DNA of 64,000 nt. Origin: Deroplatys truncata. Its lineage: Eukaryota > Arthropoda > Insecta > Mantodea > Mantidae. Shown one piece after another: positions 1 to 64,000 of this stretch (its first letter is position 1; every line of letters starts with the position of its first letter). Made by a program: the position numbers and the translations under genes. Where the stretch lies: the NCBI GenBank assembly GCA_030765065.1, contig CM060990.1, forward strand, positions 9,671,501 to 9,735,500. The letters run 5' to 3'. The notes beneath the pieces were generated by a model that was not told where the DNA came from, did no database searches, and worked only from the letters and a program-made list of their open reading frames with translations.

Positions 1-446
1 AAATGCTTTTTTAAGTTCTCTGTGGTCATGTTGAGTCTCCTGTCAGATAACACATTTTTCATATGAGAAAATGACCTCTCAACGCCGACAGAGGTTATTG
101 GAGGTCATTGTAGGATAGTATACTTCTCCAAAAACTGTGATAATGTAGGATTCTGTAATTTCCACAAAGGGATTCCGGCGCCGAGGAAAGCTTTACATAA
201 GTCGAATGCAAACTGTGATTTTCGACTCGAAGTTGCAATTACTGTTGGAAGCAAAGAAATCTTCCCAGTAGCCTTGGAAAGTGCATTTTTGTGTTCAATT
301 GTGCCGATATGCTGTGATATAGAATACTTCTTTTCGTAGTTCACTGACTGCTCGCATATCTTGCATGTGAGTACTTTACCGTCGGATCCAAAAGTATTAA
401 CGTAACTTTGTAATTTACTACGTAAAGAAACACTGAATTTCGGCAT
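1..446 (-). pseudogene. hAT transposase remnant (BED-finger N-terminus joined to C-terminal dimerisation tail)
   Basis: An ATG at 446 opens 113 residues with a BED-like zinc finger: CKIC at residues 28-31, then a His-x4-His pair near QHIGTIEH. The segment DLCKAFLGAGIPLWKLQNP follows, which is typical of the CGGBP1/hAT family. After FLEKYT the frame meets TGA at 105-107. The same frame then continues to the window edge with the hAT C-terminal signature (VERSFSHMKN, then LSDRRLNM). The several hundred residues holding the DDE catalytic core of a normal hAT transposase are therefore missing, and the two ends lie side by side. The copy cannot be catalytic. The gene runs off the left edge, so its C-terminus and 3' TIR are not seen. 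Confidence 0.75.
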
Positions 447-3329
447 CTTGCTGTTAGCTACAACGTCGCAATGAAAACTGAAAGAAAAACGAAGTTAGAC
501 CCGTACTCATTATTGCCTTTTAAAATAAACACAAGCGGTAATTTAAACGCTTTCTGTTATGTGTACATTTATTTGCGCGGCAGCACTCATTGTTGCACAG
601 AAAATAATGAACTGAATGAAGGACGCCTATGTTGTCTGCAACTTAAAGACAATAATATACATTCGGCGAACTAACTTTCATTGTCACGAAGTAACAGTTA
701 TTGAAATAAGGTGTACCTGAAGGAAAGGTTTAATAATTAATAAATAATAGGTAAATAATGGCAACAAACAGCATTTATTTCGTAAAATAGGCCTTTATAT
801 TTAAAAAGGCTGAAAAAGGCACCATAAAACTATGGCATTTCAATCACAAAGGTATAATTCGGACAGATTCACTTTCAAACTGAAGATGGATTTGACACAT
901 TTAAAAAGGCATTCTGCCTGAGTTGCGGTCTCTGATGATGACTATTAATAAACCCTTATTAATCACAGAAGCAGTATGAAGAAGTACTGTAAGACAAGTT
1001 TGGTAATCATAAGGAAATCTACCGATGATTTATCTTTGAATTTAGCCGAATTTCGAATATATTAAGATAGGTTTAGAAATAATATTAAAGAAACGTGTTT
1101 TTTTTCTACGGAAAATTTTACCTGCTCAAACTGAAATCATCTCACCCTCCAGACGCAAATTGGTGATTTTCTGCTCTGCCGGCGGTGAAATTAGTTACGA
1201 AAGCTGCACGTTTTTATGTAAGACTTTTACTGATTGCTATCGATTCCTTTTAGAAATTCTCATGCAATATCAGGACAAAACGTTGCAGAATATTACATAA
1301 ATTTATGGAATTACCAAAAACATGGAAATTTAATAATTCTAAGAAAAATGTATACTGAATTTCTTGTAAAAACATAGCCAAATAAGTGTTTTAAACAAGC
1401 ATAAGAGCAAAATGCTACTTTTTTCTGAAACCTCAATTGGGTTACAACACCTGACGATACTGTGATATTCAAAATTTTTGTTTTGGTTTTTAATTGTTCC
1501 ATACCGCGCTCATATCGGTGGCCTTTCACCTTCGAAACGTATAACATGTATATTTTAAAATATTTTTCAGTCTGGTATTGCAAGTTTACAAGCTTGAATA
1601 CATTTCTACAAATTAAATGCTTATTGAACCCAATTCAGAAGACTGATACTAATTATAAAATAACTTTTTAAAATATGCACAATAATATTGCCAATAAACA
1701 CAGTTTAATGGGTTACGATCTGAAAGCGTTAATAAACTCTTCTAGTTGGACATATTTAATAACTTCATGCAAGCTTTGGCTATACATATAAAAATGCATT
1801 TGATAAGTAGAGTGGAAGTAGTCATTTTAGCACCATATCTATGGAAGTTAATGTATTCCTACTTTTCAAGCTGTGACTAGAGTGCAAATGTGAACAGTGT
1901 GAGTGTTCTGATACACTTTATAAAGAAACCTGTGCTACTATTGTTTATACTAATAATCACGAAACAAACAAACTATAAAACTGGTTGCATTTTCAGTAAA
2001 ATGCTTGGTCAAAACTGATAGATGTCAGATAGGTTTGTATTATCAGAAAAAAAACATTAGGTTATATTTACAGTGCTATTTATAATACACCAAAACCTGA
2101 AATGTGCTTTACAGAAGCACAAAACAATTGAAAGTGCCTAATATAAAGATTTAATCACTGTAAAATCCAGTATTATATAAACTTTGTTAAATAAATTCGG
2201 AATAGGTACTTGATTCATAAAGTCTTGCATATTCTTCAGGTGTTCAGTGCGTTCCACTGATTTTGGACAACCAATTCCTTCTTCTCTCCAAGTTTCTGAG
2301 TTTCGACGGTAACCTATATCATTTAGTATGCTTTGTGCCCTAGTAATGTACCCGAAAGAACGGCAATCTGGCATTTTCACTAATAAATCAGGTTTGACAC
2401 AGCTGTTTCCTTATGCTTGTATTCAGGCAACCAGCCGAAGATGGCGCGCGGATACCACATGATCAGCTCTCCTGCAATCAGCAAGATAAATCAGTTGCTG
2501 GACTTTGTATATAGGGAACTTCAGGACAGGTTAGATTACAGCAAACATGGAAACAGTTTCTCGTCATAAATACCACTATATTGTTTCAAAATCATTGGCT
2601 GATATCAGAAACTACGGAAAAACAAGTACTCCATATGAAAGGAGAGAGAACTGTTTTAGGAATTGAGGACGTGAGCACTATACTCCTATGCACGATCATT
2701 TGACCCTCGGTATTAAATGTAAACACCGCTTAGAAGCTGCCTTTTCGCAAATCGGTAGTGCTTGCAAATTACGTTAATGTAAGAAGCGGGTACTTATCCA
2801 ACTAAACGTTAATCTGCTGTATCACCGGGGGCTGCGCTTCCTGCTACCTAGTTTTAGCTTGGTGCAAAGTTCAGCTGCTGTTATTTACTGGGAAAGTACA
2901 ACTGAGTAATGTGCCCTAGGTCACAGAAGGTCCCGTAAATTGTTCACAGCGTGTTGGTTTATTTAACAAATATATGTCAGCGGTTTCTTTTGCTCTTCAT
3001 ACTCTTAAGCGCGGTTTGATACTATATTTATCAGAGAAAATAACGCGTTAAATATCCCACACCTGCCAATTTTGGGGGGGAAAGTATTGCCCAGAAAAAG
3101 GAAGTTAATATAATATTTAAATGTATGTACCATGAAGAATTTACATCCCATCTATGGACATGCTTAACCCCTCTACCCGGAGATTAAGAGTCCGTGCAAC
3201 ATTGCATCCCTCCTTTGAGATATGAAAACTCGACCATTTGACATTGCTTGAAGGTTTTCAAGAATATTTGAATCAGACAAGAAGGTTTAATGGACGTTTG
3301 AACATCTCGCCATGCTTTTTAATTTTATT
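447..3329. other. AT-rich noncoding stretch
   Basis: Positions 447 to about 925 are probably the 5' flank of the hAT element upstream of its ATG, because runs of AAAGGC near 790-825 and 903 are common there in this family. Beyond that I see only AT-rich sequence with short chance reading frames, including an 80-residue one at 2138-2380 with no recognisable domain. Confidence 0.4.
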
Positions 3330-3600
3330 TCTGGTTCTTTAACTGCTATGCTTCTTAGCGCCCCATTCTATATTGGACCTCAAAGACCGGAAATTTTGCT
3401 CAGAGGCCTCTATCAGGCTTGAGGTTCTTTTACATGCCGTAAATCTACGACACGGGACCACCAGCTTTACTTGTCTTCTGAAGGAAGCCATGCTAAAGAT
3501 TTTAACCCCCTCCAAAAAATTCATCGCTCTCCGCCCGGTTTAAACCCGCGACCTCGGGAACTAGAGACTAGCATGGTACCTCTAGATCACGGAGGACGAC
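3330..3600 (-). repeat. SINE-like repeat, family A, minus copy
   Basis: On the minus strand a B-box-like GCGGGTTTAAACCGGG (about 3533-3550) is followed by a body that recurs in the opposite orientation at 5410-5620. Shared blocks include AGCATGGCTTCCTT and the TAGATTTACGGCA segment. The A box is poor, so the tRNA origin is inferred. Confidence 0.5.
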
Positions 3601-3725
3601 GCTCGCCATGGTAGCTCAAGCGGTAAGAGCATTGGCACCATGCACCGAAGATCCATGGTTGGAGTCCCGGCCATATGATTGAACTTTTCTCAAGTTTGAT
3701 TCAACTTTCCAAAAAAAACTGTCTT
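3601..3725 (+). repeat. tRNA-derived SINE, family B, plus copy
   Basis: The tRNA-like head has A box TAGCTCAAGCGGTAAGAG and B box GGTTGGAGTCCCGG. The tail starts ATTGAACTTTTCTCAAGTTTG and resembles the tail of the better-preserved copy at 52919-53092. There is no acceptor-stem pairing or functional tRNA fold, so this is a SINE and not a tRNA gene. Confidence 0.6.
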
Positions 3726-5095
3726 AAACAAGCGTTTCTTTTGTGCACATTTTAGTGATGCAGCTATCAGTTAGATCGCGCCTACCAGTTGGCAGTTTGA
3801 GGAGATACGGCGAGAAAAGGGGTACCGCCCTCGCCAGCGTAAACACCAGAAGAGGTATGGAGAGATAACCAGAATTTTCTGCAAGTTTCCATTCTCCCGC
3901 CTTCCTAATATTCTAGTATTCCCTGGAAAATTCCAGCGAATGTATGAGCGAATGCACTCGTGAGTATGTTAGTAAGTGGCCTAGCGAGATGCTCTTTATG
4001 CGACTTAAGGTGTTGGCTATTCAGTGCGTTCTCCGAGTGAGGTTGCGGCGACAGTTGGACGTACGAGTGCTGCTATTATGCAAGACATTAAGAGAGATCT
4101 TGTGTTCGACCCCAGGGTGTGAACCATCGGAAGAAGAGGATGCGTCGTGCGTAGGTATTTGTTTACGCCGCTACGTCGCGAAGAGAAGCGTTAGAGAAAA
4201 TCAAACTAAACCACAATAGTGGAGGGACAGTGAGAACTAAGCGAAGTGACAGTATGGATAGCATCATTTAAGTGCAGCACCAGAGTTAAAAATGTTATGC
4301 AATTCGATTTCTATATGCTTTGTTTGTTGCAATGATGTGGAGATGTGAATTGTAATTTGAATGTCGTACTACGTTGCTCAGGGTGTATATTGCTGATCTT
4401 GATGTCCATTGTTCACCTTTCAGTTCTCTCTCATTATCTTCACTGGGAACAGAATCTGTTATCATCTAATGGCTTGTGGTGCATACACCCATTAAGAGCG
4501 GCCCTCTAATGAATCAATTTTTATTCACGCACAGCAAAGGGCTACATAATCCGGGATTTTGGAATAATATATGCGTTCAATATCTGCAACAATAATTAAA
4601 CGCTTTTGTACTGGGTAAGAGGCTCCCTTTCCATTGTCAGGCTACGTACTTCTGGGATAAAATGCTTGACGTTTACATAATAGCAGTGAATAAATACGCA
4701 ATTCTGAACGTCGTTGCCATTTCATATAGAGATACAATTCCCCTTACATTTATATGAACTGAATCTCAACAAGCTGGGCATGGAGTTTTCATTCATTCAA
4801 ATGAAATCCTGGCTCTTTCGTATTAGATATGTGCACTTATTGTATGTTTATATGTAATTCATCCGATTTCAATATGACCCTGTCCATTTCCTAACACTAT
4901 GTCCTACTTTCTGATAAGTCCTAAAGACATTCGTAAGCATATCGCCAGAATTCACTAATGTGTTTTAAGACCCTGGATTTGACACCCCAAGCAGTACAAT
5001 ATATGACACTAGACCTATGTACAGGGAACGGACAGGACACCCTGCAGCTGTGCTTATCATCCCCTCAAGAAACGGATGAGGTGAAGGAACCGCAA
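3726..5095. other. Noncoding stretch
   Basis: I see no gene. A 91-codon plus-strand frame at 3944-4219 has no recognisable domain and lies between repeats. The rest is AT-rich unique sequence. Confidence 0.35.
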
Positions 5096-5290
5096 AAGAC
5101 TGCAGGCGCAAGCAGCTCGGCCTACAGAAAGGCGCAGAGGTCCCTAACGATTCCAAGTTTGATGACCCGGTCACACCGACGGGCTGCTCATGGAAGGCTT
5201 CCCTCTGACGGAACTCGGGAGAACTTGACGTGCCTGAGGCGGGTCAGAGAAGCTTGCCATCTGGCAGCGCTGAAAAGAACTTTTCAACGA
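5096..5290 (-). repeat. Interspersed repeat (SINE tail), inverted copy of 13760-13950
   Basis: Blocks such as GGCGCAGAGGTCCCTAACGA and GACCCGGTCACACC reappear reverse-complemented at about 13790-13950 (GTGTGACAGGGTCATCAAG, then AATCGTTAGGGACCTCTGCG). This shows a dispersed repeat. At 13.7 kb it follows a tRNA-like head, so this copy is probably a 5'-truncated SINE. Confidence 0.5.
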
Positions 5291-5409
5291 GCAAGCATCT
5301 GCGCCATCTGTCGACACCGACCGACACTGCACAGCCCCTAAATCTGCCCGAAAAATGAAAGGAGAAGCGCAATGATAGGAAATGTGGAAAAGTAAATTCG
5401 TTTTAAAAC

Positions 5410-5620
5410 ATAAACCATGCTAGCCTTGCAAACCCGGCGGAGGGCGATGGACCTTTTCGGGCATAAAAAAATCCTTAGCATGGCTTCCTTGGGAAGGGAA
5501 GTAAAGCCGGTGGTCCCGTGCCGTAGATTTACGGCACGTAAAATAACTTCAAGCCTGATAAAGGTGCCCAATATACAATGCGACGCTAAGGGCCATAGTA
5601 GTTAAAGAGCGTCCATAAAT
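5410..5620 (+). repeat. SINE-like repeat, family A, plus copy (5'-truncated)
   Basis: This matches the minus-strand repeat at 3330-3600 from the AAACCCGGCGGAGGGCGATGG block onward, including AGCATGGCTTCCTTGGGAAG and TAGATTTACGGCACGTAAAA. The tRNA-like head is missing. The two copies form an inverted pair about 2 kb apart. Confidence 0.5.
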
Positions 5621-5689
5621 AAAACTGAATTTAATTTAACCTTAATCCCAGCATTCGCCTTGATAGCTGGGGAAAACTACGAAAAGCCA

Positions 5690-6025
5690 TGGTTAGAGTG
5701 GCGGGCCGTATAACCCGACAACCAGCCGAAGGCCGAGGACGGAGAAAGTTCCACAAAGAGCATCCTTTTTCCCTGCCAGGCTGCACCGGATCATCATCCC
5801 CGGCACTTCCAACCCTGAAACTGACCTAACCGTGTGATGGATAAAGGAAATGATGAATGGAACGATATGGAAGGGCAGGGAATTCGGGATATGAGGGAAA
5901 CCAGTCCAACATTTGCCTGACAACGCTGGAAAACCCCGAAAAAATCCATAGGCCGGAGTGGGCGCTTGCCGGAAATGGAATCCGGGACCTCCCGAATGCG
6001 AGTCCACGGCGCCACCTAGCTCGGT
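5690..6025 (-). repeat. tRNA-derived SINE, family C, minus copy
   Basis: On the minus strand a tRNA-like head (GCATTCGGGAGGTCCCGGAT, then TTTCCGG) is followed by a body containing ATGGATTTTTTCGGGG. The same body follows the heads at 9349 and, more degraded, at 55227. The tail includes the TGGCAGGGAAAAAGGATGCT block also seen at about 9580. Confidence 0.6.
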
Positions 6026-6907
6026 TGAAGAGCCGAAATGCTCCTATGCTTTGTACAACGAAACTAAACATATAAAAGTAAGAAAATAGCAATGGATAAA
6101 GAAGCAATTAATGTGCAATTCTATCAGTATTAAAGAGGTTTTTGTAGTGTAGCAGCAGCAGCTCATTAGAATGTTGCATTTGATTGGATTTATTGCTAAA
6201 AGAAAATGACACAACCAAGTAAGCAGGCAGGTAAAAGCGGCGTTATCCCACAAAGTTGTAGGTAAGAACAGGTGCAGCGTGCAGCATCGAGATAGATCAT
6301 CCCTTGAAGAATACGCCACGGCATAGCACAGCACATAAATCCTAATAAAGCAAAACGTGGCGTAATCTGCCACAAGCAGCCTAACCGCTATATTATTTGA
6401 ATCTATGTAACGAGCTTAGTCTGTGGCCTGCTGCATTCATTTCTGAAAAATCTGCGTTTTCAGTCCATGACTATGTTAGTTAAGAAGAATACACCCCAAC
6501 AAAAAAACGAGATAACAGCAGTTACGTAGGTTTGCCCACCTTCTCAAAAGTCTTTGTGGGATATGGAGGCCATTCTGCATCTCTTTGATGCCTTGATATA
6601 GTGGATACGTTTTATGAAGCATGTAAAACTTTGACATTTCCCCACCATTATAGGATAATCACACAATGTGGTGATATTTGAATTGCTGGGATCCATACAC
6701 ACCAATTACATGTATAGCAAAGGTTAGTTATTTTGTACCTCTTAGTTTGGCGCCCTAATTGTCGCAGTGGTTCAGTCCCATATCCTAACCTCTGTAAAAC
6801 CACTATAATCTGACTTTGTCCACTTCCTCAATTCTATCACTGTTCTATGTTCTTATCTAATTCAACAACACCGGCAGTTCAGTTCACTAAGGTGAATTAG
6901 TTCAATT

Positions 6908-6937
6908 CTACGTCACTTCACTTTCTTCGTGACGTAG
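6908..6937. repeat. Inverted repeat with CRE-like arms
   Basis: CTACGTCAC (6908-6916) and GTGACGTAG (6929-6937) are perfect 9-bp reverse complements separated by 12 bases. Each arm contains TGACGT on one strand. It could be a hairpin or a paired bZIP-type site. No adjacent gene was identified. Confidence 0.4.
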
Positions 6938-7644
6938 GCTCTTCACGCTGGGGGTTTTACTTCTCTCGGGAGTCGCACACAGGACCTCCACAACCCGTCG
7001 CTCCGCAGTAACACTCGCTCTACTCGACAACAGCCGTCACCCATTCGCTCGAAGAATCGCATCTGAACTCGCTCGCTCACTGACTGAACAAATCAACTTA
7101 CACTTGACTTGCACAGACTGCTCTCGCGAGAAAGCTTGCTTATAGGCATTAGAATCTTTCACAGAACGCTATAAAACTATTTCGACACACGTTCTAGAGA
7201 AGGGGGAAATTTCCAGAAGGTTAGGATTATCTGTCGATAGCGCGCCAGCTGGAGCGTGGTACTTATCCTTATTCATTGCGATCGCTGTGGTGTCGTGACA
7301 ACAGGTTTTGCAAATTAAATAAGGTCTCCAACCCTGGAGGGCAAAGCTCAATGCAGCCGCACTAGACGTCTAGTTTCGACGGATGTTCTTAGGAACATAT
7401 TTTGCACATTCTTGATTAGTATAAGGCTCTGATAATAAATTCAAGGATTTGAATTTACTATACCCTTCATATTTCACGATATGGCGGCAATTGTTAGATC
7501 AGTATCATTTTAGGTAAATAACCTAAAACCAAAGTATATATAGCCCATTTCGTTCTGCAGTCCCACCTCCTGAGAAAAGGGCAGGAAATAAGTAACTAGA
7601 ATTTCCTGCCATTTAAAATTTTAAATAGGCAAAACATTATTAAT

Positions 7645-7649
7645 ATTGC

Positions 7650-7688
<39 letters not shown>

Positions 7689-7690
7689 CA
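7645..7690. repeat. (ATT)n microsatellite
   Basis: Uninterrupted ATT/TTA trinucleotide repeat of about 45 bases. Confidence 0.9.
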
Positions 7691-8247
7691 CTTGTGGTAC
7701 CAATCTATACATTTATTAAATACACAAGAACAAGATGGATTACAATTATTCATTTAATTGCATGTGTTGCAAATCAAACTTCTAGAAATATGCTCAGAAT
7801 TTATAGTTGAGTAGTAGAAAGGTAACAGTTTTACTTTTTGAAAACTTCTTCGTGTTTTAATATCACAAACTTTTAAGCCTGCATAAAGAATATTCTAAGC
7901 TAATTACTTATCCTTGAAAACTAAAATTTCACAACAAACATACAAAATCGTTTGTGAGTATATTGATATACTCGACCTCTGTGACAGCTCTTGACCGCAC
8001 CATATATGTCTACACGACAAAGCGGCCAAAGTAGGCATTTGATACTGTGAAGTTCAAGAGAATATCTGATTCCGGTTGATAGGTTATATGCAGATAATTC
8101 TGCATTTAGAAAAATTAAATACCTTCTATCACTGAAAACGCAAGTAATACTTCTTTGAAACGGCTTTACACAGACAACTAAAGTATGTCAAGTTCTCTAT
8201 GAGCTGCATATGAAACGCTTTATATTCGTTTGACAGTAACATCAACG

Positions 8248-8440
8248 AGATGGCCCCGCAGTAACATGTGAGGCTCACATTCAGGAGGTCCGGGTTTGCG
8301 TCCGTCGGGCCGGCCACTCTGACCTTGGGATTTTCGTGGTTTTCCTAGTTCGGTAGGCGAATGCTGAAGTGGTTCCGCTTCTAGCGCGAATATCCTTTCA
8401 ATCATTTCCTTGCAGCTGTTTCAGGGTTGTAGAATTAGGG
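8248..8440 (+). repeat. tRNA-derived SINE, family C-like, degraded
   Basis: The head CGAGATGGCCCCGCAGTAAC (A-box region) is followed by a B-box-like CGGGTTTGCGTCCG. The body contains GATTTTCGTGGTTTTCC and GCGAATGCTGAAGTGG, as in the copies near 13553 and 55227. Confidence 0.5.
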
Positions 8441-9348
8441 ACGGCGACGGGACGTTGGAGTTTACGGCGAGTAAGATTTCTCCCTGGCGTTTGGGCGGCG
8501 CGCTGCTGACCTTTCCTGGAGGGGACTCGTTCGTCCCGGCTTGAAGAGGCACGGGCAGGCCCGCACCGAAGTCAGAAATGGTGTCGATTTGCCCTTGCTA
8601 AATCGCATCGTCAACCCTTCCTTCCACGCATCACGCGAGTCACAAAGGTCCTACGTGCTCCAGTGGCTCCCACTTACTAATCCTAATATGAAACGGAAAC
8701 GTCGCCGTAACATTGCTCCTCATCTCTAATGTTTAATGTGAACAATAAGCAAGCACACGCAGGTTATAACGATGTAAACTCGCAATGGATCACTGTAAGA
8801 CGGTTGCTGTGATCAGCACAGCGTGATACATATAAAGTACAAGGTGAATGTGCTTGAGCTTGGGAGCTTCATGCAACACTTTTATGTTTCTTTCGGTTTA
8901 ACCTGGTTTGCCTCGCGTGCACGCTTGTTGAAAGCCTTCGCATTTAAGGGGTGTGAGGTATGTTCATGAATACGGATTTGTGTTGAACCATTCTTCCCTT
9001 GCTCTTGCAACGTATTCCTATTGATACACATATTTAACTTCACTAATCTAATGTATGAAGAAATGTACAAAAACAATTGATGAGGAATGGTGGCGTGATA
9101 CAATTTATAATCACTCCATAATCTTGCTGTAGACAAACATATGCACTTGAACAAATAACAACGTATACCTAATGAAGGATGCTCAAAATGACAAAATATA
9201 ATACAATACAACAGATTAGGTTTGGATGCACAACATTGCCTTAAGTAACGCATTCATGTTAATGTGGTGTTTGCTATCTTGAAGAAATCTGTTTACTGGG
9301 AGTTGGAGGTCGACAAAGAAAACCTTTTATGTTTATACATCCACTTAC
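8441..9348. other. Noncoding stretch
   Basis: I see no recognisable gene. The 123-codon minus frame at 8882-9253 is low-complexity and has no domain that I recognise. Confidence 0.35.
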
Positions 9349-9825
9349 CGAGCGAGATGGCTCAGGCGTTTAAGTCTGTGGCCCGTATTCGGGAGGTCGT
9401 GGGTTCGATTCCCGCGCCGACTTCATGACCCATGGATTTTTTCGGGGATCGCTAGTCGAATGCTGGGAAGGTGCATTACATCCCCCGAATTTCCTCTCCC
9501 TCCATTTCACCTACATTCTCATTTCGCTCCACCTTTCACCTTCTTGGTCCATTTCAGGGTTGAAACTTTCGGCGTTTTATGGCAGGGAAAAACGATGCTG
9601 TACGTAAAACTTCGTCCCCCGGAATGGGGGCGGTCTCCGAGTCCCGGGCCCCCCAGGGGATGTGTAAGCCCGCAGGGGGAGGGGAGCAGGTTGTACCAGC
9701 TGCCATCCGGCGAGTTTCAATCTGTAAAAGGTAAGGACTCTGTCTCCTCTCACCCCTCCCTTTCGGGGTCACTCTTCTGGGTCCCCCTCCGCAGTCAGTC
9801 CTAGGCCTATACATCCACTTTTCTT
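9349..9825 (+). repeat. tRNA-derived SINE, family C, longest copy
   Basis: This is the best-preserved family C head: A box TGGCTCAGGCGTTTAAGTC, then B box GGGTTCGATTCCCG. The body has ATGGATTTTTTCGGGG, a CT-rich block and GGCAGGGAAAAACGATGCTG. The frames predicted inside it are repeat-derived. The 3' end is approximate. Confidence 0.65.
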
Positions 9826-9934
9826 CCATGATTGTTCTCACGTTCCTCTCTGCAGTAATGTTGGTTTGGTTTAATTCTCTTTTTACTCTCGGTGGTCAGC
9901 AAGGGTCAGACTTAGCAACCACATAGCGATGATC

Positions 9935-10075
9935 AGTCAATGGTCTTTCAACCGGACGGAGATCGGGAGATCCGTGGTTCAAAGCCCGGCTATGGCGTTG
10001 AATTTTTCAGTCGTCTGATTCTACCTTTCCAACCCTGTCCAACACACGACTTGTGTGAAAGAACAATTAGTTCCT
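9935..10075 (+). repeat. tRNA-derived SINE, family B, plus copy
   Basis: It shares ACCGGACGGAGATCGGGAGA, the B box GTGGTTCAAAGCCCGG and the tail (TTGAATTTTTCAGTCGTCTG to GTGTGAAAGAACAATTA) with the minus-strand copy at 52919-53092. The A-box end is eroded. Confidence 0.65.
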
Positions 10076-11812
10076 TTCAACATAATGTTTACAAATTTGA
10101 GCACTGTCTTTCAATCTCTGATCATGAGAAGATAATTGGCTTTAACGCATCTGGTTTATATGTTGAGGGTAGCTCACATTTCTTATAGAAATGAGTGGAC
10201 ATTTCGTACTCCAAATGTGTAAATTGAACTGAGGTTCCACCTGCTCCAACATTACGTCTGTGCTTGTTCGTTAACATTGTCCTACTTCAAGAATGTTTTC
10301 TGCTCTTTGACTTGACGTTCTTCCTGAAGCTGCTATAAAGGAATACATTAGTTATAAGTAATCGTGTATCGTTCAGACTTTGACTCACTAGTTCACCGTA
10401 CTTATTGTGGCATTGTGATTTTCGTGTGAGGAAGCTGATGTTTCTCGTCTAGCTTTGGCAGGTATAAGTTATTTGAAATGAAAGGAAGTGTGGATAGGAG
10501 ATAAAAATGATAACCGTCCATTTCTCCTTAACTACTTATATGAAGTTGCAGACTGTAAATTAAATAATTTCCCTTCCCCGTTCCCGTCACACAAGACTTG
10601 CTTATTTTCGTTGCTTCTTGCTACTTATATCCTAGCCCTGCTCCCCTTTGCTTAATGTAAACCGGCAATAATATTTAACGCTTACATATTGCCCTTTGGC
10701 GCGGGGCTACAACCTGACATGACCACGATACGACACAAAATAACGAAGTTAATGCAGGTCTGAAAATGAACCCCGACCTGGACGAATTTTTATTTCACGC
10801 CCATTTTCTAGTCACATGATTTTTGAATGAAGTTATTGGCTCCAATGATAAATTTTACTACGCGCTTATTGGTTAACGTTATTTAGCGTCTTTTTGCCTG
10901 ATTACCGTTTCTGTGCACTTGACGGAGTTTTACAGTTTCTGGTGTTGTGCAACTAGCTCACTCTTCCTCGCCTCAAGCTCTTGTCCATCTTTTCCGGTAC
11001 TTGTTCCTTCGCTGGTTCTCAGTTTTCACAGCTTCCTTCTAATACCTTTCACTTTGCCCTCAAATACATGCTGCTTCTATATTATAATATTTCTGCTATT
11101 TAATTCATATATAAATTGAATAGATGGAAAAAATATATACATTCCACTTTTTATTATACTTCTGTTATTTAGCTTTATTTCTCTCGTATCTTATTTTATT
11201 CCCGTTTCCTTTACATTTTTATTCTTTATAATTTTTCGTTACTGCATTTAACTTTAATAGTTATTGCTGGGGGAAATAGTTCAACCTCAAATGCCCTTTA
11301 AGTGTGGTATTAATTTTTCACCTTGGGGGAAAAGTAATAGCTTGCTTGAAAATCGTAGTGAAAATAATGACCTATTCCCTGGCTTGAACTATAGGTAAAT
11401 CTTTCCCACAGGAATATATATAATTTCGTTCCGTGTATAAAGCTAGCGCGACTTGTTACCCATATCTTGTGTGCCGGGAGCTCGGTTTAAATACAAATTT
11501 GTTACGTAGAAAATACATAGAAAACATACACGTGAGCCTAGCGGCTGATCATTTTTGTTTTAACTGACAGATACATAATATTGGAAGCACAATAACATAA
11601 TTTACTAATTATATACATGTTTTAATTTTGTTTTGGCATATACATTTTGGCTACTGTGATCTGTGGTTCTTGCTACAGAAAACAAAATTGTACTTTGAAC
11701 CAATGGTGATTTTATTTTTCTCTTTCTGTTTACAAGTAATTTACTGTGCATATGTATATACATGCATTTTTGTCTGTTTGCATATCACACGGGTTTTCTA
11801 TTTTTGCGTTTT
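10076..11812. other. AT-rich noncoding stretch
   Basis: I see no gene or recognisable element. Pyrimidine-rich runs produce chance frames. Confidence 0.35.
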
Positions 11813-12365
11813 ACAATATTTACTACCCATCTGTCTGGTTGAAAATACAATATTTACTACCTATCTGTCTGACTGAAATTACAATATTTACTACCCATCT
11901 GTCTGACTGAAATTACAACACTAACTACCCATCTGTTTGGCTGAAATTACAATATTTACTACCCATCTGTCTGACTTAAATTACAACACTGACTAACTGA
12001 CTACCCATCTGTCTGGCTGAAATTACAATATTTACTACCCACCTGTCTGACTGAAATTACAATATTTACTACCCATCCGTCTGTCTAAAATTACAATATT
12101 TACTGCCCATCTGTCTGATTGAAATTACAACACTTACTACCCATCTGTCTGGTTGAAATTACAATATTTACTACCCATCTTTCTGTCTAAAATTACAATA
12201 TTTACTACCCATCGGTCTGACTGAAATTACAATATTACTACCCATCTGTCTGTCTAAAATTACAATATATACTACCCATCTATCTGACTGAAATTACAAT
12301 ATTTACTACCCATCTGTCTGACTGAAATTACAATATTTACTACCCACCTGTCTGACTGAAATTGC
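11813..12365. repeat. 34-bp tandem array
   Basis: About 16 head-to-tail units of roughly 34 bp, built on TTACAATATTTACTACCCAT followed by CTGTCTGACTGAAA. Units differ by point changes and small insertions, for example an extra ACTGA near 11996. There are no unique spacers. Confidence 0.85.
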
Positions 12366-13552
12366 AAATGTTGGTTATATCCATATATGTTATTAGGTAC
12401 TTAGATAGCTCAGGGTTACACCCAAATCTAAACAAGAAATTGTTATACATATACATTTGCATACTCCGTTGGTGACATAAACGACAAATGATTATAAACT
12501 CAAATATTTACAGAAGAAAAGTAACAAACATAATGGAGAATTACCGAAATAAACAAGGTTATACTTAACTTCTAGTTTATGGGTTAAATTGCAGCGTTCC
12601 TTTGTTATTCTTTGAAGCTGCTGCAATAATGATTTTAAACAAAACTTCGCCGAGAAAGTGGCGTTTAAGGCACTTGTGGTTATACATTAAAATGTTATTT
12701 CTCATGTTCAAGAGCGGTTGTACCACGCTGCATAGACTTGGACAGATTTTCTCGGCATGATTACCAATCATCACTTAGCGTAGCTTCAAACGTGGATTTA
12801 ATTTTAAATAAATCCCAAGGTATTTATCTGCAAAACACGCTAATTAAACTACAGAGTGATGGTACTAATGTAACGGGAAGGGCATTTGTAATGCTCCAAT
12901 TCCTCTCCCAGCGGAATTCATCGGCGACGCAGCAACCCTTCTCATTATTGTTATATGGCGGTGGTGTTTGAAATGTCTTTATTGCCTCCTTTTCTTTTGC
13001 ATGCTAAATTATGATTCTAATACTGCAGCAGATGAGAACTCGTGTCAAATGATGTAAAGATAATGGTTATTATCTAGACTGCTACAATACCTGGTATTTA
13101 CTGACAAAGCACAACTTTTGAAAACAGTATTAATTCTAAGAGTCAAAATCCATGACTAAGTTTGAAGCTCATTTTATACTAAAATCACTTGCTCCAAACG
13201 GTTGGATAGATTTGGTCTAGAAATGCACAAATACTCGCACTCTCTGTTTTGATCCTATGAAAACAGCTAAAGTATTTATACATACAGGTTAATCTACCCT
13301 TTTACATGTTGGTGTACAAAGATAATTAACTACAAGAACTTAAAGCAAAGTTTGGGTGAATTTCTCAAACCTTTTGTAACACTTCTGAGCGTCTTACTGC
13401 GGCGGCACTTGAAAGTATTAGCAAGTGTTTATATTCGTGTCTGCAGAGACGGTGCATCAAGTGCAACTGGGGTCCATGAGCTCAGAATTACCCAAACTTT
13501 GTCCCATGAGTTTAACTAGAAAATCATATCCAAATTACCGTAATCGAACCGA
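12366..13552. other. AT-rich noncoding stretch
   Basis: I see no gene. Short frames at 12577-12774 and 12738-12971 have no recognisable domain. Confidence 0.35.
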
Positions 13553-14000
13553 GTGAGGTAGATCCGCGATAACGTGCAACGCTCGAATTCGTGAGGCCCT
13601 AAGTTCGATTCGTGGGGCTAACCACCCTAACTGTGGGTTCTTCATGGTTGGTAAGCCGAATGCTGGAGTGGTTTCTCTTCTACCGCAAATTTCATTTGCC
13701 TCATTTCCTATCATTTCGCTTCCCCTTCCATGTTTCGGGTAGGCTTGGGGCCGTGTAATGTCCGTTGGTGTTAGAGGCGCAGATGGAAGGTTCTTCTGGG
13801 TCCTACCAGATGGCAGCCTTCTCTGAGCCGCCTAGATGGGTCAAGTTTTTACAGTTATTGCCAAAGGGAAGCCTCTCTGCGCAGCCCGCCGGTGTGACAG
13901 GGTCATCAAGCTTGGAATCGTTAGGGACCTCTGCGCGTTTCTGTCGGCCAATCTCCTGCGTTTCCTTCATCTCATGGTACGCACTAGAGCTGTCCATCGA
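13553..14000 (+). repeat. tRNA-derived SINE with long 3' tail
   Basis: A degraded head (GTGAGGTAGATCCGCGATAAC, B box AAGTTCGATTCGTGG) is followed by GGTAAGCCGAATGCTGGAGTGG and then by the tail block shared in inverted orientation with 5096-5290. The 149- and 139-codon frames over this region are in repeat sequence. Confidence 0.5.
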
Positions 14001-17000
14001 AAGAGTTTTGGTCTCTGGTACCGTTCATGCCTTCGAACTCAAATACGGGCGAGCTGTATGCAGTGGATTCCGAGCGGTGTCGCACTGTCGGTATATGTCT
14101 CATTTCCTGTTCGAACGCCCAGAGCGACCAGACCCAAGGAGAGGACTCGGTCTGTTTGCTTCACTGGCGTTGCTGTCTTCCTTATATGTAGCTCTAGTTC
14201 ACGTGATAATATAGTCACGATACAAGCGCTGTATGCACTAAGAATTAATTACTAACAATAATAACATTTTTCGGATGTTTTACAATTAGTTTATTATTCA
14301 GCTATTATGTGTGTAGATTATGAGGTACATTCTTTCCTTGAAGTCATGACAAAATTTGAACTTTCCTAGAATTTATATTGGGTATTTTTTCTTTAAACAT
14401 AGAGTGATAGATCGCATTGTCCCTTACTCTCACACGTTGTTCCTGCCTCTGAGAAGGACCGGAAACCATTCCCTAAACACTACATTACTCAGCTCTTTAT
14501 GATAATCACCACCACTTTTTGACTGAAAAGCTAAATCAGTCCCTTATAAGAAACTATATCTGGCACGGTAGATTATTAGATATGATCCTTTACCTAATAG
14601 AATCATTAGAACACCGTTTCATTTAGAATCTTGCCATGGTTTTACCCGAGTTTCGTCAGTGTAAATAGCTGGACGAGGGTGTTCTTCTGCACTTTAAAAC
14701 ATGATCATTATTTCATTTCTTGCATTATAATACATAACTTGTAATTTTTTTAACCAAATTTTCATACAGGTAACTCAGTTGTGTTTTCCTCTCGCAGAAA
14801 TTTGGAATGAAATTGTATATGTAACTTTTATTATATTTATTTTGGAACATATTTTGCTTAGGTGTAATGATAAAACGAAACATGAAAATGGAATTTGTGT
14901 ATCATAATAGTAAAAGAAATGTTGATCATAACAAACGAAAACGCAGTAACATGACATAGGCTACTGCCTTAACACACTGAAGCAATACGCCTGACAACAC
15001 CGCTGTGGTATGAACTCTCAAATGAGCGGTCACGATGATTTTAAAGGCACCGAAACGACATTTCTGCATACGATAATAAGAGTTTTTGTGCGATATTTTA
15101 AAGGAACTTCAATAAGCTATTACAGCAATTGAGCTTTAATTGGAATAGTTGTGTAACATATTCAGGGTATAGTCTCGTTATTAATAGGAAATGTGTCCTT
15201 TATATTGCAGTAACGGGATTAAATACCAGTAAATATGTTCTTCTATCACTCAAAGCGAATAGGGAATCTTCAAACCAACACTTATTGTCACTACAAATTT
15301 ACGACGTTGATTGTATATCGTTGAAAGCATTGAAGCTATTGTTAACCCAGAACACCTTCATTTTGTGCAGGAAGGAATTATTATTATTATTTAATGTTAA
15401 GCATACAAATGAGAAGAAAGAAATTGTAATATTTTCATCATTAACGTTCGGTGTCCTAGACTCGTTGGGCATTCTCCTCCAGATCTTAATCCGCTATACG
15501 ATAAGAAAAACGGTTTAGTTTGAGTGAGGTCACAGTTGGAAGATATTGAGGCGAGATGCCAAGAACGGTTGATTTGAACCTGCAAGTCGAGGGCAAAATT
15601 ACATGTTACACAAGTTCTTTAACTAACTTTGGTGAAAGTAAGGATGCAAGAAGAACATTGCAAGAAGAACAAGCAAACCTTCAGGTCTAAGTTATCCAGC
15701 AAGGTGGAAACAGAAAACTGGTGATTATTCTTAGATGATATTCTAAGGCACACTATACATGTTGCGCAAGCAATTCATTGTGGAACAGATAATCTAGCTG
15801 ATAAGTTTCCTCTCCAGGAATTAATTTATTATTGTATATCAAATGGAACAAAACCACACTGAAGGTAAATATATGTGAATTTAATTTCCACAAGTAGCAC
15901 CTTAGGCTAACAGTTTTTGTTGCCTGAAAATAACATTATTTGAGCTCATATGAAATTATTTTAAATTCGCAGAATTCCATATGCTTTAGTTATCCCTCTC
16001 ATTAACATGAACAAATCAATTTTTGAAAGTCCAGAAGTTTCTTTGCATCATAAAGATTTAATATTGGGTAAAATGGACGGCATAGACCATCTCATGTAAG
16101 TACACACGTCTTGATGTTGTTGAGGAATTTGGTTGCATTGGACAAATACTTATTTTGTTAAAAATTTAGAAGACGAGGCAACTGTAAAAAGGAGTTCGTA
16201 TGCCGGGAGTAAAAATATTCTATAGTAAATGTAGAATGAAGCTACGCATGGGTTCTGTTAATTCGTCAGTATTCGTAATAAGCAACAACATGCATAATAA
16301 TGGTCCTTAATTAGTATCTGTTTCAGTAACCGAGGCTATAATCGTAAAACATACTAATTATCCTGTGCAATTCCCGAAAATATAAGTAACACATTCGCTT
16401 TCTGCTTATTCTGCAGCTTTCTCACAGTTTCTCCACTTAAGATTCAGATTCTCGTCCAAAACTATTATTTTATATAGTGAGTTCTACGCAGAGTATATCT
16501 GGAATAGCTGTTGCAAATAAGTGTCAAAACGAACATATTAAGTGAATGGGATATGAAAAGCCATTTACTCTCCTCTGTGCGGTTTTGTAACAAGTCTCTC
16601 TGTAATTTAGATTTCTCTTCAGGCCAATAGCGTTCTCTGATTTAGGATGCTTATGCAAACATTTTTGAAAACATTTGTGTAGTTCTTGTCTAAATATACT
16701 GAAAAGAGTTTAATTTTACATAAAGTCAAGCTTATATTTGAACATCGTATATGTCCATTCCATACATTGTAATAACAGTTTGTCTTGAATAAAACAAGCT
16801 TTCATAAATGTTATTAGCTAAGGCAGTGATAAATATGTCCTTAAATAATTCCTGCATATGTGCAGGATACCCTGGCAATAGTTTGCCAATTTCTCCCGCA
16901 AATCGAATAACTTTAGGTGCTTTTCTGTTGTACATGTCGTTGGTTGATTTTACAATTAAGTAGACCTTTATGCTTAAAAACCGCCATTATATTTCAAATT

Positions 17001-17240
17001 TCACCATACTTCACTCTTATTAACATGGTGCAAAAATGAAGTTTCTCTGTTAGTTTCCATACCAAACTTTCCTCTCAGTTTCACAAAATGTAAAATGCCA
17101 GGTAAGAAACCCAGAAATTCAACTGAAGCTTTTGGGTGTAAATTGTAACATTATTATTCCACAGCCATTGTAAACTTTAAATTAGAAGTTACCTTACAAG
17201 AGATAATGAATTTTATGCAACTGTAACTTAAACACAATGA
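14001..17240. other. AT-rich noncoding stretch
   Basis: No confident gene. A plus-strand segment at about 15400-15520 resembles retroelement or transposase sequence too weakly to assign. The rest shows no structure that I recognise. Confidence 0.35.
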
Positions 17241-18833
17241 TTCCGCAACAAGCTCATCTCCATCACATACATGGTCTACCCCTAGTCACTGCTCGGGTGC
17301 TGCCCACATTCACTGGAAGAGAGGACAATCAGCTACCAATAGGTTCACCGCCATTACACACACACTCTACTTCGTGTAATGCCCACTTTTATGATCACAT
17401 TCATTGATCAAAACTAGATACACTGCCTACAACCTCACATACATAACACGCACAATTTACTTCATGTAATGTTCATTGTTTTGAAGACATTCATTGAGCT
17501 ATAACACAATACACTGGCCACAACCCCTCCTACAAAATATACACATTTTACTACATGTAATGTTCATTGTTTTGAAGACATTCATTGAGCTATAACACAA
17601 TACACTGGCCACAACCCCTCCTACACAATATACACATTTTACTACATGTAATGTTCATTGTTTTGAAGACATTCATTGAGATATAACACAATACACTGGC
17701 CACAACCCCTCCTACACAATATACACAGTTTACTACATGTAATGTTCATTGTTTTGAAGACATTCATTGAGCTATAACACAATACATGGCCACAACCCCT
17801 CCAACACAATATACACATTTTACTACATGTAATGTTCATTGTTTTGAAGACATTCATTGAGCTATAACACAATACACTGGCCACAACCCCTCCTACACAA
17901 TATACACAGTTTACTACATGTAATGTTCATTGTTCTGAAGACATTCATTGAGCTACAACACAATACACTGGCCACAACCCCTCCTACACAATATACACAA
18001 TTTACTTCATGTAATGTTCATTGTTCTGAAGACATTCATTGAGCTATAACACCATACACTGGCCACAACCCCTCCTACACAATATACACAGTTTACTACA
18101 TGTAATGTTCATTGTTCTGAAGACAGTCATTGAGCTATAACACAATACACTGACCACAACCCCTCCTACACAATATACACAGTTTACTTCATGTAATGTT
18201 CATTGTTCTGAAAACATTCATTGAGCTATAACACCATACACAGGCCACAACCCCTCCTACACAATATACACAATTTACTTCATGTAATGTTCATTGTTCT
18301 GAAGACATTCATTGAGCTATAACACCATACACTGCCCATAACCGCTCCTACACAATATACACAGTTTACTTCGTGTACTGTTCAGTGTTATGCTAATATT
18401 CATTGAGCTATAACACAATACACTGGCCACAACTCCTCTTACACAATACACACAATTTACTTCATGTAATGTTCATTGTTCTGAAGACATTCATTGAGCT
18501 ATAACACAATACACTGGCCGCAACCCCTCCTACACAGTATACACAGGTTTCTTCGTGTAATGTTCATAGTTATGCTAATTTTCATTGAGCAATAACATAA
18601 TACACGGCCCACATCCATCCTACACAATATATACAGTTTACTTCGTGTAAGGTTCAGTGTTATAATAATATTCATTGATCTAGAATACAATACACTGTCT
18701 ACAACCCCACACATAGTTTACTTCGTGTAAGGTTCAGTGTTATGATGATATTCATTGAGCTAGAATACAATACAGTGCCTACAATCCCACACATAGTTTA
18801 CTTCGTGTAAGGTTCAGTGTTATGATAATATTC
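17240..18833. repeat. Satellite array, 91-bp subfamily (left half)
   Basis: A 91-bp unit (for example CTACATGTAATGTTCATTG at 17551, 17642 and 17733) repeats with the shared core ACATTCATTGAGCTATAACA and ACACTGGCCACAACCCCTCC. The left edge (17240-17400) and right edge (18600-18833) grade into the 80-bp form seen after 21503. The array is interrupted by the Merlin element. Translated frames here are repeat-derived. Confidence 0.9.
18826..18833. repeat. Merlin left target-site duplication
   Basis: TAATATTC immediately outside the left TIR. It matches TAACATTC outside the right TIR at 7 of 8 bases. Both are part of the satellite unit, so the target was a satellite repeat. Confidence 0.7.
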
Positions 18834-18857
18834 GGCTGCATTGTCATACTGTTTCCC
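18834..18857 (+). repeat. Merlin left TIR
   Basis: The TIR starts GGCTGC and runs through ATTGTCATACTGTTTCCC. It mirrors the right TIR with mismatches only at positions 3, 5 and 6. Confidence 0.8.
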
Positions 18858-19194
18858 CGCATTTATACGTGAAGTAAACTCAGGATTCACGAAAGTAATT
18901 ACCTTACTTGTTGCACTAGTTGTATATGAAGTCGGTTGTGCATAAATCCAAGGTTGGAACGCGAATTGTTTGTGTATCACTGAAATGGTGTAATTAGCAA
19001 AGTTACTAGAGTAAACGCGGCCATCTTCACGGTAAGACTGCTGCAGATTCGGAAGTGCCAACTGCAGTACGAATTAGGTAATCCGCTAAGTGAAGAATGT
19101 GTTGGTATTGCTGGTTGTTGTTGTTAATTTCATAGCCGCTTAAAATAAGAGCGGGAATGATTCAGAGTCAGCTGAGAATACTTCTGAGTAGAAA

Positions 19195-20160
19195 ATGGCT
19201 TGCAGAGGGTGCCAAGTAAGTGTGAAGAAAGTGATGAGGGAGTTAACGGGTATGGAAAACCTGCAGGTACTGCAGGAATTCCTGGTGCAGCATGGAATTA
19301 TTAACGAAGTATGTATCTGCGAAGTATGCGACGAAATCGTTCCATTAAAATGGAGGAAAGGAAGGCGGATATTTTTCATATGCCAAAAGGGTCACCCAAG
19401 GAGGGTAGTAAGTGCTAAAAAAGGTACTTTTATTGGTGACTCACATCTCTCTCCACAACAAATAATGCACTTTTGTATACTGTGGTGCATACTAGAAAAT
19501 CCCAGAACAAGCACAATAATGTGCGAGATGGATGTAAACTCGCACACCGTAGTAAACCGGTCTAGCTATTGCCGGTCAATCTGTGTGAATTGGGCGCTAC
19601 AAAACCGCAGGCGAATTGGAGGAATCGGGACAGTGGTTGAAATCGATGAATCCAAGTTCGGACGTAGAAAGTACAACCGTGGGCATCACATCGAAGGCCA
19701 ATGGGTGTTCGGAGGTGTCCAACGAGACATGAAGACCAACTTCTTCCTTGTTCCAGTGGAACGCAGGGATAAGGACACATTATTGCGTATAATTGAAGAC
19801 TGGATTTTACCCGGAACAACAATAATATCAGACTGCTGGAAATCATATGATACACTCCAAGACGAAGGATTCCGGCACCTTCGAGTAAACCACTCCGTGG
19901 AATTCGTGAGCAGCTGCGCTAGCGGACAAATCCACAGGATTAATATACGAAGACTGGCAGGGGAGGCGCTCCCAATCCATACCAACACTATCGAGTCCAA
20001 GTGGAAAGACTGCAAGCATTCAATTACCATTTTCGGACGAAGAAAGGAACATTTTGCAGGTTACCTAGCTGAATACTTATTCAAACGTAGGTATCAGAAA
20101 AAAGACAGGCTGCACCATCTGCTAAAAGAAGCAGCGAGAGACTATCCGCCAGAAGTGTAA
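19195..20160 (+). CDS. Merlin transposase (ISXO2/IS1595-like DDE)
   Basis: An intact 321-residue frame from ATG to TAA, close to full length for Merlin transposases. Residues 40-67 form a zinc-ribbon-like region (C42-x2-C45, then C63 and H67). The ISXO2-like catalytic domain follows with a D-D-E triad: D151 in VVEIDESKFGRRK, D213 in IISDCWKSY and E267 in NTIESKWKDCK. The flanking NRGHHIEGQWVFGG is also typical of the family. The protein should bind the TIRs and catalyse cut-and-paste transposition in the nucleus. No intron or lesion is seen. The last codons are duplicated downstream in the minisatellite. The family assignment comes from motifs that I recognise, not from a search. Confidence 0.9.
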   Translation: MACRGCQVSVKKVMRELTGMENLQVLQEFLVQHGIINEVCICEVCDEIVPLKWRKGRRIFFICQKGHPRRVVSAKKGTFIGDSHLSPQQIMHFCILWCILENPRTSTIMCEMDVNSHTVVNRSSYCRSICVNWALQNRRRIGGIGTVVEIDESKFGRRKYNRGHHIEGQWVFGGVQRDMKTNFFLVPVERRDKDTLLRIIEDWILPGTTIISDCWKSYDTLQDEGFRHLRVNHSVEFVSSCASGQIHRINIRRLAGEALPIHTNTIESKWKDCKHSITIFGRRKEHFAGYLAEYLFKRRYQKKDRLHHLLKEAARDYPPEV

Positions 20161-20815
20161 ATGTGTTACCCTTAAAGTTTTAACGTTTTATATAGAAGCA
20201 GCGAGAGACTATCCGCCAGAAGTGTAAATGTGTTACCCTTAAAGTTTTAAAGTTTTATATAGGACGTTACTGTGCAAGATTTAAAGTTTTATACAGGACG
20301 TTACTGTGAAAGTTTTATATAGGACGTTACTGTGAAAGATTTAAAGTTTTATATAGGACATTAGTGTGAAAGATTTAAAGTTTTATATAGGACGTTACTG
20401 TGAAAGATTTAAAGTTTTATATAGGACGTTACTGTGAAAGATTTAAAGTTTTATATAGGATGTTACTGTGAAAGATTTAAAGTTTTATATAGGACATTAG
20501 TGTGAAAGATTTAAAGTTTTATATAGAAGCAGCGAGAGACTATCCGCCAGAAGTGTAAATGTGTTACCCTTAAAGTTTTAAAGTTTTATATAGGACGTTA
20601 CTGTGCTAGATTTAAAGTTTTATACAGGACGTTACTGTGAAAGTTTTATATAGGACGTTACTGTGAAAGATTTAAAGTTTTATATAGGACATTATTGTGA
20701 AAGATTTAAAGTTTTATATAGGACGTTACTGTGAAAGATTTAAAGTTTTATATAGGACGTTACTGTGAAAGATTTAAAGTTTTATATAGGATGTTACTGT
20801 GAAAGATTTAATAAA
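20161..20815 (+). repeat. 34-bp minisatellite inside Merlin, with captured copies of the gene's 3' end
   Basis: The core unit of about 34 bp is AAAGATTTAAAGTTTTATAT followed by AGGACGTTACTGTG. Two larger blocks of about 331 bp (starting near 20194 and 20525) each begin with a copy of the transposase 3' end (AGAAGCAGCGAGAGACTATC, stop codon included) and then carry the 34-bp units. A terminal coding segment has therefore been duplicated twice beyond the real stop. Confidence 0.85.
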
Positions 20816-21478
20816 GTTACTTTACCATAACACTGGCAGCTAGTTAACCTAACCTCATAAAAAAAAAGAAACCTAACCTAGCATTGCATGAATTCAGAAA
20901 CCTAAACTTATATTAAAAATGTGATGTGTTACACTCGCCCTCTATTCTTATACAAGCTATTTTTACAAACGCTTATTCTCCATATGCTTCATGTTAATCG
21001 GGATGTTAATCTTATTGCTAATTTTGTTGTAGATGCAAGCGGAATTGGTAGGCTTTTAATTGTTCAACAAAATGTTCCGTGCAAGGGGTAATCTTGCGTG
21101 GGAGGATTTCATTGAAAACCTTTGTGTCGCATCTCTGGGAGATACATAACCAAAATACCCAGTTTCGTGTTTATCCGACTGTTCGTTTCCGAGTTATGCT
21201 GTTCACAGATGGACATGTTTCCCAAGATAAATGGCTGACGTTTACGTTCCGTGAATTCAGACAATTCAGACACGTAAGGTTATACACCAAAAAACCCCAA
21301 AGGGAGTAAGTCGGGGATGTATCTGTGCGATTGGCGGCATTAATTTTTCTGATGTTGGTCGCATTGCGTTGAAGTCAGAGAATGACAGACAGTGCCATCT
21401 GTATCAGACACAGTGCCTTCTGTTGTATTTGTAAGATACAACCGCAGTCGCTAATGCGGGCAAAAGTGACACAAACGA
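20816..21478. other. Merlin 3' noncoding part
   Basis: I see no gene. The 76-codon frame at 21079-21309 has no recognisable domain. Sequence near 21450-21480 adjoins the right TIR. Confidence 0.4.
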
Positions 21479-21502
21479 GGGAAACAGTATGACAATTTAC
21501 CC
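21479..21502 (-). repeat. Merlin right TIR
   Basis: GGGAAACAGTATGACAAT followed by TTACCC, the reverse complement of the left TIR at 21 of 24 positions. It is followed directly by the duplicated target TAACATTC (21503-21510). Confidence 0.8.
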
Positions 21503-22660
21503 TAACATTCATTGAGCTAGAATACAATACAGTGCCTACAACCCCACACATAGTTTACTTCGTGTAAGGTTCAGTGTTATGATAATATTCATTGAGCTAG
21601 AATACAATACACTGCCTACAACCCCACACATAGTTTACTTCGTGTAAGGTTCAGTGTTATGATAATATTCATTGAGCTAGAATACAATACACTGCCTACA
21701 ACCCCACACATAGTTTACTTCGTGTAAGGTTCAGTGTTATGATAATATTCATTGAGCTAGAATACAATACACTGCCTACAACCCCACACATAGTTTACTT
21801 CGTGTAAGGTTCAGTGTTATGATAATATTCATTGAGCTAGAATACAATACAGTGCCTACAACCCCACACATAGTTTACTTCGTGTACTGTTCAGTGTTAT
21901 GATAATATTCATTGAGCTAGAATACAATACACTGCCTACAACCCCACACATAGTTTACTTCGTGTAAGGTTCAGTGTTATGATAATATTCATTGAGCTAG
22001 AATACAATACACTGCCTACAACCCCACACATAGTTTACTTCGTGTAAGGTTCAGTGTTATGATAATATTCATTGAGCTAGAATACAATACAGTGCCTACA
22101 ACCCCACACATAGTTTACTTCGTGTACTGTTCAGTGTTATGATAATATTCATTGAGCTAGAATACAATACACTGCCTACAACCCCACACACAGTTTACTT
22201 CGTGTACTGTTCAGTGTTATGATAATATTCATTGAGCAAGAATACAATACACTGCCCACAACCCCACACAGAGTTTACTTCGTGTAATGTTCAGAGTTAT
22301 GATAATTTTCATTGAGCAAGGATGCAATACGCTGCCTACAACCCCACACACAGTTTACTTCGTGTATTGTTCAGTGTTATGATAATATTCATTGAGCAAT
22401 AACACAATACACTGCCTATAACCGCTCCTACAAAATATACAAAGTTTACTTCGTGTACTGTTCCGTTTTAAGATTATATGCTTCAGCAAGAATACCGTAC
22501 ACTGTCTACAACCTCAGCTACATAACACACACAGTCTACTTCGTGTACTGTTCAGTGTTACGTCATATACATTCAGCAATAATATAATACATTTTCTACA
22601 ACCCCACTTACATAACATATACACCGTCTGCCACTAGTCACTGTTTGGTGTTATGATTAT
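21503..22660. repeat. Satellite array, 80-bp subfamily (right half)
   Basis: A highly regular 80-bp unit (ATTGAGCTAG at 21511, 21591 and 21671) has the core AATACAATACACTGCCTACA and AGTTTACTTCGTGTAAGGTT. Units become more divergent after about 22200 and grade into the next subfamily. Confidence 0.9.
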
Positions 22661-22885
22661 ATTCACTGGGAGAGAAGACAATGTTCTAGCTCCAAATTCA
22701 CCTCCGCCACACAGGCCGTCTACTTCTAGTGAATGTTTGGAGTTTTATCATATTCACTGGGACAGAAAGCAATGAACCAGATTCAAGTTCACCTCCTTCA
22801 ACACACAGTCCACGTGCAGTGACTGTGGAGCCTGATCATATTCGCTGGGAGAGAAGGCAATGAGCTATCTCAAAACTCACCTCCG

Positions 22886-22958
<73 letters not shown>

Positions 22959-23830
22959 CTACATCTAGTGACTGTTCGGAGTTTGATCATATTCTGTGGG
23001 AGAGAAGGGAATGAGTTAGATCCAAGCTGACCTCCGTCACACTCACAGCCTACCTTTAGTAACTGTTCGGAATTTGATTATATTCACTGGGAGAGAAGGC
23101 AATAAGCTAGCTTCTAGTTCACCTCCGTCACACTCACAGCCTACCTTTAGTAACTGTTCGGAATTTGATCATTTTCACTGGGAGTTTAGGCAATAAACTA
23201 GCTTCTAGTTCACCTCCGTCACACTCACAGCCTACCTTTAGTAACTGTTCGGAATTTGATTATATTCACTGGGAGAGAAGGCAATAAGCTAGCTCCTAGC
23301 TCACCTCCGTCACACACTCACACCTCTACCTCTAGTAACTTGTCGGAGTTTGATCATTTTCACTGGGAGTTTAGCCAATAAACTAGCCTCTAGTTCACCT
23401 CCGTCACACTCACAGCCTACCTCTAGTAACTGTTCGGAATTTGATTATATTCACTGGGAGAGAAGGCAATAAACTAGCTCCTACCTCACCTCCGTCACAC
23501 ACTCACACCTCTACCTCTAGTAACTTGTCAGAGTTTGATCATTTTCACTGGGAGTTTAGGCAATAAACTAGCTTCTAGTTCACCTCCGTCACACTCACAG
23601 CCTACCTTTAGTAACTGTTCGGAATTTGATTATATTCACTGGGAGAGAAGGCAATAAGCTAGCTCCTAGCTCACCTCCGTCACACACTCACACCTCTACC
23701 TCTAGTAACTTGTCGGAGTTTGATTATTTTCACTGGAAGTTTAGGCAATAAACTAGCTTCTAGTTCACCTTCGTCACACACGCAGCCTGCCTCTAGTAAC
23801 AGTTCAGAGTTTGATTATATTCACTGTGCC
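22660..23830. repeat. Satellite array, ~93-bp subfamily with dimeric higher-order repeat
   Basis: Units contain TATTCACTGGGAGAGAAGGC, a CACCTCCGTCACAC block and CTAGTAACTGTTCGGA. From about 23080 two variants alternate (GGGAGAGAAGGC and GGGAGTTTAGGC), giving a dimer of about 186 bp repeated at least three times. Shared blocks (AGTCTACTTC, TTTGATCATATTCA) show homology to the neighbouring 80- and 91-bp units. Confidence 0.8.
22888..22957. repeat. (CA)n microsatellite inside a satellite unit
   Basis: About 70 bases of uninterrupted CA, expanded from the CACACACAC of the CCGTCACACAC block of the satellite. Confidence 0.95.
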
Positions 23831-25104
23831 GCCACTCCTGGTTTCGCCCGCCCGGTGTCTCCTCCCCCACATCCATCCCTCCCGGATGTGCCCCTCGTGG
23901 GGCGTAGGGAAACCCATCCGTGAATGGGTACCGCGTCCCTTCCGATACACATACTATTCCATAAGTTAAAACCATCGAAGCATATAATCTGTATAATCCA
24001 TACTACAGTCTCATTTATAAGAGCGAACTGTATTCCAAAATGAATGCTTACAGGAACATATATAGGAAAGGAACACGAAACATAGGACGAGCATGTGATT
24101 TTCTTCTGTAAATTTTATACTTATATGTATTAACCACAGAGTATTTCGATTAATTATTTATTCTACAACTCTGTGGAAATTAAACAAAAAGCAGAATCTA
24201 TCATTTCATCTTAATAGATGAAACAGATTATGTGTTTGTGCATAGAACAATTCTTTCTAGTAACTTCAGACAATACTGGGTAATGCAGATATCGTTCACA
24301 TCTTAACTATGACTAAAACCTGCTGTGTGTTTAAGAAAACCACAACGTCCTGTAGCATTTAATGCTCATTATGCATTTTCACTAAAATTGGTGAAAAATA
24401 ACTTGATTTTTCCCCTTTTTGTAAGCATATATTATATTATATAAAGGGAAAGTTATTTATACTTTAAAGTTAAAAGGGGTATGAGATGAAAATACCCCTA
24501 ATTCTTACTCCGTAGACCCTTACCTCTTAGCTATTCTGCATCCTTAGCTAAGCAGTAATACATTCTCTACGAAACCTTACAACAAGAACATTAAAATTCT
24601 TTTATCTATGAAATAATAAGCAAGAATTAAAATATCTTTTGCTCTAGTAACCCATAACACTGACACATCTTATAAACTTCAGTCTTTACTGGCGATTACT
24701 TTTGTCTTCTATACGGTGGACTTACTTTCGATTTTGTGGCAAAAAGGTAAGAGGCTCTTTCCTTCATTCTGCTTATTCCGTACTGGCTTTGCCATGGTAA
24801 GAGATTCTCAAGTCGCATGAAACATATTATGTTAATCCAGTTGTGTTTATGCGTGTCCCTAAGTTCGTGTAAACAGATCTCAAAAGAATCTATTTCGCAA
24901 TTTGAAATTAAAAACTGTCTTTTGGGGTAGAAATTTCCCTCTTTCCTTCTGCCCAGTTAGGCATGCTTTAAATATTTGTAGCGTACAACGAATTCTTTCC
25001 CTCGCACACTGTGATAGTTTGAGACCATATATTCTATATACATAAATCACTCATAGTTATAAGTATATACAAACAATGAAAATTCCAAGAAACAAATGTT
25101 CATA
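23831..25104. other. AT-rich unique stretch between satellites
   Basis: I see no gene. A CT-rich block at 23831-23940 gives chance frames on both strands. Confidence 0.4.
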
Positions 25105-28100
25105 CCCAAGCCAAGGAGACTCGTCCTGTAATCCACAAGTTGAAACGCACCCGTTCGGTAACAAGTGACCTAAGGGAGTCGTCCTATAATCCGCAAGATG
25201 AAACACACCCGTCTGGTGACACATTAGTTGAGGAAATCGTGCTATAATCCGCAAGCTGAGACACACCCGTCTGGTGACACATTAGTTGAGGAAATCGTGC
25301 TATAATCCGCAAGCTGAGACACACCCGTCTGGTGACACATTAGTTGAGGAAATCGTGCTATAATCCGCAAGATGAAACACACCCGTCTGGTGACACATTA
25401 GTTGAGGAAATCGTGCTATAATCCGCAAGATGAAACACACCCGTCTGGTGACACATTAGTTGAGGAAATCGTGCTATAATCCGCAAGATGAAACACACCC
25501 GTCTGGTGACACATTAGTTGAGGAAATCGTGCTATAATCCGCAAGATGAAACACACCCGTCTGGTGACACATTAGTTGAGGAAATCGTGCTATAATCCGC
25601 AAGCTGAGACACACCCGTCTGGTGACACATTAGTTGAGGAAATCGTGCTATAATCCGCAAGCTGAGACACACCCGTCTGGTGACACATTAGTTGAGGAAA
25701 TCGTGCTATAATCCGCAAGATGAAACACACCCGTCTGGTGACACATTAGTTGAGGAAATCGTGCTATAATCCGCAAGATGAAACACACCCGTCTGGTGAC
25801 ACATTAGTTGAGGAAATCGTGCTATAATCCGCAAGATGAAACACACCCGTCTGGTGACACATTAGTTGAGGAAATCGTGCTATAATCCGCAAGCTGAGAC
25901 ACACCCGTGTGGTGACACATTAGTTGAGGAAATCGCGCTATAATCCGCAAGATGAAACACACCCGTCTGGTGACACATTAGTTGAGGACATCGTGCTATA
26001 ATCCGCAAGATGAAACACACCCGTCTGGTGACACATTAGTTGAGGAAATCATCCTATAAACCACAAGATGAAACACACCCGTCTGGTGACACATTAGTTG
26101 AGGAAATCGTGCTATAATCCGCAAGATGAAACACACCCGTCTGGTGACACATTAGTTGAGGAAATCGTGCTATAATCCGCAAGATGAAACACACCCGTCT
26201 GGTGACACATTAGTTGAGGAAATCGTGCTATAATCCGCAAGATGAAACACACCCGTCTGGTGACACATTAGTTGAGGAAATCGTGCTATAATCCGCAAGC
26301 TGAGACACACCCGTGTGGTGACACATTAGTTGAGGAAATCGTACTATAATCCGCAAGATGAAACACACCCGTCTGGTGACACATTAGTTGAGGAAATCGT
26401 GCTATAATCCGCAAGATGAAACACACCCGTCTGGTGACACATTAGTTGAGGAAATCGTGCTATAATCCGCAAGATGAAACACACCCGTCTGGTGACACAT
26501 TAGTTGAGGAAATCGTGCTATAATCCGCAAGATGAAACACACCCGTCTGGTGACACATTAGTTGAGGAAATCGTGCTATAATCCGCAAGCTGAGACACAC
26601 CCGTCTGGTGACACATTAGTTGAGGAAATCGTGCTATAATCCGCAAGCTGAGACACACTCGTCTGGTGACACATTAGTTGAGGAAATCGTGCTATAATCC
26701 GCAAGATGAAACACACCCGTCTGGTGACACATTAGTTGAGGAAATCGTGCTATAATCCGCAAGATGAAACACACCCGTCTGGTGACACATTAGTTGAGGA
26801 AATCGTGCTATAATCCGTAAGATGAAACACACCCGTCTGGTGACACATTAGTTGAGGAAATCGTGCTATAATCCGCAAGCTGAGACACACCCGTGTGGTG
26901 ACACATTAGTTGAGGAAATCGTGCTATAATCCGCAAGATGAAACACACCCGTCTGGTGACACATTAGTTGTGGACATCGTGCTATAATCCGCAAGATGAA
27001 ACACACCCGTCTGGTGACACATTAGTTGAGGAAATCGTGCTATAATCCGCAAGCTGAGACACACCCGTCTGGTGACACATTAGTTGAGGAAATCGTGCTA
27101 TAATCCGCAAGATGAAACACACCCGTCTGGTGACACATTAGTTGAGGAAATCGTGCTATAATCCGCAAGATGAAACACACCCGTCTGGTGACACATTAGT
27201 TGAGGAAATCGTGCTATAATCCGCAAGATGAAACACACCCGTCTGGTGACACATTAGTTGAGGAAATCGTGCTATAATCCGCAAGCTGAGACACACCCGT
27301 CTGGTGACACATTAGTTGAGGAAATCATCCTATAAACCACAAGATGAAACACACCCGTCTGGTGACACATTAGTTGAGGAAATCATCCTATAAACCACAA
27401 GATGAAACACACCGTTCTGGTGACACATTAGTTGAGGAAATCGTGCTATAATCCGCAAGATAAAACACACCCGTCTGGTGACACATTAGTTGAGGAAATC
27501 GTGCTATAATCCGCAAGATGAAACACACCCGTCTGGTGACACATTAGTTGAGGAAATCGTGCTATAATCCGCAAGCTGAGACACACCCGTCTGGTGACAC
27601 ATTAGTTGAGGAAATCGTGCTATAATCCGCAAGATGAAACACACCCGTCTGGTGACACATTAGTTGAGGAAATCGTGCTATAATCCGCAAGATGAAACAC
27701 ACCCGTCTGGTGACACATTAGTTGAGGAAATCGTGCTATAATCCGCAAGATGAAACACACCCGTCTGGTGACACATTAGTTGAGAAAATCGTGCTATAAT
27801 CCGCAAGCTGAGACACACCCGTCTGGTGACACATCAGTTGAGGAAATCATCCTATAAACCACAAGCTGAGACACACCTGTCTGGTGACACATTAGTTGAG
27901 GAAATCGTGCTATAATCCGCAAGATCAAACACACCCGTCTGGTGACACATTAGTTGAGGAAATCGTGCTATAATCCGCAAGATGAAACACACCCGTCTGG
28001 TGACACATAAGTTGAGGAAATCATCCTATAAACCACAAGCTGAAACACACCCGTCTGATGACACATTAGTTGAAGAAATCATCCTATAAACCACAAGCTG

Positions 28101-29669
28101 AAACACACCCGTCTGGTGACACATTAGTTGAGGAAATCATCCTATAAACCACAAGCTGAAACACACCCGTCTGGTGACACATTAGTTTAGGAAATCATCC
28201 TATAAACCACAAGCTGAAACACACCCGTCTGGTGACGCATTAGTTGAAGAAATTCTCCTGTAATCCGCAAGATGAAACACACCCGTCTGGTGGCACATTA
28301 GTTGAGGAAATCGTGCTATAATCTGCAAGATGAAACACACCCGTCTGGTGACACATTAGTTGAGGAAATTCTCCTATAATCCGCAAGATGAAACACACCC
28401 GTCTGGTGGCACATTAGTTGAGGAAATCGTGCTATAATCCGCAAGATGAAACACACCCGTCTGGTGACACATTAGTTGAGGAAATTCTCCTATAATCCGC
28501 AAGATGAAACACATCCGTCTGATGACACATTAGTTGAGGAAATCGTCCTATAAACCACAAGCTGAAACACACCCGTCTGATGACACATTAGTTATAGAAA
28601 TCATCCTATAAACCACAAGCTGAAACACACCCGTCTGGTGACACATTAGTTGAGGAAATCGTGCTATAATCCGCAAGATGAAACGCACCCGTCTGGTGAC
28701 ACGTTAGTTGAGGAAATCGTGCTATAAACCACAAGATGAAACACACCCGTCTGATGACACATTAGTTGAGGAAATCGTCCTATAAACCACAAGCTGAGAC
28801 AGACCCGTCTGGTGACACATTAGTTGAAGAAATCATTCTATAAACCACAAGCTGAGACTCACCCGTCTGGTGACACATTAGTTGAAGAAATCATCCTATA
28901 AACCACAAGCTGAGACACACCCGTCTGGTGATACATTAGTTGAAGAAATCATCCTATAAACCACAAGCTGAGACACACCCGTCTGGTGACACATTAGTTG
29001 AGGAAATCATTCTATAAACCACAAGCTGAAACACACCCGTCTGATGACACATTAGTTGAAGAAACCATCCTATAAACCACAAGCTGAGACACACCCGTCT
29101 GGTGACACATTAGTTGAGGAAATCATCCTATAAACCACAAGCTGAAACCCACAAGTTCCGTAATATACAAAGTAAGGAAATCTTCCTTTATTCTACAAGT
29201 TCATACACCCCCGCTCCTTAACACACGAGTTAAGGAATTCTTCCTATTATCCACAAGATGAAACACTGGCCTGGCAAGGCATGATATAAGGAAATCTTCC
29301 TATAATACACAAGTTAAAACACAGACGTCTGATAACAAATGGGCTAAGGAAATCTTTCTATAATACACAGGTTAAATCACACCCATTCTGTTACACTTGA
29401 GCTAAAGAAATTTTCTCCTAATCCACAGGTTGTAACATACTCGTTCGGTAACACATGAGCTAAGGAAATCTTCCTAATACACAAGATGCAACAGACGGGT
29501 TCGGTGAGACACGAAGTAAGCAAATCATCATATAATTCATAGGTTGAAACACATCCGCTCGGTAACACATGAGGTAAGGTAGTCCTGCTATAGTACACAA
29601 GTTCAAACACACACGCCTGGTAATCCATGAGCTATGGGAGTCTTGCTATAATACACAACTTTAAACACA
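25105..29669. repeat. 58-bp satellite array (left part)
   Basis: By length there are about 78 head-to-tail 58-bp units: GAGGAAATCGTGCTATAATC, CGCAAGATGAAACACACCCG, TCTGGTGACACATTAGTT. The core (about 25200-27800) is very homogeneous, with a few variant classes (AAGATGAAAC against AAGCTGAGAC; CGTGCTATAATCCG against CATCCTATAAACCAC). The 28000-29669 side is progressively more diverged. The array resumes after the Polinton at 45993. It has no unique spacers, so it is not a CRISPR. Confidence 0.95.
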
Positions 29670-29675
29670 AACGCC
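29670..29675. repeat. Polinton left target-site duplication
   Basis: AACGCC directly before the left TIR, against GACGCC after the right TIR (45987-45992), with one mismatch. Six bases is the usual Polinton duplication length. The sequence is part of the 58-bp satellite unit (CAGACGCCTGGTAACAC). Confidence 0.75.
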
Positions 29676-30235
29676 AGTAGTGTATGTCCCTGCTTATACA
29701 AATGGATTAACGCTAATCCTGCCGCTAGGGGCGCTAGTGTCGCTTTTAATCCGCTCGAGTGGCGGGAAATTTGAAGCGGCAGGATTGCGTTCGATCCAGA
29801 TGGATAAGCGGGACATTTTTTTCTTTCTTTATTCTTTCTGATACATGTTTTTTTTATTACTTATGGATTAAATACGAACATAATATGATGGATAAAATTA
29901 AATATATAAGAAATGTCCACGATGTGGCAAACTTAGGAGCTAAATGGGCCATGGTGTGATGGTTTGACCTATGGAATAACACTGGTTGTCACACTTTACG
30001 AACTAAAATGGTGTTTTTTCTTCACCATCGCGATGCTGGCATAGCGGCGAACTTGGGAACTAAGCTGCAAAAAAAGCGCGGCGCTGGTGCTAAGTAGGTG
30101 TAAGTACTAAGGAGGGTACGTCTTGAGGAGGTGTAAGTATTCGAAAGCAATGCGGCGACGGAGGCGAAGGGATTGGAGGCGAAGGAGGACAATTTTTTCG
30201 GCGGCGTTAGGGGCGGCGGGCGCGCGCGTGCATTT
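29676..30235 (+). repeat. Polinton left TIR
   Basis: About 560 bp, nearly identical by eye to the reverse complement of 45410-45986. Differences are a handful of substitutions, a 7-base against 11-base A run, and one missing copy of a roughly 17-bp AGGTGTAAGTA-type unit. It contains minus-strand AATAAA motifs (about 29831 and 29852-29857) that could end the leftward transcripts. Confidence 0.9.
29852..29857 (-). terminator. Candidate polyadenylation signal in left TIR
   Basis: AATAAA on the minus strand, about 470 bp downstream of the last leftward reading frame, with a second AATAAA near 29831. This is inferred from the motif and position only. Confidence 0.35.
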
Positions 30236-30327
30236 GTTTTTGGCACAGCGTTGGCATGGTGGTGAACTTTGGAACTAAGCACTGAGATATTTACATGTTG
30301 CACCTGGTGGTGACATTTGGAACTGTT

Positions 30328-30840
30328 TCACTCGCGCACGAAAATGATTTTGAAGTGCGTGGTGCACGATGTTTGTGTCACGTGATCACTATCTTCCTCG
30401 CTGCTGCTGCTGAACTTTGGGACATCTTCCGTGGTGACGCAGGTGATGAGTAGGTGAGAGAAGTTGTCGTGTAGCTCGCGGCTGAAGCAGGGTATGTAGA
30501 CGGATTCGGCAAATTCGTTGATGTGGCTGATGGGGAAGCATCCTTCATTGGTGACTCTGTAGCATAGAGCGGGTGTTTTGGAGGTACCCAAATAGACGGT
30601 GCACAGTGCGTCTGATTGGTGGCGATGGACTTGGAAAGGCTTGCAGGTGACGTTGACGACGTCGACGTCTTTGACGTCTAGTTTAATGGTGACGGTTTTG
30701 ACGTTGTCGAAGAAGGAGGTGAGGGTGGAGAGGACGTTTATGTGGAAGGGTAACTCTCCGGATTTGGAGAGCTGAGCTTGAAAAATGAGTTTGAAGTATA
30801 GGTTATTTCCTACGTTGAAGGAGTCGGTTTGGCAGGTCAT
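30328..30840 (-). CDS. Polinton small unknown protein 1
   Basis: An ATG at 30840 gives a 170-residue frame with segments such as NVGNNLYFKLIFQAQLSKSG and VTIKLDVKDVDVVNV and an acidic serine-rich stretch near the end (SSSSEEDSD). I do not recognise the family. The start overlaps the end of the upstream frame (which stops at 30803) by 38 bases in another phase. It may be an independent overlapping gene, or the C-terminal part of the upstream protein separated from it by a frameshift. It is the last gene before the left TIR. Confidence 0.5.
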   Translation of the reverse strand: MTCQTDSFNVGNNLYFKLIFQAQLSKSGELPFHINVLSTLTSFFDNVKTVTIKLDVKDVDVVNVTCKPFQVHRHQSDALCTVYLGTSKTPALCYRVTNEGCFPISHINEFAESVYIPCFSRELHDNFSHLLITCVTTEDVPKFSSSSEEDSDHVTQTSCTTHFKIIFVRE

Positions 30841-31153
30841 TGGGTATGTACGGCGTGAACTTGACAGCGTATCTTTTGAAGCCGTTTTTGAGAGTTTCTT
30901 CTCCTTGGTAGACGATGCAGAAGTTGGCCGTGTTGAGCTGTTGCACGAGCTCGGGAGATGCCTTGCCGAATCTTGAGGGTAGAAATACTTCTGTTTCGTT
31001 GTCGAGCTTGACCACAGTCTTTGTACCGTACTTGGTGTCCACGGACTTGACTTGTCGAACAAGGTACGGCACGTTTAATTGTAGTGCGGACACGCTGACG
31101 GTATTGGCGCTGCAGGTTAGGTTGTCTAGTTGTCGAAGAGCGTCTTGGGACAT
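30803..31153 (-). CDS. Polinton conserved small protein, possible OB-fold ssDNA-binding protein
   Basis: 116 residues from the ATG at 31153; a GTG 18 bases upstream is in frame but unlikely. The segment from PYLVRQVKSVDTKYGTKTVV through ETEVFLPSRF resembles proteins found in other Polintons and insect mobile elements (alternating strand pattern, xTKYGxxxVVxL). An OB-fold or single-strand-binding role is my inference from that pattern. The frame ends in the phase opposite to the overlapping downstream frame at 30840. Confidence 0.55.
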   Translation of the reverse strand: MSQDALRQLDNLTCSANTVSVSALQLNVPYLVRQVKSVDTKYGTKTVVKLDNETEVFLPSRFGKASPELVQQLNTANFCIVYQGEETLKNGFKRYAVKFTPYIPNDLPNRLLQRRK

Positions 31154-31279
31154 GGTCGGCAATTTTTTCACAAGGTGTTTCTAGGTGATGTGGCAGGTTG
31201 CGATATGGAGCGTAGACTAAAGCTGGTGTCACACGACGTCTGCCTTAGCGTGAACCTCGGCGTGCGTTTTCTGGGTAGG

Positions 31280-31555
31280 TCATGTACTCTTCCTGCTGTT
31301 GTACTTGCGCAGAAAGCACTGGATGCGTTGAGCAAGTTGGGCGAGATTTTCGTAGAATCCTTGGTAGCACCTGGTACACGAGTACGTATGTGGGTCTCGC
31401 AGATTGCAGCTGCACGTCGGATGAAAGCAGTTGGTGCAGTGATGCATTGTACACGGTACGTCTAACATGCCACGCCTGAGCGATCCACAGCAACTGAGTC
31501 TGAGAGCGTCGTGTATGCGAATATGACCGTTGAAAAAACACAGGAAGTACGTCAT
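31280..31555 (-). CDS. Cysteine-rich small Polinton protein
   Basis: 91 residues from ATG, with a dense cysteine/histidine pattern in the middle (MHHCTNCFHPTCSCN, then SCTRCYQGFY) that suggests one or two zinc-binding knuckles. The N-terminus is hydrophobic (TYFLCFFNGHI). The family is not recognised. The gene is colinear with its neighbours and separated from the upstream gene by only about 30 bases. Confidence 0.5.
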   Translation of the reverse strand: MTYFLCFFNGHIRIHDALRLSCCGSLRRGMLDVPCTMHHCTNCFHPTCSCNLRDPHTYSCTRCYQGFYENLAQLAQRIQCFLRKYNSRKST

Positions 31556-31583
31556 AGTGGTGGGAGGAGTTACATCCGGTGGT

Positions 31584-32132
31584 TTAGTGGCTCGACCACC
31601 AGAGGTTGCTTTTGACGTAGCTTATTCCTATGCCTTCGTCTTCATCTTGCACGAGAACACTGTTTTTCTCGGCGCTGAACATCCAATCGCCGTGGATGTG
31701 ATCGGGTAGGATATAAGGCGAGATATTGCCCAAATGCACGGTCAAACATTTACCGTAGCAGGTGAGTCCGTCGTTTCTCATGTGCAGCATTTTATCCGGT
31801 GAGATGTATTGTTGTTCGTAGAATACGATGTATAGGCCCCTCTTGGCAACAAATTGGAACAACTGATCGCCATCTTCGTCGCTTTTGTGAACCTCGTCGA
31901 GCTCAAGGGGGCTTACTTTAAAATCAATATCTCGCAAGCTGATGTTGGATATGACGTAGTGAATTTTTTCCTCGCAGCTGTGGCACTTTACGGTGATGGA
32001 TTTGGCGTCGTAGCGGTCATCGACCTAGTGCAGTGCGTAAGGTGTATTTCTCTTGGGGTGTCCTTGTAACTCGTAATTTTTAATCACCTTGAATCCATCG
32101 CAGTAGACGGATACGTAGTTGCGGTATCCCAT
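31584..32132 (-). pseudogene. Polinton unknown gene with an in-frame TAG
   Basis: From the ATG at 32132 one frame runs to the stop at 31584 (182 codons), interrupted only by TAG at 32025-32027. Both sides keep coding character: GYRNYVSVYCDGFKVIKNY before the stop, and KCHSCEEKIHYVISNISL and LTCYGKCLTVHLGNISPYIL after it. The two Cys-x2/3-Cys pairs may bind metal. The family is not recognised. Either the gene is inactivated or the TAG is read through. Confidence 0.5.
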
Positions 32133-32194
32133 GACGTGCGCTTGCTCAGACGTGTTTGAAGAGACTGATTTGCAGATCCGTCGTACCCTTTCCT

Positions 32195-33174
32195 TTATGC
32201 GACCTCTTGCATGTGCTGCAGGTAGTAGGCTTTGAGATAATGTTCCACTTCCAGGTAGGTTCTGAAAACGGCGCTGCGTATCCACTTTGTGAACCTGGAG
32301 AAATTCATGATTTCTTCGTGGTGATGATGCGCAGAACGCAAGTACCGCTTGTAAGCCAAGATCTGATTCTGCACGTCCGCCTCCTCTTTCTTCTTGTGAT
32401 GCAGGACGTTGCAGACGATCTTCTGCAGGGCGTTAAGCACGTACCATTCCTCCAGATTAAGCGAAACGGCATGCCCTTGTGCGCCTGTGATGCACAGTGT
32501 TAGCCTTCCGAAGCGGTTTCTAAAGACGATGGTGAGGTTTCCGTCGAGTTGGAGTTCTCGTAAAGGATGCTCGGCGCCGCTCATGCGACGACGTATCACA
32601 GCTGCTGCTTCGACAAGCTTGAGCCACTTTGCAGGGCTCATGACCGCCTTTTGGCGCATGCCGCACCTGATGACGGTGACCACCAGTGGGTGCGGCGGCA
32701 GAGGCGAAAATCCCACGCATACGAATTTGGTTTGACCGTGGTTGAGGAAGTAAATGTCCGATAATGGTCCCACGTTAAGCGGTCCTTTGGACGCGTACGC
32801 GCTGCGGAACGACTCCGTGCTGGCGCACGGCACCCGATGGTCGCAAATCTCGGACGGTTGCGCGAGAACTGGAGGAACCTCGAGGAGTTCTGGTTGCGAA
32901 ACGTTGCTGCTGGTGTGTGCTGAGTCCATCACGGGCTGCTGGTCCATCACGGGCTGCTGGTCCATCACGGGCTGCTGGTCCATCTCGGGCTGCTGGTCCA
33001 GCTGCTGTGTGTTGATGTCAAACGCACCGTCCGTGGTTACTTTAGGCTTCTTCTTTACAAGCGTCTGCATGGAACTGCAACAAGAACATACGTCTTAAGT
33101 CCTTAGAGACAAAACGAGTAACGTGCACTGACCTAGGTGCAGAAACCTTACCTGTGTTGCATGTGTTGAGACAT
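32195..33174 (-). CDS. Spliced Polinton gene: repeat-containing protein with possible PC4-like modules
   Basis: The long exon (33074 down to 32195) encodes KKKPKVTTDG, then four copies of a DQQP(V/E)M hexapeptide, then a globular part. That part has two stretches of beta strands ending in a conserved tryptophan (VMSPAKWLKLVEAA and VSLNLEEWYVLNALQKI). This resembles the ending of the PC4/p15 ssDNA-binding fold, but the resemblance is tentative. A consensus intron (33075-33151) lies just upstream. Splicing it joins a short exon whose ATG at 33174 is in frame. Without splicing, the ATG at 33070 serves. A second intron lies further upstream (33233-33320). Confidence 0.6.
33075..33151 (-). other. 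Candidate intron 2
   Basis: The donor reads ACACAG|GTAAGG and the acceptor TTCTTGTTGCAG|TT on the minus strand, 77 bp long. There is a branch-like GACTTAAGAC about 25 bases before the acceptor. Its removal preserves the reading frame from the ATG at 33174 into the long exon. Confidence 0.65.
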
Positions 33175-33232
33175 CGCGGCGCACTGTCGTCAGGAGGTGG
33201 TGGTGCACGACTTATACGAGCCGAAGCGCGTT

Positions 33233-33320
33233 CTGAAAAGCACAGAACACAAAACATTAAGCATACCGGAAAGTACCCATTTGTCGACGCATAGTTGAAA
33301 CCTATGTTTTCGGTACTCAC
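33233..33320 (-). other. Candidate intron 1
   Basis: The donor TTGAAG|GTGAGT lies only 9 bases after the protease stop codon. The acceptor GTGCTTTTCAG|AAC is preceded by a T-rich tract and a TGCTTAAT branch-like site. It is 88 bp long. Its position implies that the spliced transcript includes protease sequence. Confidence 0.6.
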
Positions 33321-33329
33321 CTTCAAGGA

Positions 33330-33820
33330 CTAGCAATTTTGATAAGGATGCGAGCACTGAGCGAGACACGCGTCTCTGTTAGTGTGGAGAATGTCGACGT
33401 CATTATGGTGGTAGTCGATGGCGTTAAATTTGGAAAAGAAGCTCTCTTTGGATAGGCCGGAGCAGCGGTGAGACAGGTAAGCGATGACGTAGTGACCCCG
33501 CAGGTGGTGCTGTCGTAGCCTTGCAGCCTTCTAATATTGTGCGACCATTTTGGGCCGCAGGTACGATTCAAAAATTTTAGAAAGTGAGGCGAAATTGGAC
33601 CTATGCCGTAACTGTCAAAGAACTCTCCACGTCGGTTCTTGCCGAAAAAGATGCAGACCTAATGTTTACCCGCTTTAGTGCTAGGATCGGTATTGGCGAC
33701 GAGAGCCAACGGCAGCTTTTCATGTCCGAGGGGTAGTCTATCGCTGGGGTAAACCCCAAGAAAGTAGAGACGCGTAGAAGGGCAGTTAGAGAGAAACTTG
33801 TGTATTTGAAACGTGTTCAT
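33330..33820 (-). pseudogene. Adenain-like (Ulp1-type) maturation cysteine protease, broken
   Basis: From the ATG at 33820 the frame reads FLGVYPSDRLPL and VANTDPSTKAGKH, then TAG (33659-33661) where the family has a tryptophan right after the catalytic His. It resumes in frame with the aspartate region (GEFFDSYGIGPISPHFLKFL) and continues to the Gln/Cys site (LQGYDSTTCG). A frameshift at about 33490-33500 directly after the catalytic Cys moves the C-terminal part into another frame, which ends at 33330. In the family this enzyme cleaves capsid precursors. Its ATG overlaps the major-capsid stop (ATGA). Two lesions make it inactive as written. Confidence 0.8.
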
Positions 33821-35103
33821 GATACCAAAATGGATCGATTGGCATCGATTTCGACGGTGCGATGTATCTCCGCCAACACCAGAACGATAATGGGCTCTGT
33901 TAGCTGTTTGTGAAAGCCTATACTTATAGACACAGTGCCATGTCTAAGTCCAGAGATATAGGAATCGTTTGCGCTCATGTCTGCAGTGAGATCAAAGGCC
34001 ATGACCGTGTATCCCTGTGGGTATTGTTTTCTAGAAATGGAGTGGCCTTCGTCTTTGAAATGAATTCCGAGACCATCCTGCAGGGTTTGAAAGCACTCGA
34101 TGAAATGCCCATCGTCAAAGTTGGGTCGCAGGGGTTGGGAGGGGAAGGGTTAGCCGTTGACGTACATTGGAAACGAATTCATGTTAAAGTGCTGAAGATG
34201 ATACGGGTTTTTAGTATAGTCGCCGTTGCATGCCTTGTCCGTCACCATGTCAACGACCACTCTTCTGGGAATTTGTCCTATGAAAACGTCGTTAAAAGTC
34301 ATGTTACTGCTTTCCTTGGGAATGCTGAGTGCGTGAAAGCTGACGTCCTTGAGATGGTACTTGGCGTTGCATTTCGCCAAGACCGCCTGATGAGCAAGTT
34401 TAATGGTGGGAGACGGCCTAACGGCTTTCAGATGCAGGGTGGCGGATTGAATTTCTGCGGACACTTTAAAATCCTTATTTTCGGTAAACAGATAAAACTG
34501 AGGAGAGGAGGGAGCCAACTTTATGGTGAGGCTGACGTTGTTGAGGAGCAGGTTTTCCTGCCTAAAAAGTGCGTTGGAGAGGCACCCAATGTGTTGTACG
34601 ACTTTACCTCCCTTGGTAAACCCCTGTCACCACAGAAAACCTTGATTGGCCGCAAACGTGTCCATGATGCCCGCGGTGTCCATCTTCCAAAGGGAGGCCT
34701 CAAGACGGGAGTTCATGGCATCGTTAGAATAATTGAGCAGAGTTTCGAGGTACGTTCTATAAGGGTAGCCGGGTTGCGGCATGGAAACGATGACATTGTT
34801 TAGCGACACTTCCACTTGCTGGAAGAGGGAACTGAGGGCGTTGTTGACCAAGGTGACGTTATCCTCTGCGGCGATCGCTTTTCCTTCGCCATCCACGATC
34901 CTCACGAACAGCTCTAGTTTCACATAAGTCATGTCCAGGTAATCGTCGGCGTTGCCGGAATAATGAAAGGTGATGGGAGCATTCTTTATAATAGTATTTT
35001 GTGGATTTAGGTAAATGAAGCGATAGTCCTCTACGTTCATTTGAACAGGAAGGTCTCTAAAGAGGTCCAGCTCTGAGCTCATGTGAACGGTTGCTTCGGC
35101 CAT
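33817..35103 (-). pseudogene. Major capsid protein (double jelly-roll, hexon-like), two nonsense codons
   Basis: One frame of 428 codons runs from the ATG at 35103 to TGA at 33817. It is interrupted by TGA (34627-34629) and TAA (34150-34152) but never shifts. Family landmarks are in order: SELDLFRDLPVQMNVED, SLFQQVEVSLNNVIVSMP, YPYRTYLETLLNY, QENLLLNNVSLTIKL, AKYHLKDVSFHALSIPK, GQIPRRVVVDMV, then GYTVMAFDLTADMS and VEIDANRSILVS. It would form the capsid trimers. The start overlaps the upstream stop as TAATG and the end overlaps the protease start as ATGA. The two premature stops would give a truncated protein unless read through. Confidence 0.85.
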
Positions 35104-35534
35104 TACGAAAAGATGTCTTGCACCTTTCGCCTACAGCGTTTGGTCTTAGACTGCGCGAATGTCTTGGATTTTGTGCGTTTTATTCTCTTGATGCGCCCCA
35201 TGCCCGAACCCAGCATAGAGTCGATCTTTTCGTCTGCTTTTCGCTTGAGATTCGAACCTGCCTCCTTAAGTCTCGTATTAAGCGATTCCTTAGGAGATGT
35301 TCCGGAAGCGGCCACGTCAGCAAGCACGTTTGCGCCTACTTTCAGTGCCTCCTTTCCTACGGTCTTTGCCCCGCTTTTGAGAAATGGAAGAATGGTTCTG
35401 AAAAGGCCTCCTAGGGCAGAAAACGGGCCGCTTCCTTTTTGATAGCGCCTAACTCTGTAGAGAACGAAATTTCGGTCGTCTAAAGCGCCACCGGCCTGAT
35501 TGAGATAGTAGTGCGTGGCGGTGTGCACATCCAT
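35103..35534 (-). CDS. pVI-like virion protein, intact
   Basis: 143 residues from the ATG at 35534, uninterrupted. The hydrophobic-amphipathic block FSALGGLFRTILPFLKSGAK followed by VGKEALKVGANVLADVA is a recurrent Polinton signature. The C-terminus is strongly basic (KRKADEKI, then GRIKRIKRTKSK). In relatives this type of protein is compared with adenovirus protein VI (membrane-active, capsid-internal). That role is family knowledge, not shown here. Its ATG overlaps the minor-capsid stop (TAATG) and its stop overlaps the major-capsid ATG (TAATG). Confidence 0.7.
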   Translation of the reverse strand: MDVHTATHYYLNQAGGALDDRNFVLYRVRRYQKGSGPFSALGGLFRTILPFLKSGAKTVGKEALKVGANVLADVAASGTSPKESLNTRLKEAGSNLKRKADEKIDSMLGSGMGRIKRIKRTKSKTFAQSKTKRCRRKVQDIFS

Positions 35535-36648
35535 TATTGCGGTTTGGGGCGAAAGGTGAGAACTACAGTGGAGGAAAATCCGTCAGCAAATGGCAACAGA
35601 TCGCCAAAACCGTTCCTTAAATCTATGTTGACCGTCTTGAAATCTCGCTGCATAAGAGGTATCCAATTCAGAGGAAAAAATTACTTTTCATCGGTCATGT
35701 ACGTGTTGTTGCTTTTTTTCGTATTCCACCGCCGCGCTCTCTATGACCTGTACAAAGGTATCGCCCTACACTTGTGGAACTACTAGATTGCAGTAGATGA
35801 ACATTTCGTAAGGAAATCCCATATGCGGATCTACGGGGTGTGTAGCGTCTGGGTGAAGTACGAGGTTGGTAAAGGGCTGGAAGCCGAGCATTTTTGCTAA
35901 AGCCGGAGACAGTAGCAAACTGTGAATGAGGTGCTTAGTTTCGGCGGGTGCAGCAGTTTCCATCGGGGCGTTTACGTCCGAGGTGGTTGGCGCAGTTTGT
36001 GGTTTGGGGACGTTCGGAGTGGTTTGCGGAGTTTCTGTCGGCTTAGGCGCACTATGTAGCGGCTTAGTTGCAGGTTTTGAGGGCAACGCATGTTGCGGTT
36101 TTGACGGGGTATGTCCCGGCTTCGGTCTGCTGGTAGACTTTGTTTTCTGTTTCGGCGCGTCGCTGAGGTAATCCATTTTCGCAGGGGTTAGCCGCTTTTT
36201 TGAACGCACCACGTTTTCTACAATGCCATCAAGTGCAATGTCGGGTAACATATCAGGATGAGTGGCCGCATCGTTCACGCTTGCCTTTCCTTCGACTTCG
36301 TTGTAAACAAAAGATCTTTTACATTGAGATGATCGTGAATAACAGCGTTTATGGTGTTTACCAACTCTTTTGGTTGGTGCTGGATGGCTTCAGGCATATG
36401 TAAACTATACTTGGAACGCGTGGGCTGGCGCGTCATGGTGTACTTTGTGCCTATAATTTGACTGGCGTGCTTTGCGACATTATAAAATTTAACGGGGTAC
36501 CTAAACTTTTGGAGTGCCACTTCCCATTCTCCCTGCAGCACGATTCTTTCTGGCAATATGTTTGAAAATTTGGCCGTTGTGTTGTCTGTGAAATGGTCCA
36601 TGGACGCGTTGCTCACAAGGTGATGGAAAATGGTTGGGTTTTAATCAT
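35534..36648 (-). pseudogene. Minor capsid protein (penton-like), multiply broken, with proline-rich insert
   Basis: The ATG at 36648 overlaps the integrase stop (ATGA). The N-terminal signature NILPERIVLQGEWEVALQ is typical of Polinton minor capsid proteins. The middle keeps LLLSPALAKMLGF and YEMFIYCNLVVPQ. The C-terminal beta-strand part (NIDLRNGFGDLLPF) ends at TAA 35534-35536. Lesions are a frameshift near 36617, a frameshift near 36290, TAG at 35766-35768 and a frameshift near 35690. Between the N- and C-terminal parts sits a Pro/Thr/Lys-rich insert (about 35930-36170) with many PKP and TPxxxP steps, probably a flexible linker. Confidence 0.7.
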
Positions 36649-37700
36649 AGCGATTGGACGGTCGAAGCCTGTACCCAAGAGTTGAATTTGGAAAAATATC
36701 CTCTCCACTTGACCAAAAACTGCTTGTTGCGACCGCTACCACGGGTTTGCACAATGCGGTCTATTTGAAACGTTTCAGGAAGCGCTACCTCTTGCAGTTC
36801 CTCGGCGTAGAAGTTGCCGTCTATGTCTTCGTCGGCTAGGTCCTTCAATTTATATACCACCGGAGATCCGTGCAGGACCTTGGAAACCTGAAATATTTCG
36901 TGTGTCCAATTTTGCTCGTACCCCTTATCGAACTTCATTTTTTCTTTAGAAATACGGACGTGATCCCCGACTTTAAATTTATCTGCCCTGGTTTCAGGCA
37001 TGCGCCTGCCAGCGTACAAATTGTGGTAGACCTGCAAAATGTTGGAAGCGTTGACGTCTTTTGGGGCCATTTTTATAGATCTGTGATAGGAACTGTTGTA
37101 CGACTTGACCAACTCCGGTAGAACCTCCACGTATCTATAACTGTGTTTGTGCGTGAAATACTTCCACATCTTGGTTTTAAGGGTACGGTAAAAGCGTTCT
37201 ACAACGCTGGCTTTGACATTATTTTTAGTGGTGTAATGTTCTACGCCGTGTTTCCTTAGAAAATCGCGAAAAGTCTTGTTGGTGAACTCTGTGCCTTTGT
37301 CGGTTTGCAGCACCTTCGGAACGCGCTCGGAAATGATGGTCTTAAAGGCTTGCGTGACTTCGGTGCCTACCTTTGTCTTTAAAGGTACTGCCCAGGCGTA
37401 CTTGGAGAATACGTCAAACACGGTTAGAATGTACACGTACGGTTGGTTGTGCTCCTTGACGGCATTCATCACGTTAAGATCGGCTTCCCTAAGATCGTCT
37501 ATATTGGTTACGTGATAGTATCTGGTGGGAAACCGTTTTCGCACCGGTTTGAGAAAGGTGTGATTGTCTTGCGTTCGAAGAAAGGACTCAATGCTAGACT
37601 TTGGTAAAACCGTGGCTTTGCGAAGCGCGTTTACGGTGTCTAACCCTGCATAATGATCTGGCCGGTCGTAATAGCTCTTTATGGCGGTCCACTCCATCAT
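36645..37700 (-). CDS. INT: Retroviral-type integrase with C-terminal chromodomain, intact
   Basis: 351 residues without interruption. The catalytic core has D74 (READLNV), D134 (LQTDKGTEF) and E168 (VVERFYRTLK), plus the typical VFDVFSKYAWAVPLKTK strand. An SH3-like region (KFKVGDHVRISKEK, about 241-305) follows. A chromodomain closes the protein (about 311-351, FQIDRIVQTRG, then FLVKWRGY and a further W). No complete HHCC zinc motif is visible at the N-terminus. It should insert the element through the TIRs and produce 6-bp duplications. The chromodomain may direct it to methylated-histone chromatin. Both ends overlap neighbouring genes (ATGATG before, ATGA after). Confidence 0.92.
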   Translation of the reverse strand: MMEWTAIKSYYDRPDHYAGLDTVNALRKATVLPKSSIESFLRTQDNHTFLKPVRKRFPTRYYHVTNIDDLREADLNVMNAVKEHNQPYVYILTVFDVFSKYAWAVPLKTKVGTEVTQAFKTIISERVPKVLQTDKGTEFTNKTFRDFLRKHGVEHYTTKNNVKASVVERFYRTLKTKMWKYFTHKHSYRYVEVLPELVKSYNSSYHRSIKMAPKDVNASNILQVYHNLYAGRRMPETRADKFKVGDHVRISKEKMKFDKGYEQNWTHEIFQVSKVLHGSPVVYKLKDLADEDIDGNFYAEELQEVALPETFQIDRIVQTRGSGRNKQFLVKWRGYFSKFNSWVQASTVQSL

Positions 37701-38098
37701 TTACTTGAACAGAGGTTGCCACCTTCGCTTGCGAAGGTTATAGTTGGGTTTTTCTTGTGTTTTCTGGGGGACGCAGGTTTAGGTCTCGCTTTGTTGGTAG
37801 ACGATGCTTGGAATATCTTCTGTTCTTGTTTCACCTCTACGTCTTCGTACACGTCCTCCAACTGAAAGTCGTCGTCGTCATCGTCACGTTGCAGGTAAGG
37901 CTGTCTCACTTGTGTAACGAGTCCCAGATAGTTTCCCAATTTATATTTCAGTAGTTGCCACTTTTCGGGTGGGGATAGCTTTGCTCGGTGCACGCTATCT
38001 ATTTCTTTGGCTAATCTATAGATGGATTTGTCTATCGTGTGAAGCTTATCGACCGCTTTGGGCTGCGCCGCTACCACGATTTGCTTACCGTACTTCAT
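37697..38098 (-). CDS. Polinton conserved unknown protein
   Basis: 133 residues from the ATG at 38098, which overlaps the stop of the upstream pX-like gene as TGATG; the GTG at 38101 is in frame but less likely. The N-terminal half is helical and basic (KLHTIDKSIYRLAKEIDSVH). The middle has six consecutive Asp (QRDDDDDDFQLEDVYEDVEV), and the tail is Lys/Pro-rich. The function is not recognised. Its position between the pX-like and integrase genes suggests a virion or DNA-associated protein. Its stop overlaps the integrase ATG (ATGATG). Confidence 0.6.
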   Translation of the reverse strand: MKYGKQIVVAAQPKAVDKLHTIDKSIYRLAKEIDSVHRAKLSPPEKWQLLKYKLGNYLGLVTQVRQPYLQRDDDDDDFQLEDVYEDVEVKQEQKIFQASSTNKARPKPASPRKHKKNPTITFASEGGNLCSSK

Positions 38099-38465
38099 CA
38101 CGCAAACTTTGATATGAGAGCGCTACCTAGCGAGGCCAGCACGGGTATAAGGAATGCCGGTAAGAACCCTCCTTTTTCCACCAAGATTTTTTCTTCTTCT
38201 TCAACGACAGCTTCTTGTCGACTGACTTTCTCCACGCGGTTTTATGCCTTTTTAAACGATTCAGACTTTTGGCCGGTAATGGCACGTTGCCCTTAGTCAC
38301 GTTCAGCATGCATTCCGAAATGGCTTTCACCAGTTCTGGGCTAGCATGCTTTAGTAACGTTTTCCGCAGAGCAGGCTTCGCCCTTGCTATAACAGTTAAA
38401 TTTCCGTGCTGTCTCGCCACCAGCGGACTGCTAAGTTTCGCCATGCTCAACCTTCCTCTAGCCAT
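38098..38465 (-). pseudogene. pX-like basic protein with hydrophobic Gly-Gly tail, frameshifted
   Basis: From the ATG at 38465 the frame encodes RKTLLKHASPELVKAISECM and LPAKSLNRLKRHKTAWRKSV, then a lysine run. In a six-base T run on the plus strand (38187-38192) the coding potential moves to another phase. There it continues as a Gly-Gly-Phe-Leu-Pro hydrophobic tail ending in TGA at 38098-38100. This layout (basic body, GGFLP-type tail) is conserved in Polintons and recalls adenovirus core protein X. The unshifted frame ends at 38127 with an unrelated tail. A homopolymer length error or slippage could also explain it. Confidence 0.7.
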
Positions 38466-38507
38466 GCTTGCTCCACAATGACAGCCGTTGCCACTTTAAC
38501 GCGTTAT

Positions 38508-39162
38508 TTAAAATCCACACTCGTTGGGCACAAAGTACGAGAGAGTTTCTTCCGGCAACACACCAGTTCGATATCTGTACCGATCGGGTGTATACTGCGT
38601 GCAGTCCAGCACCAGATAGCCGTGCGGATGCTTGGTAGCCTTTTCAAAAGCTTCCAGCAGAAACCTAGAGTTCCTAGGATCAATCTGCTGGCAAAGCCTT
38701 TCGATCTGCATCTTGTCTCGGTTGTTCTTAAACGCCACGATATAATTGGCGATATAGGGAAATAGTTCTATATTTCTTTCCTTGAGGAAACACGTTTTGC
38801 AGAATGTACATGATCCCAAAGCGCTTGTGATGCGAATCTCTCTTGAAAAAATTGGACACGTGGTCCCCTCCACCTTCGAGCATAAGATCATCTAGAATCA
38901 CGAGGTAGTTCTCTCCCACCGATTGCAATTCCGGAATGCCCGCGTGCGTTTCGCATACCACTGTAAATCGGCCCAGTTTTGGAGAATATTCCAGAGGGTG
39001 GCACCACAGCACCTTTTTAGGCACGCGCTCAAACATGTGGCGGGCGTTGCGTATCAAGCTTTTCACAAAGGTGGATTTTCAGCATCGCGAAGGCCCAGCA
39101 ATTAGCATGGTGCAGGGGAAACTAAATTGCCTGTGGATGTCATGGTATCCGCCCAAGTTCAT
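38508..39162 (-). pseudogene. FtsK/HerA-type genome-packaging ATPase, broken in the P-loop
   Basis: From the ATG at 39162 the frame reaches LIAGPSRC and then TGA (39079-39081), at the position of the conserved Walker A glycine. KSTFVKSLIRNARHMF follows in the same frame. Walker B is LVILDDLML, and LQNVFPQGKKYR is the family sensor region. A frameshift at about 38745-38752 moves the rest (NYIVAFKNNRDKMQI, then HPHGYLVLDCTQYTPD) to another phase ending at 38508. The product would translocate DNA into capsids. As written it is dead twice over. Confidence 0.85.
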
Positions 39163-39244
39163 TGTGCCTCTAAGTGGGTATAGTGCGTATAAATGAACCT
39201 TCGTGTGAAGGAGCGTCACATTTTATGATGCACCTTTACTCGCG

Positions 39245-39260
39245 CCTTCTCTTATACCCG
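39245..39260 (-). promoter_or_regulatory. Candidate TATA box for the structural-gene transcript
   Basis: Minus-strand GGGTATAAGAGAAGG lies just downstream of the polymerase stop and about 90 bases before the ATPase ATG. It is the only clear TATA-like site that I see in this gap. A short hairpin (CCTTCACACGAAGG) follows. Confidence 0.35.
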
Positions 39261-39265
39261 TAAGA

Positions 39266-42200
39266 TTAGGAGTCAAAGTTGTCGACTAGCACGCGCTTGT
39301 TTACTACCATGCGAAAGGTCTTGAAATCGGGCTGGGTCACCACGGCCCAACCGGGTTTTCTCGAAATGTGTGTTCCCCTCAGCGTCATCGACCTAGTGCG
39401 GTCGCGGAGAACCACGTCGCGAATGACGTCGGCATTCACGCGCTTCAAGTTGCCAGAATTAAGCGTGATGCCCTTGATCTTGCACACAGAGAAGGTCTTA
39501 TCGCCTTCGGGACACGTGATCTCGAGACTATAGCTTTTTGGCCCCGTGGAGGAAAAGCGGGAGATGTACGCACCCTTCCCGTACTTCTCCAGTTCGTCCG
39601 TCATGTCGCCCAGGAAGCGCCCCGCGGACGGCATCCACTGCCCCGGTGCCGCGGTGGCGATGATGGAGTCGGTATCAAAGTAGCACACCCGTTCTTCGAG
39701 TCGTTTCAGGTATGTATAAAGCACTAGGCGCGTGTGTGCCGTAGTGTAGGCCACAATGACAGCGTTGGTCGTGGGGTTCAACCGGGAACTTTGCTCGCAG
39801 TACCTCCACACCACGTACATCTTCTCGTCCATGGTAAGCATGTACGACTGCACCTCTACTCCCGGGTCGTTGAGCAAATCGATCAGTCTATCGTAACGGT
39901 CCACCAGCTCGCTCTTAGGCAGATTGTCCCTCTGGCCGTATTTTCCCCAAAGGGAGTTGAGCATCAACTTGGCCAGTTCTCGCCTGCCAGGATTTTCGGC
40001 AATGGCTTGAGGATCCAGGGCAATGCCTTCGCGCTCCAAGAATTGCTTAACGTATTGCTCCTTTGCGACAGGCCTGTCGGCATCGGAGGGCCAACCGGAG
40101 GTTTCGGTCTTGATCTTTAGAAACGCATTGACGTAGTTCTCAAAGAGACCCTTCACCCGGTGGCTGGGTCGTATTGCACCACTTCGTACTCCCATATTTC
40201 ATGGACCTGCAATAATCGGTATCCTTCCTCCAGGGCGACTTTCATCTCGTCAACGACCCAGGTTCCCGTCATGGACCTGTCTTCGTCCTTGTGATGACAC
40301 TCCTCTTGGTTCTCCGCATCTGCACAAGCGCGACACAGCGGAAACATCATTTTGCCGTTAATGCGCGCCGGCAGCACAGGGTGATAAAGCCTTTGAGGCG
40401 GTAAGACCTTGCACTTGACGATGCCTCCCCGCACGTCTTCCAAGCGCGGAAAGTGATCCACGTGAATCTTTGGGTGACCCACAGGATAAGGCTTTGTCTT
40501 GTTGACGAACGGGTACAGGCTGCACACGTCGTAATAAAAAAGTTTCGTATCTCCAGAGGACTCGCAATACGTCCTGGTACAGTTGGTGTGGCCCCCGAAA
40601 AAGGCATCTCTAGGGTTTAAGGGTTGCGGAATGGGAAAATGTTCGGCATGGTGTGCTAGTTCCTCATTCGCCTTCATCATGGTGTTGAACTCGCACTCCC
40701 ACATTTCCACCACGGCATAGCCGGCATCCCTCAACTTCTTCCTGACCTCCGTGCTCTGGTATCTAGAAGCCATGGTTTCATTCCCCGTGCTGTGCACCGC
40801 GGCGTGCCGATATGGAAAGCATTTTGGGCAGCCGTGAAAGAAGCAACCGTGAAAGTTGTACACCGTCCTATCGTCCCTGTACCCGTCCAACTTGTGACCT
40901 TCGATAATGAGATCTCGTCCTCTCAGTGCGTGCGTGATGGTCACCTTTTCTTGCCGCTCCACCCAAGATAACCAAATGCACGCTATGCGCGATTGTCTGT
41001 CCGCCAGACGGTACCCGCCGCCGGGTATAACGGCAATCTTAACTTTTGGCATGAAGCGCTTTCTGTACACGTTCATGCACGCTTGTGCGATGGTGACGCA
41101 TTCTCTAAACGGATCGATGCCGTTCTCGTCAAGGAACTCCTTTCTAAACTTTAATACTCCCCGACTTAAGAGGAACACGTCCATTTTGCAATACGTCACC
41201 ATCTCGGCTTTCATGTCAGAAACATACCCGGAGGCGACCTTGTCTTCGTACCACTGCTCGAAAGCTCTTCGATCCTCTATGGACATGCCCTCTGGACAGT
41301 AATATCTTTGGTGAGGCATGGGTCCCACATACGTCTCGTTTCCCTTCCTGTTAAACAGGTAAGGAAAATAGCCTTTTCCGACCTTCAACTGAAAGGTTTT
41401 CGCAAATCGAGCCAGTGGCATGGGTATGAAGTTAAGCGAATCCACAAAAGTGACGTCACCGTGCTTCATTTTGTATATCTTGGTGCCGTTCATGATGAGT
41501 TCGGGCTCCCAATTTAACTCGCTCATCATGTACTGCAACAGAAATTGTCCGTCATAGCTTTTGAGGTTGTGTGCAATGACGATCACGTCCCAACCTTTAA
41601 ACCTGGGCTGGCGAATGTGTTCGAACAAGCGCTTTATCGGTTGGTCGTTAAACACCAGTTCCTTGGCTCCACATTTCGTGCAGTGCGCCATTTTGTGGTC
41701 TTCGTCGATGCACAATGGACAGACTTGATAAAGAACGCACAGGTTTGGCACGTGCACAAACGTACTCGCTTTGCCCAAATACAGCGTTTCCTGAGTACAT
41801 TCAAAATCGATAAATACAAACAGGTACCGATTTCGACAATTGGGGGCACGGTATGCTTGAATGTAGCACTTATGTCCTGGAAGAACATGCAACTTACAGT
41901 TACTACAAAATACTTCTGCACACTGGTGGGACGCCTTTCTCAGCCTCGTGTTCATCAGTTTGTTGCACAAGCGGCATACCTTTTCCACGTCGCAAACGGA
42001 CAAACATTTCGGATAAAAAGCCCCTTTTGCCAAGTGCTGTCCAAAACATAGCTGTCCCTTAAAATCGCGATAATACGCATTGCAATGCACGTAATGGTCA
42101 AATCTGTCAACGCACGGTTGATGGCATTTTGTGCATAGTTGGTCACAACGGCGGTACTCCTTTTTATGCTTATACGGATGGTTGCACCGTCTGCAGTAGG

Positions 42201-43052
42201 CCCTGCACTGAAAACATTTGTGCAGGTGTACTATGGCGTTAACATGCCCATCGTGGAGCATCAGATCGATGTTCTTTTTTCCGGCGTCCTGGGATTTATA
42301 CAGTACGTTTGTACCGGTGTGGTCTCCAAAGACCGTGATGGCATAATCTTTTAAAGACGTGTCAAATTTCTTTACTTCATCCAGAGTAAACCTATATTCC
42401 GTCTTCCCTATCGCTTCGCACAACGCTATCGCCTTCCGCTTTTGGAGAAACTCAGACCGCGTAATGGTTAGGTAATTCACATCGTGGTCTGCCCGTGCCT
42501 TGCTCACTGCAATGGCTCTTGGCATACATAAGGTATCATTGTTTCTTATTTCTATGATGCCTTTATTCTTTCTGCATTCATCGCAGCGCTTAAAACACCT
42601 GCGACCTCCTTCGTCCACACACAAGATATCTTGATTGGCCCCTGCATCAGAAAAACATTGTTACTTTGCATCACCTTTTGGATGCTTTGTAATATCGCTT
42701 CTGGGTTGACTTGATCTACACGGCGAACACTGACATTGAATGGTTTCGAAGGGGAATCCGTTATGGTTAAACCCAGAAATCCGGGGCTGTTTTCTAGTAG
42801 GTTCTCATTCGCAAATTTTAAAAAATCATTAAACACCTGCGAAATCCACTGCACTGGGTCTGCATGCTGTGGCATCGCGGACACAGAGATTTCTGTCTCC
42901 GTAAAACCCGAAAAAAATTTCTTCATCGTCCTTTGACGATGCTGCAAAATTTTAAAAGTAGGCTGCAAAACCCCCTCATCGTCACTTACCTCCTCCTCCT
43001 CCGGCCCTGCATGAGTGGATGTCACCGCTTGTGGTGTAGAGCTCTTCTCCAT
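39266..43052 (-). pseudogene. POLB: Protein-primed family B DNA polymerase (pPolB), two frameshifts
   Basis: The gene starts at the ATG at 43052 and ends at TAA 39266-39268, about 1,260 codons in three phases. The first part (to about 42610) encodes the N-terminal region ending QGPIKISCVW. A frameshift leads into a long Cys-rich part with many CxxC/CxxH pairs. The exonuclease motifs follow: FIDFECT, IAHNLKSYDGQF and YCKMDVFLL. NFHGCFFHGCPKC, typical of these enzymes, comes next, then motif A (YYDVCSLYPF). A second frameshift at about 40150-40165 precedes motif B (LMLNSLWGKYGQ) and motif C (CYFDTDS). All catalytic carboxylates are present, so only the reading phase is broken. The enzyme would replicate the element from the TIRs. 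Confidence 0.9.
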
Positions 43053-43065
43053 TATCTTTCACTCT

Positions 43066-43102
43066 GTTGTAACTGCGTTCGTTATGCCTTGTTATATATT
43101 CG
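43066..43102 (-). promoter_or_regulatory. Candidate core promoter of the polymerase gene
   Basis: The minus strand has TATATAA at 43098-43092 and an initiator-like GCAGTTA about 24 bases further on. The polymerase ATG comes only about 20 bases after that. The spacing fits an arthropod TATA/Inr promoter. It is motif-based inference. Confidence 0.45.
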
Positions 43103-43829
43103 CACTTGCGAGAGTCAAATAGTTACTCACTACACTAGTCCAAACAGCATTTTGCCATAAAATTCAACAGTTTCTTTTATTCCATATGCTAAACGTATAC
43201 GCACCTTTATCGTCAAACAACTGTTAAGTTTCTTTTCGTTAATTCAATAACATGCAGTGTTTATGTTACGCCAGCTTCAAAGCATTATTTTTTACCGCAC
43301 GAAGTTTTCATATAGCCTTATCGGCAACCGCAAACTTCCGTGCGAACTTGACCGTGAGTCAGCCGGCGACAGTCTGGCGCGCATCCGGTTCGGCAAGCAA
43401 ACATCCTGCTAACGGGCTGGATTGCCGGCAAGTACAGATTTCTTTCATTCACGCCTCGACAGTTGACTTCGACAGTAGCTACTGTGAACACGTGTGTCGT
43501 ACACTGTTTTTGACCGCTTTCGACCGGCAATGAGAACCCTGCTCCTACGTACGCTAGCGACCATTACGATGGTCCAGTACCAGGTTTTTGGTATAGTTAA
43601 ATTACGTCTTTGCAAAGGGCGTCTGTACCGCTTTAAAAAACCTAGGTATATCAGTGCGTAGTGATGTTGGTTGATCTTAAAGCTGGTTAAGCATTTTCAA
43701 AAACAGTTTGCTTTTATTTTTTCGCGTCTCGTGAAGCTGCTGCCCTTTTGGTGACGCATCAAGACCAGTAAGAGGTAAGTACCACACGTATAACTATTTT
43801 TCGGCCCTGCTTGGCGTAGGAATATATCG

Positions 43830-44105
43830 TTTAGTGTTTTGGTACTGGGTTTGAGACCAAACTACAAACTCCACATTCCACCACATTTAAAATAGCGTTG
43901 CGGTAGAAATACGTGATTCAGTGTTTTGGTACGGGGTTTGAGTTCCAAAGTAAAAAAGAAGTCCACATTCCACCAACATTCCTATTTAAAATACCGTTAA
44001 AGTTCACGTTTAATTCGAAGTTGTGATGTCACGTTCAAAACGAAGGTCCAAGGAGTAATTTTTCAATGTGTTGGGTTTTGGTATTGGGTTTCAATCCCAA
44101 CAGAT
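43830..44105 (+). repeat. Three degenerate repeats of GTTTTGGTAnnGGGTTT
   Basis: AGTGTTTTGGTACTGGGTTT (about 43834), AGTGTTTTGGTACGGGGTTT (about 43920) and a GGGTTTTGGTATTGGGTTT variant (about 44072). The first two also share the downstream CCACATTCCACCA and TTTAAAATA blocks. Confidence 0.65.
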
Positions 44106-44172
44106 GCGTTAACGATCACGGCTATCATCAATACCGACGCAAATCACCTTCACTTCGCCTTATTTATTCCGT

Positions 44173-44236
44173 TGTCCAATCCAATCACGTTTTATTTTCA
44201 CCAATCACAAAGAGTCTTATTTTCTCCAATCACAAC
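44173..44236 (+). promoter_or_regulatory. CCAAT-box cluster
   Basis: Four CCAAT motifs on the plus strand within about 60 bp. Three are followed by CAC or CACA, giving CCAATCAC. This is typical of NF-Y-type promoter clusters, but no rightward gene was identified. Confidence 0.45.
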
Positions 44237-44389
44237 ATGCCACGTCACTTCCTGCCTTCCTTTTTACACAAGCATTACATTTCTATGCTCTTTTGTGTTT
44301 TCAACTTTCGTGTTAGTTACTTGACTGCTTCCATTCTCGTTCAAGGTATGATATTTAGTTTTTCTTTTCTGAAATCTTCTTGACCACGC

Positions 44390-45195
44390 GCGTCCGCCAT
44401 CTTGTTTACTTTTCACAACATCAAATCTCCTCGTCACCACCTGTTGCGTTCGGCATCTTTCGCATGTTGACCCTAACCTCAAATCTCTTCGTCCCTCGAT
44501 TTCTTGCCTCCGCCATCTTGTTTAGTTCCCATTTTCTCCACTACGCCTCCGCCATCTTGGTTTTAGTTGTCCACGTTTACCTCATATTTTTAACCTAGAC
44601 TTCCTGCCCCCGCCATCTTGTTTAATTCCCATTTTTACCACCGCGCCTCACATCTTCTCGTCCCCCACCATTGCCTTCGCCATCTTGGATTTTGTTCCCA
44701 TACTTACGTCTGTTTAACCTAACAATCTTAACCTCAAATCTCCTTGCCCCCACCTCTTGCGTCCGCCATGTTCACCACTAACCTCGAAATCTCCTCGTCC
44801 TTAGACTTCTTGTCTCCGCCATCTTGTTTAGTTCCCATTTTCGCCACCGCGCCTCACATCTCCTCGTCCTCACCATTGCCTTCGCCATCTTGGATTACGT
44901 TCCCATGCTTACGTCCTGTTTTAACCTAAAAATCTTAACCTCAAATCTCCTTATCCTCCTGTTGCGTCCGCCATCTTGTTTAGTTCTCATTTTGGCCACC
45001 GCATCTCCCTGTCGCCGACCCTCCGCCATTTTTAACCTCAAAATCTGCTCTTCTAAGCTCTTACTTCCGCCATTTTGTTTTAGTTCCCATTCTCACCACC
45101 GCGTCTCCTTACCCCCACCTCTTGCGTCCGCCATGTTGACCACTAACCTCGAAATCTCCTCGTCCTTAGACTTCTTGTCTCCGCCATCTTGTTTA
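44390..45195 (+). promoter_or_regulatory. Cluster of 13 CGCCAT(C/T/G)TT motifs (YY1/Pho-like)
   Basis: CGCCAT followed by CTT, TTT or GTT occurs near 44396, 44511, 44550, 44611, 44688, 44766, 44817, 44886, 44969, 45026, 45069, 45130 and 45181. It is usually preceded by TC/CC and followed by GTTTAGTTCCCAT. The core equals the YY1/Pleiohomeotic binding consensus. The spacing is irregular (about 35-115 bp), so this is not a simple tandem repeat, although partial duplications (44750-44850 against 45115-45210) contributed. Confidence 0.6.
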
Positions 45196-45409
45196 GTTCC
45201 CATTTTCGCCACCGCGTCTCATATCACCCCATCTCTCTATCCACTCAAAAAACTACCATCCAACGTTCAAAAACACCTAACCTGCTCTCCCCCTTCCTCA
45301 TATCCTCCCTTGTATACCCTTCCTCACCCACCTGCACCAATAGCCAACATCCCTTACCTATGACGTCGTCCTATTTCACTCCCCACGTCCAACTCATCCT
45401 CTCAACCAA

Positions 45410-45986
45410 CGCACGTGCGCGCCCGCCGCCCCAAACGCCGCCGAAAAAATTGCCCTCCTTCGCCTCCAATCCCTTCGCCTCCGTCGCCGCAACGCTTTCC
45501 AATACTTACACCTCCTCAGTACGTACACCTCCTCAAGACGTACCCTCCTTAGTACTTACACCTACTTAGCACCAGCGCCGCGCTTTTTTTTTTTGCAGCT
45601 TAATTCCCAAGTTCGCCGCTATGCCAGCATCGCGATGGTGAAGAAAAAACACCATTTTAGTTCGTAAAGTGTGACAACCAGTGTTATTCCATAGGTCAAA
45701 CCATCACACCATGGCCCATTTAGCTCCTAAGTTTGCCACATCGTGGACATTTCTTATATATTTAATTTTATCCATCATATTATGTTTGTATTTAATCCAT
45801 AAATAATAAAAACCATGTATCAGAAAGAATAAAGAAAGAAAAAAAATGTCCCGCTTATCCATCTGGATCGAACGCAATCCTGCCGCTTCAAATTTCCCGC
45901 CACTCGAGCGGATTAAAAGCGACACTAGCGCCCCTAGCGGCAGGATTAGCGTTAATCCATTTGTATAAGCAGGGACATACACTACT
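45410..45986 (-). repeat. Polinton right TIR
   Basis: Reverse complement of 29676-30235 with few differences. It carries one additional AGGTGTACGTACTGAGG-type unit and a longer A/T run (11 against 7). It ends in ACT at 45986, directly before the GACGCC target copy. Confidence 0.9.
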
Positions 45987-45992
45987 GACGCC
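45987..45992. repeat. Polinton right target-site duplication
   Basis: GACGCC, matching AACGCC at 29670-29675 in 5 of 6 bases. It continues directly into the satellite sequence CTGGTAACACATGAGC. Confidence 0.75.
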
Positions 45993-46770
45993 TGGTAACA
46001 CATGAGCTAAGCCAGACTTGCTATAATACACAAGTTTAAACGCAGGCGCCTGGTAACACATGAGCTAAAGGAGACTTGCTATAATACACAAGTTTAAACA
46101 CAGACGCCTGGTAACACATGAGCTAAGAGGAACATGCTATAATACACAAGTTTAAACACAGACGCCTGGTAACACATGAGCTAAGGGAGACCTGCTATAA
46201 TACATAAGTTTAAACACAGGCGCCTGGTAACACATGAGCTAAGAGGAACATGCTATAATACACAAGTTTAAACACAGACGCCTGGTAACACATGAGCTAA
46301 GAGGAACATGTTATAATACACAAGTTTAAACACAGTCGCCTGGTAACACATGAGCTAAGGGAGACTTGCTATAATACAGAAGTTTAAACACAGACGCCTG
46401 GTAACACATGAGCTAAGAGGAACGTGCTATAATACACAAGTTTAAACACAGACGCCTGGTAACACATGAGTCTAGCTATAATCCACAAGTTTAAACACAG
46501 CCGCCTGGTAACACATGAGCTAAGGAAGTCTTGCTATAATACACAAGTTTAAACACAGACGCCTGGTAACAGATGAGCTAAGGAAGGCTTGCTATAATCC
46601 ACAAGTTTAAACACAGACGCCTGGTAACACATGAGCTAAGGAGTCTTGCTATAATACACAAGTTAAAACACAGACGCCTGGTAACACATGAGCTAATGGA
46701 GTCCTGTTATAGCACACAAGTTTAAACACAGACGCCTGGTAACACATGAACTAAGGGAGTCCTGCTATAG
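45993..46770. repeat. 58-bp satellite array (right part)
   Basis: About 13 units of the same 58-bp family as 25105-29669, here in a variant form (GAGCTAAGGGAGACTTGCTA, TAATACACAAGTTTAAACAC, AGACGCCTGG). This matches the units on the immediate left of the Polinton (29560-29669) and not the homogeneous core. Confidence 0.9.
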
Positions 46771-48429
46771 TATATTTAAATACTATAGCAAATTTAGTAA
46801 CTTTAGTGTATCGTAAGTCAATTTTTTCCCTTGTGTTTGCTTAATCTTGCATCATATATGGCCTGTGCAATAGAGTAATAAAATTCATCTGTAACATAAT
46901 AATTCAGAAGGTAAAAGAGATATGGACCTAAAATTGAAAATCACTTAATGATTATGTAAAATAAGATTAAAAACAGATTTTCAGCGTGATTGCCAGACAG
47001 CTTTAGAAGGCCAGATTTTAATTGGGACACATCCCTAATGCTGTTATTGATAATACCGTATTATTAACGATATTATCATAAAAACTGTCGGTATACCCGG
47101 TATAGTAACGCATAGTTATGTACTCAATTATTTGTATGAATACCACTAGTATGACTACTACTGTTATTATCCTGATGAATATTATTACTATTGCTATTGG
47201 TATTAGTGTTGGTATTATTATTATTTCTCACTTATAAGTCTATTTATTTTCACTATTGCTAGTATTGGTGTATATTAGTGCGATTCCACGTAGTGAGTCA
47301 AAGTGATTGTGTTAACATTTGCACATGGAAATATTTGTGTTTCAGAACAACCTGGGGATACTGCTAGCATAATCTAACATAAAAAACAAACCGATGTGTA
47401 GGAGGGCAAAGTGATTGCTGCTGTTGCAACTGATACTATATTTATTAGCTTTCCTGCACCTATAATCTTATAAAGGGAATCATCGTTTTGTTTTCTATTT
47501 TTTTCTATTTCGTTTTGTTTGTTTTGCTATTTTTGTCCTTTCTTTTCGTCCCTTTCTACTCGAATCACCGATCTCGGTGATGTGCAATTATCCCCTCATT
47601 TGTGCAGTGACAGATTAAGCAATTCTTTGGCATAGTACCGTAGTGCCATCTCGGTCTGAACATGAAAATGGCAGGTGCAACCTATCTTATGGTATATTGA
47701 TTCTCAGAACATACGAGTTAGAATTAAGAACACATGGGGTTAGAGGTTGCTCATATAACCGCTACCACCGGCCATTCAGTCAAGCAGACTATTAAATAGT
47801 GACTACACTCTTGGTAATATTATTCTAATCGTGCACTCACACTGACTAGAACACCTACTACTGTTACTTACAATAAAAGTACCAATGTAATGTTTATATA
47901 TGGGCCATCGAAGAGTAACGCAGGAAGATAAACATACTAAGTTATTAATATATTCGTAAGTTAATAATAAAATTCATAAGAATTAATATTACGCTTAGAT
48001 TCAAATTATTCTCTCACTGAATAATTTTGGTATGTTAACTGATTATAATGGTACTGAATTAAGCATAGATTTAAGCTACACATAATAACAGGATAAAACG
48101 ATGCTCAAAAGCAGACATATTAATAAAATAATATCACAGGGACTTAGGAATTTACGAATTATCAAGAAGTACTAATCATGCATGAAATGAAGATGCATAT
48201 AATTGGGATTTATATTTTATATGCAAACGCGAATGATAATAAGTTCTCTTGTATGACGTGTAGTAGGGGTATAAACGTGAAACATGCACGAGTAATTCCT
48301 TACTCTTGGAAACCTGTGTTCCGTCTCACTATAATTTACCGGTGATGTCTGCTGTACCACCACATGGAGTCCATGAAATATATGCAATTGCTTAGTTGTT
48401 TTGCCTTTTTTCGAATCGGTGTGAATAGT
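46771..48429. other. AT-rich noncoding stretch
   Basis: I see no gene. ATT/TAT-rich runs at about 47040-47270. It may include the 3' LTR region of the following gypsy remnant, but I could not match a long repeat to the other side. Confidence 0.3.
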
Positions 48430-48433
48430 TTCA

Positions 48434-48832
48434 CTAGCTGTCCTGGGTTAAACTTAAGCGCGCGTCTTTTTCCATCAGAAATGCTTTTATCTTTAACCTG
48501 TCAACCGTAATATCATCCTTCGCAATTTCGCGAGCCTTTTGGATAGGAATGTGAGTCTCTTTTACAAAGAGATTATCAGTAGTGTGCTTTAACCAAACTT
48601 CTTCAGGTAAGGTCGGATTCCGACCATAAATCAAAAAGAAAGGCAACTTTCCTGTCGATTCCTGTCGGTTAGTGTTATACGCAGAAACTAAATGCGATGC
48701 CGCAACATCCCAATCATCCTGTGTGGTGGAAGTGTAATTAGAAGTCAAGTAAATATGTGCTTGGTTAGTTCTTTCACATAGTCCATTACAGGCCAGATGA
48801 TGGGCTGTAGTGAACATGGATTTAATCTCCAT
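48434..48832 (-). pseudogene. gypsy integrase, 3' part of core
   Basis: HHLACNGLCERTNQ holds the region of the catalytic glutamate (CERTNQ). VSAYNTNRQESTGKLPFFLI and YGRNPTLPEE are the standard downstream landmarks. The upstream DDE aspartates are not in an open frame. Confidence 0.75.
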
Positions 48833-49331
48833 GGATGATAACAGATGTCGTATAACCTCACTGAGGGGTACTGCACCTCAATCCGATAACAACATTGCGG
48901 GCGCTCCAAGTAGACATTTTATTTTCTCCAAGATAAATTGAGCCACACTTTGGAATTGGTTTCTTCCGCCCAGCTACTGGCATACTCGGCCCCGAATATT
49001 TGCATCGTAGCACCTAACTAGGATTTGTGAATTAGTCCGATTAAGTCTAATCCTATCTCTCCCCAATATGATTAACTGGGATTGGCTGAAGAAATCCAAC
49101 TGACAACGTTTTTACGAACTTTGTGGGATTTGCATCTGGGACGTCCTTTCACGTATTTCTCAAGATCTTTCCGCATTCCTATTCCATAATACCGGGTATT
49201 GATTTTAGTAAAGGTTTTCATGAAGCCAAAATGAGCAAACAATAGATCATCGTGCCAGTAAAATTAAGTTTCCTGTTTCAAGAATTCCGGAATAACTAAC
49301 AAGTGCAGTGACCCCGTTACTCCTGCGTTTT

Positions 49332-49523
49332 TCATATAGGAGTACTTTCCAAAAGTAAAATTACACCTGATTTCAGGATGTAGGAGGCTGCTTTCGGCTG
49401 TAATTTTGGGGCTCCTGCCTCTGGATTTTCTAATACCAGGATTATAGGTTTTAACTGAAGATCAATTTGTTCCTTCTGCGCTATCTCTAACGGAGATAGG
49501 AGGCAAGTTATTAATTCATCCAT
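49332..49523 (-). pseudogene. gypsy pre-integrase spacer fragment
   Basis: The frame contains EIAQKEQIDLQLKPIILVLE, the kind of segment found between RNase H and integrase in gypsy polyproteins. The neighbouring zinc-binding part is broken. Confidence 0.5.
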
Positions 49524-49836
49524 CTGAACGAGTACTTACGATTTAGGTTCATATACAGGACATCGTGACTGTGCATCTGCATCTAAATGCTTCACACCAG
49601 ATTTATGTACAATGGTGTAGTCGTATTCTTGTAGTTTCAACATCCATTCGCTAATCTGCCTGTGACATACTTTAGATTTTGCAGGTAGCATAGAGCATGA
49701 TGGTCACTCACAATATTTACAGGGTAACCATAAATGTGTGGCTTAAAATGCCTTTAGCCATATTCTATTGCGAGTAGTTCCAGCTCAGATATGCTGTAGT
49801 TTTTCTCGTACTTATTGAATGACCTGGAAGAAAGGG

Positions 49837-50097
49837 CTATTTGATGAAGTTCCCCATCCGTCTTCTACAGGAGCGCGCAGCCAACGCCCACACTACTAGC
49901 GTCAGTGCGCAATTCGTGTAGGCTCCCGGACGATGGTGGGCTAACAGAAGTGCTGTCGTCAGTAGACGTTTGAGCGTATCAAAGGAATCTTGGTGGCTTT
50001 GCAACCATTCAGACTCTTGGTTCTTTCGCGTAGGGTCGTGCAGTGGTTGAACAAATGAGGCGAAATTTGATACGAAACATCTATAGAAATTGAACAA
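49837..50097 (-). pseudogene. gypsy RT/RNase H connection fragment
   Basis: NFYRCFVSNFASFVQPLHD and SFDTLKRLLTTALLLAH match the region after the RT thumb. The RNase H active-site segment follows in a shifted frame. Confidence 0.7.
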
Positions 50098-50328
50098 TCA
50101 CAATACTCTGCGTACATCTTTTACTTTTTTAGGTATCGATAGGTTGGTAATAGCTCCAACTTTGTTTGTACCTGATTAAATGTCATTCACCGACACTTCT
50201 AAACATAGGAGTACAATACGAGACATGACGTAAATACATTTGTTGGACTTTAATTTAAAATTGTGATTGTAACCTCGCAAATATCTCTTCCAAATTATTT
50301 AGTAGCTCTGCAAGTGTTGATGCAAACA

Positions 50329-51036
50329 TCACAATGTTATCAAGATATACGAAGGCTTTTTGTATCTGAGATCGATCAGCAGCTTACTAATTGCTCTAGT
50401 AAAGAACCTTGGAGCATTAACTAGGCCATGAGACATCCGGTTGAATTCCAGTTCTCCATCCGGCATGACGAAAGAAGTACGTCTTTTACTGTTTTCCGCT
50501 ACTGAAACTTGGAAGTATGTACTCAATAAATCTAGAGTACAATACCAGCGCGACTTTCCTAGATAGTTCAATAAGTCATCTGTGAATGGCAAAGGATAAG
50601 AAGAGGCAACTGTAACCGCGTTCAACTTCCGGTAGTCTACACAAAACCGGAAGGGTTATTCTTCTTTTTAACCAAAATTATTGGGGAGGTCCACGGGCTG
50701 TGTGACACCCGTTGTTGGGATTGTAGCACCTCCCGCTTAGCTTGTAATACACTATAGGGTCTTTGCTTTATAGGTTTATTATCTGTTACCTCGGCTTGGA
50801 AGTCCCATGTCAATGGTGCCTAGCTTATGTAATTTGGTAGCAAAAATATTCCGGTACCGCCGTAGTAATATATACAATTGAATATGCGGAACTCGTGTAA
50901 GTTGACAATTAACGTTAACTTTGATGTCCTCAATATCAATTGCGTGCGACTCTGCAGCCGACCAGTTTGATGACTGTACTAAAGCAACTTCGTATGCATT
51001 AACAAGGGTTGTTCCCGAAAAAATTCTTGGGCTCAA
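50329..51036 (-). pseudogene. gypsy reverse transcriptase fragments
   Basis: The 51036-50779 frame carries the pre-RT region (LLRRYRNIFATKLHKLGTID). The 50625-50329 frame carries YPLPFTDDLLNYLGKSRWY, CTLDLLSTYFQV and FNRMSHGLVNAPRFF. The metal-binding motif downstream is in another phase and reads YLDN instead of YxDD. The domain is inactive. Confidence 0.75.
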
Positions 51037-51132
51037 CCGTGTTATTATGTACAGGAATTACACATTCCTTATTAGCTACACAAAGTACCGGTGTATCTTG
51101 ATGTTCTGCTTTTGTATTATTCGGGTATTCGA

Positions 51133-51663
51133 TTATAAAGGGACTCTACCCATTATGCTAGGTGGCAGATAGACATTAACATGTAGATATGTAAACGGAG
51201 CAATTTTGATATCTTGCGCACAAGAAGCTTTGTACTGTTTGTCCGATTCATCATCCGGTTCTATAGTGATCTGTGCCAATGGGCAATCTACCTTTTCGCT
51301 ACACTCTAAAGTGAGTTTGCGGCTGTAGGGGAGGCGGAGTGTGACCGTAAATGATGCTAAATCAATAATTGCCTTATACCGGTTCAGGAAATCCATCCCC
51401 CATAGGAGGTGATGTCCAGATTCCTTTACTACAAGAACGTCTTCAGAAAAATGGACCCCCTCAATTTGAACTCCAAGGGTTGTAGCGTAACTAACGTCCG
51501 GTAGTTTGTTAATTGCTGTACGCAATATAAAAGTTTTCGGTACAGCGTAAGTAGAAGTGATCACAAAGCTTTCGTGCAGAATACTAGCAGCACTTCCAGT
51601 TTCAAACACAGCATTAAAGGGTACGTTGTTAAATAAGCTATCCCTAATTATGAGTGCACTCAC
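51133..51663 (-). pseudogene. gypsy aspartic protease region
   Basis: NAVFETGSAASIL occupies the active-site position, with Glu in place of the catalytic Asp of the D(T/S)G motif. The flap and C-terminal landmark LLWGMDFLNRYKAIIDL is preserved. The frame is open but catalysis is unlikely. Confidence 0.7.
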
Positions 51664-52086
51664 CGGATGGATAAGTGATGTATATTGTTGTATGACAAGT
51701 AATGGGCGTCACGAAATTTGCTCCCGTGACGTTACTGGCCCGTTTGGGGGGGGGGATCTGCCTCTTTCTGCAATTTAACGCTATATGACCCGGTCTGCGG
51801 CAAATGAAGTAAATGAGGCGACCGTCCCGCGCACGGCCATCAGAATTGGGTCCCCGTCAGGCTCCATGGGTTTGGATACTGGTAACGCCTCGTAAGTTAA
51901 ATTGTCTTGTGGAATAAAATTACCGTGATTGCTGAAAGTAACCCGATTACTACTCTATCCTCTCAGGAGATTTCGCTGTCCCTGGTTGCGAGGTCCGCTA
52001 GCGGTCTGGTTGCGACCTAACTGCAGTTCTTGCAGCTGCTTTTGCAGGCCTCGAACTTCCTACGTTAAGTTCGCTAGGAGGTCCTC

Positions 52087-52693
52087 TTACTCACGATGGA
52101 CACCAGGTTTAGTGTGGGTTCCTGGACGAGGACTACCCGCAACTTCTATGCAGTGTACAAAACTCGTTAGGTGTTTTACTGTATGAGGATCCGCTGGGAG
52201 AACCTGTTCTAGTAGAGATGGTTTCAGCCCTCGCATAACATTGCGTATGCGTTCGCGCAATGACAATAGCGGATTTACTTGGTCACATTTCAAGACATAT
52301 TCATGAGCTGCAGGCACGAACGCAGCCTTTAGGATGGTCTTCAATTCAGCCCACCCATGATTAATGTGCCTAGGAGGGAATGTTTTGAACCAATTCGCAG
52401 CTGGTTCCCTGAAATAGCAGGGTAAACACTGATTTTTGCAGTTTACGTCCCAGCCATTTGCTGCCGCAATTGTTTACTGGTTATAAAGTTACTTGAATGC
52501 ATCTTGCCTGGTGTAACTTAAAAATTCTTGGATGTATGAAAGGACTGGCACACTTTACTGAGGTGAGATATTGTTTCGTATTTGTCTGATCACGGGCCGC
52601 AGGTCCAATAACTTGAGAGTTAGTAGTGGCCATGGTGATATTTTCTAGTGGCGAACTAGAACTTGATCTCAACGGAGGTGTAGGGGATTGCAA
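52087..52693 (-). pseudogene. gypsy gag fragments
   Basis: The 52344-52087 frame contains KAAFVPAAHEYVLKCDQ and RIRNVMRGLKPSLLEQVL, as in retrotransposon gag proteins. The 52693-52481 frame is a possible N-terminus (MATTNSQVIGPA). A CCHC knuckle near 51780 reads YFICRRPGHIALNC, with Tyr replacing the first Cys. Confidence 0.6.
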
Positions 52694-52902
52694 GATGATG
52701 TCAACTTCAACTAAACCCCTACGTTAAGGCTTCTGCATTTAATTGGAAAGTAGTACAGTGGTTTTGTATTGCGGATCCTATGACTACTTCTTGTCGGAAT
52801 CTTGGCCATGGACTAATACGAGTCAGCTAAGTCAGAAGATATTACCTGGATACCATTTACAGCATTATTATAAGTTTGCAAATTACCATCTAAGCTTGTT
52901 GA

Positions 52903-53108
52903 CATTAACTAAAGAATTAATTGTTCTTTCACACAAGCCGTGTGTTGGACAGGGTTGGAAAGGTAGAATCAGATGACTGAAAAATTCAATGCCATAGCCG
53001 GGATTTGAACCACGGATCTCCCGGTCTCCGTCCGGTTGCTCTAACCACTGAGCTACCATGGCAACATGCCGACACGACATTAAATTCTCCAGCATTAACT
53101 AAAGAGTT
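52903..53108 (-). repeat. tRNA-derived SINE, family B, intact copy with target duplications
   Basis: The SINE body (52919-53092, minus strand) has an excellent A box (TAGCTCAGTGGTTAGAGC) and B box (GTGGTTCAAATCCCGG), then the tail TTGAATTTTTCAGTCATCTG to GTGTGAAAGAACAATTAATT. It is flanked by CATTAACTAAAGAATT (52903-52918) and CATTAACTAAAGAGTT (53093-53108), a 16-bp target duplication with one mismatch. It lies just upstream of the gypsy gag remnant. Confidence 0.85.
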
Positions 53109-55226
53109 TACGAATTTCAATACTGGTGGGACCGTGTCTCTAATATGGTGTTAGCAAATCCATTTATCTTAGAAGAATGAGGAACCACTATAAGTACATC
53201 AACTAACAGCCCATATAACCCCCTTACACGTAAAAGTAGATAACAAAGACAACGAAGCGTCATAGGGGCTCAGAGGATGAGTCTCGTTGTGGCTGTATCC
53301 CATCTCATAGCTTACCACAAGTGCTACAACAAACAAGAGACGTCAAAGATATACACAGATAAAAGAATAGGAAAGTGCGGGAACGAGTAGAGACAAATTT
53401 GATTCTAACCGGATTGCTCATTTATTAGGGTCTATAGTTATTGCATTAGTATCTTACATGCCCCTACTTACTAGGGTTTACCATAGATCCCAAAACACTG
53501 GATCAAGTTTGAAGATACTTTGCATAACTCTTGAAAAGACTTAGAAATGTAACAACTGATCGTTTAAATAGGGTGAGTTTCATACTCAGGACTTACCTTG
53601 GGAGAGATGTTGCGTAGCTTTTGAGAGTAGCATCGTGCAGGGTGCTGAACCGGAGAATAGGAAGTGAATTCTAAGCTCTTTATATAGTTATTTTCTGCCT
53701 AGGGGGATATCGACAATCCTACCATAAGCTTTACCAACTAGGGCATGCCAACGCCCTAGGCTTGAGTTGTAACAGCCAATAGCAATGGAGTATTCAAATT
53801 GTTGCAGAACATTCCTAGTGACGCATGATAGCTCAGGGTACAGCTTAATGCTGCGAAAGTCTGCACGTAGCCCCCAGAAACTGATGTCATGGTAAAATCC
53901 ATTGAGATTGTCATAGGAGGTACTTACCAACATTGTTCCCGTTACATGTTAAAAGCTATTACAATCCATATGTCAAGAAAGACTATGAAATACAGAAATA
54001 TATTATTTATATAAGAATATATGACTTTCCCCGAAATAAAGAAGTGTCCGAACATTAACATGTACCTTTGCACCCCTCAACACCTTACGTGACAAGGAAA
54101 TCGCCCAATAAGTCACAAGTTGCAACAGATCCGTATGGTAAAACATGAGCTGAGGAAATCGTCCTGTAATCCACAAATTGAGACACAACCATTCCTCAAG
54201 GTCACAACGAATGTAATACATGTTCCCTCGGAAACTTTATTTTATGTGATCATTGCCGTATTTTAAGTTGTGAGCTCGATATTTATAAGCGTTCCTACTT
54301 GTATTTATTCGCCCAATCATTATGTGATGATTCAGCTAATTTACTTTCAAATTTAGGATGAAACTTTACACTGTTTCGTTTATGGCAGACTCTATGATTA
54401 TTGTTACACACGTGGACGTAAATTTCCGTTCCGTAAGGAACCCTTTGTGTCTTGCAACAGGGGATTTCTCTCTAACACACGGATTAGCGTTGCAATTGAC
54501 TTATTTCCTTTTAAACATTCGCCAGTGAATCTATCTGAAGTATTACATGTAAGAAAAGTTATGTTTTGGACGACTTAAGATTTTTTCGTTGCATACGAAA
54601 TACAGGACATCGAATACGGTTTTCCACTACGAATTTACTGTAAAGAAAACGTAAGTTTTTCAACCCAGCAACAGAAACGTTCACAGTAATGACATTCTCT
54701 ACAGACTTGTCAACTCTTCTCTCCTAACATTAGCAACAAATCCACAGAAACCTTATGTTGTAGATTACACGTGTTTTTTTCTATCAAATCTAAATTAATT
54801 TCGACAAATGGTGTGTGATAGTAACACTTTTGAATACGTCGATAAATATTTATTTCAAATAAAATTCGACTGGCTCTGTACATCATCACCTCCATGGAGC
54901 GTTTTCCCATTAAAGAGATAAACAGATTAACTCTGTATTTTCAATGGCAATAATGGAGTAATTTACTGATTCCTAATCTACTTAATTAGTCGGAAACTGA
55001 AAGAGCTGGCGTGCATATTGAAAGCTTGAAGGCCGAAACTCTCCCGTTAGTACTTCACATAAGCAGTTTATTAGCTATTTTAATACAGGATGGCCCACAA
55101 AAAGAAAGTAAGATGTAATGGTGCTGTTCACAAATGGGTTTTGACGTACGGCGTCAAAAGCAAATTCATGAACATTTCTATCATTGGAAAACTAAATCAA
55201 TAAAACATAATGTAGAAAATGGCAGA
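53109..55226. other. AT-rich noncoding stretch with a solitary 58-bp satellite piece
   Basis: I find no gene. About 54105-54205 holds roughly one and a half units of the 58-bp satellite (AACATGAGCTGAGGAAATCG, TCCTGTAATCCACAA). The region 53110-53960 may contain the 5' LTR of the gypsy element, but no LTR pair was established. Confidence 0.4.
54105..54205. repeat. Isolated 58-bp satellite units
   Basis: GAGGAAATCGTCCTGTAATC and the following CACAAATTGAGACACAACC match the 25-29 kb array. This shows dispersal of the satellite about 7 kb from the right array. Confidence 0.65.
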
Positions 55227-55560
55227 AGCATGTATACCGGGCGAGATGACTCCGCAGTAACGTGTTATGCTCGCATTCGGGAGGTTCCGAGTTTGATTCC
55301 AGGTGCCACCCACTCTGACCATGGTTTTTTTTACGGTTTTCTCTAATTGACAAAGGCGAATTCTGGAGTGGTGTATTCTATCACGACTCACCTCCCGCCA
55401 TTTCATTTCATTTCCTTCATGTTTCAGGTTGACTCCCGGACTGTGGTTCGGTCGGAGTTGGATAGATGGTGCAGAGGCTTGCGCTTAGGAAATGTTTCCG
55501 CGGTCCCACTGGAGGGACGTTTCCGAGCGGCCTTCCGGTGGATGAGTGATCAAACCTGGA
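55227..55560 (+). repeat. tRNA-derived SINE, family C-like
   Basis: The head CGAGATGACTCCGCAGTAAC, with B box GAGTTTGATTCCAGG, is followed by the family C body (ACGGTTTTCTCTAATTG, GCGAATTCTGGAGTGGTG). Confidence 0.6.
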
Positions 55561-56114
55561 TCTGTTAAGGAACTCTCGCGTCTCTGTCGACTTGCGTCTG
55601 CTTCGCTCTGCAACCCGTGTGTTTGCTGCAGTTCCCTCACTTCATCCGTTTCTACCATAGGTATACGCACAATAGATCCCTTGAGAGCTGCAATACTAGG
55701 TGTCCCCACCGTTCACTAGTCCAAATCAAGTCCTAAACACGCATTTTCAGGTTATCGGCTCTCCTATTACTGAGCCACCGTAACGGACATCTGCAAGCGT
55801 GCAGTGAACTTCTTTCTTTAAATTTGTGTTTGTCTTTTAGGCTAATTACGATAACCGTGAATCAACTTATATGCTATATTTTTATCATGACTTTAATGTA
55901 TCTAAAAGGAAATCTGAGGGTAGGAATGATTAATTGTGACTTACTTTTTACTCTTTCCGTTCATTGATTGCCAGAAAATTACCAATAATATTGTGTGCAT
56001 ACAATTTGTGACAGCGTATTCTATGGAGGGGAAACTGGTATTTAAAAGGGTAGGAGGGGAATAATGTAGAGTACAAGTTTTACAGAAAGACAACTAGAAC
56101 AACAATGACAATTA

Positions 56115-56152
<38 letters not shown>

Positions 56153-56610
56153 TACATTGTGTGCTCTCCTCGAAAGACGGTTGTTGACGTAATTACTTAT
56201 CATTCGTTACTGATAATGATAACTTTTTATTTCTAGCACATGGCCACTAAAGTTTATTTGATATGATCCGACCAACCTGGATGCGGTATTAAACCAAAGT
56301 TCTGAGAACATTTGCTGCCTCTAGTGTCGCGGGAATCGACTAGCAGAATCATTCATATCTGTAGAACGACTTTAGTCATGCATTTTCGATCCAATATGAT
56401 ACAAATAAATAGAATACCGGTTACAATAGGAATTTTTTCTGTTCAACATCCAGAGCGCTTAACAGAAGTGCAATCTCTATGCAACAGAGAAACAGTTCTT
56501 TGCGGACGGATACCAAATACAATAATCTGCTAGCAGCTCATTGCCACATTTGGACAAGCACACACATACAACCAAAAACACAAGCATATACATATATACA
56601 TATTAATATA
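55561..56610. other. AT-rich noncoding stretch with (ATT)n
   Basis: I see no gene. An ATT microsatellite lies at about 56117-56152. Confidence 0.4.
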
Positions 56611-58607
56611 CCGCGTGAGCCTTCTCGTCCTGCGGATTGGTAACTAGGCAATCCTACATTCTACCGCGATGTGAAATGCAGGTGCTGACACCAAATTCAC
56701 CAGCGCGTTGATTAGGGCTACGGTGTTGCCCACTGTTAACGTGATCTAGTAGTGCAAACGTTAACACCCTGGAACGCCAGGGTGAAAGTTGTAAGTTAAA
56801 ATCACGCCTGCGAATAAATGTGTCTTTTCATTCATTTCTTTTCATGTTTTGAGACTGTTCTAACAAATCATTATTTCTTTCCGAATGCACCAGAAAGTGG
56901 ATTTTCCTGTAAATACGAAGCTGGAGCCGTTCGTGCACACTGTGAAACAATGCTCTCGAATACAGAGTATCTGGACATGCTGTTAGTATAAGAGGAAGCG
57001 AAGCAGAATACAACGGAGGCACGTCGTCTATATCAACAAAGGTTTCGGCAGAGAACACTTCCTACAGATCACACGTTTTTGCGAGTTGCGAACCGCCTTC
57101 TGGAATCAGGAACAGTGCACAAGACACCACATGCACGAAGAGATCACCCTATCTGTGACCAAGCAACGACGGTTCGTGTGACTGACTATGTAGTACGAGG
57201 GACATTCACAGGCATTTCAATATTAGCCAATCTTCCGCTTGGAGAATACTACATCATACAAAGTTTCACCCTTATCATCTTCCACTACATCAGGAGCTAA
57301 TGCAGCCGGACCACGGGCGGAGAGTGGCGTTCGCTAGGTAGATTATACGACAAGCTGAACAAAATCCACATTTTTGGCAACTGTGTTATTTACAGGCGAA
57401 GCAGGGTTCCACAATACAGGCGATGTAAATTGCCACAACATACATTACTGGAGCACTATAAACCCACATTGTATGCTAGAGACGGCCTTACAAGTCCGAT
57501 GGGTTTCAACGTTTGGCTGGTATATTCGGTGATCATCTAAGAGGCCCGTATTTAATGAGGACCAACTCACTGGGAATTGATAGACCCACTTCCTACAACA
57601 CCAGCTGCCTACTCTACGGAATGAAGTGCCGTTTCGGAAGCGACTAACTATGTGGTAACAACATGATGGGGCACCAGCTCATACGGCCCGTCGTGTAACG
57701 GCTTATCTCGATGCCACCTGCTCTGAGCGATGGTTCGGACGGCATGTATCAATAGGGTGGCCAGCACGCTCACCAGATCTAACAACACTAGATTTATTCT
57801 TATGGCGTTATCTTAAAGATATCGTGTACCAGGAGTGGTCAATGACCCCACAACAGTTCAGGGAGCGTATTATCTTAGCTTGCCGTGACATCACACCGGC
57901 CATGTTGCGCCGGGTTAGGCTGACGATGATGTTAGACTGAGATCTTGCATCTGCCGGCATGCTGCTCAGTTCGAACATCTATTACAACCACATGGAGCAA
58001 ACGGGAAATTGTAAAGATTTATCTATGTGATAGTCCGACACGATGTTAGTCAATGTTAAATGCACTACTTTGGAAACCAGATATGGGCTTGAAAATGTTA
58101 TCTGGTTTGTACGTACATAGTGCGTTTTGTAAATTCTCAGAACAGTTTATTGGATTTCTTTTGTATGAAAGAATAGCTTTAAATAGTAAAATATTATTTA
58201 ATGATGCCTCATGTTTGTAAATTAAAATGCTATGTTATATGCATTTATTTATGATATGGTTTAAAGCATTTTCCAACTAGTAACTCTTTGTGTTTTAATG
58301 AAATTCACATAATTACACTAATTAAGTGAAACGGTACCTCCCGGTCAAAATATCAGTTCTCGTTAAATTTACTAAACATAAAAACTACCTTCAATTAACA
58401 GTACTCGAACCTGGGAACTTCACCATTGAAGGCCAACGCGCACATTGTTGCGCTACCAGTGCATTTCACTGCGCGCACACCGGTGCAGAGCAGTCGTTTC
58501 GGCTGAAATTGATACGACGTGATGCAGTGGACAGTGTTTACGGCGTAGCCTGTACAATACCGCGACTGCATAGCTTCTCAATTCGCAGACTGAGGAGACT
58601 CCTCCGG
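56611..58607 (+). mobile_element. Tc1/mariner-superfamily-like transposon, copy 1 (decayed)
   Basis: Imperfect inverted termini begin CCGCGTGAGCCTTCTCGTCC at 56611. On the other strand from 58607 they begin CCGGAGGAGTCTCCTCAGTC. Both run on to CTGCGnATTG. TA dinucleotides flank both ends (56609-56610 and 58608-58609), consistent with TA target duplication. The interior holds a broken transposase. The last 280 bp also occur at the end of copy 2 (62568 onward). Confidence 0.7.
56950..57940 (+). pseudogene. DUF4817-type DD(E/D) transposase, copy 1
   Basis: The ATG at 56950 starts a helix-turn-helix region that contains a TAA after about 13 codons and then RRLYQQRFRQRTLPTDHTF and RVANRLLESGTV. 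After several shifts the catalytic part keeps a QHDGAPAHTA-like segment near 57660 and WPARSPDLTTLDFFLW with LKDIVYQEW near 57750-57840. The frame ends at TGA near 57938. Multiple lesions make it non-coding. Confidence 0.7.
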
Positions 58608-58617
58608 TACACACACA

Positions 58618-58618
58618 C

Positions 58619-58668
<50 letters not shown>
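58618..58668. repeat. (TA)n microsatellite
   Basis: About 50 bases of TA repeat, just outside the right end of transposon copy 1. The 115-codon frame here ends in it and is spurious. Confidence 0.9.
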
Positions 58669-58672
<4 letters not shown>

Positions 58673-59899
58673 ATAAGTGTTGTCATAATCTCAAGTTTCA
58701 CAGAAGAGATTTAGTGGGTGAGGCCGTAAGCATTAAATAGGCGAGTCTTTAAGTTGCGTAAAGGCTAGTAGAATGCACATACATTAATACTCAAAGCGGA
58801 AACGCTTTCAAATGACCACAGTCTCCTCCAGAACGTTAGTCGCCTTTGATTTGGCTTGCAAAACCTGAAAATAAGTACACGATCCGCGCTGCCAAATAAT
58901 GCTTCAATGCTCTAGTTCCCTCTAAAAACATTGTCCGTCCCGAACAACCGCTGACTAAAAACTGTTTATTGAAAGTCGGGATCTAGTCGCCGTTGTGTTT
59001 AAGCAAAAAATATTCTATGCCTCAGTACGCTTTACCCAAATTTCTATAACGAATACGTGGAGGTTGCCTACGTGTTGAGTCGTGCTGGATTTTAAGGCAA
59101 TGTTCTAAATATTAATGTTTCATATCGAATGTTGGATGACTTTCTAGTACTCCTCAGAAGGAAGCTGTCTTGTACCACTGTTTTGTACATCCATAATGTT
59201 ATAAAGCATATAAACCGAAAAACTTATTCAAATTTTCTCCGAGAGCTGCCAAGAAAATAATGCGGTAAACGGCATTTTAAAAAAGTGCGTTAACAAATCA
59301 GTATATTATTACTTCGTATATGCTTTTACTTAATGAATTTGGAAGGAATTCTATTTGCGCAATCGTTTGCATATAACCACTCTTACAAAACTAGTCAGAA
59401 TAGATGAAATGTTTTAAATGTGATCTATTTCAAAGTACTCCTGAAGTGATATCATGGGCTGAGTGCAGAATTGCATACGGTCAGCAAACCCATTCCTTCG
59501 GTCGCTTTCACAACAACATTTAAATCAAGTAACTACTCGACTAATCCCAAAGATCTCCCAGGATGAGAGAAATCCTATTCCGGTACTGGGTATCGAAAGC
59601 AGGCCTCTTCAAGTCGAATTTACCAACTCTACAGAATCTGGGTAATCAAATTATAGGGATTGCTGTGGTAGCATTTGTGACACGAGTAATGGAGGTTATG
59701 TGGATGATCTGAAGCCAAAGCAATGTCCTTATTACCGCCGGTTAAAGAGGTACGAACGAAGTAATGCCAGCATCTGAGGAAGCGAGTACAGCAAAGCAAA
59801 TTATAACAGACAAGAGAATATGGCTGGTTATGGTACAGTTTCAGCATGATGTTCTTTCTGCTAACTACATTGCTCATCAAACCTGCAGTGGCTGCTGGC
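58669..59899. other. AT-rich noncoding stretch
   Basis: I see no gene or known element. Confidence 0.35.
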
Positions 59900-60010
59900 T
59901 GCAGTCATTAAAGCACGGACGCGTTAATGGGAGGTCCGTGGTTCAGATCCTGCCACGATCGTCCAATACACTGGTAACAATCAGCGCTATGGCAGGGTTG
60001 TGTACACAGA
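59900..60010 (+). repeat. Degraded tRNA-like SINE head
   Basis: B-box-like GTGGTTCAGATCCTGCC is preceded by GGAGGTCC. The A box is weak (AAAGCACGGACGCGTTAATG). It is probably an old SINE. Confidence 0.4.
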
Positions 60011-61017
60011 AGACGCCGTCCATTTTCCTCTACCGCCGCATTACTGTATTTAGTTCATAAAATCAGTCAGAAATCATAGTTTGAACATTAATTTACTTAT
60101 GAAAATGTACCCACAGCAAGGTTTGTACTCTCCTGGGTATTGTTTATTTGCACCCTCGTCCGATTGGTCTTTCAGTGGAGAGCCCTAAGGCCATTATTTT
60201 TGTTAAAATAAGATCCGTGATATCTGCCATAACTCTGAAAGGTATCTCATAACATGTTTAGACGTTGTATATGAATGTTACATATTTACATACATGTGCC
60301 TTTTGTTTTAGAAATGAACTATTCCTAAGTCAAACAGATGAAAAATTAGCTAATTATACTGCAAACAGCGTTCCTGCTGTTCAAGATTCAATACCAAATA
60401 GCAAATAAATGTGTGATTGTATAGTTAAAATAACCACAACAATGTTTATGCAAACACTTTTCGGGAATATCTTAAATTTTGTGGCTTCCATCACTTTTAT
60501 GAAATTTTTGGTGGGGTAGAAGAACTACCTCACATTTAGTGGCAGAGATGCTCGAAACACTTGAAACAGCTAAACTTACTCTCAGAGTAAGGTACTGATA
60601 AAATATACTATACAGTTGGGAACTTATTTTCGAGTACGCTCAGTAACGCGTGGCTCTCAGATATGTCTGCCATTAACATTTATGCTACTCGTCCAAGAGC
60701 GCACCAATCTTAAATTGGAATCTTCTAGTTCTGTGTTTGTGATAATCATCCTACTATGCTCCAGGTCCTATTGTTCCCTCCTTAAGAGGACTTTAGCTGC
60801 AGTTTTGTATGCACAACTAACTTACAGTCTGCAGAAGACGATTAAAGAGCCAGAAAGCACGTTACTTGGCGGCTTGTGGTATTGTCTGGGTTTTTGTGGC
60901 CCTCCATCGCAGAGCTGTTACAAATTATCCAGCAAAGCTTTACTTCATTGAGATTTCGTTTCCACTTACCAGCACCATGCTTATATTATTGCTAATTTCG
61001 ATATCGCCTCCTGCTGG
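60011..61017. other. AT-rich noncoding stretch
   Basis: I see no gene or known element. Confidence 0.35.
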
Positions 61018-61320
61018 GGACGTGCGGGGTGGCGCAGTGGTTTCAATTCCGGCTGTCGTACTGAGGGTCCGGCGTTCGAATCCCGGTGGCGATTATCAGT
61101 CGGATTTATCGACGTCTTCACCTCTGACTTTCTCATGCGAAGTATCCCCAAGGCCCAACGTGGTTCGAGTCCACGGTAAAAGCTGTAGGTCCCCTCATTC
61201 CACCGCCATCCTCATCGTCCTACCATCGGAGGCAACGGACTCCGCCCGCTGGGTACCTCCACCTCAGAAATGGGTTCAGTCATCGCTTGGTGGAATGAGG
61301 TAAACCGCGAAGGTCATAGG
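61018..61320 (+). repeat. tRNA-derived SINE, family D
   Basis: A box GTGGCGCAGTGGTTTCAA and B box GCGTTCGAATCCCGG have good spacing. The body (ATCAGTCGGATTTATCGACG, GTCCCCTCATTCCACC) differs from families A-C. Confidence 0.65.
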
Positions 61321-62567
61321 TCATATGGGGAGCGTAAGAAATGACGCATTGTCTAACACATATCCACCTTTTAACCCTTATGAAGGATAATTGTTGTGTC
61401 AGAATGCTCTATTGTTATTTTTGTATTAAAAAAGATGTTTCAAGCAACGTTTTAATATATTTTATTGTAACTCGCAGTAAAACTTAACTCTTGTTATAAA
61501 GAAAACATTCATATATGGAAATTAAACAAGAAAAGTACGCACTATTATGAAAAGTAATGTATCATCCATAATATTTATAAGTTGAACTGAAGAACATTTT
61601 TGTTAGATTCCCTAGATATGATTCATTACCATCAATAATTTCTTGAATGCTCACTAAAAACACAACAAACTGAAACTTTGCAAATATCGCAAAATTGCAC
61701 TGTCCATACAATTATATTAATTATCATGAGCTAAAATGCCTATATCACTGTAGATTTATTTTTGAAGGCAAATAAATAGTACGATACTCTAAAAAGAGAT
61801 AGATTTTAAGGCTAATTTACACCTCACAAATTTTCTAGCCCTCTTCAACAGCACATGGCCGGAAATTATTTACCTCGCTTCAGCTCTTTTCCTCTCTTCA
61901 GTGTTACTGCGTATCATTGGAAAGAAAGGAAGATAGTACGTTTTTTATCTTCGAGGCGGGAACCTTTGGATTATCTGATACTGAAGGCTACGTCCAGAGG
62001 CAGGCTGGCTCGGCGCGTCGGTGTCTCTGGTCTCACAGGAAGTTCCCTCGTCCCGGCGTTGCATCTGCTTCAGCTCGCGTTCTCCGTTGAATGCTGATGT
62101 TATCAAATTTGCCCTGGATACGTATATCTCAGTGGAGGGACAAGCATCTTCGCTTACAGGACAGATAAACGGTAAAGAAGACGGACTGGAAACTTCAAGA
62201 TGTGATGACACACACACGTACTAGTAGATTATAAGCTGTATTTACTTTAAACACTTCATGAATCAAGTTGTATTCTCTTTGAGCAGTTCATTCCACAGGT
62301 GCCATAGTTAATCTTCCTGGTGAACCTTTGTTTACGACCGTGAAGGGAATTTCACACTTATTAATCCACATGTATAATTCTGACTTAGGCGACAATGTTT
62401 CCTATTTACTGCGCGCGATAATACTCAGCACCTCCGCGGTCTAACTACACCGGAATTTCTAGATCGCCATTTTAACTTTACGCGGAATATTTTCTTAGCT
62501 TTTGCGTGTATTCTATGTGACTTCATGACATGACTCTGTACTAACAAGAAATCTTCATTGGTATATA
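61321..62567. other. AT-rich noncoding stretch
   Basis: I see no gene. The short frames at 61855-62224 have no recognisable domain. Confidence 0.35.
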
Positions 62568-64000
62568 CCGGGTGAGTCTTCTCAGCCTGCGGATTGAGAT
62601 GTTATACAGTCCCGACGTTGTACAGACTATGCCGTAAACACTGTCCACTGCATCGCGTCGTATCAATTTCGACCGAAATGACTGCTTTGCACCGGTATGC
62701 ATACAGTGACTTGCATTCGTAGCGCAACAGTGTGCGCGCTGGCCTTCAGTAGGAAGGTTCCAGTTTCAAATACTGCCACTTGAAGGTACTTTTTATGTTT
62801 AGTAAATTTAACGAGAACTGATATGTTGGCCGGGAAGTGCCGTTTCAATTAATTAGTGTAATTATGTGAATTTCATTAAAACACAAAGAGTTACTTGTTA
62901 GAAAATGCTTTAAGCCATATCATAAATAAATGTAGCAATTGTAACTTACAAACATGAGGCATCATTAAATAATATTTTACTATTTAAAGCTATTCCTTCA
63001 TACAAAAGAAATCCAATAAACTGTTCTGAGAATTTACAAAATGCAGTTTGTACATACAAACATTTGCAAGCCAATACCTGGTTTCCAAAGTAGTGCATTT
63101 AACAGTGACTATGACGTCTTGGCGGACTATCGGACAGATAAATCTTTACAATTTCCCGTTTGCTCCATGTGCTTGTAATAGATGTTCGAACTGACCAGCA
63201 TGCCGGCGGATGCAAAATCTCAATCTAACATCATCGCCAGCCTAACCCGGCGCAACATGGCCGGTGTGATGTCACGGCAAGCTAAGATGATGCGCTCCCT
63301 CAACTGTTGAGGGGTCATTGGCCGCTCCTGGTACATGATATCTTTAAGATAACCCCATAAGAAGAAAGCTAATGTTGTTGGATCTGGTGAGCGTGCTGGC
63401 CACCCTATTGGTCCATCCCGTCCGATCCATCGCCCAGGATAGGTGACATCGAGAAAAGCCGTTACACGACGGGCCGTATGAGCTGGTGCCCCATCATGTT
63501 GTTACCACATAGTTAGTCGCTTCCGCAACGGCACTTCATTCAGTAGATAAGGCAGCTGGCGTTGTACGAAGTGGGTCTTACAGTTCCCAGTGCACTGGTC
63601 ATCATTAAATACGGGCCTCGTAGATGATCACCGAATATACAGCCCAAATGTTGAAACGCCATCGCATTTATAAGGCCGCTTCTCGCATCCAATGTGGGTT
63701 TGCAGTGCTCCAGTAATAGATGTTTTACATGGCTTGTATTGTGGGACCCTGCTTCGTCTTTAAATAACACAGTTGCCAAGAACTGCGGATATTCTCCGGT
63801 TTGTGGTATGATTCACCTAGCGAACGCCACTCTCCGTCGATGGTCCGGAGCAGGTAAAAGTGGGAACTGCAGAACAATGGAGTACTGTTTTGATCAGAAC
63901 AATAGGTTTAATGACCCTTGGTTCTGTGCTGCCGACTCCCGCCCCCTGCTTTGTGGCCTGATCCGAGAAGGCGCTGACCACGACTCTCCTTTGTGCACTA
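62568..64000 (-). mobile_element. Tc1/mariner-superfamily-like transposon, copy 2 (inverted, truncated by window)
   Basis: It begins at CCGGGTGAGTCTTCTCAGCC after TATA at 62564-62567 and runs in the opposite orientation to copy 1. It shares the terminal 280 bp, the AT-rich 3' part (62840-63060) and the transposase gene. Homology to copy 1 is clear up to about 63843, then breaks off, probably at an insertion or deletion junction. The other end lies beyond 64000. Confidence 0.7.
63190..63835 (-). pseudogene. DUF4817-type transposase, copy 2 fragment
   Basis: The minus strand includes FKDEAGSHNTSHVKHLLLEH and FGDHLRGPYLM in the 63779-63540 frame. The SPDL-equivalent region lies downstream near 63390. 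Stops and shifts are present. The N-terminal half lies beyond the break at 63843 or is missing. Confidence 0.6.

What the first reader, a model, noticed from the sequence alone, without database searches (positions are those of the whole stretch)
33817..38100. Six consecutive stop/start overlaps join seven Polinton genes: candidate termination-reinitiation polycistron
On the minus strand every junction from the pX-like gene to the protease overlaps. TGATG (38098) joins pX-like to the unknown, ATGATG (37697-37700) the unknown to integrase, and ATGA (36645-36648) integrase to minor capsid. TAATG (35534) joins minor capsid to pVI-like, TAATG (35103) pVI-like to major capsid, and ATGA (33817-33820) major capsid to protease. 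Three of these become visible only when frameshifts are recognised, so the overlaps look ancestral. Such overlaps serve termination-reinitiation in some RNA viruses and in insect non-LTR retrotransposons. I do not know of a described polycistronic translation system in Polintons. A single leftward late mRNA is the inference.
Basis: partly seen in the sequence, partly recalled or inferred. Interest (0 to 1): 0.88.

Follow-up and report, generated by a model that had tools for sequence, protein, structure and literature searches.

The report
Overlapping transposon genes with internal promoters
The virus-like genes of this giant jumping element do overlap end to start, but related copies suggest that most of them are switched on separately by promoters hidden inside the gene in front, rather than being read off one long message by ribosomes that stop and restart.

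Summary
A Polinton (about 29676-45986) carries seven leftward genes, pX to protease. Five of the six reported stop/start overlaps are real and ancestral: int/mCP ATGA and mCP/pVI TAATG stand at 33 of 33 places examined, and all five recur in four families 72-81% identical in DNA. The sixth (unknown/integrase ATGATG) comes from a frame change in the window's own copy; relatives have a stop 0 or 3 nt before the integrase ATG.

One mRNA decoded by successive reinitiations is disfavoured. Conserved TATA-like boxes, with initiator-like sequence about 30 nt on, lie inside the upstream ORF before integrase, minor capsid, pVI, major capsid and protease. Synonymous-codon shuffles give P about 0.001 in the two families with open genes; antisense and gene-body controls give 0.14-0.99. 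A fourth family, not used to pick the sites, keeps all five. Splice acceptors at gene ends are not enriched; no calicivirus-type motif is shared by the families. The element has two predicted conserved introns.

Best reading: nested Pol II promoters giving overlapping mRNAs, each translated from its first AUG. pX/unknown lacks a conserved internal promoter and remains a reinitiation candidate. No RNA data were available.

The parts
29676..45986 (-). Polinton element with terminal inverted repeats; imperfect 6-bp target duplication AACGCC / GACGCC (5 of 6)
   Evidence: inverted repeats 29672-30238 / 45404-45990; ends read by eye from the sequence printed
38098..38465 (-). pX-like gene (frame broken in this copy; ORF 38465-38127)
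   Evidence: an open relative gives a weak Adeno_PX match, E 0.028, below the curated cut-off
37697..38098 (-). gene of unknown function; frame changed before its 3' end in this copy
36645..37700 (-). integrase (rve core + chromodomain), open
   Evidence: Pfam PF00665 E 1.2e-13, PF00385 E 1.1e-7
35534..36648 (-). minor capsid protein-like gene (broken frames in this copy)
35103..35534 (-). pVI-like gene, 143 aa, open
33817..35103 (-). major capsid gene (broken frames in this copy; 428 aa in L043 and L044)
   Evidence: relatives named F54H12.2-like or coat protein, several in insects
33212..33820 (-). protease-like gene, broken in this copy; predicted last exon of 6 codons and stop at 33232-33212
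38096..38100 (-). TGATG junction pX/unknown (ATGA in the B families)
37695..37700 (-). ATGATG at unknown/integrase: overlap only in this copy; the family's stop is TAA at 37703-37701, directly before the ATG
36645..36648 (-). ATGA junction integrase/minor capsid, 33 of 33 places
35532..35536 (-). TAATG junction minor capsid/pVI, 33 of 33 places
35101..35105 (-). TAATG junction pVI/major capsid (22 TAATG and 1 TGATG of the 24 places covered)
33817..33820 (-). ATGA junction major capsid/protease (17 of the 18 places covered)
39249..39256 (-). TATA box (TATAAGAG) between PolB stop and ATPase gene
   Evidence: window only, conservation not tested
38476..38512 (-). pX promoter: TTTAAATAA 38512-38504 and TCATTG initiator-like site from 38481
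37936..37945 (-). internal TATA TATAAATTGG inside unknown ORF, 245 nt before integrase ATG
36848..36856 (-). internal TATA TATATAAAT inside integrase ORF, 208 nt before minor capsid ATG
35615..35623 (-). internal TATA-like GATTTAAGG inside minor capsid ORF, 89 nt before pVI ATG; lies in the longest invariant block of the late region
35177..35185 (-). internal TATA-like GAATAAAAC inside pVI ORF, about 80 nt before major capsid ATG; GCAGTC initiator-like site about 30 nt on
33923..33930 (-). internal TATA TCTATAAG inside major capsid ORF, about 110 nt before protease ATG
33233..33320 (-). predicted intron in protease gene (GTGAGT..TTTTCAG); spliced ends LKNALRLV / LKKTPLLI / LQNSLPLL / LQNALLLI in four families
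   Evidence: sequences, codons read by eye
33211..33216 (-). TATA box of the next gene; predicted protease stop TAA lies inside it
33075..33151 (-). predicted phase-2 intron of the 291-aa-ORF gene (GTAAGG..TTGCAG)

Best explanation
The seven genes are a compact, same-strand late cluster of a Polinton transcribed by host RNA polymerase II. Integrase, minor capsid, pVI, major capsid and protease each have their own TATA/initiator core promoter hidden in the preceding ORF (about 80 to 270 nt before their ATG); pX has one in front of it. These give a nested series of overlapping mRNAs, and each protein is made mainly by ordinary scanning to the 5'-proximal AUG of its own mRNA. The stop/start overlaps are then mostly the product of compaction. 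Shown: gene order, overlaps, conserved TATA-like sites and their non-random placement, conserved intron signals. Inferred: that the sites are transcription starts, that the mRNAs share 3' ends, and how they are translated.
For: Exact TATAA conserved in three families occurs three times in the compared stretch: before minor capsid, protease and the next gene. Ranked by conserved TATA+Inr score, the top sites are those before major capsid, minor capsid, the 291-aa-ORF gene, pVI and pX, with integrase and protease lower in the same list. Rotating the gene starts over the scores gives P 0.005-0.035. With amino acids and codon usage kept by synonymous shuffles, TATA+Inr upstream of the six starts has P 0.0007 (L044) and 0.0013 (L043), while antisense and gene-body windows give P 0.14-0.99. 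The fourth family L047, fetched later, has all five internal boxes at matching places. Of the six blocks of 12 nt or more invariant in four families, the longest (22 nt) is the pVI box and one of 14 nt is the minor capsid box. Nearest upstream ATG is far: 212, 411, 290, 164, 113, 158 nt in L044 against a mean gap of 66; from the predicted start sites the gene's own ATG comes first in 15 of 20 cases, five genes by four families (worked out). Conserved intron signals imply nuclear mRNA.
Against: No RNA evidence. The TATA matrix was recalled and the initiator weights are approximate; the -265..-40 window was set after seeing the -258 site. With other windows TATA+Inr P runs 0.0000-0.0107 (L044), 0.0007-0.064 (L043) and 0.025-0.26 (L047, only four genes usable); TATA alone is weaker, 0.02-0.05, 0.0007-0.35 and 0.10-0.45. 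The families share ancestry, so the P values are not independent. A site 272 nt before protease scores above the protease box itself. ATG scarcity is mostly loss of in-frame Met: codon-shuffle P 0.08 and 0.12; ATG ranks first of 18 triplets in L044 but second in L043 and L032 (the L032 major capsid start was placed 1 nt off there). Codon conservation in the promoter windows is 29 of 48 against 374 of 955 elsewhere (P 0.003), but this is partly circular: 16 of 19 at the box, 10 of 17 between, 7 of 18 at the expected initiator. The last 300 nt of minor capsid are conserved at third positions more broadly, so the pVI box is not alone there. Four of the six invariant blocks are at no box. Integrase is the weakest case: its predicted leader holds another ATG in three of four families (worked out). 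Unknown has no box among the 16 best conserved sites.
Confidence: 0.65

Rival explanations
1. One leftward late mRNA is translated by termination-reinitiation at every stop/start junction.
For: Five overlaps of the ATGA/TAATG/TGATG kind conserved in four families; UAAUG reinitiation is documented in the silkworm retrotransposon SART1 (passage in PMC5972666). L043 has TGGGA 24 nt before its integrase start (position, letters).
Against: Internal TATA/Inr-like sites. TGGG within 90 nt upstream of a start is shared by the three families tested only before minor capsid, where it is a Trp codon; it is found in 5 of 18 junction-by-family cases; 80-nt upstream windows do not fold above average. The unknown/integrase gap is 0-3 nt, not an overlap. 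Five sequential events at about 10% each before the major capsid would starve it (inference).
Confidence: 0.06
2. Mixed system, not exclusive of the best explanation: nested promoters for most genes, plus genuine reinitiation at pX/unknown (ATGA or TGATG) and possibly as back-up at the TAATG junctions on longer mRNAs.
For: Unknown has no conserved TATA site; in L044 at least three ATGs lie between the pX start and it, so simple leaky scanning is awkward; overlap kept in 32 of 33 places; downstream of the major capsid start the RNA folds more than average (z -2.3 and -1.8), and SART1 needs downstream structure (passage).
Against: No shared reinitiation motif; L043 has a TATA+Inr-like site 159 nt before unknown; similar downstream folding is seen after the pX start in both families (-1.8) and after integrase in L044 only (-2.3), so it is not special to TAATG.
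Confidence: 0.25
3. Adenovirus-like: one promoter and alternative splicing of a common leader to an acceptor before each gene.
For: The element has conserved intron signals; the order minor capsid, pVI, major capsid, protease resembles adenovirus L2-L3 (recalled); an acceptor-like site before pVI scores about as high as the acceptors of the two predicted introns.
Against: Acceptor scores at gene ends do not exceed codon shuffles (summed P 0.23-0.73). Donor-like strings aligned in three families: AGGTRA only in protease, GTRAG only inside minor capsid; none in a leader position.
Confidence: 0.08
4. The TATA-like sites are coincidences of conserved protein sequence, and expression works some other way (for example IRES or leaky scanning).
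For: Sites lie in conserved protein segments; single-site codon-shuffle P values run 0.01-0.75.
Against: Summed tests with matched controls, repeat in held-out L047.
Confidence: 0.15

Closest known systems
Herpesvirus tandem gene clusters (pseudorabies virus, PMC5042381, passages seen)
   Same: Pol II DNA virus; mono- and polycistronic transcripts in 3'-coterminal clusters; TATA boxes located inside the upstream gene (ul50); a poly(A) signal can double as a TATA box (compare GAATAAAAC before the major capsid gene).
   Different: No kinship of these genes was tested or is claimed; here the ORFs overlap at five of six junctions and the cluster includes an integrase; no transcript map exists.
Adenovirus late region (recalled)
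   Same: Order of penton-like, pVI, hexon-like, protease; nuclear transcription.
   Different: No sign of leader splicing to each gene.
Termination-reinitiation systems: murine norovirus VP2 (PMC2793014, abstract), influenza BM2 and SART1 (passages in PMC5972666)
   Same: UAAUG/AUGA stop-start strings.
   Different: RNA viruses or a retrotransposon with one junction; an upstream 18S-complementary motif is not shared by the families here.
Vertebrate Mavericks (PMC8097293, passages) and EMALE/mavirus virophages (PMC8547959, passages)
   Same: Same kind of element (the former); promoter motifs upstream of ORFs (virophages).
   Different: Intact vertebrate Mavericks are reported as intronless; virophage motifs were sought in 100-nt upstream regions and relate to giant-virus machinery.

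Membership tests
Polinton/Maverick | Terminal inverted repeats | tested here: met
Polinton/Maverick | Family B DNA polymerase (organellar and viral type) | tested here: met
   PF03175 E 2.2e-41; protein priming not tested
Polinton/Maverick | Retroviral-type integrase | tested here: met
   PF00665
Polinton/Maverick | Double jelly-roll major capsid, minor capsid, ATPase, protease | tested here: inconclusive
   Major capsid relatives by sequence; no Pfam or PDB sequence match; ATPase only weak P-loop matches below cut-off; the structure job failed
Polinton/Maverick | 6-bp target site duplication | tested here: inconclusive
   AACGCC/GACGCC, 5 of 6, read by eye; the exact-match scan in that call printed none
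Viral termination-reinitiation (TURBS) system | Stop and start codons overlapping or within a few nt | tested here: met
Viral termination-reinitiation (TURBS) system | Upstream UGGGA-type motif complementary to 18S rRNA | tested here: not met
   TGGG in 5 of 18 junction-by-family cases, shared only at a Trp codon before minor capsid; TGGGA itself only before integrase in L043. Complementarity to the host 18S was not computed
Viral termination-reinitiation (TURBS) system | Downstream structure as in SART1 | tested here: inconclusive
Viral termination-reinitiation (TURBS) system | Both cistrons translated from one mRNA | not testable with these tools
   no RNA data
Nested-promoter gene cluster (herpesvirus-like, analogy only) | Core promoter inside upstream ORF | tested here: met
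   sequence level only:
Nested-promoter gene cluster (herpesvirus-like, analogy only) | Shared 3' end / poly(A) signal | tested here: inconclusive
   Between 42567 and 29858 the only minus-strand AATAAA is the one in the major capsid box; ATTAAA at 32084 and elsewhere
Nested-promoter gene cluster (herpesvirus-like, analogy only) | Mapped nested transcripts | not testable with these tools
   no RNA data

The most novel reading that the evidence does not exclude
An animal Polinton combines two layers of compact gene expression: a ladder of Pol II promoters written into the coding sequence of each upstream gene, and stop/start-coupled reinitiation on the resulting polycistronic mRNAs, essential for the gene after pX and a stoichiometry control for pVI, major capsid and protease.
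Probability: 0.2. Interest if true: 0.75.

Novelty: new variant of a known kind. Interest (0 to 1): 0.5.

Why it matters
Polintons are seen as relatives of adenoviruses and other eukaryotic DNA viruses, yet the listings I saw showed no map of how an animal Polinton expresses its capsid genes (open-licence library only, most listings cut at 12-20 papers). The result gives base-level predictions (start sites, two introns, a protease tail of six codons) for families present in many copies, at least two of which have all seven late ORFs open, so the question becomes testable with ordinary RNA sequencing. It also warns that ATGA/TAATG overlaps in a eukaryotic DNA element are not by themselves evidence of reinitiation.

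Tried and rejected
Splicing to each gene: acceptor scores at gene ends are not above codon shuffles. Calicivirus-type motif: TGGG near a start is shared by the families only where a Trp codon forces it; L043 alone also has it before unknown and integrase. General synonymous conservation at gene ends: no consistent rise between L043 and L044 (that script failed after printing its table). First version of the motif script failed on a syntax error (rerun). Relatives outside this genome: five IMG/VR scans gave none, so junctions could be compared only within this genome. Protein relatives at 31-77% identity exist (120 listed of 197) but without DNA context. A poxvirus-like TAAATG late promoter at the start codons was considered and dropped: among the junctions printed, TAAATG occurs only at family A's unknown/integrase junction.
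Full report
What was checked. The minus-strand sequence 39600-33000 was read and each junction printed. All six strings are there. The window lies in a Polinton with inverted repeats at 29672-30238 and 45404-45990, in a 4.29-Gb genome of 818 contigs held without a name. An integrase search of that genome scored 116 matches (a lower bound, since only the best candidates are scored): 12 places (window included) at 89-100% protein identity and 104 at 74-75%. I fetched the 11 further copies of the first group (family A; L031-L041) and four of the second (L042-L045; L013-L030 give shorter stretches); a major-capsid search (97 matches) led to L046 and L047. The second group falls into several families, here called B1 (L044), B2 (L043) and B4 (L047), with L023 distinct too. 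Late-region DNA identity between L044, L043, L032 (A), L047 and L023 is 72-83%.

Overlaps. L043 and L044 have all seven late ORFs open as they stand: five overlaps and one 3-nt gap. Over 33 distinct places, int/mCP is ATGA in 33, mCP/pVI TAATG in 33, pX/unknown ATGA in 21 and TGATG in 11 (1 start lost), pVI/MCP TAATG in 22 and TGATG in 1 (1 stop lost, 9 not covered or unaligned), MCP/protease ATGA in 17 (1 start lost, 15 not covered or unaligned). Before the integrase ATG a stop triplet stands at 0 nt (11, the window's TAA included) or 3 nt (21), 1 other. Of the 12 family A copies the window alone reads the unknown ORF to a TGA that overlaps the ATG; four (L032, L033, L036, and L039 with its start codon lost) end in TAA abutting the ATG, and seven stop earlier. 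So five of the six reported overlaps are ancestral and one is a product of decay in this copy. Deciding this needed no mending, because open copies exist.

Why not a reinitiation chain. First, dosage: about 10% reinitiation is reported for influenza B and under 5% for a hypovirus (passages in PMC5972666); five steps of that kind would put the sixth cistron, the major capsid, far below the first (inference). Second, no shared signal: TGGG within 90 nt upstream of a start is common to the three families tested only before minor capsid, where it is the codon of a conserved Trp; L043 alone has it also before unknown and before integrase (there as TGGGA, 24 nt upstream); 80-nt upstream windows do not fold above average. 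Downstream, the RNA folds more after the major capsid start (z -2.3 and -1.8), after the pX start (-1.8 in both) and after integrase in L044 only (-2.3); I leave this open. Third, there are better candidates for how the genes are expressed.

Internal promoters. Comparing B1, B2 and A, exact TATAA is conserved at three positions in the compared 7-kb stretch: 206 nt before minor capsid, 108 nt before protease, and before the next gene. Conserved TTTAA lies 87 nt before pVI; conserved ATAAA 80 nt before major capsid and 257 nt before integrase. Scored with a TATA matrix (Bucher type, recalled) plus an arthropod-like initiator (approximate) 28-34 nt on, the best conserved sites are those before major capsid, minor capsid, the 291-aa-ORF gene, pVI and pX; an unexplained site 272 nt before protease, and those before integrase and protease, follow. 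Rotation of gene starts gives P 0.005-0.035 depending on the window and score. Synonymous-codon shuffles, which keep proteins and codon usage, give P 0.0007 and 0.0013 for the six upstream windows, while antisense windows, gene-body windows and gene-body antisense windows give 0.14-0.99. Sensitivity: over windows of 150-350 nt, TATA+Inr P is 0.0000-0.0107 in L044, 0.0007-0.064 in L043 and 0.025-0.26 in L047, where broken integrase and minor capsid frames leave four genes; TATA alone is weaker. The two open families are related, so these are not independent tests. L047 was fetched after the sites were chosen and keeps all five boxes. The longest invariant block across four families, AACATAGATTTAAGGAACGGTT, is the pVI box; the minor capsid box is one more of the six blocks of 12 nt or more, and the other four are at no box. 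The last 300 nt of minor capsid are well conserved at third positions in general. All boxes are present in the window copy.

First AUG. In L044 the nearest ATG in any frame upstream of unknown, integrase, minor capsid, pVI, major capsid and protease lies 212, 411, 290, 164, 113 and 158 nt away, against a mean ATG spacing of 66 (0 of 20000 resamples as large); in L043 and the window the effect is weaker (P 0.034 and 0.004). Most of it is loss of in-frame methionines: with proteins fixed, P is 0.08 and 0.12, and other triplets come close or exceed it. From the predicted start sites the gene's own ATG is first in 15 of 20 cases (five genes, four families; worked out); integrase fails in three of four and protease in two of four. 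Starts have a purine at -3 in 7/7, 7/7 and 6/7 cases against 32/51, 35/55 and 38/60 of other ATGs: weak support.

Splicing. The protease gene ends in a donor/acceptor pair (33320-33233 in the window) whose removal gives the same short tail in four families: LKNALRLV, LKKTPLLI, LQNSLPLL, LQNALLLI, each followed by a TAA that is part of the TATA box of the next gene (codons read by eye). The next gene (291-aa ORF at 33070) has its start codon in a first exon and a phase-2 intron (33151-33075). Intact vertebrate Mavericks are reported as intronless (PMC8097293, passages seen). Acceptors before the late genes themselves are not enriched, so the adenovirus manner is not indicated.

What is left open. 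Unknown has no box among the 16 best conserved sites, and pX/unknown keeps an overlap in 32 of 33 places; it is the one junction for which reinitiation is a fair explanation. Poly(A) sites were not found with confidence. All evidence is sequence only.

Literature. Ten library searches, listings seen, most of them cut at 10-20 of the papers found; seven aimed at Polintons or adintoviruses and none listed a transcript map of an animal Polinton by title or abstract start. Passages or abstracts were seen of PMC5972666, PMC8097293, PMC5042381, PMC8547959, PMC2793014 and PMC3561293; term searches inside PMC11071308 and PMC4028283 found no word beginning with transcri or promoter. Subscription papers were not available, so the absence is weak.

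Noticed in passing
G000 contig C16 (707 Mb), family A copies: All 12 integrase matches of the window's family (89-100% identity) lie on one contig holding 16.5% of the genome, while the 104 scored matches of the other families are spread in proportion (16 on C16), counted from the rows. This may point to a sex or otherwise special chromosome that keeps old copies.
   Followed up: no
window 37697-37703 and L032, L043, L044: Unknown and integrase are in the same reading frame, separated by one stop codon and at most one sense codon (coordinates), so a readthrough fusion is conceivable.
   Followed up: partly
window 33212-33216: The predicted protease stop codon TAA is part of the TATA box of the next gene in four families.
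   Followed up: yes
L042 about 1070-980 (strand -) and L044 about 6155-6170 (in gene direction): The intron of the 291-aa-ORF gene carries an ATT repeat of very different length in two B1 copies.
   Followed up: no
window 42552-43052: The 166-aa ORF upstream of PolB looks like the PolB N-terminus split off by a frame change in this copy; judged by eye.
   Followed up: no
window 52990-53062 (minus): tRNA gene by Rfam (53.5 bits), outside the element.
   Followed up: no
L044 4106-4190 and L043 4229-4313 (in gene direction): RNA just downstream of the major capsid TAATG folds more than the local average in both open families (z -2.3 and -1.8).
   Followed up: partly
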